45,072 nucleotides of DNA, taken from assembly GCA_012517855.1 (NCBI GenBank), contig JAAYUD010000070.1, positions 1 through 45,072 of the forward strand. The letters run 5' to 3'. The notes below the pieces were generated by a model. That model was not told where the DNA came from. It ran no database searches and worked only from the letters and a program-made list of their open reading frames with translations. This DNA comes from Bacteroidales bacterium. Lineage in GTDB: Bacteria; Bacteroidota; Bacteroidia; Bacteroidales; Bacteroidaceae. Below, in pieces: positions 1-45,072 of this stretch (position 1 is its first letter; each line of letters starts with the position of its first letter). The translations under genes were made by a program, and so were the position numbers.

Positions 1-2005
1 GTTCACTGTGTTTGATGGGCCAAAAATAGAGCTTTGTAGAGAAAGTCGATGGTAAGTCCGTCTCGGCTACCGGAACATAGAATTGGTCTCTATGGGATTC
101 GTCCATGATAACGTTACAGCCATATATTTGAAGTGCTTCTTCTACTGGCGCATCTTTCCAACGGCGGAGGTCATAATAACGTTTACCTTCTCCCATCAAC
201 TCGATCATGCGTTCGCGCTTTAAAGCTTTTCGAAGCAAATCTTTGTTGGTGTAAGTAGCCTCAGAATAGTCGCACAGACCGGCACGGATGCGTACCGGAT
301 TGATCCCTTTCTTCATTTCGGACGCGTCGCGGGCGATCGTATAAGTTGTACTACCGTCCCATGATGCAATATTATATGATTTGTCGAGCTCATTCAGAGC
401 TTCTGCGTATAGCAAAAGGATGTCTGCATAGCGAATAGCGGGTTCTGGCTTCCTGCGGATATTACCGGGAACATCTTCGGGATTGACGAACTTCATGATA
501 CCGATACCTGTACGTAAGTGGAATGGAGAGTTCATATAACCATCGCCACTGCCACGATAGTAGAATGTTTGGCGGTTGTGTTGAGATGTCTCAGGATTGG
601 ACAAATAGTTCCATATAGCTCCACTGTAAGCGACAGATGCGTAAAAACGAGGCTCTCGGTTGGCATATTGCAAAGAAACGTTGGCGGCCAGTGGTTTATA
701 AAGGCCTGCATCGACATCAGTTTGGGTAGTGAATCCCGTGAGTCGATCCGAACCGTCGCCTCGACCTATTTCTTTATCTCTACCGGGACAGTCAGTGCCG
801 TCTTTCATATAGTAGGCGTCACACATCTTTTGGGTCATACCGTGTGTATTCCAACCGCCAAAATCACGAGGCATTTGATGCAAGACCAACGCTTCGATGG
901 CAAAATCACCATCTGTCGTATTATTGACCCTGGAGAAGATTAGTTCTGGATTGTCAACCGCTGATACATCACCGTCGAATAGATTGCGATAAGATTTGAA
1001 AGGATCAATGTCTTTCCAGCCGTTAGGCCAGTTTTTGTCTGAAAATTTAGCATCATACGGTGGTACAATCGTCGGGCGGTCTTGAGGACCATTATCTGAT
1101 GTACTGAAAGAAGCGTGGTAGAGATCATAAACGCCAAGGTTCATTACATCTTTGCAAGCAGCAGCGGCTTTGGCCCATTTTTCTTCACTGTAATCTTTAG
1201 AGAGGAGACGGTTTCCTTGGTCGTCGACTAGTGCTTTGGCAAAATCATCGTCATTCCCGTTAGCTAATGGACTTGCTGCAAAAATTAGTGCATAAGCCCG
1301 GGTCGCCAAAGCTGCTCCTTTTGTGGGACGAGCCACATTGCCGTTATCACTTCTTTTGAGATACTGTAGCTCTTTTGCAGCCTGTACCATTTCAGTACTG
1401 ATAAAATCTGCCACTTTTTCATACGAACTTCGTGGAGTGGCAATTTCATCATAGCTCTCCGTATAATCTATACCGTTGTCAGGCATGATAGGTACCGGGC
1501 CATATTTTCGAAGTAACAGCCAGTAGAAATAAGCGCGAACGAAACGAGCTTGCCCTTTATAGTCAAGTTTCTCAGTGTCGGTCATCTCCGTATTCAAATC
1601 GATGTTATGAATGAAAACGGAAGCCTGATAAATACCTTTGTAGCAACGTCCCCAGAGTTCGTTGAAGTTATCCTCATTATATTCACCTAATTTGAAAGCA
1701 TTATATGACAACTCTCCACTTTCTTTGGGATCATATTTTACATCGCGGTCGCCATAATACATATCGTCGGCAAAACAGTGAGAACTTGTCGAAACGTCTT
1801 TGCTACAGACATCGGCACATTGATTTTTTAAAAAAGAATAAGCATAAGCCAGCCATTCTTCAGTGTGTGCTTTATTGGTAAAGACCGATTCTATTGTCGT
1901 ACGATCTTTGAAATACTTGTCAGAATCCAAATAGTCGGAGCAAGAAGACAATAAAATCGCTCCAAATACTATTAGTGGTAATATAGAAAATTTCTTTGTC
2001 ATCAT
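1..2005 (-). CDS. SusD-like outer-membrane lipoprotein (C-terminus beyond window edge)
   Basis: Partial RagB/SusD-family nutrient-binding lipoprotein. The frame stays open from the ATG at 2005 to the left edge, so the C-terminus is missing. The N-terminus has a lipoprotein signal ending in LLSSCSDY, so the mature protein should be anchored at the outer membrane. SusD-type helical features can be read, including YLDSDKYF near the start, RAYFYWLLLRKYGPVPI in the middle and a late YAEALNEL helix followed by ERMIELMGEGKRYYDLRRW, typical of the SusD C-terminal half. It starts 10 bases after the SusC stop codon and is surely co-transcribed with it. SusD proteins cap the SusC transporter and bind the glycan. 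The GH76 gene at 11.6 kb suggests mannan, but binding specificity cannot be read from this sequence. Confidence 0.93.
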   Translation of the reverse strand, partial: MMTKKFSILPLIVFGAILLSSCSDYLDSDKYFKDRTTIESVFTNKAHTEEWLAYAYSFLKNQCADVCSKDVSTSSHCFADDMYYGDRDVKYDPKESGELSYNAFKLGEYNEDNFNELWGRCYKGIYQASVFIHNIDLNTEMTDTEKLDYKGQARFVRAYFYWLLLRKYGPVPIMPDNGIDYTESYDEIATPRSSYEKVADFISTEMVQAAKELQYLKRSDNGNVARPTKGAALATRAYALIFAASPLANGNDDDFAKALVDDQGNRLLSKDYSEEKWAKAAAACKDVMNLGVYDLYHASFSTSDNGPQDRPTIVPPYDAKFSDKNWPNGWKDIDPFKSYRNLFDGDVSAVDNPELIFSRVNNTTDGDFAIEALVLHQMPRDFGGWNTHGMTQKMCDAYYMKDGTDCPGRDKEIGRGDGSDRLTGFTTQTDVDAGLYKPLAANVSLQYANREPRFYASVAYSGAIWNYLSNPETSQHNRQTFYYRGSGDGYMNSPFHLRTGIGIMKFVNPEDVPGNIRRKPEPAIRYADILLLYAEALNELDKSYNIASWDGSTTYTIARDASEMKKGINPVRIRAGLCDYSEATYTNKDLLRKALKRERMIELMGEGKRYYDLRRWKDAPVEEALQIYGCNVIMDESHRDQFYVPVAETDLPSTFSTKLYFWPIKHSE

Positions 2006-2015
2006 TTTATGTTTT

Positions 2016-5000
2016 TTATAAGTTAACATTTACACCTACCGTTATTGTTTTTGCTAATGGATATGATTCGCCTCTCGGATCGGCCGTCTCGGGATCCCAG
2101 AATTTAAATTTCGACCATGTAATCAAGTTGGTTCCTGATACATAAAAACGAATATTGGTAAAATGAAGTTTATTGGTAATGGATTTTGGTAGTGTATACC
2201 CGATGTCCATATTCTTCAGACGCAAATACCGTCCATTACGTAACCAATAAGTAGAATTTTGCTGGTTGTTATTATTTCCACCGTAGCTCAAACGAGGATA
2301 AGGGGCATTTGGGCTTTCTGTATCGGTGTTGCCCGAAATATCGGCTGATATCCATCGATTATCGGTCATCCCTTTTATGATATTGCCCCAATCGTTCTCG
2401 CTGAATGCAAACACGCATTTACCGTAAATAGGGAATGTACACTTGCCCGCTCCTTGAAAATGGAAGTTGAAGTCGAGTCCTTTCCAAACAATCGAAGCAC
2501 CGATACCATATATCAAGTTGGGATGAGTAGTAGCACCGATTGCTACAATATCACCATTGTCTACAACACCGTCGCCGTTGACATCTTTATATTTGATATC
2601 ACCGGGTTGTACTATACCGAATTGTTGTGCCGGGCTATTGCGAATATCATTATAATCTTTGAATAAGCCCAATGCAATTAAACCTTTTTGCTGATCGACA
2701 CGATAGCCGCGTTGGTATTGGTATGGATAAACGTTGTTTTCTTCATCTTTTGCCAAAACTTCATTTTTACTATAAGTGATATTACCACGGATCGTAAGAT
2801 CGACTTGCCCGATTTTCTCTTTATATGTGAAGTTACCGTCGAATCCTCTTGAACGTACCGCACCTACATTGGCGCTTGGGTTGCTTTCCAACCCGGTAAT
2901 AGCTGGCAGATAATTACGAACCATATAAATGCCGGTACGCTTTTCATGGAAATAATCAATTGTTGCTGAAAGACGATCATGGAACAGTGATAAATCCGTA
3001 CCTAAGTCGTCTTTGGTAGCTATTTCCCACGTTACATAAGGAGAAGCTACTTGTGTATAGTGTGTGCCGGCGAATGAATTGGTATAATCGTAAGTCCCCC
3101 AGTTATATCCACCTGCCCCTCCCGAGATGGTATATAAGTATGGAAACCTGTTGCTGTCTCCTAGATTGTCATTACCGACTTTGCCATGCGAATAACGGAT
3201 CTTGAACATATCCATCCATTTGACTTTGTCTTTGATGAATTTCTCTTCCGCGATGTTCCATGCAAGAGAAAAGGCAGGAAAATAACCAAAACGGTGTCCC
3301 TTTGCAAAATTCTCGGATCCAGTATAACCGAAGTTATAATCAAAGAAATAACGATAATCGTAATTATATGTAAAGCGTCCTGCGAGTCCTTGATTACGTC
3401 TTGCTACACCGTTTTTGATATCGGAACCTATATCAGTGGTTTGCTTTTGGGAGTCTTGTGTATATCTTACTGTAACGTTAGTATGGTGTGCTTTGAAACC
3501 ACGTTCCCAGCTCAAAAGCAAATCCACAAACTCATGGCGATTGCCCGAACCTCCACTTGACTGAACCATGTCTTGCGCAGTATATATGTGATCCCATACA
3601 ATATTACCGCTTGCATCGCGCCCATTGGCTTTGTACATATCCGGCCATCTATGGCGGTTAATCCAGTTGTCATTGTTGGTGTCATACCCGAAGCGCCCTA
3701 CAAAGTGTAATCCTTTTGTGATGAAATCTAACTTTTGTTCCAGCGTCACATTGGTTTGAATGTTATTGTTCCATGTCTCATTATATCCTGTTTGTGTGGA
3801 GGCAACCCATGGGTTCATATTGTTTTCATTTCGTCCTGTCATTGGAATATATCCATTGGAATAAACAACCGGAGTGCTGAGTGCATTGTATCCGAAGAGT
3901 TCTCCCCACACATTATCATCTCCTAAACCGGGGCTATTGCGTTTTGCCAATGATCCCGAGACACCCACACTCAAAAGAGTAGTTTTGGTAATATCAACAT
4001 CGACATTCATACGGTAATTCCAGCGCTTGTAGTTGGCATTGGTATCGTAATCTTTCTTTAAGGTATCGTCGGTCTTGTACATACCTTGGTCTTCGGTATA
4101 AGCTGCCGAAAGATAGTAACGGGCAGTAGAACCGCCACCATTGATATTGAGATTGGCACGATAGCTCCAAGCTCCGTCTCTTAACAACAATTTGGACCAG
4201 TCCACATTCGGATACAAATCAGGATCCAACCCCAAACGTATGATCTCTAGTTCTTCCGGTCGGTAAACGATCCCTCTGTTACGTGTGATATTAGCCTCAT
4301 TAATTAAATTAGCATACTTCATTCCATCCACAAATTCAGGAGTTATGGTACGGGTGTTGTACGATGTTTCTACTTTGGCGCTGATATTCACTTTGCCTGC
4401 GTTACCATGTTTGGTAGTAATCAATATTACACCGTTGGCTCCTTTCGAACCGTATATAGCAGTAGCTGAAGCATCTTTCAATACAGTGAACGACTCGATG
4501 TCTTCTATGTTGATTTCGTCGAGATTACTTCGTTCGAATCCGTCAACCAAAATGTAAGCACTATTACTGGCTCCAAAAGTAGAAATACCACGAATCCAGA
4601 ATTCGGAGGTGTTCTTTCCGGGTTGTCCCGATGTTTGCATAGCCATAATGCCGGCTACATTACCAGCCAAAGCATTAGAAAGATTAGACGTGGAAAAATG
4701 CTTCAAATCGTTGACATTTACATTTGTAACGGCACCTGTTACGGTGAGCTTCTTCTGTGTTCCCATACCGGTAACTACTACTTCGTCCAATACTCTGGCA
4801 GGTGCTTCTTTCATCTTTATATTAACAGTCAGTTGCTCTTTCACCAACACTTCTTGCGTTTCATAGCCTATATAGGTAAATATTAAAGTGTGGTAGGGTT
4901 CTATTTTAAGCTTGTAACGCCCGTTCAAGTCGGTTATAGAGCCCATGCCCGGCACATCTTTAACTGTGACATTGACGCCAATCAATTTCTCACCCTTGTC

Positions 5001-5096
5001 ATCTGTGACGGTACCACTCACCGAAATTGACTTCTGAGCCAGCATGTTTAGCGAGATGCTCATTAAGGCAACAAACATAATTATGTATTTTTTCAT
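2016..5096 (-). CDS. SusC-like TonB-dependent glycan transporter
   Basis: SusC/RagA-family outer-membrane transporter of 1026 residues, a normal length. A signal peptide ends at about residue 20 (NMLA|QKS). A carboxypeptidase-regulatory-like domain follows (about 25-100, with VSGTVTDDKGEKLIGVNV), then the plug domain (about 115-230, with LDEVVVTGMGTQKK, IRGISTFG and VLKDASATAIYGSKGANGV), then the beta-barrel to the C-terminus. It imports oligosaccharides with energy from TonB. It lies between an upstream TIG/propeller lipoprotein (25-base gap) and the downstream SusD (10-base gap), so the three form one operon on the minus strand. The divergent HTCS at 7.5 kb is the likely regulator. Confidence 0.96.
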   Translation of the reverse strand: MKKYIIMFVALMSISLNMLAQKSISVSGTVTDDKGEKLIGVNVTVKDVPGMGSITDLNGRYKLKIEPYHTLIFTYIGYETQEVLVKEQLTVNIKMKEAPARVLDEVVVTGMGTQKKLTVTGAVTNVNVNDLKHFSTSNLSNALAGNVAGIMAMQTSGQPGKNTSEFWIRGISTFGASNSAYILVDGFERSNLDEINIEDIESFTVLKDASATAIYGSKGANGVILITTKHGNAGKVNISAKVETSYNTRTITPEFVDGMKYANLINEANITRNRGIVYRPEELEIIRLGLDPDLYPNVDWSKLLLRDGAWSYRANLNINGGGSTARYYLSAAYTEDQGMYKTDDTLKKDYDTNANYKRWNYRMNVDVDITKTTLLSVGVSGSLAKRNSPGLGDDNVWGELFGYNALSTPVVYSNGYIPMTGRNENNMNPWVASTQTGYNETWNNNIQTNVTLEQKLDFITKGLHFVGRFGYDTNNDNWINRHRWPDMYKANGRDASGNIVWDHIYTAQDMVQSSGGSGNRHEFVDLLLSWERGFKAHHTNVTVRYTQDSQKQTTDIGSDIKNGVARRNQGLAGRFTYNYDYRYFFDYNFGYTGSENFAKGHRFGYFPAFSLAWNIAEEKFIKDKVKWMDMFKIRYSHGKVGNDNLGDSNRFPYLYTISGGAGGYNWGTYDYTNSFAGTHYTQVASPYVTWEIATKDDLGTDLSLFHDRLSATIDYFHEKRTGIYMVRNYLPAITGLESNPSANVGAVRSRGFDGNFTYKEKIGQVDLTIRGNITYSKNEVLAKDEENNVYPYQYQRGYRVDQQKGLIALGLFKDYNDIRNSPAQQFGIVQPGDIKYKDVNGDGVVDNGDIVAIGATTHPNLIYGIGASIVWKGLDFNFHFQGAGKCTFPIYGKCVFAFSENDWGNIIKGMTDNRWISADISGNTDTESPNAPYPRLSYGGNNNNQQNSTYWLRNGRYLRLKNMDIGYTLPKSITNKLHFTNIRFYVSGTNLITWSKFKFWDPETADPRGESYPLAKTITVGVNVNL

Positions 5097-5121
5097 ATCT
5101 TCTGATGTTTATTCATTAAGC

Positions 5122-6609
5122 TTATTTTTCCATGGATATTGTCCGGATTGTACGTCCTACGGTATCCAATATATAGAATATCTTATTCTCGTCATCATAA
5201 GCAATACCGGTTACGTCGCGGAAACGAGCAACCTGGCGCAGATCTCCGTCATCAGTACCCCATGCATTATTATCAGTAACAGCCGAAGAGCTTCCACGGC
5301 CTGCATATGTCGAAACGATACCTTCCGGCGTTAATTTTCTTACGCAAAAATTCAAACAGTCACAGAAGTAGAAGTCGTACTGATCGTCTTTCCCGGCTGC
5401 AACATAATCGGGATTTTTTACGAATACACCTTGGTAAGGGCGATTTAGTCGAGCTCCGGCACCTACTCCATCTACCCAACCTGCACTGCGGGCTTGTCCA
5501 GCAACAACGTATGGAGGAGCAAAACGCTTTTCGGCTTCATTGTAATCGGTACGCAAAATGTAATTTTGATTAATAACAACGATATAGGCATATTTTCCCG
5601 AAGGATGAATATTTATCTGGAATTCCCAACCGGTGTCCTGAATAGTGAATAATTCCGTATAATTACCATCATCATAGTTTGGCTTCCATTGGCCTCCATT
5701 AAGAATGGTATCAAAATACTTATTCATATCTAAACGAAATACTTGACCGCGTTCATAGCTGTTGAAATACAACTCTCCGTTTATCGGATGAATTGAGGCA
5801 CCGTTGCACTGTTTGTAAGCTGCCAGTACTTGTACGCTGGAAGAGTTGGTAAATGTACCGTCGGCATTACGCTTTACAATGTATGCGCTTGGGCTCGTGC
5901 CTGTGCCAGAACCGTCGTAGTCGGTAGCTACAATCATGTATTGACCGTTGAGCGTGAAGTCAAGACTTCTTAGACGTTTATTTCCGAAAGTGGAACGAGA
6001 AATAGGTGTAGACACTACGCGATTAGTAAGATCTAACATTTGAATATCTGCACCATCGTAACTGATGTACAAATGATCTTTGTGTAGGGGGTCGAATTTG
6101 ATACAACCATCGTTACGGAAACCGGCACAAGTTTCGAACGTACCGTCTTTCCATCCTTGGTCGTCGCGCGAATTACGATAACCACACAATGTGCCGACCA
6201 CCATTTTTTTCTCGTAAGAAAATTTTTCAGTAGCTGTTCCTGTTTGGATATTCTCATCTTTGCCAACAGAAACTTGAATTTCTCCCGAATAAGCATGCGA
6301 AGGTACAAAACAGTAAAGTGCATTCCCTTTTACACTAATAACTGTAGCTTGTTTGCCTCCGATCATTACTTTCACTAGAGAAGGGTCTATGCCGAAATTG
6401 TCCCCATATACAACCAAGCGCTGGCCTACGCCTCCTTCTTTGGGGATAAAATCTGAAACCGTCACCGGCTTCGAAGGATCAAAAGTTGCTTCTCCTGACG
6501 AATTATCATCGCTCTTGCAGCCAGTGAAGCAAAGCGTGATCAATGCCAATACGACACCATACAGATAATATTTGTTGTGTCGTCTTGTGGAATCATTATT
6601 CATTTTCAT
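5122..6609 (-). CDS. Surface lipoprotein with TIG/IPT domain and NHL-like beta-propeller
   Basis: Secreted lipoprotein of about 495 residues. I start it at the ATG at 6609 (MKMNNDSTRR) rather than at 6663, because this places the signal sequence and lipobox (LCFTGC, then KSDD) normally. An acidic residue soon after the cysteine is typical of surface-exposed Bacteroides lipoproteins. After a short linker comes a TIG/IPT immunoglobulin-like domain (VTVSDFIPKEGGVGQRLVVYG, first 20 residues or so of the fold), then repeats such as LRSLDFTLNGQYMIV, ASIHPINGELYFNSY and YDDENKIFYILDTVGRTIRTI that fit a six-bladed NHL-type propeller. It is the first gene of the operon with SusC and SusD. The inferred role is surface glycan binding. 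No catalytic motif was recognised. Confidence 0.85.
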   Translation of the reverse strand: MKMNNDSTRRHNKYYLYGVVLALITLCFTGCKSDDNSSGEATFDPSKPVTVSDFIPKEGGVGQRLVVYGDNFGIDPSLVKVMIGGKQATVISVKGNALYCFVPSHAYSGEIQVSVGKDENIQTGTATEKFSYEKKMVVGTLCGYRNSRDDQGWKDGTFETCAGFRNDGCIKFDPLHKDHLYISYDGADIQMLDLTNRVVSTPISRSTFGNKRLRSLDFTLNGQYMIVATDYDGSGTGTSPSAYIVKRNADGTFTNSSSVQVLAAYKQCNGASIHPINGELYFNSYERGQVFRLDMNKYFDTILNGGQWKPNYDDGNYTELFTIQDTGWEFQINIHPSGKYAYIVVINQNYILRTDYNEAEKRFAPPYVVAGQARSAGWVDGVGAGARLNRPYQGVFVKNPDYVAAGKDDQYDFYFCDCLNFCVRKLTPEGIVSTYAGRGSSSAVTDNNAWGTDDGDLRQVARFRDVTGIAYDDENKIFYILDTVGRTIRTISMEK

Positions 6610-7220
6610 AATATATTTGATTTTAAAGTAAAATATTTGTGTTTCGTAGCATAATAGGATCATTCATATATCAAATTTTTCACTTATATTTTCTGATAAT
6701 CAAATGCTCCTTAAATCTCATATCTTAATTATTTATCTTATTACGTCAGTTATTGATGAGCGTACGGAAATAAATTTTGTCGGTATCTTTAATGGGCTTA
6801 ATCTAGGTCTTTCGAGAGGTATTGCTATTATTTGTTTATGAAATGATGAGGTTTAGCGTCTACCCGAAAAAGGTTTTCGATAAAAGTTTTATCACATTTG
6901 CAAATAATGTTCGTTCAATCGTTTGTAGCAAAACCACTGAATGGGGAAATACGTACCAGGAAGAAGTAAAGATGCGGAAGGTTAATGCAAGTTTATTTTC
7001 TGATATCGTTTGAATCTGTCTGCCTGTTGAGCTTGACACCAATAGTACTGAAACCATCAATAAGTTTATTCTCATAAATTGCTTTTCACTTGAATTGTTA
7101 TTATCATTTAAAGTTATCTCTAATCAATATCTTCTTTAATGAAATAGAGATGCTCTATTTAGCTTATAGATTCGCATCTATATTTGAATACTGCAAAATA
7201 ACAATATATCAAAAAGAAAG

Positions 7221-7255
7221 GAGGATAAAATATATTCAAAAGAGGATAAAATCTA
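7221..7255. repeat. Direct repeat, possible HTCS-binding site
   Basis: GAGGATAAAATATA at 7221-7234 and GAGGATAAAATCTA at 7242-7255 differ at one base and start 21 bases apart, so both face the same side of the helix. AraC-type DNA-binding domains often bind such paired direct sites, and an HTCS gene with an AraC domain starts about 215 bases away. Function is inferred from position only. Confidence 0.35.
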
Positions 7256-7338
7256 GTCTATTTGCATATCAGACCTGTTTTTATTTCGTTTCTTCTTGTT
7301 ATAGTAAATAGACTTTGCTTAAATTTGTATTTGAAAGA

Positions 7339-7377
7339 AGTTAAAAACGACAATGAAATTTCTTTTCGTTTTTAACT
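7339..7377. repeat. 12-bp inverted repeat upstream of HTCS gene
   Basis: The perfect arms AGTTAAAAACGA (7339-7350) and TCGTTTTTAACT (7366-7377) are separated by 15 bases and lie about 95 bases before the HTCS start. It could be an operator or a leader hairpin; nothing in the sequence decides between them. Confidence 0.45.
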
Positions 7378-7470
7378 GTAAAGTCTAAGATATGGTTATA
7401 CGGTTGCTATAAGGTATCATCGAAAAAAATAATAAAAAATGGAAGAGAAAAATCAATCTGAACCAAGCAA

Positions 7471-10400
7471 ATGCAGATGATGAAAAAACTATATTTTCTT
7501 TTCTTGTGTATCATTTTACTGATAGGCACGAGAACTGTCAATGCATCGCCATCTTTCTTTTTCAGAAAATATATGGCAGCAAACGGCTTGTCGCACAATA
7601 CTGTTTTATGCGGCTTGCAAGATAGTTATGGCTTTATTTGGTTGGGCACGAGTAATGGTCTCAATTGTTATGATGGTAATAATAATGTGGTGTATCGCAA
7701 TATGCTGAATGAGAGTTTCTCGTTCGAAAACAATTTTGTGATTTCACTTTTTGAAGAGAATCGGAATATTTGGATTGGTGCAAATTATGGTTTATACGTT
7801 TACAATCGCGCGTCCAATAAATTTTCTCGCTTCGCCAAAACGACACGCTATGGAGTTGTCATCAGTTCGGAAGTAAGGAGAGTTATTAAGGCCCGCAATA
7901 ATATGATATGGATTTCTACCTTAGGGCAAGGTCTGTTCATTTATAATCCGAAAGACGGATATCTTTATCAAAACAGTATTCACGCTTCTTATACTTGTGA
8001 TATTTGTCAAGGAAGCGATGGGATACTTTATGTCTCTTCCATGCAGGGTGAACTTCTGCGTTTCAGTGAAGATGGAAAATATTTGGGCTCATATAGTATC
8101 CCGAATTATGCCAATATTAAAGAAATGAACTGCTTGAAGAATGTTAATGGAGAAATATGGATGGGAGCGGGAGGGAGTCTGTACAAACTGAACAAGTCGA
8201 CAAATAAATTAGAAAAATATGATTCGAATACTTATTTCGGCTCTATTCATTGTCTGTTACGCTATTCGTCTCAAGAAATCTTGGTGGGAACTGACAAAGG
8301 ATTGTATTTGTTCAATGTCATTACAAGGCTTTATCAACGTAAGGACAATCCTTTAGATTATAGAAGTTTGAGCGACCAGGCTGTAAATGCTATGATGTGG
8401 GACAAAGAAGGTTCGCTTTGGGTTATGACAAATCTGGGCGGCGTTAATTATATGTCCAAGCAATCTACGCTATTTAATTTCTACTCTCTTCAGAGTAATG
8501 ATGGAAGAGGAAATGTGGTATCAAAAAAGATTGTTGGTTCTTTTTGCGAAACAAAAGGAGGTAATGTATGGGTCGGCACTCAAAATGGTCTTTATTATTA
8601 TAATAAGTCCACTAAGCAGATTTTTCCATATAGAGGAGGAATATTGAGTGGTGACGTTCGCAGTATTATGCAAGATGGAAGTAAATTGTGGTTGGGCACT
8701 TATAATAATGGCATCCGTGTGATAAATCTAAAGAATGGGAATGTCAAGGCATATACTTATTCTAAGAAAATTCCATATACAATATGTAGTAACAGTGTGT
8801 ATTGTATTTATAAAATCCGAAAGGGAGATATTTATGTCGGTACAAACTGGGGACTCTGTCGTTATGATTCTATAAGAGATAGATTTATGCTCATTTCCAC
8901 GATGAGCTCGATGACTTCTATTACTGATATGCTAGAGGATGCATCGGGTAATCTCTGGGTAGCGACGTCCAATTGTGGCGTTATGTTTTTGGATACGCAT
9001 ACCGGAAAGTGGAGACATTATGCCTATGAAAAGAATAATTCTCATTCTATTACAAGTAACTCTGTCATCAAATTGTTTAGAGATTCTAACAATACCATAT
9101 GGTTCGGCACGAATGGAGGGGGACTTTGTTCTTTCGATCCCAGAATCGATGGTTTTATTAATTTTGATCCGAATAACACGATATTGCCCAATAGTGTAAT
9201 ATATGCTATGGAGCAAGATAAAGAGGGCTGTTTTTGGATCTCTACAAATGCAGGTTTGACCAAGATAAATCCGACAAATAAAGCGGATATTCACCAGTAT
9301 ACCGTCGGCGATGATTTATGGGGAGGATCCTTTAGCCAACATTCTTCTATATTTACATCTCAGGGTGAGATGTTGTTTGGGAGTATTAATGGATTCTATT
9401 CATTCTTCCCTCAAAAGTTGACAGAAAAAGGAAGCTTTGTTCCTATATATATCACCGATATTAGTTTCCCTTATCTCGCAGAAGGAGACAAAGAAAAAGA
9501 GCGGTTGCATTTGAACAAACCTCTTTATATGGAGCGTGAAATAGTTCTACCTTACAAAGATAATAGCTTTTCTATTCATTTTGTTGCTCTCAGATATGGG
9601 AATCCGTCAAAAGCTCGTTATTCATACATGTTAAAGGGAGTAAATGAGCAATGGGCACAAGAAACGGAAAGTAATGTAGCTAGTTATGTAAGTCTTTCGC
9701 CCGGTAAATATGAGTTTTTGCTGCGCGAAAATAATAGTGGGGGCAAGGAAGCCTCTTTATGGATTATAGTCATGCCTCCTTGGTATAGAAGCAACTTGGC
9801 CTATTTTGTTTATATCCTTTTAATTTTATTGGTTGGTTACTATGTATTCAAGGGCTCGCAGACCATTATTCGTAAGAAAATACATCGGCAAATGGAAGAG
9901 CATCAATTGCAACAAGAACAAGAAGCGTATAAGTCGAAAATTAAATTTTTTGTTAACTTGATGCATGAGATACGCACTCCTCTCAGTCTTATTAGTTTGC
10001 CCTTAGAAAGAATGCAGGAAGAAAAACAAAATGCGATAAATGAAAAATATATAGCTGTTATTCATAAGAACTTGGACTATCTGTTGGGAGTTACCAATCA
10101 ATTGCTTGACTTCGAGAAAGTAGAAAATGGTGCTTTGGCATTGAACCTGGAAGAATATGATATAAAAAGTATACTGAATGGCATTTATAACCAATTTGTC
10201 GGCTATGCTAATCTGAAAGGGATAGAATTGAAGTTGATATTATGTGATCAGGACGTTATATCTTTAGTCGATAAAGACAAAATAGGCAACATCTTGGTCA
10301 ATCTAATGGGAAATGCCATAAAATATGCTCGTCAAAAGATAGAAATGGAACTAATCTGTACTCTTTCAAATTATGAAATTTGGGTTTGCGATGATGGAGT

Positions 10401-11481
10401 CTGTATTCCTGATTCGGAAAAAGAAAGAATATTCGAAACTTTCTATCAGTTGCATGGCGATAAGATTGCAGCTACTATGGGAACAGGTATCGGACTTTCG
10501 TATGCTAAGGCGTTGGCTGAAGCTCACCATGGCGGTTTGAGGATAGAAGATAACCAGGGAGGTGGCTCTAAGTTCATTCTTTCGCTTCCTATTGAAAAAG
10601 GGAAAGTGCAAAATGTGCAATCGATAGCGCCAGAAGTGACTACCGAGGGGAGTACACAATCCAAGGGAATAGTGTTGCAAAAAGGCTTTAAATCTGTTGT
10701 TTTATTGGTTGAAGATAATGTGGAATTGTTAGAGATGACGGCTGATTCGTTGCAGCAATGGTATTGTGTGCTAAATGCTCGTAACGGACAGGAAGCTCTG
10801 GAAGTGTTGGCCAACGAGGAGGTCAATGTGATAGTAAGTGATGTAATGATGCCTGAAATGGATGGGCTGGAGCTATGCAATAAAGTCAAATCGGATATAA
10901 ATTATTCGCATATTCCGGTTATTTTGCTGACTGCGAAAACGACACTTGAATCGAAAGTGGAAGGAATGGAAAACGGTGCGGATGCATATATCGAAAAGCC
11001 TTTTTTAGTACAGCAGGTACGTTTGCAAATAGACAATCTGTTGAAATTGCGTCAAGCTTTCCATCAATTGATGATTTCGTTTCAAGATAGCGGCGATAAT
11101 GGCTCAATAATGACCGATTATGGTTTGACGCAAAAGGATTGTAAGTTCACCGCAGACTTGCAGGCTTTATTGACCGATCGGTTAGCGGATGAGAACTTCT
11201 CGCTGGATACGCTGGCCGAAGAACTTAACATGAGCCGTTCAAGTTTTTATCGAAAGATAAAAGCGTTGTCGGGGATGTCGCCCAACGACTATATGAAATC
11301 TGTAAGAATGAATAAAGCGGCAGAACTCATCGGGCAGGGAGAGCGAATTTCGGAAGTCGCTGCACAAGTAGGCTTCTCCTCTTCTTCTTATTTCGCTAAG
11401 TGTTTTAAAGCACAATTTGGAGTGCTACCCAAAGAATTTGTGCTTAAAAAGGATGTACATAATAATAGTATAAAAGCATAA
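7471..11481 (+). CDS. Hybrid two-component system regulator (HTCS)
   Basis: A 1336-residue fusion of sensor, kinase, receiver and transcription factor, typical of Bacteroides polysaccharide-utilisation loci. Order: signal peptide (about 1-26), periplasmic two-bladed beta-propeller repeats of the Reg_prop type (recurring IWxGTxxGL-like motifs), a Y_Y_Y domain ending near residue 770, one membrane helix (about 774-797), a HisKA domain with the phospho-accepting His at about 832 (MHEIRTP), an ATPase domain (NAIKYA, GTGIGLSYA), a receiver with phospho-acceptor Asp about 1124 (VSDVMMPEMDG), and an AraC helix-turn-helix domain at the end (SRSSFYRKIKALSGMSPNDY). It senses an oligosaccharide in the periplasm and should activate the adjacent SusC/D operon. 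A start at the third Met (7477) is equally possible. Confidence 0.95.
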   Translation: MQMMKKLYFLFLCIILLIGTRTVNASPSFFFRKYMAANGLSHNTVLCGLQDSYGFIWLGTSNGLNCYDGNNNVVYRNMLNESFSFENNFVISLFEENRNIWIGANYGLYVYNRASNKFSRFAKTTRYGVVISSEVRRVIKARNNMIWISTLGQGLFIYNPKDGYLYQNSIHASYTCDICQGSDGILYVSSMQGELLRFSEDGKYLGSYSIPNYANIKEMNCLKNVNGEIWMGAGGSLYKLNKSTNKLEKYDSNTYFGSIHCLLRYSSQEILVGTDKGLYLFNVITRLYQRKDNPLDYRSLSDQAVNAMMWDKEGSLWVMTNLGGVNYMSKQSTLFNFYSLQSNDGRGNVVSKKIVGSFCETKGGNVWVGTQNGLYYYNKSTKQIFPYRGGILSGDVRSIMQDGSKLWLGTYNNGIRVINLKNGNVKAYTYSKKIPYTICSNSVYCIYKIRKGDIYVGTNWGLCRYDSIRDRFMLISTMSSMTSITDMLEDASGNLWVATSNCGVMFLDTHTGKWRHYAYEKNNSHSITSNSVIKLFRDSNNTIWFGTNGGGLCSFDPRIDGFINFDPNNTILPNSVIYAMEQDKEGCFWISTNAGLTKINPTNKADIHQYTVGDDLWGGSFSQHSSIFTSQGEMLFGSINGFYSFFPQKLTEKGSFVPIYITDISFPYLAEGDKEKERLHLNKPLYMEREIVLPYKDNSFSIHFVALRYGNPSKARYSYMLKGVNEQWAQETESNVASYVSLSPGKYEFLLRENNSGGKEASLWIIVMPPWYRSNLAYFVYILLILLVGYYVFKGSQTIIRKKIHRQMEEHQLQQEQEAYKSKIKFFVNLMHEIRTPLSLISLPLERMQEEKQNAINEKYIAVIHKNLDYLLGVTNQLLDFEKVENGALALNLEEYDIKSILNGIYNQFVGYANLKGIELKLILCDQDVISLVDKDKIGNILVNLMGNAIKYARQKIEMELICTLSNYEIWVCDDGVCIPDSEKERIFETFYQLHGDKIAATMGTGIGLSYAKALAEAHHGGLRIEDNQGGGSKFILSLPIEKGKVQNVQSIAPEVTTEGSTQSKGIVLQKGFKSVVLLVEDNVELLEMTADSLQQWYCVLNARNGQEALEVLANEEVNVIVSDVMMPEMDGLELCNKVKSDINYSHIPVILLTAKTTLESKVEGMENGADAYIEKPFLVQQVRLQIDNLLKLRQAFHQLMISFQDSGDNGSIMTDYGLTQKDCKFTADLQALLTDRLADENFSLDTLAEELNMSRSSFYRKIKALSGMSPNDYMKSVRMNKAAELIGQGERISEVAAQVGFSSSSYFAKCFKAQFGVLPKEFVLKKDVHNNSIKA

Positions 11482-11556
11482 CTTCTGATCGGAAAAACTT
11501 TTTCTATTGTTATTGGTAAGTAAGATTCGTGTAATAAATTAAAATAGTATAAGATT

Positions 11557-12663
11557 ATGAAACGGAATATCAAGAAACTCACAACTCTAATTTTGGCAGT
11601 AAGTTTCTTTGCTTCGGCCCAAGCCGCGACATTGAAAGGGGGAGGGTATACTTCAAAGGATGCTACCACAGCGATTAACGCATTTCACAAAACGTTTTAC
11701 AACCCAGAGATGAAACTATATGCCATTTCTTCCGATATGAAAGGAAGAGCTGCTATTTGGGTGCAAGCCATTTATTGGGATATGGCGATGAATGCTTACA
11801 AACGGACTAAAAGTCCTAAATACCGCCAGATGATAGAAGATATCTATCAAGGAGGCTATGAGCAATACGATAAATACAATTGGAATAATAATGTAGAATG
11901 GTTTATTTACGACGACATGATGTGGTGGATCATTTCTTTGGGAAGAGCCTACCAGCTAACAGGAGAACCTAAATACTTGGCACATGCTGCCGCAGGGTTT
12001 TATCATGTTTGGAAAGAAGGTTATGATACCGAACGGGGAGGTATGTGGTGGAATTTCAAACATGATGCCAAGATGTCGTGTATCAATTATCCGACAGTTG
12101 TCGGTGCGATGACTCTTTTTGAAATAACTCGGGATAGCGATTATCTGCAAAAAGCGGAAAATCTGTATGAATGGTCACGAAAAGTGTTTTTCAATCGTTC
12201 GACGGGATGCGTAGCAGACAATATGCATTACCATTTTCAACGCCCTAATGGTATGGATATCGATTGGACTGCCCAACTTTATAATCAAGGAACATTTATA
12301 GGCTCAGCTACTATGCTTTATAAGGCGACTCAAAAGAAATCATACCTAAATGACGCTATTTTGGCGGCAAACTATGTGCGTTATACCATGTGCGATAAAA
12401 ATGGACTGTTGCCATATAAAGATGGTATAGAACAGGGTATTTATGCTGCTATTTTCGGACAATATATGGTGCGTCTTGTAGAAGATGCTCATCAACCACA
12501 ATACCTCGAATGGTTGCGCTATAATATCAAAACGGCATGGAACAATCGAGACATGCAGCGCGATATTACGTACAAAAATGCTGCTATCGCTTGTCCGAAA
12601 GGAGTGATGGAAAGCTATGATGCGAGTGCTTGTCCTGCATTAATGCAGCTTATATTGCCATAA
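11557..12663 (+). CDS. GH76 family alpha-1,6-mannanase-like glycoside hydrolase
   Basis: Secreted 368-residue protein resembling glycoside hydrolase family 76, whose members are endo-acting alpha-1,6-mannanases on fungal mannan backbones. A type I signal peptide ends near residue 23 (ASAQA|ATL), suggesting a periplasmic enzyme. The (alpha/alpha)6 barrel pattern can be followed through repeated aromatic helices. The hallmark adjacent aspartates are in YDDMMWW (Asp119-Asp120), the catalytic pair in this family. Length is normal for a single-domain GH76. It starts 75 bases after the HTCS stop on the same strand and may be read through from it. It is the only clue to the substrate of the first locus. 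Confidence 0.88.
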   Translation: MKRNIKKLTTLILAVSFFASAQAATLKGGGYTSKDATTAINAFHKTFYNPEMKLYAISSDMKGRAAIWVQAIYWDMAMNAYKRTKSPKYRQMIEDIYQGGYEQYDKYNWNNNVEWFIYDDMMWWIISLGRAYQLTGEPKYLAHAAAGFYHVWKEGYDTERGGMWWNFKHDAKMSCINYPTVVGAMTLFEITRDSDYLQKAENLYEWSRKVFFNRSTGCVADNMHYHFQRPNGMDIDWTAQLYNQGTFIGSATMLYKATQKKSYLNDAILAANYVRYTMCDKNGLLPYKDGIEQGIYAAIFGQYMVRLVEDAHQPQYLEWLRYNIKTAWNNRDMQRDITYKNAAIACPKGVMESYDASACPALMQLILP

Positions 12664-12796
12664 GTGCAATATACCGAAGGCATAAAATGACGATTAGGAT
12701 GTTTCTTGTTCAAATAGAGAAATCCCTAATGCGACGACGTAGCTGGCGACTTGCATAATTGACTTATTAGTATTGTTGGTCATAGTGTACAAAAAA

Positions 12797-12828
12797 AATC
12801 AGCCGGAACTTAAAAGCTCCGGCTGATT
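12797..12828 (-). terminator. Rho-independent terminator of pnp
   Basis: On the minus strand a stem with arms AATCAGCCGGA and TCCGGCTGATT (plus positions 12797-12807 and 12818-12828) and a 10-base loop is followed by a run of T. It lies about 40 bases after the pnp stop. No separate terminator for the convergent GH76 gene was seen. Confidence 0.9.
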
Positions 12829-12869
12829 ATATTTATATCTCATCGCAAGTTGATGCGGACGATTATTAC

Positions 12870-15125
12870 TTAGTCCTTATTTTCATCTTCCTGATGAGTA
12901 CGAGGTCCATCATTTCTTCTTGGCCCGTGATTACTATATTCGCCACGAGGTCTGCGTTCTCTTTCGGGAGCTTCGGGCATTCCTTCGGGACGAGGAAGCA
13001 ATACTTTGCGAGAAAGTTTGAATTTGCCTGTCTTTGGATCAATATCGAGTAGCTTGACATCAATATCGTCACCTTCCTTAAGACCGGCTTCCTCTACTGT
13101 TTCAAGACGTTTCCAATCTATCTCGGAGATGTGGAGTAAACCATCTTTTCCAGGTAAGAATTCAACAAAAGCACCATAAGGCATGATTGAACGGATTTTG
13201 CCTCTGTATACTTCTCCAACTTCAGGAACAGCAACAATCCCTTTAATCATTTTGACGGCTTCCTCAATACTCTGTTTGTTGACTGCCGAGATTTCAATCT
13301 TTCCGGTATTGCCTTCTTCTTCAATAGAGATATTGGCACCGGTCTTTTCTTGTAGACCTTGAATAATCTTACCGCCCGGGCCTATTACAGCTCCAATAAA
13401 CTCTTTTGGAATGATTAAGTTTTCAATACGTGGTGCGTGATCTTTGAGGTCTGTGTGAGGTTCTGGAATTACTTCGAGAATTTTGCCCAATATGTATTCG
13501 CGTCCTTGTTTGGCTTGCATTAATGCTTTTTCCAAAATTTCAAAACTAAGTCCGTCGCATTTGATATCCATCTGTGTAGCTGTCAATCCATTGCAAGTAC
13601 CTGTTGTCTTGAAATCCATGTCACCAAGGTGGTCTTCATCACCCATTATATCGGAGAGAATAGCGTATTTGTCTTCTCCCGGGTTTTTGATAAGTCCCAT
13701 GGCAATACCCGAAACCGGCTTTTTGATAGGGACACCTGCATCCATCAGTGCCATTGTTCCGGCACAAACAGTAGCCATTGAAGAAGAACCATTTGATTCC
13801 AATATATCTGATACAATGCGGACTACATACGGATAATTTTTAGGGATCATACGTTTCAAAGCTCGGTGAGCTAAGTTTCCGTGTCCTATTTCACGACGGC
13901 CTACGCCACGTTGTGATTTGGCTTCGCCTGTACAGAAAGGAGGAAAGTTGTAGTGCAATAAGAAACGCTCTTTGCTCTGGTCGAGCACGTTGTCGATTTG
14001 CTTTTCGTCGTCTTTGGTACCCAAGGTAACCGAAGTTAGCGACTGAGTTTCGCCACGGGTGAAGATAGCCGAGCCGTGAGGGCCTGGAAGGTAACCGACT
14101 TCGCCCCAGATAGGACGGATCTCGTTTGGAGTACGTCCGTCAAGGCGCTTGCCTTCGTCAAGGATGCAGCGCCGCATAGCTTCGCGTTCTACGTCAGAGT
14201 AGTAGCGGTCTATCAGGGCATTTTTCTCTGCAAGTTCCTCTTCAGAAAGGTTTTCTTTATTTGCTTCGTTGTATTTTTCTTTGAATTCGTCGCGGATAGC
14301 ATGGAACGCATCTTCTCTTTCGTGCTTGCTTTTGTCACCTGCTTCAACAATTGCATAGCACTTGGGGTAGGTGGCGTCGTGAAGTTCTTTGCGAAGATCT
14401 TCGTCGTTTATTTCGTCGCTATATTCGCGCTTTTTAGTAGAACCTACTTCTTCTGCCAGCTCCATTTGGGCTTTGCACTGCGCTTTGATAGATTCATGAG
14501 CTACTTTCATTGCTTCGAGCAATTCTGCTTCAGAGCATTCATCCATTTCGCCTTCTACCATCATGATATTGTCGTAAGTAGCACCTACCATAATATCCAT
14601 ATCGGCTTTGGCCAATTGATCGAAAGTAGGATCAACGACGTATTTACCGTCAACTCGAGCAACACGTACTTCAGAGATAGGCCCTTCAAAAGGAATATCC
14701 GATACTGCGAGAGCGGCCGAAGCTGCTAGTCCGGCCAATGCATCCGGTACATCGACACCGTCTGCCGAGAAAAGAATAATATTAACGTATACTTCGCAGT
14801 GATAATCTGCTGGGAATAATGGGCGAAGAGCACGGTCTACTAGTCGACACGTAAGTATCTCGTAGTCGGATGCTCTACCTTCACGTTTGGTAAAACCGCC
14901 TGGAAAGCGGCCAAAAGCTGCGAACTTTTCTCTGTACTCTACCTGTAACGGCATGAAATCTGTTCCGGGAACTGCCTCTTTAGCGGCACAAACAGTAGCT
15001 AACAACATGGTTTTGCCCAAGGTTAGCATAACAGCACCATCTGCCTGTTTTGCCAATTTTCCCGTCTCGAGTTTGATGGTTCTACCATCACTTAACTCGA
15101 TTGTTTTAACAATCGGTTTGATCAT
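12870..15125 (-). CDS. pnp: Polyribonucleotide nucleotidyltransferase (PNPase)
   Basis: Core RNA-decay enzyme that phosphorolyses RNA 3' to 5' and can also polymerise NDPs. At 751 residues it is slightly longer than the usual 700-720. Domain order: first RNase PH domain (about 1-140, with [20 protein letters not shown]), helical linker, second RNase PH domain (about 330-560, with [28 protein letters not shown] and [16 protein letters not shown], the metal and phosphate sites), KH domain ([19 protein letters not shown]), S1 domain ([18 protein letters not shown]). The C-terminal tail is rich in Arg, Pro and acidic residues, as in Bacteroidetes PNPases. A TATCTTTG box sits about 40 bases upstream and a strong terminator follows. 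Confidence 0.98.
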
Positions 15126-15160
15126 AAAAAATATTTAATCTATTTCGTCTAAAATTGACG

Positions 15161-15168
15161 CAAAGATA
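15161..15168 (-). promoter_or_regulatory. Promoter -7 box of pnp
   Basis: On the minus strand TATCTTTG matches the Bacteroides -7 consensus TAnnTTTG and lies about 36 bases upstream of the pnp start codon. The -33 element is poor. Confidence 0.6.
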
Positions 15169-15251
15169 CATAATATTCGTCCAATTTGGTGTAAATGAGA
15201 TAAAAAAGTTTGATTAAAATACTTTTTTAAGTAAATGCCGGGGTAAAACTG

Positions 15252-15281
15252 TTTGAATAAATATGAAAAGCAGTATATTTG
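15252..15281 (+). promoter_or_regulatory. Bacteroides-type promoter of the thioredoxin-like gene
   Basis: TTTG at 15252-15255 and TATATTTG at 15274-15281, separated by 18 bases, match the -33/-7 consensus of the Bacteroides primary sigma factor. The start codon of the downstream gene follows 22 bases later. Confidence 0.65.
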
Positions 15282-15303
15282 CGTTCTAAAATAACAATGA
15301 CAA

Positions 15304-16458
15304 ATGATGAAGAAGATAATTTGTGCCTCAATAGTCGTGTTGGCTTTATGTGCTTGTAATTCAAAGTCTAAATTTAATATTCAAGGCGAAGTAGCCGGCG
15401 CGGACGGAAAGACTATTTATTTTGAATCGTCGGGTTTGGAAAGCATCGTACCACTTGATTCAGCCAAATTGAAAGGAGACGGTTCGTTTGAATTCAGCGG
15501 TAAGCGTCCTGAATCTCCAGAATTTTATAGGTTAAGAATCGGCGATAAAATTATCAATCTTTCTATAGATTCTACAGAAACGGTTACTGTCAAGACTCAA
15601 TACGGCAATTTTTCTACAAATTATTCTGTGCAAGGTTCAGCCAATTGTACGAAAATAAAAGAACTTACGTTGAAACAAATTCAACTGCAAAATATTGTCG
15701 ATTCATTGGCGAAGGCTGTTCAAACCGGAGTTATCACTAACGATATTTACGAAGCCAAAGTAAATGATTTGATGAAGCGCTATAAGGATGATGTGAAATT
15801 GAATTATATTTTTGCTCATCCGGACGCTACTTATGCTTACTTTGCTTTGTTTCAAAAGTTGAACAATTATTTGATCTTTGATCCGTTGAATAGCAAGGAA
15901 GATATCAAATGTTTCGGGGCGGTGGCAACCAGCTTGGATATAAAGTACCCTAACTCTGAACGTTCTAAAAATCTATATAATATAGTTATAAAGGGAATGA
16001 GGAATACTCATGCTCCTCATCAAAAAGTGCTTGAAATACCCAAAAATAAGGTCCAGGAGGCTGGCGTTATCGATATTAGTCTAAGAGATCTTCATGGCAA
16101 TATTCAACGTCTCACTTCGTTGAAAGGTAAAGTCGTGTTGCTTGATTTTACTGTTTATCAGAGCGCTGTTGCCGCTCCTCATAATTTGAAGCTTCGCGAG
16201 CTATATAAAAAGTATGCTTCCAGTGGTCTCCAAATCTATCAGGTTTCGCTTGATGCTGATGAACATTTCTGGAAAACCTCTGCCGACAATTTGCCATGGA
16301 TCTGTGTACGCGATGAAAATGGCGTCAATTCGAGCATTGCCAATCTATATAATGTGAAGAAGATACCAACCTTCTTCTTGATAAACCGCAACAACGAATT
16401 GAAAGCAAATAGCAATAATATTAAGAATCTAGAGGCGGCTATCAAAGCTTTACTTTAA
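15304..16458 (+). CDS. TlpA/thioredoxin-like lipoprotein lacking the CXXC redox site
   Basis: Lipoprotein of 384 residues with the layout common in Bacteroidetes: lipobox ALCAC at about residue 18, a DUF4369-like N-terminal beta domain (about 23-115, FNIQGEVAGADGKTIYFES), a helical linker, and a C-terminal thioredoxin/AhpC-TSA-like domain (about 250-384, LKGKVVLLDF to IPTFFLINRNNEL). In relatives the strand LLDFxA is followed by WCxxC, the thiol-disulfide exchange site. Here the same place reads TVYQSAVAAPHN (about 285-296) with no cysteine. The cis-proline loop (KKIPTFF) is kept. It therefore cannot do ordinary thiol-disulfide exchange and may be a binding or structural relative. It has its own promoter and stands alone. 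Confidence 0.85.
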   Translation: MMKKIICASIVVLALCACNSKSKFNIQGEVAGADGKTIYFESSGLESIVPLDSAKLKGDGSFEFSGKRPESPEFYRLRIGDKIINLSIDSTETVTVKTQYGNFSTNYSVQGSANCTKIKELTLKQIQLQNIVDSLAKAVQTGVITNDIYEAKVNDLMKRYKDDVKLNYIFAHPDATYAYFALFQKLNNYLIFDPLNSKEDIKCFGAVATSLDIKYPNSERSKNLYNIVIKGMRNTHAPHQKVLEIPKNKVQEAGVIDISLRDLHGNIQRLTSLKGKVVLLDFTVYQSAVAAPHNLKLRELYKKYASSGLQIYQVSLDADEHFWKTSADNLPWICVRDENGVNSSIANLYNVKKIPTFFLINRNNELKANSNNIKNLEAAIKALL

Positions 16459-16520
16459 AGCCGTTCTTAGTTTCGAAGGGGATATTTATCTGTTCTTAGA
16501 TGGTTTGACATGAATGTTTT

Positions 16521-16651
16521 TGCGTCGTAAAAACGACGTATGCCCCTAAAAATATTTTCGTCCATACGTTTTCAAAAAAACTTAAGGACGTCACCGGAAA
16601 AACTAACATACGACACTTTCGGCTCACAATTGTAAGTCAAAAGTGTCGTAT
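16521..16651. repeat. Cluster of three hairpins sharing CGTATG/CATACG and CGTCG words
   Basis: First hairpin: CGTCGT, AAAA loop, ACGACG at 16523-16538. Second: ACGTATG starting near 16536 pairs with CATACGT near 16563. Third: ATACGACACTTT at 16608-16619 pairs perfectly with AAAGTGTCGTAT at 16640-16651 across a 20-base loop. The third could end the transcript of the upstream gene but has no T run. Role unknown. Confidence 0.5.
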
Positions 16652-17069
16652 CCTGTTTATGCTACAAGGTATCGTCTGTATCAAAAGTGGTTTGATTAAT
16701 ACTCTTTGCTACCTCCGTATGACACCATATCGTGCAGCCACACAGTAAGTTAACGATGCACCGTATACGACGCCAGCGGGAAAAGGTCCGAAAATCGACC
16801 CTAGAGTATACTGTAGACTCCTTATTTTCAGCGGACCTTCCTTTAGAATCATTCTAAACGACACTCTACAGATAGTTGGGAGCCCGATTTGTACATACAA
16901 CGAGTGTACTTCATTCCTTTTGATAAGTACTTTATTTCCGGCAACCGCTTTTACATCTTATTTGGTGATCAGTACTAAATATCTTTTCGCTTTCGTAGCT
17001 GCATACTTCCATTGACACAGTGATGCGCAAGTCGATAAATGGTACTCCTGAATCTGTCGAAAAATGAAT

Positions 17070-17095
17070 AAGTATCTGTATTCCGATACTTTTTT
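17070..17095 (+). terminator. Weak terminator-like hairpin
   Basis: AAGTATC (17070-17076) pairs with GATACTT (17085-17091) over an 8-base loop and is followed by T residues. The 7-bp AT-rich stem is weak and it lies over 600 bases after the nearest plus-strand gene. Confidence 0.3.
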
Positions 17096-17147
17096 ATCTA
17101 GATGGAAGTAGTTCGCTACAAAAACAGGGATTTTACAGGGAGTTCTT

Positions 17148-17236
17148 GAAAAATGATAAGGACGAAAATAAAAGTTTGTCTTGAAGAAAATAAAAGTTTA
17201 TACTTACGAACATTTATTTTCGTCCTTATGAATTTC
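17148..17236 (+). repeat. Dispersed palindromic repeat, copy 1
   Basis: Element of about 88 bases bounded by inverted ATAAGGACGAAAATAAA arms (left about 17156-17174, right about 17214-17230). The same element occurs in reverse orientation at 44948-45036. The right-hand half (TAAAAGTTTATACTTAC onward) matches that copy over about 45 bases with one mismatch. It has no coding capacity and is probably a small mobile or REP-like intergenic repeat. Confidence 0.75.
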
Positions 17237-17451
17237 TCACTGTCTATCAATGCGTTGCGCTCGGTTGCCTATCCCTGTATCTTTGATTGACTTGTGTATG
17301 GGTGATAATAAAAAGCGAAAATAGCGGTCTGAAGTACTTCTGGACGACATTGGGATAAGAAAGTACCGGAAGAGAAAGATAAAGATACTAAATGAAGGAT
17401 GCTTTTCTGCAAAAGTAGGGCGAATAACTTATTGTCGGATCATATAAGAAA

Positions 17452-17496
17452 AACAAGAATGCCGCTTATTCTTAAGAGAAATGCGGCATCCTTGTT
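17452..17496 (-). terminator. Terminator of the acyl-CoA synthetase gene
   Basis: On the minus strand AACAAGGATGCCGC pairs with GCGGCATTCTTGTT (plus positions 17452-17465 and 17483-17496; one G-T pair) over a 17-base loop, then TTTTTC. It lies about 30 bases after the stop codon. Confidence 0.85.
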
Positions 17497-17525
17497 TGAA
17501 TTTTATGTAAACTCTATAAACGTTT

Positions 17526-19634
17526 TTAACCCTTAGCTTTTGCTTTTTTGTCAACGGTCGATGATGACTTTTGGGGCTTTTCCACCAATATCCGCGAGTC
17601 GACTACCGTGACGTTGTGTTCGGTAGCAAGAAGCGGGTTGATGTCCAACTCTTTTATTTCGGTGGCAAAGCGGAGTAAGGTAGATAAGCGAACGATAACT
17701 TCAGCGTATTTTGCTTCGTTGATACCCTTCTGCCCCCGGGTGCCTTGGATGATTTTGTAAGCTCGTAGCGAATGAATCATTGAGTAGGCTTCGGCGTATG
17801 ATAGCGGTGCCAGACCAGAAGAAATATCTCTCAATACTTCGACAAAAATACCACCCAATCCGCAAAGTACCACGTGTCCGAAACGTTCTTCGTATTTGGC
17901 TCCAATGAAAAGTTCGGTGCCTTTCAGCATCGGTTGAATCATGACGGAAGTCGCATCTTTTATCTTCATCATACGGTCGAACTCAAGTCCTAAGTGCTCT
18001 TCGCTATTTATATTGAGAGTTACGCCTCCTACATCGCTTTTGTGTACAGGACCTACCACCTTGGCTACAACGGGGAAGCCCGTTTTCTTGGCAAAAGCAA
18101 CAGCATCTTCTTTTTTGTTCGTTACAAATTCCGGAACGGTAGGTATGCCCGCGGCATGGAGCAATTCGGTTACTTTCTTTGGTTCGATATAGCCGTTGTC
18201 ATTGATGGAATCTATTATCTCTCTGATGCGGGGAACGTCTACCCCAAACAACTCTATTTCTGGAGAAGCAGGTTTCGGCGTTTGCATGATTCGTGTCAAG
18301 GCTGTAGCCAATGTTACTTCATCGCTGAAGTTGACGTGTCCTTTTTTTAAGAATTCGGCAACTTCGGGCCCTGCGGTATGGAGTGACGGTAATATGGGGA
18401 AGATAGGCTTTTTGCATTCCGAAATCTTCTTGTGGAGTACATCATAAGCTTCGTATAGTGTTACCAATCCCGGTGTACCGAAGATTACCATAATGGCGTC
18501 AATGTTTTCAAATTTGTTTTCGCAGTAATCAATCGCAATACCTAGCTGTTCGGGCGTCCCGGTAGCCAATATATCAATAGGATTGCTTACCGAGGCTCCC
18601 GGAAACAATTTGTCTTTAAGTTCTTCGGCAATGGCTTCATCAAGTTTCGGCACATTCAGTCCACCCTTAGATAGTGCGTCGGTCAGCATTACGCCAGGGC
18701 CGCCGGCATGGGTTACGATGGCGAAATTCTTGCCTTCGAAAGGGGGTAATGTCAGTATACAACCTACCGTTGTAAGTTCTTCGCGAGAGAAACAGCGCAC
18801 AATACCTGCCTTACGAAACAACGCTTCGACTGCCGAATCGGAGCTGGCAATGGCGCCGGTATGCGAAGAGGCGGCACGGCTTCCACTTTCTGAGCTGCCT
18901 GCCTTGATAGCGGCAATGCGACATCCTTTTCTAATGAGTGAAGAGGCATGGAATAATAATTTGTCGGGATCTTTGATGCTTTCGATATATAGTAATTTTA
19001 CATTCGAATCTTCTCCATGTCTATAGTTTTCGTCCATGTACTGAAGCACATCTTCCACACCTATTTGCTTCCCATTGCCTACGCTCCACACTGAATTGAA
19101 CTGCAGACCTTTGATGACAGCCGATTCGAGAATAAATACCGCTGTAGCACCCGAACTTGAGATGAAGTCGACGCCTTTTGGATTCAGATTTGGAATGGGT
19201 TTGGTGAAGACACTGTGATGCCACATATTGAGTAGCCCTATACAGTTTGGCCCAATGAGCGAGGCGCCATATTTATTGCAGGTGTCCAGAATGTGTTCTT
19301 CCAATAATAAACCTTCGTGGGTCTCTTCGCCAAAGCCGGCCGAGATAATGATAAATGCCTTTGTGCTTTTTGCCGAGGCAAGAATATCAACCACTCCTGT
19401 ACACATTTTAGCAGGAATAACCAATATGGCAAGATCGGTAGGAGGAATGTCATTTGCATCGTGAAAAGCTTTGATCCCTTGAATTTCGTCTTCTTTGGGA
19501 TTCACCACGCGAAGGATTCCTTTGTATCCGCCGCTAATTAAATTGCGAACGACTGCACCGCCCGGTTTGTGAACATTATTGGATGCACCTACCACAACGA
19601 TACTCTTAGGTTGTAATAATTGGGTTGTAATCAT
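17526..19634 (-). CDS. ADP-forming acetyl/acyl-CoA synthetase, fused alpha-beta
   Basis: A 702-residue NDP-forming acyl-CoA synthetase that interconverts acyl-CoA, ADP and phosphate with the free acid, CoA and ATP. Domain order: CoA-binding Rossmann domain (about 5-135, SIVVVGASNNVHKPGG and LIGPNCIGLLN), two succinyl-CoA-ligase-like domains with the phosphorylated His258 in SSHTGAIA, and a C-terminal ATP-grasp domain (about 480-690, TGFPVVAKVVGP, KSDVGGV, LDINPLLA). It is a fused single chain, as in many bacteria and unlike the two-subunit archaeal enzyme. Substrate is not decided by sequence; acetate or other short acids fit fermentative metabolism. A TACTTTTG box lies upstream and a terminator follows, so it is monocistronic. 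Confidence 0.93.
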   Translation of the reverse strand: MITTQLLQPKSIVVVGASNNVHKPGGAVVRNLISGGYKGILRVVNPKEDEIQGIKAFHDANDIPPTDLAILVIPAKMCTGVVDILASAKSTKAFIIISAGFGEETHEGLLLEEHILDTCNKYGASLIGPNCIGLLNMWHHSVFTKPIPNLNPKGVDFISSSGATAVFILESAVIKGLQFNSVWSVGNGKQIGVEDVLQYMDENYRHGEDSNVKLLYIESIKDPDKLLFHASSLIRKGCRIAAIKAGSSESGSRAASSHTGAIASSDSAVEALFRKAGIVRCFSREELTTVGCILTLPPFEGKNFAIVTHAGGPGVMLTDALSKGGLNVPKLDEAIAEELKDKLFPGASVSNPIDILATGTPEQLGIAIDYCENKFENIDAIMVIFGTPGLVTLYEAYDVLHKKISECKKPIFPILPSLHTAGPEVAEFLKKGHVNFSDEVTLATALTRIMQTPKPASPEIELFGVDVPRIREIIDSINDNGYIEPKKVTELLHAAGIPTVPEFVTNKKEDAVAFAKKTGFPVVAKVVGPVHKSDVGGVTLNINSEEHLGLEFDRMMKIKDATSVMIQPMLKGTELFIGAKYEERFGHVVLCGLGGIFVEVLRDISSGLAPLSYAEAYSMIHSLRAYKIIQGTRGQKGINEAKYAEVIVRLSTLLRFATEIKELDINPLLATEHNVTVVDSRILVEKPQKSSSTVDKKAKAKG

Positions 19635-19662
19635 AGTATTTACTATCTATTTGTTATTTATG

Positions 19663-19670
19663 CAAAAGTA
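19663..19670 (-). promoter_or_regulatory. Promoter -7 box of the acyl-CoA synthetase gene
   Basis: On the minus strand TACTTTTG matches TAnnTTTG and lies 29 bases upstream of the start codon. No good -33 TTTG was seen. Confidence 0.5.
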
Positions 19671-19730
19671 TAAAACCTTTCGGAGATGAAGAAGTATTTT
19701 GTGCATATTTTATCAAAAGGATATAAAAAA

Positions 19731-19762
19731 CTGTAGCCGTACCATTTACGGTACGGCTACAG
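19731..19762 (-). terminator. Terminator of the second SusC/D-esterase operon
   Basis: Perfect 13-bp stem CTGTAGCCGTACC / GGTACGGCTACAG (plus positions 19731-19743 and 19750-19762) with a 6-base loop, followed on the minus strand by six T residues. It lies about 35 bases past the last esterase gene. Confidence 0.93.
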
Positions 19763-19796
19763 CCAACAAACTTTTGCCTTATAAAGAATCTAACGT

Positions 19797-21011
<1,215 letters not shown>

Positions 21012-21893
21012 TTATTTAGTATAAAAATTTCTTGATGTAAAATGGAGACAGGTATAAAGTGCCGAATGCCAATATTCCCATTCGTGTTGTCCGTCTCGAA
21101 CTCTGAATTCGCAAGGAATGTGAGCGTTGCGCATGGCTTGATAGAATTCAATATTGCGGTCCAATAGAAAATCATCATCTCCGCAATCGACAAACCATTT
21201 GACACTACGCAGTTCTTGCTTGACCGTCTCCGTAGCATTCAATACATACTTAATGCAACTGTTGTCTCTCACCGATTTGGTTAGAATGCCTATTTTTGTA
21301 TTGATAGGAGGATCTTTGGATGTGTCTCTATCGGGAATATCGACCAATGCACTCATGGCATAGCATGAAGAGAACATGTCCGAATGATGTTGGGCATACA
21401 TTGCACATCCTCCTCCGCCCATTGATAAACCGGCGATAGCCCGATGCCCTTTGTCGGCAATAACTCTATAAGTTTGTTCTATATAGGGTATGAATTCTTT
21501 ATAGAAAAATGTTTCGTATTGCCAACCCGGCATATTGAAATAACCATTCCATGCGCCGGCTTGTATACTGCCTCCTGCGTTTGGACTTACAATGATCATT
21601 TCGCAAGCTTCTCCCGATCTCATTAGAAGGTCTGCCACATCTTTTACATGCCCACGTAGAAACCAAGCGTCTTGTGTATCTGACATACCATGCAGTAAAT
21701 AGAGAATAGGATATTTCTTATCGCTATTCACATTATAGCTCTTGGGTAGGTAGATATTAAATTTCCGATAGCAATTTAGTGCTTTGCTATAAATGGAATC
21801 GCAGACAATTTGGCTTTGTGGCCCATTAGCCGGTTGTGGAAAACTTTCTATCGAAAGGAAAAGGGTGAATAATACTAACAAAATTCTTTTCAT
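21012..21893 (-). CDS. CE1-type secreted esterase
   Basis: Secreted alpha/beta-hydrolase of 293 residues related to but distinct from its neighbour. A signal peptide covers about the first 20 residues (SIESFPQ). The esterase D/CE1 fold begins near residue 25. Motifs: YPILYLLHGMSDTQDAW, nucleophile Ser157 in GLSMGGGG, acid-loop region DCGDDDF and catalytic His270 in DGQHEWEYW. There is no added carbohydrate-binding domain. It sits 15 bases after the surface lipoprotein gene and 15 bases before the second esterase, inside the operon. Likely de-esterifies (feruloyl or acetyl) a plant polysaccharide fragment in the periplasm. Confidence 0.9.
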   Translation of the reverse strand: MKRILLVLFTLFLSIESFPQPANGPQSQIVCDSIYSKALNCYRKFNIYLPKSYNVNSDKKYPILYLLHGMSDTQDAWFLRGHVKDVADLLMRSGEACEMIIVSPNAGGSIQAGAWNGYFNMPGWQYETFFYKEFIPYIEQTYRVIADKGHRAIAGLSMGGGGCAMYAQHHSDMFSSCYAMSALVDIPDRDTSKDPPINTKIGILTKSVRDNSCIKYVLNATETVKQELRSVKWFVDCGDDDFLLDRNIEFYQAMRNAHIPCEFRVRDGQHEWEYWHSALYTCLHFTSRNFYTK

Positions 21894-21908
21894 TCTATGT
21901 TATTTTAA

Positions 21909-22826
21909 TTAAATCACTGTTATTGTTCCCGTGTAGCGGGCAAAAACACTTCCGCTGTCAATGGTGATAGTATAAATACTTCCGTTTAACGTTACTTTTA
22001 TTGTTCCTGTAGTCAGATAGGTTGCAGCACTTGGTATATTATTGGTCATTGAATACCATCTGGAACCTGCGTCGTAGGTCCATGACTGGTATTTTCCTAA
22101 GTATCCTGCCGTAAAGTTTCCTATCGCTTCCGAACCGTTTACTACCGGTGTATACGTGCTGGAGGCAAGCGTCGATGAAGAGCATATCAAAGAAAGGTCT
22201 GCGTAATCGCCTGTACCTACTATTGTTGTACTCCAACCGTTTGATTGGGCTGTTAGTCCGTCGGTTCCCAAAATCAGTTCTATCGTTGTATAGCTTGCGG
22301 CGGCTGTTGCTTTGGCTGTTAATACTTGGGTAAGCATTTCTGGTTGCGGCTCTATATAGTTCAATTTACCGTTGAAGTGTACTCTTACTACTGACTTGTC
22401 GGACATTACTAGTACTCCATCTATTGAATAGACAAAATTGTCTGTTTTGGTTACGGTGATATTGGCATCAGAAATTGTTGCCGTTGAGTTGCCGTTGGAA
22501 TAGCTGGTATTGTCGCTTACGAAATTACCGATAACTGCTGTCGATGCTGTTGCAAAAGTGTATGTGCGGGCTTCGAGATACCAAGTATTTGAACAGCAGA
22601 ATTGAGCAGTGAAAGTCTCATTATTTGCACCGGTGAGTTGCACAGTGAAATAGCGCATTGATCCGTCTGTGCTCTTTACATCCGATAAAGATTTTACAGT
22701 GCTGAGGGTTACATCTTTAGGAATAGGATATTTTCCGGATAAGCCGTCAATGGCATTGTTTTCGCAACTACAGAAAAACAATGTGATCATCAGACTGAGG
22801 CTTATTAGTTGAAATATATTTTTCAT
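21909..22826 (-). CDS. Putative surface glycan-binding lipoprotein with two repeated domains
   Basis: Lipoprotein of about 305 residues. I start it at 22826 (MKNIFQLISL) instead of 22859 because this gives a normal signal with lipobox FFCSC followed by ENN. The mature part seems to contain two related beta-rich domains: both contain the pattern of an Ala/Ser/Thr-rich TYTxxxxxxxxxIGNF strand (TYTFATASTAVIGNFVS and STYTPVVNGSEAIGNFTA) and an I-TI-type C-terminal strand. No catalytic motif is visible. Its position right after SusD is the usual place of SGBP/SusE-like surface binding proteins, so glycan binding is a reasonable inference from context only. Confidence 0.75.
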   Translation of the reverse strand: MKNIFQLISLSLMITLFFCSCENNAIDGLSGKYPIPKDVTLSTVKSLSDVKSTDGSMRYFTVQLTGANNETFTAQFCCSNTWYLEARTYTFATASTAVIGNFVSDNTSYSNGNSTATISDANITVTKTDNFVYSIDGVLVMSDKSVVRVHFNGKLNYIEPQPEMLTQVLTAKATAAASYTTIELILGTDGLTAQSNGWSTTIVGTGDYADLSLICSSSTLASSTYTPVVNGSEAIGNFTAGYLGKYQSWTYDAGSRWYSMTNNIPSAATYLTTGTIKVTLNGSIYTITIDSGSVFARYTGTITVI

Positions 22827-22872
22827 CGTTTTGTTATTATTGGGAATAATTAAATGCATTGTTAATTAGAAT

Positions 22873-24420
22873 TTACCAACCGGTATTTTGTACAATGTTG
22901 GTATTTAGATTGACTTCGGTTGATGGGAAAGGTAGCAGATTGTTACGTTCCTTAAAACCGTATTTTCCTTCCGAATTGTAGCTTTTGTATGTGACGTTAC
23001 CGTTGGAGTCGAGTATCGGACAGTTGAGGCCTTGTGTTCCCATAAACTTTTCGCCCAATCCCCATCTTATCAAATCCTGGTAGCGTGTGCATTCGAAGCA
23101 GAGTTCTAATCGTTTTTCATTAACAATATCATCAAGAGTAATTCCTGTCTTTGTTGCAACTTTGGCCCGAGTACGTACTTCATTTAAGTCTTTATCGGCC
23201 AGTAATTGGTCGCCTGCATTGAGATTGGCTTCTGCCGCAAGCAATAAGACCTCGGCATAGCGCATCCAACGTATATTATTGTTGTCGGCAAAACCATATC
23301 CGGCGGCAGGAACTTCTCCTTTTTTTACTCTGATTTTCCAAGTGAAATAGCCTTCACTGATAATCGTTTTTCCCGAATTGACAGTGTTGCCTAGTTTGAC
23401 CATTTGCGGATATGTTTTCATGGTCTCGTTCAAGCGGTATCCGTCGGTGCCTTCTTCGGCCACAAAAGCATCATATAAGCCTTTACGTGGATTACAAAAA
23501 CCCCATCCCGAAGAATATACGTCCGATGAAATAGTCATGCAATCGGTACGCCAGCCTATCATTAGCTGATATAAACTGCTATTATCCCATACATTTGTAG
23601 CATCGTCCACTCTATTGCTTTCAAATACACTTTCTCTATTATTTTTATGATCATAAGCTAGTATATCACTATAGTCTCCTTGGTATAAGCCATAAAGTCC
23701 CGAATTGATGACTGCATTGAGTTGTTCGGCAGCTTCTTTGTATTTTTTCTGCCATAGATAGGCTTTACCTAGCAGTGCTTGAGCAAACTGTTTCGTCACT
23801 CTATAATTTGTGTTGTCGTCAATGCTCGATTTTTGTGTCAGATAGTTTGAATTGATGGCTTCCGTCAAATCCGTGTTGACCAGATTCCACAATGCTTCGG
23901 GCGATCCGTTGGGTTGATTATATTCAGAAGCTTTAAGTTCGTGGTCTACAAGTGGTGGAGTACCCCACATGGAAATCAGTTCGAAGTAGGCAAATGCTCG
24001 GAATACTTTGGCTTCCGCTCTCATTTGTTTCTGAACATCTGTTCCTTCGGGAATGTGTCCCAAAGCGACATTTGAAGCATAAATAATACCGTAGTACGAC
24101 TCAAAGACACTTTTCAAGAAGTCTTGTCCTGCGTCGAAAGTGTATTCATTTAGTGCTTCGAGTTGGGAGTTGTCTCCACGTCCTCCTCCACCTGCCCAAA
24201 AGTCGTCTGATAGCATGTTCTTTAGCATCTTATAGTTGTACTCCATACCACGCAATTTGATATAGATAGTCGTTATAGCCGTTTCTGCTTCAGCGTCGGT
24301 CTTATAGTATGTGTCATAAGAGAGAACGCCATGTTGTTCCATGTTTAAATTATCGCTGCATCCTGTTGAGAAAAATCCCAGCGCGATAAATAATATCAAA
24401 GTTATATATTTTGATTTCAT
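22873..24420 (-). CDS. SusD-like outer-membrane lipoprotein
   Basis: RagB/SusD-family protein of 515 residues with lipobox FFSTGCSDN at residue 21. The N-terminal SusD motif TDAEAETAITTIY, the central RAEAKVFRAFAYFELISMWGTPPLV helix and the C-terminal VLLLAAEANLNAG and VNEKRLELCFECTRYQDLIRWG blocks (each read as short pieces) are characteristic. It lies 36 bases after SusC and 46 bases before the surface lipoprotein. It should lid the SusC transporter and bind the incoming glycan. Confidence 0.96.
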   Translation of the reverse strand: MKSKYITLILFIALGFFSTGCSDNLNMEQHGVLSYDTYYKTDAEAETAITTIYIKLRGMEYNYKMLKNMLSDDFWAGGGGRGDNSQLEALNEYTFDAGQDFLKSVFESYYGIIYASNVALGHIPEGTDVQKQMRAEAKVFRAFAYFELISMWGTPPLVDHELKASEYNQPNGSPEALWNLVNTDLTEAINSNYLTQKSSIDDNTNYRVTKQFAQALLGKAYLWQKKYKEAAEQLNAVINSGLYGLYQGDYSDILAYDHKNNRESVFESNRVDDATNVWDNSSLYQLMIGWRTDCMTISSDVYSSGWGFCNPRKGLYDAFVAEEGTDGYRLNETMKTYPQMVKLGNTVNSGKTIISEGYFTWKIRVKKGEVPAAGYGFADNNNIRWMRYAEVLLLAAEANLNAGDQLLADKDLNEVRTRAKVATKTGITLDDIVNEKRLELCFECTRYQDLIRWGLGEKFMGTQGLNCPILDSNGNVTYKSYNSEGKYGFKERNNLLPFPSTEVNLNTNIVQNTGW

Positions 24421-24456
24421 TTCTTACTATTTATTAATCATTGTTTTCATATTTTG

Positions 24457-27400
24457 TCAGAAAGTAATACTTATTCCGCATACAACTTTTTTCGATGTAG
24501 GGTAACTTCCTTTATCTACACCAAGTGCAGAGCCTACTCCTGTAACTTCTGGATCGAATCCTTTGTACTTTGTGAAAGTGAAGAAATCTTCTAAAGAACC
24601 GTATATCCTTAGGTTACTGATGCATATCTTTTTCAATAAGCTTGTAGGGAGTGAATAACCTAGTTGTATTTGTTTGATTTTAAAGTAAGAGCCGTCATAA
24701 ACAGAAGCGCTCGAAGTAAAGTATTTGGACATATCGTTTGCCCCGGCCCGCGGACGAGTTCCATTGGTATGCGAACTGGTCCAGCGATCGGCTGTGAATT
24801 CTGTCAGTTTGTTGACCATATAGTCTGCTCTATCCAGACAGCTATAAATATCGTTGCCTTTTGAACCTGTACCAAATACTATGAAGTCCAGTCCCTTCCA
24901 TGCGGCTGTTAATGTGATACCATAAGTGAAATCGGGTATTCCTTTCCCTATGTATGTCTTGTCTTTATCTGTAATTGTACCGTCTTTGTACGTATCTTCG
25001 AAAGTCGGATCTCCTGTCTTTTGATCGATTCCTGTAAATTTGTATCCATAAAAATACCATGCCGGTTGTCCTTTCTTGAAGCGTGTGATAGCTCCATAAG
25101 TGTGGAAAGTTGTACCATCGATGGCATCAAGTGTCTTGTGCAGATAAGTAACTTTGTTTTTTAGTGTGGCAATATTGCCGCGGATACTATAACGAAAATC
25201 ACTGATATGATCTTGCCATCCAAGTTCTATTTCTACTCCCTTGTTTGTTATATCTCCTGCATTGACGGGAGATGCCGTATTGCCTACAATAGTAGAGGGA
25301 GTGATACCTGTTACGATTAGGTCTTTGGTCTTTTTTGTATAATAATCGAAGGATAAAGACAATCGATTATTTAAAAAATAAGAATCGAATCCGAAGTCTG
25401 TTTGTTCGGATGTCTCCCATTTTAGTTGGTCATTCCCGGTTGACGACGGCAGATAGCCATAATTATAATTTAAGCTGTTGCCGAAAGGATAGCTTCCTGT
25501 AGATGAAATGACGTTGTCGTAAAGGTAATTGCCCAATGATGCCGTCGAACCATTTTGTCCCCAACTTAATCTGAGTTTCAAAGTAGAGAGCCAATCATTT
25601 GTGCTTTTCATGAACTTCTCTTCCGACAATACCCATCCTAAAGAGAATGCAGGGAAGTATCCCCAACGTTTGTCTATGGGTAAAACAGAGTTGTCGGCTG
25701 CATCTGCGCGCAATGAGAACTGTGCAAGATATTTGTTTTCAAAATTGTAATTTAGACGACCAAAATAAGATAAATTCCTAGTATAGATGGGCTCACCGCC
25801 ACTGAGTGCTTTTGTTGCCGAACTGGTTGCGTATGCAAAATAGTAGAATAAAGGGTCATCTCTTTTGACGCCAAGGTCTGTATCAGAACCGGTGATAGAC
25901 CCGTTGAGGCTGAATGAACGTGTCTCGCTGTAGTGCGTACCAAGCATTGCTGTGATCGTGTGCTTTCCTAATGAGAAGGTATAGTTTGCAAAGTTTTCCC
26001 ATTGGAAATAGGTCGGCGTTGTTGTCGCAGCATTGACAGACATAAACTTCTGGTGAGAAATAGTATTTGCCCAGTAATCGTTTGAATAACCATAAGTCTC
26101 TGTAGCCGACAGAAGGTATCCTAAACGTGAAGTGACGACTAATCCTTTTATCGGCTTAAAGTTCAGGAATGTAGAGCCGTTGATATTGAATCCGCGATTG
26201 TCTGAAAAACTTCGGTCGCGCATGATCAAAGGGTTGAGGTTTTCGTTAGTAGCAAAGGGCGAAACACCATAATAATTCCCTTTTCCGTCCGAAAGTAGAG
26301 TTGCGTATGCAGAGCCGCCGTTCAATATTGTTTTCATATTGTCGGGCATATCGTTTACCGTATAAGTGGCTTTCGTCAATGGATCGAGTTGCAATACCGA
26401 TAGTAAAAGGCTGTTGTATTCGCTGCCTTCACTAACAGTGCGCATCTTGTAATATTCTATTTGGTTGTTTGTTCCCAGTTCCAACCAAGGCTTGATATTA
26501 TAGTCGGCATTGACCATTCCTGTAAAACGTTTGTAGATGTCGTTATTGCCTACTACCATACCATTATTATCCAGATAGGTCAGTGAAGTATAAAGTGATC
26601 CCTTATCTCCACCGCTCTGAAAGGTCAGGTTGTGTCGCTGCATTATAGATGACTCAAAAGCCACTTTTGTCCAATCTGTATTGGTCTTCCCGTCCCAGTA
26701 TTTATATACACCGGTTTCTGTGAGCTTTCCTGCATCAATATAATAATCAATGTATTGTTCGGAATTCATCACCTTTGGAACTTTGCTCAGGCTCTGAGAC
26801 GTGAGTTGAAAATCGTAGGTGATTTTCCCATTCCCTTTGCCTTTCTTTGTTGTAATCAGAACGACACCATTTCCAGCTCTAGAACCGTAGATGGCTGCCG
26901 AAGCAGCATCTTTCAATACTTCCATAGACTCGATGTCATTTGGATCAATGCCGCTTATATCGCTACTAATACGACCATCGACAACGAAGAGGGGATCGCT
27001 GCTACCGTTGGAACTGATACCGCGGATGCGAATAGTGGGAGAAGAACCGGGACGTGCCGATGCAGACAGTACTTCGACGCCGGCAGTTTTGCCCTGTAGC
27101 GCTTGGCCGGCGGTGGTGATTGTTCGGGCTACCATATCTTCAGATTTTACTTGCGATACCGAACCGGTAAGTGAGCTCCTCTTTTGTACTCCATAACCTA
27201 CAACGACCACTTCATCGAGTGTTTTGGTATCTTCGCTCAAGGTGATATTAAGGGTAGGAGTGTTTGCTACTTTTTGTACAGTCAGATAACCTACATAGGT
27301 GAATACGAGTGTTGCGCCTTTGTTTACTGTCAAGGCATAATGACCGTTGATATCGCTCATTATACCATTAGAGGTCCCCTTTTCCATGATGCTGACACCG

Positions 27401-27546
27401 ATTAAAGGGTCTTGCGTTTTTTGATCGACAATGCGTCCGCTTACTTTGAACTTTTGCTGAGCAAAAGCATGTGGGATGCACATTAACATGATAAAGACTA
27501 ATAGTGTTAGCCTTCTACATTCATAGCGTTTGATAGATTGTCCCAT
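24457..27546 (-). CDS. SusC-like TonB-dependent glycan transporter (second locus)
   Basis: SusC/RagA transporter of 1029 residues. A signal peptide ends at about residue 29 (PHAFA|QQKF). It is followed by a carboxypeptidase-regulatory-like domain (VSGRIVDQKTQDPLIGVSI), a plug domain (LDEVVVVGYGVQKRSSLTGS, IRGISSNGSSDPLFVVDG, VLKDAASAAIYGSRAGNGV) and a full barrel. It is the first gene of a five-gene operon with SusD, a surface lipoprotein and two esterases, and is divergent from the HTCS gene at 27826. It is unlike the SusC at 2.0-5.1 kb outside the shared motifs, so it is not a recent duplicate. Confidence 0.96.
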   Translation of the reverse strand: MGQSIKRYECRRLTLLVFIMLMCIPHAFAQQKFKVSGRIVDQKTQDPLIGVSIMEKGTSNGIMSDINGHYALTVNKGATLVFTYVGYLTVQKVANTPTLNITLSEDTKTLDEVVVVGYGVQKRSSLTGSVSQVKSEDMVARTITTAGQALQGKTAGVEVLSASARPGSSPTIRIRGISSNGSSDPLFVVDGRISSDISGIDPNDIESMEVLKDAASAAIYGSRAGNGVVLITTKKGKGNGKITYDFQLTSQSLSKVPKVMNSEQYIDYYIDAGKLTETGVYKYWDGKTNTDWTKVAFESSIMQRHNLTFQSGGDKGSLYTSLTYLDNNGMVVGNNDIYKRFTGMVNADYNIKPWLELGTNNQIEYYKMRTVSEGSEYNSLLLSVLQLDPLTKATYTVNDMPDNMKTILNGGSAYATLLSDGKGNYYGVSPFATNENLNPLIMRDRSFSDNRGFNINGSTFLNFKPIKGLVVTSRLGYLLSATETYGYSNDYWANTISHQKFMSVNAATTTPTYFQWENFANYTFSLGKHTITAMLGTHYSETRSFSLNGSITGSDTDLGVKRDDPLFYYFAYATSSATKALSGGEPIYTRNLSYFGRLNYNFENKYLAQFSLRADAADNSVLPIDKRWGYFPAFSLGWVLSEEKFMKSTNDWLSTLKLRLSWGQNGSTASLGNYLYDNVISSTGSYPFGNSLNYNYGYLPSSTGNDQLKWETSEQTDFGFDSYFLNNRLSLSFDYYTKKTKDLIVTGITPSTIVGNTASPVNAGDITNKGVEIELGWQDHISDFRYSIRGNIATLKNKVTYLHKTLDAIDGTTFHTYGAITRFKKGQPAWYFYGYKFTGIDQKTGDPTFEDTYKDGTITDKDKTYIGKGIPDFTYGITLTAAWKGLDFIVFGTGSKGNDIYSCLDRADYMVNKLTEFTADRWTSSHTNGTRPRAGANDMSKYFTSSASVYDGSYFKIKQIQLGYSLPTSLLKKICISNLRIYGSLEDFFTFTKYKGFDPEVTGVGSALGVDKGSYPTSKKVVCGISITF

Positions 27547-27825
27547 TTGGCATTTTGAATTTTTAGGTTAATGGATAAGAATTCATAGTGTTTTTCTAGC
27601 TATGTATTCCATTTGTTTTAGTACTCCAAAATTAGGCTTATTTATCTGTATGAGTTTTCCGAAACGTTCAAATGTGTTTCATATCTGTTTTCCGGATTTG
27701 CCAATCTGTTCAAAATATTATCGATTTTATCAAAACGTGTTGAACAACACAATAATTACAATCCGTTTTGGGTAGTATGCAAGGGTTATTTCATTATTTT
27801 TGTGAATGCTTAACTGCTATTTATT
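27547..27825. promoter_or_regulatory. Divergent promoter region of SusC operon and HTCS
   Basis: Minus strand: TAATTTTG (plus 27627-27634) fits the -7 consensus for the SusC operon, about 80 bases before the start. Plus strand: TATTTTTG (27795-27802) with TTTG at 27767-27770 fits the HTCS promoter, although the 24-base spacer is longer than usual. Between them ATCTGTT occurs twice in direct orientation (27683-27689 and 27704-27710), 21 bases apart, upstream of the SusC box where an activator would bind. Confidence 0.5.
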
Positions 27826-30800
27826 ATGAAAATACCACGTTTGTTTCTTTTATTATTCGTTCTATTCGCATTATTTGCTTGCAAAAATGCGAAGCAAGAA
27901 ACCGAGAGGACTAAAAACCGTATTGTCTCTACTCAAATATCCAATCAGTTTGTTACTTCTTTTTGCGAAGATCGTTTTGGCCATGTTTGGGTTGGAACGA
28001 TTAGAGGAGTCAACAAATGTTTGGGCAATCAGTTTCAGCAGTACTTCAATTCGGACGATGATAGTTTAAGTATCTCCGACAATCAGGTGAGGCGTATTTT
28101 TCGTGATTCTAAAAATAGGCTGTGGATTTGTACTTCTTCCGGTGTTTGTTATTATACAGACAAGGATTCTTTTCATCGGGTTCCTATCGAGTGGACCAAC
28201 AAAAATGCAGTGGGCATTATGGAAGACAGTAAGGGAAGGATATTTATCAATCTTATTCCTTCTATCTTCGTATTTAACGAACGGCTAGATAAATTTGAAC
28301 TTGCAATACCCAATGCCAATGCTGAAAAGAGTTTCTCCAATACCTGTTTTGTCGATCGTAATGATAATATATGGTGCATCGGATTGGGGCATGTCAGTTG
28401 CTATCAGCATGATACTTATAAAGAATTGAAATCGTTGGCCACCGGTGCCTATATTCAGGCTTCTTTTATGGATAAATTCGGACGCTTATGGTTTGCATCC
28501 AATAATAAATTGTATTTGCTTAATACGGGAACCTTTCAGTTTATATCTTTGCCATCCGATCTTACGTCCAATCCTTTGTTCGTTAGCTCTACTGTAAATG
28601 GAATGACCGATTATATTGCCGGCACTTCTATGTTGTTCAGTACTTCCAAAGGGTTGTTTCTTTATGATTATATTCATCATAGCCTTATTCATCAGTCCGA
28701 TGCCAGATTTCCGTTTGTGCTTCCTCCTGCGTTTACGGTCATATCTATGTATGTAGACTCTCAACAGAATTTATGGCTCGGGTCTACCGACAAGGGACTT
28801 ATTGTGAAGTATCGTCATAAAAACCGTTTCAACGACAACAGCGTTTTGAGAACAAAGGTCGAACATAAGTCTATTTTGGGCTTGGCGCCTATAGGCAATA
28901 AGATTTGGATGTCTACAGCGTTTGATAAGATGTTTGTTTACGATAAGAACAAAAATAGTGTCGATAGCCTTAATCTTCCTTTTCTTTACGCGCACAACGA
29001 TGCCTCGAACTTATTTGTAGACAGAGAGCATCATCTTTGGGTTGCCGAGTTCTTCAATGGAGGACTGCACAAGTGTAGTGTTGATGGTGGGCGGGTTCGT
29101 CTCATAAAATCATACCTCCTTCCGGCCTCCGTTTTTTCAATGGTACAAGACAAGCGAGGTGTAATCTATGCCGGAGGTTATACTACTTCATTGTTTGTTT
29201 TGCATCCCGGCGATAAGAACTTCAGCCCTATGCCGTTGAATACGAATAAATTTACGTTCTGCACTTCTATCATTCCTTTAGAGGATGGAAGGCTTGCTAT
29301 TTTCTCTTTTGACAATGATATTCGGATATACGATCCTCTTTCAAAGAAGTCTAGCTTTATTCCGTTCCGTAGATTTGCAAAGCATAGTAAAATAATTCCG
29401 AATTGTACTCTGAAAGATAGGGAGGGCAATATTTGGATCGGTACTCGTGGCAATGGACTGTTTATCTTATCCAAAGGTAAAATAACTCCTATTACGGGCA
29501 ATTCTTGTTCGGATATTGCTTCTATTGAGCAAGATAGGAAAGGAGATATATGGGTTAGCTCTATGTTTGGATTGAGCAAGTACGATTGCCATAGCAAGAA
29601 ATTTGTGAGCTATTATACCGAAAACGGTATTGGAGGTAATCAGTTCAACGATCGTGCTTCGTGTGTCACTTCTGATGGGACAGTCTTTTTTGGAGGTACT
29701 CATGGACTGACTTTCTTTAATCCGGCCAATCTTAAATTTAGGCGCAACATTCCGTTGGTCTTTGAGAGCCTGAAGGTCAACAATCAATTGATGTTACCCT
29801 CCAATAGCAGTTGCATTAATAAAGCAATGACGTTCAATCCGGATATTTACTTGAATTATGATCAACGTAGTTTCTCTATTCTGTTTGCTGCAATCGACTA
29901 TAACGAGTTCGATTGTGTTCATTATTTTTATAAAATAAACAGATACGACAACTATTGGATTGATGCGGGTGCTAATCACGAGGCTTATTATTCTAACTTG
30001 CCACCTGGGAAATATACTTTCAGGGTGAAGATAACAAGTAGCGATGAAAATGATATTATTGCCGAGAATTCTATTGTTATTCATGTAGCATGTGCCCCTT
30101 GGCTCAGTTGGTGGGCTATTTTGTTATATGTATTTGTTGCAGGTATGGTTGGCTATTATGCTTATAGGTCCTTGTATAGAATCCGTGCCCAGAAAGAGAT
30201 GATTCGTAAAGCCGAACGAGAAAAAGAAGCAGAGTTGCACACGAATCAAATGAACATGCGTTTCTTCTCCAATATTTCTCATGAATTCCGAACGCCGCTT
30301 ACGATGATTTCCGGTCCCATTACTTCGCTTTGTAATGACCATCGTATCTCTGGCGAGCCCAAACAATTACTTGTTATTGTCCAGCGTTCGGTCAATCGGA
30401 TGCTCCGACTTGTCAATCAGTTGATGGACTTTCAGAAATTAGAGAACGATGTCATTCGGTTGAAAGTGCAGAAGGCGGATATTATTTCGGCCCTCAGCGA
30501 TATAGTAGCGATATTTAAGGTCAATGCTGATGAAAAAGAAATCGATCTTGTTTTGCATGGTTTTGAAGGTACCTATGTTACATGGTTTGATGCAGACAGA
30601 CTCGAAAAGATTTTAAATAATTTACTTTCTAATGCCATGAAGTATACACCGGTTGGCGGAAGAATTGACGTCTTGTTTGATGCAACTGCTACCGAAGTGA
30701 AAATAAGTGTGGGTGATACCGGGCCTGGAATACCCGAAAACAAACAGGCCGATATATTCAAACGGTATTATCAGGTAGAGAATCAGCAAGCGTATTGTAA

Positions 30801-31785
30801 TTGGGGCACAGGTATCGGACTCTATTATGCCAAGCGTCTGACGGAACTTCATCATGGTACTATCTCTGTGGCAAATAAAGAAAGTGGAGGTTCGCTTTTT
30901 ACGGTAGCTTTGCCGATAGGCGAAGACACCTATTCGGAAGAAGAAAAATTGCAAATTGAAGATCCGCAATTGGTCGTTCGCGATAGGGCTATCGCCATTC
31001 CGCATATCGAGGAAAAAGAAGTAGAATATGTGGATAAACGTTCGACGATACTTGTGTTGGACGATGATCCGGAAGTGACCAATTATATGCGAACTTATTT
31101 GGCGAGTTACTTTCATGTGGAGTGCAAGTTTGACGCCAAAAGTGCATATAAGGCTCTTGATGAAATATTACCCGATTTGATTGTTTGCGATGTGTTGATG
31201 CCCGAAGTAGACGGCTATCAATTTTGTAGAATGGTGAAACAGAATATCTCTTATTGCCATATTCCCGTTATATTGCTTACTGCCAAAACATTGGTCGAAG
31301 ACCAAGTGAAAGGACTCAACGAAGGAGCTAATGCATACGTTACGAAACCTTTTGATCCATCCTATTTATTGGCGCTTATCGAATCGCAACTCAAAAATCA
31401 GGAGAATCTGCGCAATGTATTGGGGCATGCCACCGAAACCAAGAATATAGATTCTGCATTCTTGTCCGATCATGATAGCAACTTTATGAATGAACTTTAC
31501 CAATTGATGGAAAAAGAATTATCTAATTCGGAACTGAACGTCACAAAGATAACAGAGGTGATGCACATTAGCCGTACTAAATTTTATTATAAGATGAAAG
31601 GTCTGACGGGTATGAATCCCAATATCTTCTTTAAGACGTATAAACTCAATAGGGCCGCCGAATTGATTATCGAGGGGAAGCACAATATCTCTGAAATAGC
31701 AGATATGACAGGCTTCAGCACCTTGTCTCATTTCTCTTCCAGCTTTAAAAAACATTTTGGTATAACGCCGAGCGAATATAAATAA
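27826..31785 (+). CDS. Hybrid two-component system regulator (HTCS, second locus)
   Basis: HTCS fusion of 1319 residues. The N-terminal signal ends in a lipobox-like ALFACKN. Then come periplasmic two-bladed propeller repeats (VWVGTIRGVNK, LWICTSSGV, IWIGTRGNGL and others), a Y_Y_Y domain, a membrane helix at about 760-785 (WAILLYVFVAGMVGYY), HisKA with phospho-His about 819 (SHEFRTP), ATPase domain (LLSNAMKYTP, GTGIGLYYAK), receiver with phospho-acceptor Asp about 1122 (VCDVLMPEVDGYQF) and AraC domain (SRTKFYYKMKGLTGMNPNIF). All catalytic residues look intact. It should sense the glycan of the neighbouring SusC/D-esterase operon and activate it. Confidence 0.95.
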   Translation: MKIPRLFLLLFVLFALFACKNAKQETERTKNRIVSTQISNQFVTSFCEDRFGHVWVGTIRGVNKCLGNQFQQYFNSDDDSLSISDNQVRRIFRDSKNRLWICTSSGVCYYTDKDSFHRVPIEWTNKNAVGIMEDSKGRIFINLIPSIFVFNERLDKFELAIPNANAEKSFSNTCFVDRNDNIWCIGLGHVSCYQHDTYKELKSLATGAYIQASFMDKFGRLWFASNNKLYLLNTGTFQFISLPSDLTSNPLFVSSTVNGMTDYIAGTSMLFSTSKGLFLYDYIHHSLIHQSDARFPFVLPPAFTVISMYVDSQQNLWLGSTDKGLIVKYRHKNRFNDNSVLRTKVEHKSILGLAPIGNKIWMSTAFDKMFVYDKNKNSVDSLNLPFLYAHNDASNLFVDREHHLWVAEFFNGGLHKCSVDGGRVRLIKSYLLPASVFSMVQDKRGVIYAGGYTTSLFVLHPGDKNFSPMPLNTNKFTFCTSIIPLEDGRLAIFSFDNDIRIYDPLSKKSSFIPFRRFAKHSKIIPNCTLKDREGNIWIGTRGNGLFILSKGKITPITGNSCSDIASIEQDRKGDIWVSSMFGLSKYDCHSKKFVSYYTENGIGGNQFNDRASCVTSDGTVFFGGTHGLTFFNPANLKFRRNIPLVFESLKVNNQLMLPSNSSCINKAMTFNPDIYLNYDQRSFSILFAAIDYNEFDCVHYFYKINRYDNYWIDAGANHEAYYSNLPPGKYTFRVKITSSDENDIIAENSIVIHVACAPWLSWWAILLYVFVAGMVGYYAYRSLYRIRAQKEMIRKAEREKEAELHTNQMNMRFFSNISHEFRTPLTMISGPITSLCNDHRISGEPKQLLVIVQRSVNRMLRLVNQLMDFQKLENDVIRLKVQKADIISALSDIVAIFKVNADEKEIDLVLHGFEGTYVTWFDADRLEKILNNLLSNAMKYTPVGGRIDVLFDATATEVKISVGDTGPGIPENKQADIFKRYYQVENQQAYCNWGTGIGLYYAKRLTELHHGTISVANKESGGSLFTVALPIGEDTYSEEEKLQIEDPQLVVRDRAIAIPHIEEKEVEYVDKRSTILVLDDDPEVTNYMRTYLASYFHVECKFDAKSAYKALDEILPDLIVCDVLMPEVDGYQFCRMVKQNISYCHIPVILLTAKTLVEDQVKGLNEGANAYVTKPFDPSYLLALIESQLKNQENLRNVLGHATETKNIDSAFLSDHDSNFMNELYQLMEKELSNSELNVTKITEVMHISRTKFYYKMKGLTGMNPNIFFKTYKLNRAAELIIEGKHNISEIADMTGFSTLSHFSSSFKKHFGITPSEYK

Positions 31786-31990
31786 TTCATATATAGCAAA
31801 CTGCTGAGGTGCAACTTCTTTACAAACTTACAAACAATGAAAACCAACTTTAAGTGCACCTATACTATATGTGGAAGCCTATTTAAGATAGTAAAAACAA
31901 GGGAGTAGATATAAATTGTTCATTTATGGTCACAAAGGCAATAATTTGATTTTTTTTAAGTACTTTTACAAGGTCAAATATTTATCCATT

Positions 31991-34819
31991 ATGGCAGTAC
32001 AAAACGAAGCAGCACTAGAAAGTGGACTTATAGCGACTCTTAAATCTATGAACTATGAGTATGTTCAAATTGATGAAGAAACTAACCTAAAAGCCAACTT
32101 CAAGAAGCAGCTGGGAATACATAATAAAAAGCAATTAGCAGAATTTGGACGTACCGAGTTTACCGATTCGGAATTCGAAAAGATCTTGATTTATCTCGAA
32201 GGTAGTACTCGTTTTGAAAAAGCCAAGAAACTAAGAGACTTATATCCACTTGCAACCGAAGATGGTAAACGAATTTGGGTTGAGTTTCTAAATCGTACAC
32301 ATTGGTGTCAGAACGAATTTCAGGTTTCTAATCAAATCACAATTGAGGGGCGAAAAAGATGTCGATATGATGTTACTCTCCTTATTAATGGACTTCCTTT
32401 GGTTCAGATTGAACTAAAGAGAAGAGGCGTTGAGCTAAAACAGGCATATAACCAAATACAAAGGTATCATAAGACATCTTTTCATGGGCTATTCGACTAC
32501 ATTCAGTTGTTTGTTATATCTAATGGCGTGAATACTCGATATTTTGCCAACAATCCCAATAGTGGCTATAAATTCACTTTCAATTGGACAGATGCTGCCA
32601 ATATTCCATTTAATGAGTTGGAAAGATTTGCGGCATTCTTCTTTGATAAATGTACTCTTGGTAAACTGATAAGCAAATATATCGTTTTGCATGAAGGTGA
32701 CAAATGCCTCATGGTGCTTCGTCCATACCAATATTATGCAGTAGAAAAGATTCTTGATAGAGTTGAGAACTCTAACGACAACGGCTATATCTGGCATACT
32801 ACAGGCGCGGGCAAAACCCTGACTTCGTTCAAGGCAGCCCAATTGGTATCCGAATTACCCGACGTAGATAAGGTTATGTTTGTTGTGGATCGTCACGACC
32901 TCGATACGCAAACTCAATCAGAGTATGAAGCGTTTGAACCAGGTGCAGTAGATGGAACAGATGATACAAACGAATTGGTGAAACGGCTGTCAGGTACCTC
33001 AAAAATTATCATCACTACTATTCAGAAACTCAACACCGCTGTAACAAAGATTTGGTACAGTAACAAAATAGATGTAATACGCAATTCCCGTATCGTAATG
33101 ATATTCGATGAATGTCACCGCAGCCATTTCGGTGATAGTCACCAGAATATCGAAAAGTTCTTTCATAACACGCAGATGTTTGGATTTACGGGGACACCGA
33201 TATTTGTAGAGAATGCAGTTGACAATCATACAACCAAAGAAATATTCGGAAATTGTCTACATCAGTATCTTATAAAAGATGCCATTGCAGATGAAAATGT
33301 GTTAGGTTTCCTTGTAGAGTATTATAAAGGCAACGAAGAAGTAAATAAAACGAATGATGATAGAATGCACGAAATTGCAAAGTTCATTCTCAACAACTTC
33401 AACAAATCAACTTTCGATGGAGAGTTTGATGCTCTTTTTGCCGTACAATCCGTACCGATGCTTATTCGCTATTATAAGATATTCAAGGAATTAAAGCCTG
33501 ATATTCGCATTGGCGCTGTGTTTACTTATGCTGCAAATAGTAGTCAGGACGATGACTATACAGGCATGAACAAAGGATTCGTAAGTGAAAGTGTTGGCGA
33601 AGCAGATGACTTGCAAGAAATCATGGATGATTATAATAGAATGTACGGAACAGCCTTTAACCAAGAGAATTTCCGTGCATATTATGATGATATAAACTTA
33701 CGCATGAAGAAGAAACGTGCCGATATGAAATCATTGGATTTATGTCTGGTGGTCGGTATGTTCCTTACAGGATTCGATTCTAAGAAATTGAATACTCTTT
33801 ATGTTGATAAGAATATGGAATATCATGGATTGTTACAGGCATTCAGCCGTACAAATCGTGTGTTGAATGAAAAGAAACGTTTTGGTAAGATTGTATGTTT
33901 TCGCGATTTGAAGAGCAATGTTGATTCTGCTATCAAGTTGTTCAGTAATAGCAATAATGTTGAGGATATTGTTCGCCCTCCTTTTGAAAAGGTGAAGAAA
34001 GAATATGTAGAATTGGCAACGTATTTCATGAAGAAATATCCAGAGCCAAGCAGCATTGATTCACTTCAAAGTGAGAATGATAAGAAAGACTTCATAATCG
34101 CATTTCGTGATATCATCAAGAAGCATGCAGAGATTCAGATTTACGAAGATTATAATGAAGATGCTTCCGATTTAGGTATCATAGAACAACAGTTCATGGA
34201 TTTCCGAAGTAAGTATCTTGATATTTATGAAGGATTTACTGAACCAAACGGAGGCAGTTCAACTTTTATTGATCTAGAACCACCAACTGACCCTGACGAA
34301 CCACGTATTGAGGATATTGACTTTTGCTTGGAATTGCTCCATAGCGACATTATAAATGTAGCTTATATTCTTGAGCTCATTGCCAATTTAAATCCTTACA
34401 GTGAGGACTACGAAACCAAACGTAGAGAAATTATCGATACAATGATCAAGGATGCCGAATTGCGTGGCAAAGCTAAGTTGATTGATGGCTTCATTCAGAA
34501 GAATGTGGATGAAGATCGAGACAACTTCATGGATAATAAGCAAAAGGCAGATGGTAGTTCAGATTTGGAAGAACGATTGAACAATTATATTTCAGAAGAA
34601 CGTGTCAAGGCTATTACATTCGTTGCACAGGAAGAAGAACTCAATGTGAATGTGCTAAACCACTATTTGTCAGAATATGATTATCTCCAGAAAGAGCAAC
34701 CCGAAATTATTCAAAAAGCATTAAAAGAGAAGCATTTAGGTCTGAGCACACGTCGCAAAACACTAGATAGGATCTTAAGCAAGATGCGTTCTATTATTAA
34801 AACTTTTAGTTGGAACTAA
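31991..34819 (+). CDS. hsdR: Type I restriction enzyme R subunit (HsdR)
   Basis: Motor and nuclease subunit of a type I restriction-modification enzyme, about 942 residues from the ATG at 31991. An upstream ATG-like start at 31916 would add 25 residues with no family match, and a TACTTTTA box at 31961-31968 suits the later start. Domain order: N-terminal HSDR nuclease domain with the PD-(D/E)XK residues Asp127, Glu141 and Lys143 (RYDV, IELKRRG), then the SF2 translocase with Walker A Gly272-Thr276 (TTGAGKT), DECHRS from Asp373, GFTGTP, and a second RecA domain with GMFLTGFDSKKLNTLYVDK and QAFSRTNR. A helical C-terminus should bind the methylase core. It is first in the operon with three unusual genes before hsdM. 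Confidence 0.95.
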   Translation: MAVQNEAALESGLIATLKSMNYEYVQIDEETNLKANFKKQLGIHNKKQLAEFGRTEFTDSEFEKILIYLEGSTRFEKAKKLRDLYPLATEDGKRIWVEFLNRTHWCQNEFQVSNQITIEGRKRCRYDVTLLINGLPLVQIELKRRGVELKQAYNQIQRYHKTSFHGLFDYIQLFVISNGVNTRYFANNPNSGYKFTFNWTDAANIPFNELERFAAFFFDKCTLGKLISKYIVLHEGDKCLMVLRPYQYYAVEKILDRVENSNDNGYIWHTTGAGKTLTSFKAAQLVSELPDVDKVMFVVDRHDLDTQTQSEYEAFEPGAVDGTDDTNELVKRLSGTSKIIITTIQKLNTAVTKIWYSNKIDVIRNSRIVMIFDECHRSHFGDSHQNIEKFFHNTQMFGFTGTPIFVENAVDNHTTKEIFGNCLHQYLIKDAIADENVLGFLVEYYKGNEEVNKTNDDRMHEIAKFILNNFNKSTFDGEFDALFAVQSVPMLIRYYKIFKELKPDIRIGAVFTYAANSSQDDDYTGMNKGFVSESVGEADDLQEIMDDYNRMYGTAFNQENFRAYYDDINLRMKKKRADMKSLDLCLVVGMFLTGFDSKKLNTLYVDKNMEYHGLLQAFSRTNRVLNEKKRFGKIVCFRDLKSNVDSAIKLFSNSNNVEDIVRPPFEKVKKEYVELATYFMKKYPEPSSIDSLQSENDKKDFIIAFRDIIKKHAEIQIYEDYNEDASDLGIIEQQFMDFRSKYLDIYEGFTEPNGGSSTFIDLEPPTDPDEPRIEDIDFCLELLHSDIINVAYILELIANLNPYSEDYETKRREIIDTMIKDAELRGKAKLIDGFIQKNVDEDRDNFMDNKQKADGSSDLEERLNNYISEERVKAITFVAQEEELNVNVLNHYLSEYDYLQKEQPEIIQKALKEKHLGLSTRRKTLDRILSKMRSIIKTFSWN

Positions 34820-34831
34820 TTCTTCTAAAAT

Positions 34832-35752
34832 ATGAAATTAGGGAAATTAGAACAGATAACAGACCTTCGTTCTATCTGGAAGAATGAGGCAAAAGATTTT
34901 ACGCCATGGCTTGCTAAAGAAGAAAATCTAGCAACCTTAGGTGATGCTATTGGCATTGACATTGTGTTGGAAGAGACAGAATCAAATGTTGGCGATTTTA
35001 GTGTAGACCTATATGCAACAGAAGAAGGCTCAGAACGAAAAATCATCATAGAGAATCAGCTTGAAGAAACAAATCACGACCACCTGGGAAAGATAATAAC
35101 TTATGCATCAGGAAAAGACGCAGAAGTTATCATCTGGATTGTAAAAAAAGCTCGTGATGAACATAAACAAGCGATAGAATGGCTAAACCAGCACACGGAT
35201 GAACAGTTCGCATTTTTCTTAATAGAGATTGAACTTTGGAAAATCAATGATTCTGAACCTGCACCAAAATTCAACATCGTTGAACGTCCTAATGATTGGG
35301 CTAAGGCCATGAAGAAGAGTGCAAATCTTTCAGATACTGAGGATTTGGAATTATCTTTTTGGCAAAACTTTAATTCTAACGCTTCAAATCATACAGAGTT
35401 TTCAAAAAACTTTAAACTACGTAAACCGCAACCGCAACATTGGTATGATTTAAGTATTGGTTCATCAGCTTATCGCATTAGTTTAACTGTTAATACCCAA
35501 AAGAATCAACTATCTGCTGGTATTTACATTGATGATGACAAAGCAATTTATGAAAAATTCAAGGAAAATGAATCACTATTGGAATCTCTCTTAGGAAGTA
35601 AAATAGAATGGAGAGATGCTAAAAAATCATCACGCTTCTTTACGATTTCTTCATTTGATCTTGCGGAAAACGAGAATTGGTCAGATGCATTCAACTGGTA
35701 TTTTGACAAATGTCTAAGACTAAAACAAGTAATAATTAAAATGGGAGTTTAG
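34832..35752 (+). CDS. DUF4268 protein with PD-(D/E)XK-like N-terminal domain
   Basis: Cytoplasmic protein of 306 residues. The C-terminal half (about 185-306, with HWYDLSIGSSAYRISLTV and DDDKAIYEKFKENE) fits the DUF4268 family. The N-terminal half has a nuclease-like pattern: FSVDLYA (Asp59), then KIIIENQLEETNHDHLGKI (Glu74-Asn-Gln76). In many PD-(D/E)XK enzymes the last motif is ExK; Gln here is a known variation, so activity is uncertain. It starts 12 bases after hsdR and ends 3 bases before the deiminase-like gene, so it is part of the operon. It may be an accessory DNA-binding or cleaving factor of the restriction system. Confidence 0.75.
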   Translation: MKLGKLEQITDLRSIWKNEAKDFTPWLAKEENLATLGDAIGIDIVLEETESNVGDFSVDLYATEEGSERKIIIENQLEETNHDHLGKIITYASGKDAEVIIWIVKKARDEHKQAIEWLNQHTDEQFAFFLIEIELWKINDSEPAPKFNIVERPNDWAKAMKKSANLSDTEDLELSFWQNFNSNASNHTEFSKNFKLRKPQPQHWYDLSIGSSAYRISLTVNTQKNQLSAGIYIDDDKAIYEKFKENESLLESLLGSKIEWRDAKKSSRFFTISSFDLAENENWSDAFNWYFDKCLRLKQVIIKMGV

Positions 35753-35755
35753 AAC

Positions 35756-36640
35756 ATGATAGATAGTAAAACAAATATAGTATTCTTTTCAAGTCAACTA
35801 TCTGTCAATTACAGAAGTTGTAAGAAAGATATTTTGGAAGCACTTAAAGAACACGACATTCAAGTTGGAACGAATATTCGTGCTACCAAAGATATTTGGC
35901 CCCGTGATTATATGCCTATTCAAATCGACAAAAATCGCTTTGTACGATACAAGTATAATCCAGATTATCTCATTAAAGCAGGAATGTCTGCATATGTAAC
36001 AGACAAACCTAACTGTCCATTTTTAAAAGATAAAGATATTGTTGAATGCGACCTTGTTCTCGATGGTGGCAACATTGTTGTGAGCGGAAATAAAGTGATA
36101 TTAACTGAAAAAGTGTTCACAGAGAATAGCCCCTTATCTCAGTTTGAAATAACCAACCGAATTGAAAAAGCATTTGGTAAGCAAGTTATTTGGATTCCAT
36201 GCGACCCACATGAAATTGAATATGCAAAAGCAAATGACGAATTGCCTCTTTGCCATGCAGATGGTATTCTCCATGCAATAGACAAAGAAACGATATTGTT
36301 ATCAAACTATATCGATTATGACCCTGATTTTCGAGCAAACTTGCTTGAACGTCTAAGTCCTTACTTTAAAATTGAAGAATATTCTTTTGGTGATAAACGC
36401 AGTGACAACTCGTGGATATACATTAACTATCTCCAGATTGGCAAGGTCATTTTACTGCCAACAGTAGGTGAACCTGCTGATAATATGGCTTTAGAAAAGT
36501 TGAAATCATTATTTCATAATGACATAACTATTGAGAAAATAGATTCAAAAGAATTAACTTTTGATGCTGAAGATGGTAATGTGGGTGGTTCTCTTCACTG
36601 TATATCTTGGAATGTATATGATTCATTAATAACTAAATAG
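35756..36640 (+). CDS. Agmatine/peptidyl-arginine deiminase-like enzyme inside the restriction operon
   Basis: Protein of 294 residues resembling the PAD_porph/agmatine deiminase family, which hydrolyses guanidino groups to ureido groups and ammonia through a thiol. Visible motifs: WPRDYMP (Asp51), LDGGNIVVS (103-109), CHADGILH (His167, Asp169) and GGSLHCISWN (Cys282, the expected nucleophile). Family members are usually 340-370 residues, so this one is short. No signal peptide, so cytoplasmic. No agmatine or putrescine pathway gene is near; instead it lies 3 bases after the DUF4268 gene and 7 bases before a cysteine peptidase gene, between hsdR and hsdM. Whether the substrate is agmatine, a protein arginine or something else is unknown. 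Confidence 0.82.
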   Translation: MIDSKTNIVFFSSQLSVNYRSCKKDILEALKEHDIQVGTNIRATKDIWPRDYMPIQIDKNRFVRYKYNPDYLIKAGMSAYVTDKPNCPFLKDKDIVECDLVLDGGNIVVSGNKVILTEKVFTENSPLSQFEITNRIEKAFGKQVIWIPCDPHEIEYAKANDELPLCHADGILHAIDKETILLSNYIDYDPDFRANLLERLSPYFKIEEYSFGDKRSDNSWIYINYLQIGKVILLPTVGEPADNMALEKLKSLFHNDITIEKIDSKELTFDAEDGNVGGSLHCISWNVYDSLITK

Positions 36641-36647
36641 TAGCATT

Positions 36648-37304
36648 ATGATTAAGATTATTGAAGAGTTATTTCTTACAAAGAAGGGGTGCTGTATTAA
36701 AAACAGAACTGATAACCAAATACATATTAAACAAGGTGATATAGATGGAGCTTGTTCTGTTTATTCATTGATGATGTATCTTATGATAATAAAAGTCATA
36801 AAAAGAAATCAATTGAATGACCTATATAATACAATCAAAAAGTCACCTGAGGTAGAGAGTATCTTTCATGAGTTCTTTGATAAACATGGCTTGGTACGAG
36901 ATGGATTCTATTTTACGCAATTAAAGAAAATGTTGAATCGAATATCTATTGATTCAATCTTTGCAAGGAGTTTCGATGAAGATAGCGATGAGTTCATAAA
37001 AGATGGTTTTATCGAACAGATAAAAAGTACACTTGATACTGACACACCAATAATGGTTGGCATAGATTATAAAGGTGGAGGTGCTCACGCTGTATTAGCA
37101 ATAGGATATGAAGCCGATGAAGATGGCATATTTAATCTATTCTGTCTTGACCCTGGATATGATTGTAATCCAACTTCATATTGGAATATGGTCATAACAT
37201 TAAATACGATGCAAGGGAGATACAAACATCAGTGCTTAACGTCAAATCCCTATTATTGCCCAGCAATTAAAATATCGGAAACATTATTGATAACAAAGAA
37301 ATAA
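36648..37304 (+). CDS. Papain/C39-like cysteine peptidase-like protein
   Basis: Protein of 218 residues with the layout of a papain-fold cysteine peptidase of the C39-like group. Candidate triad: Cys36 in GDIDGACSVYSLMMYL, His147 in GGGAHAVLAIGYE and Asp168 in LFCLDPGYD. A glutamine for the oxyanion hole may be Gln29. No signal peptide or membrane segment. It lies 7 bases after the deiminase-like gene and 4 bases before hsdM, so the two thiol enzymes and the DUF4268 protein form a tight block inside the restriction operon. It might cleave or process a partner, for example the deiminase-like protein, or act on host targets; this is speculation. The protease call itself rests on motifs only. 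Confidence 0.65.
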   Translation: MIKIIEELFLTKKGCCIKNRTDNQIHIKQGDIDGACSVYSLMMYLMIIKVIKRNQLNDLYNTIKKSPEVESIFHEFFDKHGLVRDGFYFTQLKKMLNRISIDSIFARSFDEDSDEFIKDGFIEQIKSTLDTDTPIMVGIDYKGGGAHAVLAIGYEADEDGIFNLFCLDPGYDCNPTSYWNMVITLNTMQGRYKHQCLTSNPYYCPAIKISETLLITKK

Positions 37305-37308
37305 TATA

Positions 37309-38865
37309 ATGAGCGAAGAATTACAACAAAAACTCCGTACTCAACTATGGACGGTAGCCAATAACCTGCGTGGAAATATGTCGGCGAGCGACTTCATGTA
37401 TTTTACGCTCGGTTTTATATTCTATAAATACTTGTCAGAGAAGATTGAAACTTTCGCCGATAAGGCTTTGGAAGATGATGAAATCACCTTCAAGGATTTG
37501 TGGCAAAAGACAGATGCTGGTTCTCTTGAATTACAGGAAGATGTAAAGAAGGAGTGCATGGAAAACATCGGCTACTTTGTTGAGCCAAGCTTCTTGTTCT
37601 CTTCTATTATTGAAGGAATCAATTGCAAAGAAAACATTCTCCCTATTCTTGAACGTTCATTGAAACGTATCGAAGATAGTACTCTCGGTCACGATAGTGA
37701 AGAAGATTTTGGTGGTCTATTCTCTGATATTGATTTAGCTTCTCCAAAACTTGGTAAATCATCAGATGACAAGAATCAATTGATTAGTAACGTCCTTATT
37801 GCGCTCAACGAAATTGAGTTTGGAGCAGATGCCGCTACTCAGATTGACGTACTGGGCGATGCTTATGAATATATGATTGGCCAATTCGCTGCGGGTGCCG
37901 GCAAAAAGGCCGGTGAATTCTACACACCACAGGAAGTCAGTCAGATACTTGCTGAGATTGTTACCACAGGCCAAAAACGTTTGCGTAATGTGTATGACCC
38001 TACTTGTGGAAGTGGCTCACTGTTGATACGAGCGGCTCACACAGGTAATGCAGCCGAGATTTTTGGTCAAGAGAAGAATCCAACCACTTACAATTTGGCT
38101 CGTATGAATATGTTACTTCACGGCATCAAATTCAGCAACTTCAAAATAGAGAATGGCGATACACTCGAAGCTGATGCCTTTGGCGAAACACAGTTCGATG
38201 CAGTGGTAGCGAATCCTCCTTTCTCGGCCGAATGGAGTGCATCGGAAGAAAAATTCAACAACGATGATCGCTTTAGCAAAGCAGGTCGTCTTGCTCCTAA
38301 GAAAACTGCCGACTACGCCTTTATTCTTCACATGATTTATCACCTCAATGATGGTGGCACAATGGCTTGCGTTGCTCCTCACGGTGTACTCTTCCGTGGA
38401 AATGCCGAAGGTGTTATACGTCGTTTCCTCATTGAGAAGAAGAATTATATTGATGCTATTATCGGTCTGCCTGCCAATATTTTCTATGGTACAAGTATTC
38501 CTACCTGTATTCTAGTAATGAAGAAATGTCGTAAGGAAGATGATAATATTCTGTTCATTGACGCAAGCAAAGAGTTTGATAAAGTTAAGACTCAAAATAA
38601 GTTACGCCCTGATCATATCCAAAAGATTATTGATACTTATCGCCATCGTACCGAGATAGAAAAATATAGCCATCTTGCCACAATGCAAGAAATTGTTGAG
38701 AACGATTACAATCTAAACATACCTCGTTACGTTGATACTTTTGAAGAGGAAGAACCCATCGATATCAAGGCTGTCATGAGTGAGATTAAAAGCCTTGAAG
38801 CCAAACGTGCAGAGCTCGACGTTGAGATTGAAGGTTATTTGAAAGAATTAGGATTGGTCGATTAA
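37309..38865 (+). CDS. hsdM: Type I DNA methyltransferase M subunit (HsdM)
   Basis: Adenine-N6 methyltransferase subunit of 518 residues, normal length. N-terminal helical HsdM_N domain (about 5-150, LWTVANNLRGNMSASDFMYF). The methylase domain has motif I DPTCGSGSLL from Asp230, which binds S-adenosylmethionine, and motif IV NPPF at 302-305, the catalytic site for N6-adenine. A C-terminal coiled coil (AVMSEIKSLEAKRAELDVEI) should pack with HsdS. It works with HsdS as the modification complex and with HsdR for restriction. It starts 4 bases after the peptidase-like gene and is followed by an ORF6N gene. Confidence 0.97.
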   Translation: MSEELQQKLRTQLWTVANNLRGNMSASDFMYFTLGFIFYKYLSEKIETFADKALEDDEITFKDLWQKTDAGSLELQEDVKKECMENIGYFVEPSFLFSSIIEGINCKENILPILERSLKRIEDSTLGHDSEEDFGGLFSDIDLASPKLGKSSDDKNQLISNVLIALNEIEFGADAATQIDVLGDAYEYMIGQFAAGAGKKAGEFYTPQEVSQILAEIVTTGQKRLRNVYDPTCGSGSLLIRAAHTGNAAEIFGQEKNPTTYNLARMNMLLHGIKFSNFKIENGDTLEADAFGETQFDAVVANPPFSAEWSASEEKFNNDDRFSKAGRLAPKKTADYAFILHMIYHLNDGGTMACVAPHGVLFRGNAEGVIRRFLIEKKNYIDAIIGLPANIFYGTSIPTCILVMKKCRKEDDNILFIDASKEFDKVKTQNKLRPDHIQKIIDTYRHRTEIEKYSHLATMQEIVENDYNLNIPRYVDTFEEEEPIDIKAVMSEIKSLEAKRAELDVEIEGYLKELGLVD

Positions 38866-38877
38866 TTGTAATTGGTT

Positions 38878-39825
38878 ATGATTATGAGCGAAAGCAAGAA
38901 TAATACAACAGACATCCAACCGGTTGCAGATTGTGACCAGTTAAGGAATACGATTCAAATCGAAGGACGCATCTTATCAACCAGAAACATGCAGGTTATG
39001 GTTGACAGAGATTTGGCAGAGCTTTATGGTGTTGAAACTAAAGTCCTGAATCAGGCAGTAAAGCGTAATATTGAGCGATTCCCTGAACGATTCAGATTTC
39101 AACTCTCAGATAATGAGATGACTGAACTGGTCACAAATTGTGACCGGTTCGAGAGCTTAAAGCATTCTTCTGTGTGTCCGTATGTCTTTACTGAACAAGG
39201 CGTAGCGATGTTATCTTCTGTCCTTCATAGTGAAACAGCGATTTCTGTCAGCATTCAGATTATGGATGCTTTTGTCGCAATGCGTCGCTTTCTTGTAAGT
39301 AATGCCCAAGTATTCAAGCGTCTTGAGACAATAGAATACCATCAACTAGCCATGCAACAGCATCAACAGCAATCAGACAAACTCATCGACGAGATTTTTA
39401 AGAAGTTTGAAGAAAAAGAAGCCACCAATCAATATATATTCTTTGATGGGCAAGTATTCGATGCCTATGTATTTATCTCTGGCCTTATAAAAGCAGCAAA
39501 GACTTCAATAATCCTTATCGATAATTATATAGATGAAACGGTGCTCACAATGCTTGGAAAAAGAGCCTCCGGCGTAGATGCAATTATCTATACAGCGCAA
39601 ATCAGCAGGCAATTACGTCTTGATGTTGATCGTCATAATGCCCAATATCCACCTATTAGTATAAATATATTCCGTCAGTCTCATGACCGATTTATGATAA
39701 TCGACAATGATGTTTATCATATTGGTGCATCTATAAAAGATTTGGGCAAGAAATGGTTTGGTATCACATTGATGAAAGATATAACACCTTCAGAAATAGT
39801 AAATCGAATCAATGGAGTTATTTAA
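38878..39825 (+). CDS. ORF6N-domain DNA-binding protein with HKD-like C-terminus
   Basis: Protein of about 315 residues. I prefer the ATG at 38878 (a second lies at 38884) over the TTG at 38872. The N-terminus (about 25-115, LSTRNMQVMVDRDLAELYGV, RFPERFRFQLS, PYVFTEQGVAMLSSVL) is an ORF6N domain, a DNA-binding module common in phage and mobile-element proteins. A short coiled region (HHQ-rich, about 155-180) leads to a C-terminal domain with HDRFMIIDNDVYHIGAS (from about His269) that resembles a single degenerate phospholipase-D HxK motif with Arg in place of Lys. Proteins of this type often sit between hsdM and hsdS. It is 12 bases after hsdM. Its role is unknown. Confidence 0.82.
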   Translation: MIMSESKNNTTDIQPVADCDQLRNTIQIEGRILSTRNMQVMVDRDLAELYGVETKVLNQAVKRNIERFPERFRFQLSDNEMTELVTNCDRFESLKHSSVCPYVFTEQGVAMLSSVLHSETAISVSIQIMDAFVAMRRFLVSNAQVFKRLETIEYHQLAMQQHQQQSDKLIDEIFKKFEEKEATNQYIFFDGQVFDAYVFISGLIKAAKTSIILIDNYIDETVLTMLGKRASGVDAIIYTAQISRQLRLDVDRHNAQYPPISINIFRQSHDRFMIIDNDVYHIGASIKDLGKKWFGITLMKDITPSEIVNRINGVI

Positions 39826-39889
39826 TGGCGTGTTTATAATCGCTATGTGACTGGTATATAACTAAACCTTATTTAGCAACAGTAAAAAA

Positions 39890-41092
39890 ATGATTATGGC
39901 AAATAATAACAAAAATATAGTCCTCAATGTTCCAACTCTGAGATTCCCTGAGTTTGGTGGAGAATGGAAAAAGTGTAATTTGGGTGATATCTGTTCTTTC
40001 TTTTCAGGAGGGACACCGTCTTCTTCAAATAAAGAATATTACGATGGTGTTATTCCATTTATTCGTTCAGGGGAAATACATTCGAAAAAAACAGAGTTAT
40101 TTATATCAGAAGAAGGATATCGAAATTCAACAACAAAGATGGTACAAACAGGTGATTTGTTAATGGCTATTTATGGTGCAACAAGCGGTGATATTGCTAT
40201 TGGCAAGATTGATGGTGCTATCAATCAAGCAATATTATGTTTGCGTACGGTCGAAAATAAGATGTTTATAAAATCAGTATGGCAAAAGCACGTAAATAAA
40301 ATTCTCTTAACATACCTTCAAGGAGGACAAGGAAACTTATCGGCTGAAATAGTGAAAAAGATTTCAATCAATATTCCTGAATATTCAAAAGAACAGGAGA
40401 AACTGGCATCGCTTATGAGTCTAATTGATGAGCGTATTTCAACCCAAAACAAAATCATTGAGGACATGAGAAAACTAAAGTCGGCAATTATTAAAAGAAT
40501 TTTTAGTGTTGAGTATTTATGTCAGCGTCGAAAAATTCTATTGTCTGACATTTCTTTAAAAATAACGAAAAAGAATACGGATAATAAAATAACCAACGTC
40601 CTGAGTAATTCAGCCAATCAGGGAATAGTATCACAAGAAATAATCTTTGATAGAGAAATTGCCAATAAGGAAAATACCAGCGGATATTATATTATCAAAT
40701 GTGGTGATTTCGTTTATAATCCGCGCAAATCTACAGCCGCTCCGTATGGACCAATTAATAAATATGAAGGTTCTATTGATGGTATCATTTCTCCTTTATA
40801 TGTCTGCTTTAGCACCCAAAATATCAATAGGAATTATTTATATTGGTATTTCCAAAGTAAAGCATGGTATAAATACATTTACAAGAATGGAGACACAGGG
40901 ACACGACATGACAGAGTAAGTATTAAAGATGATATTTTTTTTGCTATGCCATTATACATACACAATCCTGTTGAACAACAAAGCATTTCAAAAAATCTAA
41001 GTAAAATTGAGCTAAAGATAACAATAGAAGAACACCAACTCGAATTGCTTTTCCAGCAGAAAACATATTTACTTCAGCAAATGTTTATATGA
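39890..41092 (+). CDS. hsdS: Type I specificity subunit (HsdS), expressed orientation
   Basis: HsdS of 400 residues that chooses the DNA target for the methylase and nuclease. Two target-recognition domains: about 12-160 (RFPEFGGEWKKCNLGDICSF to NLSAEIVKKISINIP) and about 210-370 (LLSDISLKITKKN to ISIKDDIFFAMPLYIHN), each followed by a conserved helix (EQEKLASLMSLIDERISTQ and EQQSISKNLSKIELKI). It is in the operon direction and 64 bases after the ORF6N gene. Its 5' end (39926-39978) is repeated in reverse at 42217-42269, and 40440-40461 in the central helix is repeated in reverse at 41716-41737. The gene is thus one half of an invertible pair with the cassette at 41085-42284. Confidence 0.95.
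   Translation: MIMANNNKNIVLNVPTLRFPEFGGEWKKCNLGDICSFFSGGTPSSSNKEYYDGVIPFIRSGEIHSKKTELFISEEGYRNSTTKMVQTGDLLMAIYGATSGDIAIGKIDGAINQAILCLRTVENKMFIKSVWQKHVNKILLTYLQGGQGNLSAEIVKKISINIPEYSKEQEKLASLMSLIDERISTQNKIIEDMRKLKSAIIKRIFSVEYLCQRRKILLSDISLKITKKNTDNKITNVLSNSANQGIVSQEIIFDREIANKENTSGYYIIKCGDFVYNPRKSTAAPYGPINKYEGSIDGIISPLYVCFSTQNINRNYLYWYFQSKAWYKYIYKNGDTGTRHDRVSIKDDIFFAMPLYIHNPVEQQSISKNLSKIELKITIEEHQLELLFQQKTYLLQQMFI
39926..39978 (+). repeat. Inverted repeat, left arm of the hsdS switch
   Basis: Fifty-three bases beginning AATGTTCCAACTC and ending AAAAAGTGTAA, in codons 13-30 of hsdS. They are perfectly repeated in reverse at 42217-42269. Another ten bases inward match at eight positions. This is the expected crossover site for inverting the segment between them. 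Confidence 0.95.
40440..40461 (+). repeat. Internal inverted repeat of hsdS, left copy
   Basis: Twenty-two bases (CAACCCAAAACAAAATC then ATTGA) encode part of the STQNKIIE central helix. A perfect reverse copy lies at 41716-41737 in the silent cassette. Both are in the same codon phase, so a crossover here would exchange the second recognition domains without breaking the frame. Confidence 0.85.
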
Positions 41093-41112
41093 ACATATGC
41101 TGAAGTAAATAT
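41065..41112. repeat. Palindrome where the two hsdS 3' ends meet
   Basis: Arms ATATTTACTTCAGCAAATGTT (41065-41085) and its reverse complement with one mismatch (41092-41112) around a 6-base centre. It encodes the shared C-terminus YLLQxMFI of both hsdS genes, whose stop codons overlap here. It may also act as a bidirectional terminator. Confidence 0.85.
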
Positions 41113-41715
41113 TGCTTTTGCTTTTTATAGTTATTGAGCAATTTATTGTTTGTGGCTATCTTGTACTGTATGGAACTTAAAAGAGAAGCAACATTTTTGA
41201 TTTCTTCTGTATTGTTAGGCAGTATTACCGTATTGTCAAGAAAATGTTGATTTGTAATGTTAATCGTATTCTTTGCTCCTTTTTGAATTAGGGGATGAAG
41301 ATAATTATTTGTATTGTTACAATTCATAAAATAGTAATGCAGTATGGTGCCAATATATTTATTTTCAGGCATATATACCCCGTATAGAGGGGAAACAGCA
41401 ACATTCTCGATAATCATACTTTGCTTCACGATACCATATGGAAATTCACCTGTGGGGCTTTTCGTATAAACAATATCGCCATTCTTCACAACATGATAAT
41501 TTGATGTGTCTTCTGCGGCAAATGAACGTCCCAAATACCCAATTTGGTTGACAATACCATGGCTTACTGAAACTGAGTGAACCTCATAATTGTCTTTGTT
41601 CTTTTCTTTTCGCTCCGTTAAGACCTCTGTTAGATACACTTTTTGCCAAGTATTATCTTTTAACCCTATCAACTGCAAATTTAAACAAAGTCCTTTAATT
41701 AAGGATTCTAACCTG

Positions 41716-41737
41716 TCAATGATTTTGTTTTGGGTTG
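41716..41737 (-). repeat. Internal inverted repeat of hsdS, right copy
   Basis: Perfect reverse copy of 40440-40461, inside the central helix of the silent cassette (IATQNKIID). See the left copy for the frame argument. Confidence 0.85.
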
Positions 41738-42216
41738 CGATACGTTCATCAAACTTGGATAACAATGTAGATATCTTTGATTGTTCTTCTTTATTAGTTA
41801 AATACAATGGATAACTTGAATACTCTTGTGAGTTAATACCTGGTTGGCCAGAACGTGCAGACATAATAGTAATCCATTTTCTATAATTGGTTGTATGAAG
41901 TTGGCTAAAAATGAAATATGGATTATCATTTGGAATATTTATACGAATAAGAAATCCTGCAAAATATAGGCAGCCATCTTTAGATTTATATAGATAAGAT
42001 TTTCCTGTACTTGCACCTGTTCGAGCTAATAAAATATCATTATCTTTAACAAGATAAAAATCTTGCAATATAGCATCAGGCGAAACGACATCATTATAAG
42101 AATATTCTGATGATGACTCATTTATATCTGTTATTCGAATATATTTATTATTGCCATCAAATGGTTTTGCAGCTGCATTCATTCCATAATCAAATCCAGT
42201 TGCAACATCACCTAAT

Positions 42217-42269
42217 TTACACTTTTTCCATTCTCCACCAAACTCAGGGAATCTCAGAGTTGGAACATT
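42217..42269 (-). repeat. Inverted repeat, right arm of the hsdS switch
   Basis: Perfect 53-base reverse copy of 39926-39978. It sits at the start-less 5' end of the silent hsdS. Beyond 42269 the sequences on the two sides share nothing, which marks the edge of the invertible segment of about 2.3 kb. Confidence 0.95.
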
Positions 42270-42306
42270 AATGAATGATTTTCTCTAGTTAGATACTGGA
42301 ATTGTC

Positions 42307-42345
42307 TGTCGCATGTTGTCTTTCCCAGTGGCAGTGCATGCGACA
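42307..42345. terminator. Hairpin just beyond the hsdS switch
   Basis: TGTCGCATG (42307-42315) pairs with CATGCGACA (42337-42345) over 21 bases, followed on the plus strand by ATAAAAAGTATTTTTTT. It lies just outside the invertible segment and may end transcripts from the restriction operon. Confidence 0.45.
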
Positions 42346-42390
42346 ATAAAAAGTATTTTTTTGTATCAGAGAGCGCAGGGTGGTTGTCAA

Positions 42391-42494
42391 TAACTAACGT
42401 ATCTCGCGACCATAACTTCCGTTAGTTATTGCGGTAACTAACGGAAGTTATCATGACAACTAACGTTAGTTTCTCCTGCGACATACGTTAGTTA
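42391..42494. repeat. Alternating inverted TAACTAACG repeat array
   Basis: A perfect 17-bp stem ATAACTTCCGTTAGTTA / TAACTAACGGAAGTTAT (42412-42428 and 42435-42451, 6-base loop) is nested within an outer pair TAACTAACGTATCTCGC (42391-42407) and its reverse (42478-42494, one mismatch). A 14-base palindrome AACTAACGTTAGTT sits at 42458-42471. At least five copies of the unit alternate in orientation. Confidence 0.85.
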
Positions 42495-42631
42495 CCGCAG
42501 CGACATACGGTTGATTTTTGGGACTCGGTACGTGTCATACCCCGAAAAGGGAAGTGGTGAAGGTGCGGATACCGGTGCGAATGATGGGTGGAACGAAATT
42601 GTTTTGTGTTGTCTTATTTTACTAAAAGTGT

Positions 42632-42786
42632 GGAATGTGCGGAATAGAAATCCTATAAACTCAATATTTTTTTTATCGACATATAATACGTTTATCATTA
42701 TGATACTATCATTACAAGAAATATAATTACATAAATTTAAAAATAAAAAAAAATTAAAGAGGAGGGATTCCTATTCCGCACATTCC
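42632..42786. repeat. 22-base inverted repeat around an AT-rich core
   Basis: GGAATGTGCGGAATAG followed by AAATCC at 42632-42653 is repeated in reverse at 42765-42786 with one mismatch, flanking about 111 bases that are very AT-rich. The layout is like a small non-autonomous mobile element or a recombination target. Confidence 0.7.
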
Positions 42787-43172
42787 GCAGAGGTTTGTCG
42801 ATTTTCGAAGTCGTAGCATATTGTGACTGCGATTTTTGGAAAAAGCAATAATCGGCCTCATTTTGGGAAATTGCAGTATTTAAAAATGAAACCGCCGTTT
42901 CGCATATAATACAGATTGCTAAATAAATAGACTTTATCTTATCATTATGAACAATATTCACCGTAAAAGTAATATAAAGATATTCTGCAAAAACGATAAA
43001 AACGCCTATTTCAGTGCTTTTTAGAAATTTGACCAAATTATTGCCTTGAAGAAAAACTGGTCTTTGTTTGTAAATTATTTTGCACAAGGTGCTTTATATA
43101 TAACAATCTGTTCATTACCATTGACTACCTCAGTTAGCGATAAAGAGAAGTAAAAGAACTCTAATTCCTTAA

Positions 43173-44177
43173 TTATTTTGATTCAAGCGAAAGAAATTGT
43201 TCCCTTAAGAATGACATAATGTTTGTCCGACAAGCTTTGATTGACCAATCAGAATGTATTCCATCATAGCTTGCATGTTCATAATAAAAATTAAATTTGT
43301 TGTCATGTAAGCGTGCTACTATTTTTTCGCACATGAAAGGTGATGGCCAAACCTGATCGCGCTTGAAGGAAATCACAAGAACAGGTCCATTTATTTTCTC
43401 AACAGGGATTGTAGCGCGTTTTACCTGTATTGTATCCTTTAAAGCTTTTTCAAACATCCGTGTTCTATTACCAGAAAACATTCCTTTAATTGAAGTCCAA
43501 GAAAATGGTATCGACACAAAGGGTAGTTCTCGTCCTTTTTCACTCCATGCAGAATGTTGCCTACCCAAGGCATTAAATAAGCCCGTTGGGGGTCCAGGGA
43601 AAACAACAGAACTTGGGTCAATTGCAACCACCGCATTAACCTCTGAATAGCGACTTCCTAAAAGTAATGCCAACTCCGCTCCACGAGAAACACCAATAAG
43701 TGCATAATTGTTAGAAATCACCATATCTTTTTGTGCAGATAACCAGCGAAACGCCTTCTGAAAATATTCTAACGGTATTCCTCTAAGATTTTTCGGGAGA
43801 CTATCTGTACCAAAATAGGGTAGCGACAAAACGCAAAACCCATGATCAATAAGTTCCTGAATGAAGTCTAGGTGATAACTCCAACTTCTTCCCCCTTCTG
43901 ATCCTCCTAATAGGACTATGGCCTTTTGTGGTGTGGTTGATGTTCCGTGAAAGAAATCGGCATCCAATCCGTCAATTTTGACTGGTAACAAGGTCATTCC
44001 CTTAGGGACATTACTGGGACATACTGAAAATGGTAATATCTTAGGAGCAGAACATTGGGTTAACAGCAAAAGGGCAACACCTAGGATAAAAACAACTCCA
44101 AATGACTTACACTTTTGAATGTTGTACCTCAAATATTTTAGCTTAATTTTCAGAGGAATATTTATTATCTTATCCAT
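43173..44177 (-). CDS. BAAT/acyl-CoA thioesterase-family lipoprotein
   Basis: Alpha/beta-hydrolase of about 334 residues, started at the ATG at 44177 (MDKIINIPLK). An ATG-like start at 44210 would add 11 residues. A hydrophobic segment ends in LLLLTQCSAPK, a lipobox, so it is probably exported and lipid-anchored. The hydrolase domain resembles the BAAT C-terminal family: KAIVLLGGSEGGRSWSYHLD, the nucleophile region ALIGVSRGAELALLLGSRY, VLVISFKRDQVWPS with the acid, and HSDWS with the likely catalytic His. In known members the nucleophile may be Ser or Cys; here it is Ser. Bacterial substrates are poorly known. It stands alone on the minus strand beside the restriction locus, and no role in that locus is evident. 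Confidence 0.82.
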   Translation of the reverse strand: MDKIINIPLKIKLKYLRYNIQKCKSFGVVFILGVALLLLTQCSAPKILPFSVCPSNVPKGMTLLPVKIDGLDADFFHGTSTTPQKAIVLLGGSEGGRSWSYHLDFIQELIDHGFCVLSLPYFGTDSLPKNLRGIPLEYFQKAFRWLSAQKDMVISNNYALIGVSRGAELALLLGSRYSEVNAVVAIDPSSVVFPGPPTGLFNALGRQHSAWSEKGRELPFVSIPFSWTSIKGMFSGNRTRMFEKALKDTIQVKRATIPVEKINGPVLVISFKRDQVWPSPFMCEKIVARLHDNKFNFYYEHASYDGIHSDWSIKACRTNIMSFLREQFLSLESK

Positions 44178-44442
44178 ATAAGTATTTTGATTTTGTGTCA
44201 AGTTACGCACTTGTAGAGATACCTTAATTTTACAGTGCTGCTATTTATAAAAAGCATAAGTGTCTGATATACAAAAAGCATATGAACACTTAACGATGTC
44301 AGAAAATCCAACTACCTTAGTGCTAAGAAACCCCAACATTCAAAATTATTCTGACATGGCAAAAATAACAATAGAATCTCAAAATATCACCTCTTTAGGT
44401 GAAATATCTCATGTAATGGATATTTTTCTCATTTTGGACTGA

Positions 44443-44587
44443 GTTCACCACAGCTATTTGACTCTTTATTCGACAATGGGATATATAGTTAAGGGCAAAC
44501 CTGAAAAATAAACTCATGTCCATGTGGGATAAGATGTTGCTTCGGAAAAGGTATATCATCGAAACTATCAATGATCTTTTAAAGAAT
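44443..44587 (+). pseudogene. IS982-family transposase remnant
   Basis: Two frames joined by a frameshift near 44490 read like the C-terminal part of an IS982-type DDE transposase: SPQLFDSLFDNGI (44443-44484 region), then ANLKNKLMSMWDKMLLRKR and YIIETINDLLKN (44495-44587). The second block is the conserved stretch around the last catalytic Glu in this family. The rest of the gene and the terminal repeats were not found, so the element is dead. It marks past insertion beside the restriction locus. Confidence 0.75.
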
Positions 44588-44947
44588 GGTGTACAAAGGC
44601 TGGATTTATATGAATGTGTTGCAAGAGGATGTGAAATATTTATCTGTTTTGCAGAATAAAGAATTGTATGAACAGTCACATTGATGTTGTTTTATTCCAT
44701 GTAAACAGTAGGAGTGCTTACCCCATTGACATAGAAAGGGACTATGATACAACACTTTGCCTACAATCTATTTTTCAGAACGTATTTCAATGTGAACATT
44801 TCCAGATGTTCTGATACTTTCTTATCCAAACATCGGCTACAGCCTTTTGTAGGGCACTATTTTCGCTATTGTTTCAGCGCTCGAATGTAAGCCGAATAAA
44901 AGCAATATATAAATGGATGCTACGTAAATTATTGATATACAGCGATA

Positions 44948-45036
44948 AATTCATAAGGACGAAAATAAATGTTTGTAAGTATAAACTTTTAGTTTCGTCC
45001 TTATGAATTTTTATGTTCGTCCTTATCATTTTTTCG
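44948..45036 (-). repeat. Dispersed palindromic repeat, copy 2 (inverted)
   Basis: Reverse-orientation copy of the element at 17148-17236. It has inner inverted arms AATTCATAAGGACGAAA (about 44948-44964) and the matching reverse ending near 45010, plus a third GTTCGTCCTTATCATTTTTT edge word (45015-45034). The two copies lie about 27.8 kb apart in opposite directions. Confidence 0.75.
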
Positions 45037-45072
45037 AAAGCAAAGGTTCAAATTTTAGATCAATAAGTACCA

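Follow-up and report, generated by a model that had tools for sequence, protein, structure and literature searches.

Exchangeable genes for a guanidine deiminase and a predicted papain-like peptidase at the hsdR–hsdM junction of a Bacteroidales type I restriction operon

Introduction

Why should genes for a guanidine deiminase and a papain-like cysteine peptidase be placed between the restriction and the methyltransferase genes of a type I restriction–modification operon? The question is raised by a contig of a gut-type Bacteroidales bacterium, of which a stretch of 45,072 nucleotides (the window) was analyzed. An earlier note on this DNA had proposed that the two enzymes form a second defense layer, in which the peptidase would activate or restrain the deiminase. 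PrrC-like accessory genes in restriction operons opened the field of defense against anti-restriction. The comparison of sequences and gene neighborhoods reported here points to both enzymes as putative, so far unrecognized accessory parts of bacterial anti-virus defense.

The locus and the genes between hsdR and hsdM

The restriction subunit is encoded by hsdR (31994..34819, plus strand; 941 amino acids from this ATG, a longer frame from 31916 being listed as well). Its product contains the Pfam domains HSDR_N, SWI2_SNF2, T1R_D3 and EcoR124_C and scores 453.7 bits against TIGR00348 (cut-off 284.55). The methyltransferase gene hsdM (37309..38865, plus strand, 518 amino acids) gives 458 bits against TIGR00497 (cut-off 242.75), and the specificity subunit gene hsdS (39890..41092, plus strand) is recognized by Methylase_S and the PADLOC model Specificity_I. 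With these HsdR, HsdM and HsdS domains together the locus fits a type I restriction–modification operon. According to Pfam and PADLOC, an ORF6N gene corresponding to the PADLOC candidate PDC-S05 (38872..39825, plus strand) is situated between hsdM and hsdS, and a second hsdS-like gene (41085..42182, minus strand) is convergent with hsdS and overlaps it by 8 bases.

Between hsdR and hsdM there are three intact genes, all on the plus strand: a DUF4268 gene (34832..35752, 306 amino acids), the gene of a small PAD_porph-type guanidine deiminase (35756..36640, 294 amino acids) and the gene of a papain-like cysteine peptidase (36648..37304, 218 amino acids). These coordinates, as well as the gaps of 12, 3, 7 and 4 bases from hsdR through the three genes to hsdM, agree with what had been noted before. 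The DUF4268 protein matches PF14088 (E 2.7e-26) and the PADLOC candidate PDC-S11 (E 2e-119). A phmmer search of the PDB yielded for it one meaningless row (E 0.27) and so did not confirm a nuclease in its N-terminal part, which is at most a candidate nuclease. The presence of the three inserted genes is more than chance, because relatives of each family occupy this position in other loci, the peptidase in several genera and the deiminase in one further locus, the IMG/VR contig L143.

The same operon is found in Bacteroides timonensis (L066) without the DUF4268 and deiminase genes. The difference is a clean one of 1,826 bases: in a blastn comparison both flanks match at 80%, and the cassette (34821..36646, plus strand) has no counterpart. 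The peptidase without the deiminase occupies the same hsdR–hsdM position in L066, L054, L067, L071 and others, in many Bacteroidales, and the deiminase without the peptidase occupies it in L143. Other relatives carry at this site a gene for a T5orf172-domain protein or a 23S_rRNA_IVP protein, or nothing. The hsdR–hsdM junction serves as a cargo slot in which accessory genes are exchanged.

Outside the window the deiminase and peptidase genes are direct neighbors in five loci (L021, L070, L108, L110 and L147), none of which has an hsd gene in the sequence examined, L147 ending inside the peptidase gene. Among the deiminase loci the peptidase adjoins 6 of 88, three of the six having been found only via the peptidase search. 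The proposal of a defense pair is partly supported: the pair recurs, but no second hsd operon with both genes was found among the loci examined. The further idea that both form one unit, with the deiminase activated or restrained by the peptidase, is not supported, and an obligate unit was rejected because each gene also occupies this slot alone. What the earlier note had said about the locus itself holds: the three genes belong to the restriction locus, and both enzymes have intact active sites. It had also considered that the relatives might sit mainly in polyamine pathways; the loci examined show DNA or defense neighbors and no recognized polyamine pathway. In our best reading deiminase and peptidase act in parallel, separate from one another and not as one unit.

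The peptidase

Against PF13529 (C39_2) the peptidase scores 20.6 bits, below the gathering cut-off of 24. The residues C36, H147 and D168, which had been named earlier, are real and are invariant in all 46 aligned proteins; together with Q29, which is present in at least 90% of the 46 (in 45 of 45 when L021 is left out), they make up a Q29-C36-H147-D168 site. The structure model (pLDDT 92.1) aligns in VIA with 9mdm over 191 residues (Z 12.3, rmsd 3.9) and with staphopain at Z 12.0. The model argues for a papain fold with an oxyanion Gln and Cys, His and Asp; proteolysis itself is a prediction. A link to UFM1/ubiquitin proteases (ZUFSP, E 0.0014 in the PDB profile search) was not retained: it is weak, the top two rows of this search being designed repeat proteins, and in the structural list other papain folds score higher than the UfSP entry 5ejj (Z 10.2).

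A scan by sequence alone gave 75 peptidase loci, of which 46 are Bacteroidota by title (one of these is labelled Saccharibacteria). The immediate same-strand neighbor is hsdR in 22 of the 75 loci, all of them among the 46 Bacteroidota loci; for comparison, hsdR adjoins only 4 of the 322 other open reading frames of at least 150 amino acids in the same 46 loci. The order is hsdR–peptidase–hsdM in 14 cases, hsdR–peptidase–other in 5 and other–peptidase–hsdR in 3. This tie of the peptidase to restriction neighbors looks new. Outside the hsd loci a PADLOC scan covering selected neighboring proteins revealed components of other systems, namely ZacB/ZacC (L109), DrmD (L106) and a DruE-like protein (L124); further loci contain an IIG/DrmMI-like enzyme (L112) or mad8-like proteins (L087, L088). 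Neither an hsd nor a deiminase neighbor is present in 46 of the 75 loci, a Pseudomonas clade of 13 rows among them. On viral contigs the peptidase was seen in two loci only.

The deiminase and its partners

With 70.6 bits against PF04371 (PAD_porph, cut-off 25) the deiminase belongs to this superfamily, and the PDB profile search matches it to 6b10 (E 8.5e-28). In the alignment W48, D51, D103, H167, D169, N224 and C282 are invariant. Four of these, D51, H167, D169 and C282, are kept in 19 of 19 aligned proteins, including the H167 and C282 pointed out earlier, and align with 2cmu/3hvm; we take the Cys, the His and the two Asp to be the residues of the guanidine site. An AguA-type polyamine enzyme was discarded as an identification, the score against the AguA model TIGR03380 being 38.8 bits and far under the cut-off of 381.8.

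We collected 88 distinct deiminase relatives and called a gene near when it lay within two genes and 450 bases. A protein with a predicted AAG fold is encoded near 33 of the 88 and is fused to 5, which makes it a far more frequent companion than the peptidase. Other partners are HNH proteins (7 near), UDG-like proteins (3 adjoining) and restriction genes (4 near), besides the adjoining peptidase. Under a stricter rule (immediate neighbor, same strand, within 250 bases) the numbers are 27 for the AAG-fold protein, 6 for HNH, 3 for UDG-like, 6 for the peptidase and 2 for hsdR. No listed partner is nearby for 32 of the 88; only 3 of these are at the end of the examined sequence, a clade from phage contigs accounts for 7, and a few are strongly divergent. 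Across the deiminase tree the partner labels are mixed; on branches with good support the AAG label changes at least 17 times, and the five fused proteins form one clade. In these small modules the deiminase stays constant while the partner is swapped. Such a deiminase with interchangeable DNA-enzyme partners looks new.

By eye the N-terminal domain of the fused deiminases resembles AAG, and the assignment of the AAG fold is based on structural comparison. In VIA the partner protein gives Z 9.3–10.6 with seven human AAG entries (against 1f4r Z 10.6, 139 aligned residues, rmsd 3.0), after which the scores drop to Z 4.0 for unrelated proteins. AAG was absent from the best 50 Foldseek rows (best E 1.2) and was not found in a PDB profile search with the partner protein. 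E51 and Y53, presumably equivalent to E125 and Y127 of the human enzyme, are invariant in 18 of 18 AAG-fold proteins. The models argue for an AAG fold of the partner in these other loci, and base excision is predicted only. With the AAG-fold domain, a search of a viral library gave only two matches at E ≤0.001, both uncharacterized giant-virus proteins. The UDG-like partner matches 2l3f (E 2e-7), an entry listed as uncharacterized which we assume to be a putative uracil-DNA glycosylase; no Pfam family was found for the three members tested. For the AAG-fold, UDG-like and PacI-like HNH partners we infer the activities from fold or family.

In 150 genomes, 15 of 24 AAG-fold matches are within 1.5 kb of a deiminase and 9 are not near one; the profile was derived from genes initially encountered next to deiminases or peptidases, and this favors linked subfamilies. 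The window's own genome gave no AAG-fold match at E 1e-5; therefore the partner of the window deiminase must be the DUF4268 protein or the restriction enzyme.

Possible roles of the two enzymes

We favor, with moderate confidence, an account in which the exchangeable slot, a peptidase serving as second layer and a deiminase serving as helper are combined, the two enzymes acting in parallel. Both would, in the best reading, extend or back up DNA restriction by a putative chemistry. Most likely the peptidase would be a proteolytic second layer, which the restriction machinery holds or which senses that machinery, and which would be set free once restriction engages or becomes blocked. The deiminase would hydrolyze a guanidino or amidino group, carried either by modified phage DNA or by an arginine residue in a protein that is bound to DNA or directed against restriction. 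In this way it may prepare the ground for its swappable and mostly DNA-attacking partner (an AAG-fold, UDG-like or PacI-like HNH protein, or the restriction genes). This part, drawn by analogy to what BapA does for Brig3, we put forward only tentatively. More doubtful still is a wider role, in which DNA-destroying immunity of Bacteroidales would generally rely on the help of a guanidine deiminase. The enzyme would then edit hypermodified phage DNA at a guanidino or amidino group (or deaminate a base) for a swappable attacker, be it an AAG-fold or UDG-like glycosylase, an HNH nuclease or type I restriction, with the restriction-linked papain-like protease as a further layer. We know of no guanidino or amidino DNA modification in Bacteroides phages.

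The peptidase, and perhaps the deiminase, could instead be a latent toxin which sits on the type I complex and, once a phage inhibits restriction, is set free and kills or arrests the cell. The cargo lies inside a type I operon with EcoR124_C in HsdR, as PrrC lies inside a type IC locus according to the available part of PMC12707154; the embedding is observed in the window and the latent toxicity is predicted only. Papain-fold toxins are indeed among the structural neighbors of the peptidase (the BtaeB CTD 9jdd, Z 11.0; CdiA-CT 8ssk, Z 10.7; 9l5u, Z 10.8), but ordinary secreted proteases score equal to or above them. Moreover, one guarded partner does not suffice for a peptidase that also occurs beside Zac, Drm and DruE-like genes, and we regard this guard as conceivable and rather on the unlikely side. 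The same occurrence in loci of other systems, and beside deiminases without hsdR (L021, L070, L108, L110), argues against a protease for restriction alleviation encoded in the operon itself, which would cut HsdR on host DNA as ClpXP does for types IA and IB. Such a role would fit the gene orders, several of which have hsdR rather than hsdM as the constant neighbor, and the available part of PMC12707154, in which ClpXP serves types IA and IB and type IC relies on another mechanism, leaves room for a dedicated protease. However, the same text explains alleviation in type IC by the assembly of the enzyme, for which no protease is needed, and we consider this role unlikely.

For the deiminase an inverse relation to its partners is conceivable, namely that it citrullinates a key arginine of the AAG-fold, HNH or UDG-like protein and silences a DNA-damaging toxin, the partners being swapped like toxins around a constant antitoxin. 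One constant enzyme with interchangeable partners, whose labels are mixed on the tree, would be expected then. Under the strict rule the partner is mostly upstream (AAG-fold 20 of 27, HNH 4 of 6, UDG-like 3 of 3), an overlap of at least 4 bases with the deiminase gene is seen for 13 of the 20 AAG-fold genes located upstream, and an arginine is invariant in the AAG-fold proteins (R116 in L108). Against this stand the clade of five deiminases fused to the AAG-fold domain and L143, where protection by HsdM makes an antitoxin for the type I enzyme superfluous, yet the deiminase stands alone in the slot; an antitoxin role is improbable in our judgment. Least probable is a metabolic effector or bystander, an agmatine or arginine deiminase depleting a guanidino metabolite and carried as ordinary cargo. 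The PF04371 membership with its conserved catalytic positions and the 32 relatives without a recognized partner are consistent with it, but the AguA score is far too low and the recognized neighbors are mostly DNA enzymes.

Returning to two enzymes that would support restriction in parallel, comparative evidence now ties two families without a PADLOC match to DNA restriction. Editing of DNA or of a DNA-bound protein by the deiminase would, if it takes place, add a new chemistry to immunity and offer a candidate tool, and a protease that turned out to be a restriction guard would extend the PrrC principle to proteolysis.

Comparison with known systems

Neither window enzyme has a match in PADLOC 2.0.0 at E 0.1, nor has one relative of each (L143, L066) at E 0.001. 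Among the matches listed from titles and abstracts of the open-licence literature, a deiminase or C39-like peptidase in phage defense or in type I operons is not described, and neither enzyme class has such a helper or further-layer role in any defense system among the matches listed from that literature. The available part of PMC7159879 names no deiminase and no C39, and that of PMC13060105 mentions deiminases in metabolism only.

The PADLOC candidates PDC-S11 (DUF4268), PDC-S05 (ORF6N) and PDC-S57 (T5orf172) are likewise accessory genes inside type I operons, and the window holds two of them; unlike these, its deiminase and peptidase gave no PADLOC 2.0.0 match. With AguA and the Porphyromonas PAD (PF04371) the window deiminase has superfamily and catalytic residues in common, but it is shorter (a core of about 280 amino acids), scores far under the AguA cut-off and has relatives often linked to DNA-attacking enzymes. 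The peptidase shares papain fold and Q-C-H-D site with C39_2/papain-like proteases such as the phytochelatin synthase Alr0975, staphopain and TDE_0362, from which it differs as a stand-alone family of about 215 amino acids, tied to restriction loci and below the Pfam C39_2 cut-off.

In the available part of PMC13160076, BapA is a glucosyl hydrolase that removes glucose from phage DNA to the benefit of the glycosylase Brig3, the core of which the authors liken to human AAG while thinking an origin from uracil glycosylases likely. Both there and in the AAG-fold/deiminase two-gene modules a glycosylase or glycosylase-like gene is accompanied by a second enzyme that prepares, or may prepare, the base. 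Here, unlike in Brig3–BapA, the second enzyme is a deiminase, and the window itself has no glycosylase gene beside it. A parallel in gene arrangement is offered by the type IC system EcoprrI, in which the gene of the tRNA anticodon nuclease PrrC is embedded (PMC12707154, available part). In both cases an accessory enzyme gene lies inside a type I operon and is proposed to provide a second layer when restriction fails; PrrC is an anticodon nuclease, whereas the cargo of the window is a predicted papain-like protease and a deiminase.

Restriction Operon and hsdR-hsdM Slot

The genes in the window follow each other in the order hsdR, DUF4268, deiminase, peptidase, hsdM, ORF6N, hsdS and a convergent hsdS. 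The gaps of 12, 3, 7 and 4 bases noted earlier around the three genes between hsdR and hsdM (DUF4268, 34832-35752; deiminase, 35756-36640; peptidase, 36648-37304; all on the forward strand) were confirmed. Pfam, PADLOC and NCBIfam identified R, M and S of a type I system, and the HsdR contains an EcoR124_C domain. DUF4268 and ORF6N correspond to PDC-S11 and PDC-S05, two candidate families of PADLOC. The PADLOC models matched neither the deiminase nor the peptidase of the window at E 0.1, nor one relative of each (L143 deiminase, L066 peptidase) at E 0.001. The two convergent hsdS genes (39890-42182), which overlap by 8 bases, look like an invertible specificity module; the same layout is seen in L066, L173, L174 and L176. 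In three relative loci (L054, L072, L080) two extra genes of the same sizes (702 and 481 aa) between hsdM and hsdS form a second accessory position of the operon.

Bacteroides timonensis (L066) has the same operon without the DUF4268 and deiminase genes. Positions 31953-34820 and 36647-39816 of the window align to it at 80% on either side of one point, and since both flanks meet at this point the 1,826 bases from 34821 to 36646 are a clean difference between the two operons. In the IMG/VR contig L143 a deiminase 67% identical to that of the window is the sole gene between hsdR and hsdM, and in L076 DUF4268 lies 29 bases ahead of a peptidase without a deiminase, any upstream hsdR falling past the contig start. 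A survey seeded with HsdM, and so independent of the cargo, covered 249 genomes and gave 15 matches, one of them the window's own. In six of these loci an upstream hsdR is readable: one has the window's three genes in the slot, two have a T5orf172-domain protein, and one each the peptidase, a 23S_rRNA_IVP protein (124 aa) and no gene at all. T5orf172-domain proteins, presumably of the GIY-YIG kind, occupy the slot in L172, L173, L067 and L085, alone or behind the peptidase; the latter is the case in L067, whose protein is PDC-S57, and in L085.

Deiminase and Its Partners

The window deiminase matches PF04371 with 70.6 bits and aligns with two structures, 2cmu and 3hvm, recorded as a putative peptidyl-arginine deiminase and an agmatine deiminase, respectively, whereas with the agmatine deiminase model it reaches 38.8 of the 381.8 bits required. 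As W48, D51, D103, H167, D169, N224 and C282 do not vary among 19 aligned deiminases, its guanidine site looks intact.

Deiminase relatives were found in 27 of 150 related genomes (E 1e-5) and, across the order, in 46 of 393 (E 1e-12), peptidase relatives in 6 (E 1e-3) and 4 (E 1e-5), respectively, each time including the window's genome. After removal of duplicate loci, identical rows and short fragments we compiled a set of 88 distinct deiminases whose cores have at least 200 aa. Their neighbours, no more than two genes and 450 bases away on either strand (1,500 bases for restriction genes; a row with two labels enters both counts), were an AAG-fold protein, i.e., one with the predicted fold of human alkyladenine DNA glycosylase (33), a fused AAG-fold part (5; in L050 the deiminase frame is broken), HNH (7), UDG-like (3), the peptidase (6), restriction genes (4, the label of L048 being weak as one gene intervenes) and none of these (32). 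Requiring an immediate neighbour on the same strand within 250 bases left AAG-fold 27, HNH 6, UDG-like 3, peptidase 6, hsdR 2 and hsdM 1. L070, L108 and L110 entered the set solely through the peptidase search, so that by deiminase search alone the deiminase-peptidase pair is found in the window, L021 and L147.

Beyond the 88, the fragment L064 shows a row of hsdR, AbiH and deiminase. In L041, one of the 32 without a listed partner, GmrSD-domain and PLD proteins flank the deiminase, each overlapping by 4 bases. The Prevotella plasmid L021 is annotated at 16-20.6 kb with a row of WYL protein, 3'-5' exonuclease and two DUF262 proteins; at 9.5-16.5 kb of L041, where the deiminase overlaps the DUF262/GmrSD gene, the row is similar by eye. 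Seven tree rows from IMG/VR contigs (L149-L152, L154-L156) form a separate phage-contig clade, and several of these deiminases adjoin proteins that are roughly 240 aa long, carry an APADG-like or SPADG-like motif and may resemble phosphatidylserine decarboxylase.

The AAG-fold part of two members and of one fused protein gave no Pfam match. For the L108 protein, a model with pLDDT 86.5 resembles seven human AAG entries with Z 9.3-10.6, followed by a drop to Z 4.0 (139 residues aligned to 1f4r, rmsd 3.0); with Foldseek no AAG was among the best 50 matches listed (best E 1.2). E51 and Y53, presumably equivalent to E125 and Y127 of AAG, are invariant in 18 of 18 proteins. Among 24 AAG-fold matches in 150 genomes, 15 have a deiminase no more than 1.5 kb away and one more adjoins a peptidase, a share possibly inflated because the profile was made from genes met beside deiminases and peptidases; random placement in a 3 Mb genome predicts about 0.0015 per pair. 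In L212-L214 and L219 the gene for a 114-aa protein separates the AAG-fold and deiminase genes; by eye, the L021 deiminase begins with a stretch similar to this protein. Profiles of three HNH and three UDG-like partners match the restriction enzyme PacI (E 1.7e-13) and 2l3f (E 2e-7), respectively; three further HNH partners have Pfam HNH matches below the cut-off (E 0.0008 to 0.002).

In the tree of the 88 deiminases, well-supported branches imply a minimum of 17 changes of the AAG label, and close relatives have different partners (L198, AAG, and L204, HNH; L044, AAG, and L209, UDG). Taken over the nine label groups, the tree requires 34 changes, some of them to or from "none", compared with a mean of 44.6 after shuffling (0 of 200 shuffles as low). 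Partners are therefore inherited for a time and then exchanged. The five fusions form a single clade, and the window deiminase clusters with L143 and L070 (support 100/100).

Peptidase and Its Neighbours

The peptidase scores 20.6 bits with Pfam C39_2, under the cut-off of 24. Its model (pLDDT 92.1) has a predicted papain fold, similar to TDE_0362 (Z 12.3), phytochelatin synthase Alr0975 (12.2) and staphopain (12.0). All 46 sequences compared share C36, H147 and D168, and at least 90% of them have Q29; L021 has Arg instead.

A pattern built on eight peptidases, run against 84,980 species genomes, yielded 75 loci, three of which (L083, L089, L117) are source places of its seeds. The immediate same-strand neighbour was hsdR (within 130 bases) in 22 loci, hsdM or hsdS in 4, the deiminase in 3 and none of these in 46. 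All 22 hsdR loci are among the 46 assigned to Bacteroidota from their titles, a group in which L069 was counted; as a local control, hsdR adjoins 4 of 322 other ORFs of at least 150 aa in these 46. The contig L069, which was binned as Saccharibacteria, has an hsdR together with a peptidase that shares 58% identity with that of the window, and its label is probably a binning error. The order is hsdR-peptidase-hsdM in 14 loci, hsdR-peptidase-other in 5 and other-peptidase-hsdR in 3; hsdR is therefore the peptidase's constant neighbour. In a tree of 81 distinct peptidases, 25 of them labelled hsdR, well-supported branches imply that this label changed at least nine times.

Counting against a link of the peptidase with defence, 13 Pseudomonas rows forming one clade lack hsd and deiminase genes over a distance of four genes, and in several Bacteroidales loci (L095-L104 group, L090-L092) the peptidase likewise has no such gene beside it. 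Other defence genes occur in some of the loci that lack hsd neighbours: L109 has ZacB and ZacC, L106 DrmD and a ZacB-like PLD protein, and L087 and L088 mad8-like proteins with PP2C phosphatases. L112 contains an IIG/DrmMI-like enzyme and L124 a DruE-like protein. In L109 (Pseudomonas pseudonitroreducens, 8995-15928) the peptidase lies upstream of a 392-aa gene, followed by ZacB and ZacC.

Discussion

The earlier note had suggested that deiminase and peptidase might together form a second defence layer. In the loci examined the pair occurs in no other restriction locus: no hsd gene was found in the available DNA of the five other pair loci (the L147 contig ends within the peptidase gene), nor in that of L087, where one gene separates the two. 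By the note's own criterion this counts against the pair as such, yet each member by itself does turn up in further restriction loci. A better description is that of two accessory families, independent of each other, which occupy an exchangeable slot of restriction operons.

Both families have conserved active sites and a position in this slot, partners are exchanged, and there is a statistical linkage with genes of DNA-attacking kinds. The deiminase would prepare the target for its partner, and the peptidase would form a further layer of restriction. Alternatively the deiminase could silence a DNA-damaging partner like an antitoxin; this fits with the many partners that lie upstream (most of them) or overlap, but it poorly explains the fusions and L143 with its deiminase alone in the slot. 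The cargo might also be latent and released when restriction is inhibited, for which PrrC, embedded in a type IC locus, offers a precedent (PMC12707154). According to this source, alleviation by ClpXP concerns types IA and IB, and type IC uses a different, assembly-based mechanism. This leaves room for the peptidase as a built-in alleviation protease, but the assembly mechanism also shows that none is required.

Accessory genes of restriction are a known kind, and there is a real chance of new chemistry here. For a deiminase that prepares the target, the two-gene operon brig3-bapA is a precedent: BapA strips glucose from the modified cytosine and so lets the glycosylase Brig3 excise it (PMC13160076), and for Brig1 a uracil-glycosylase ancestry has been proposed (PMC11078745).
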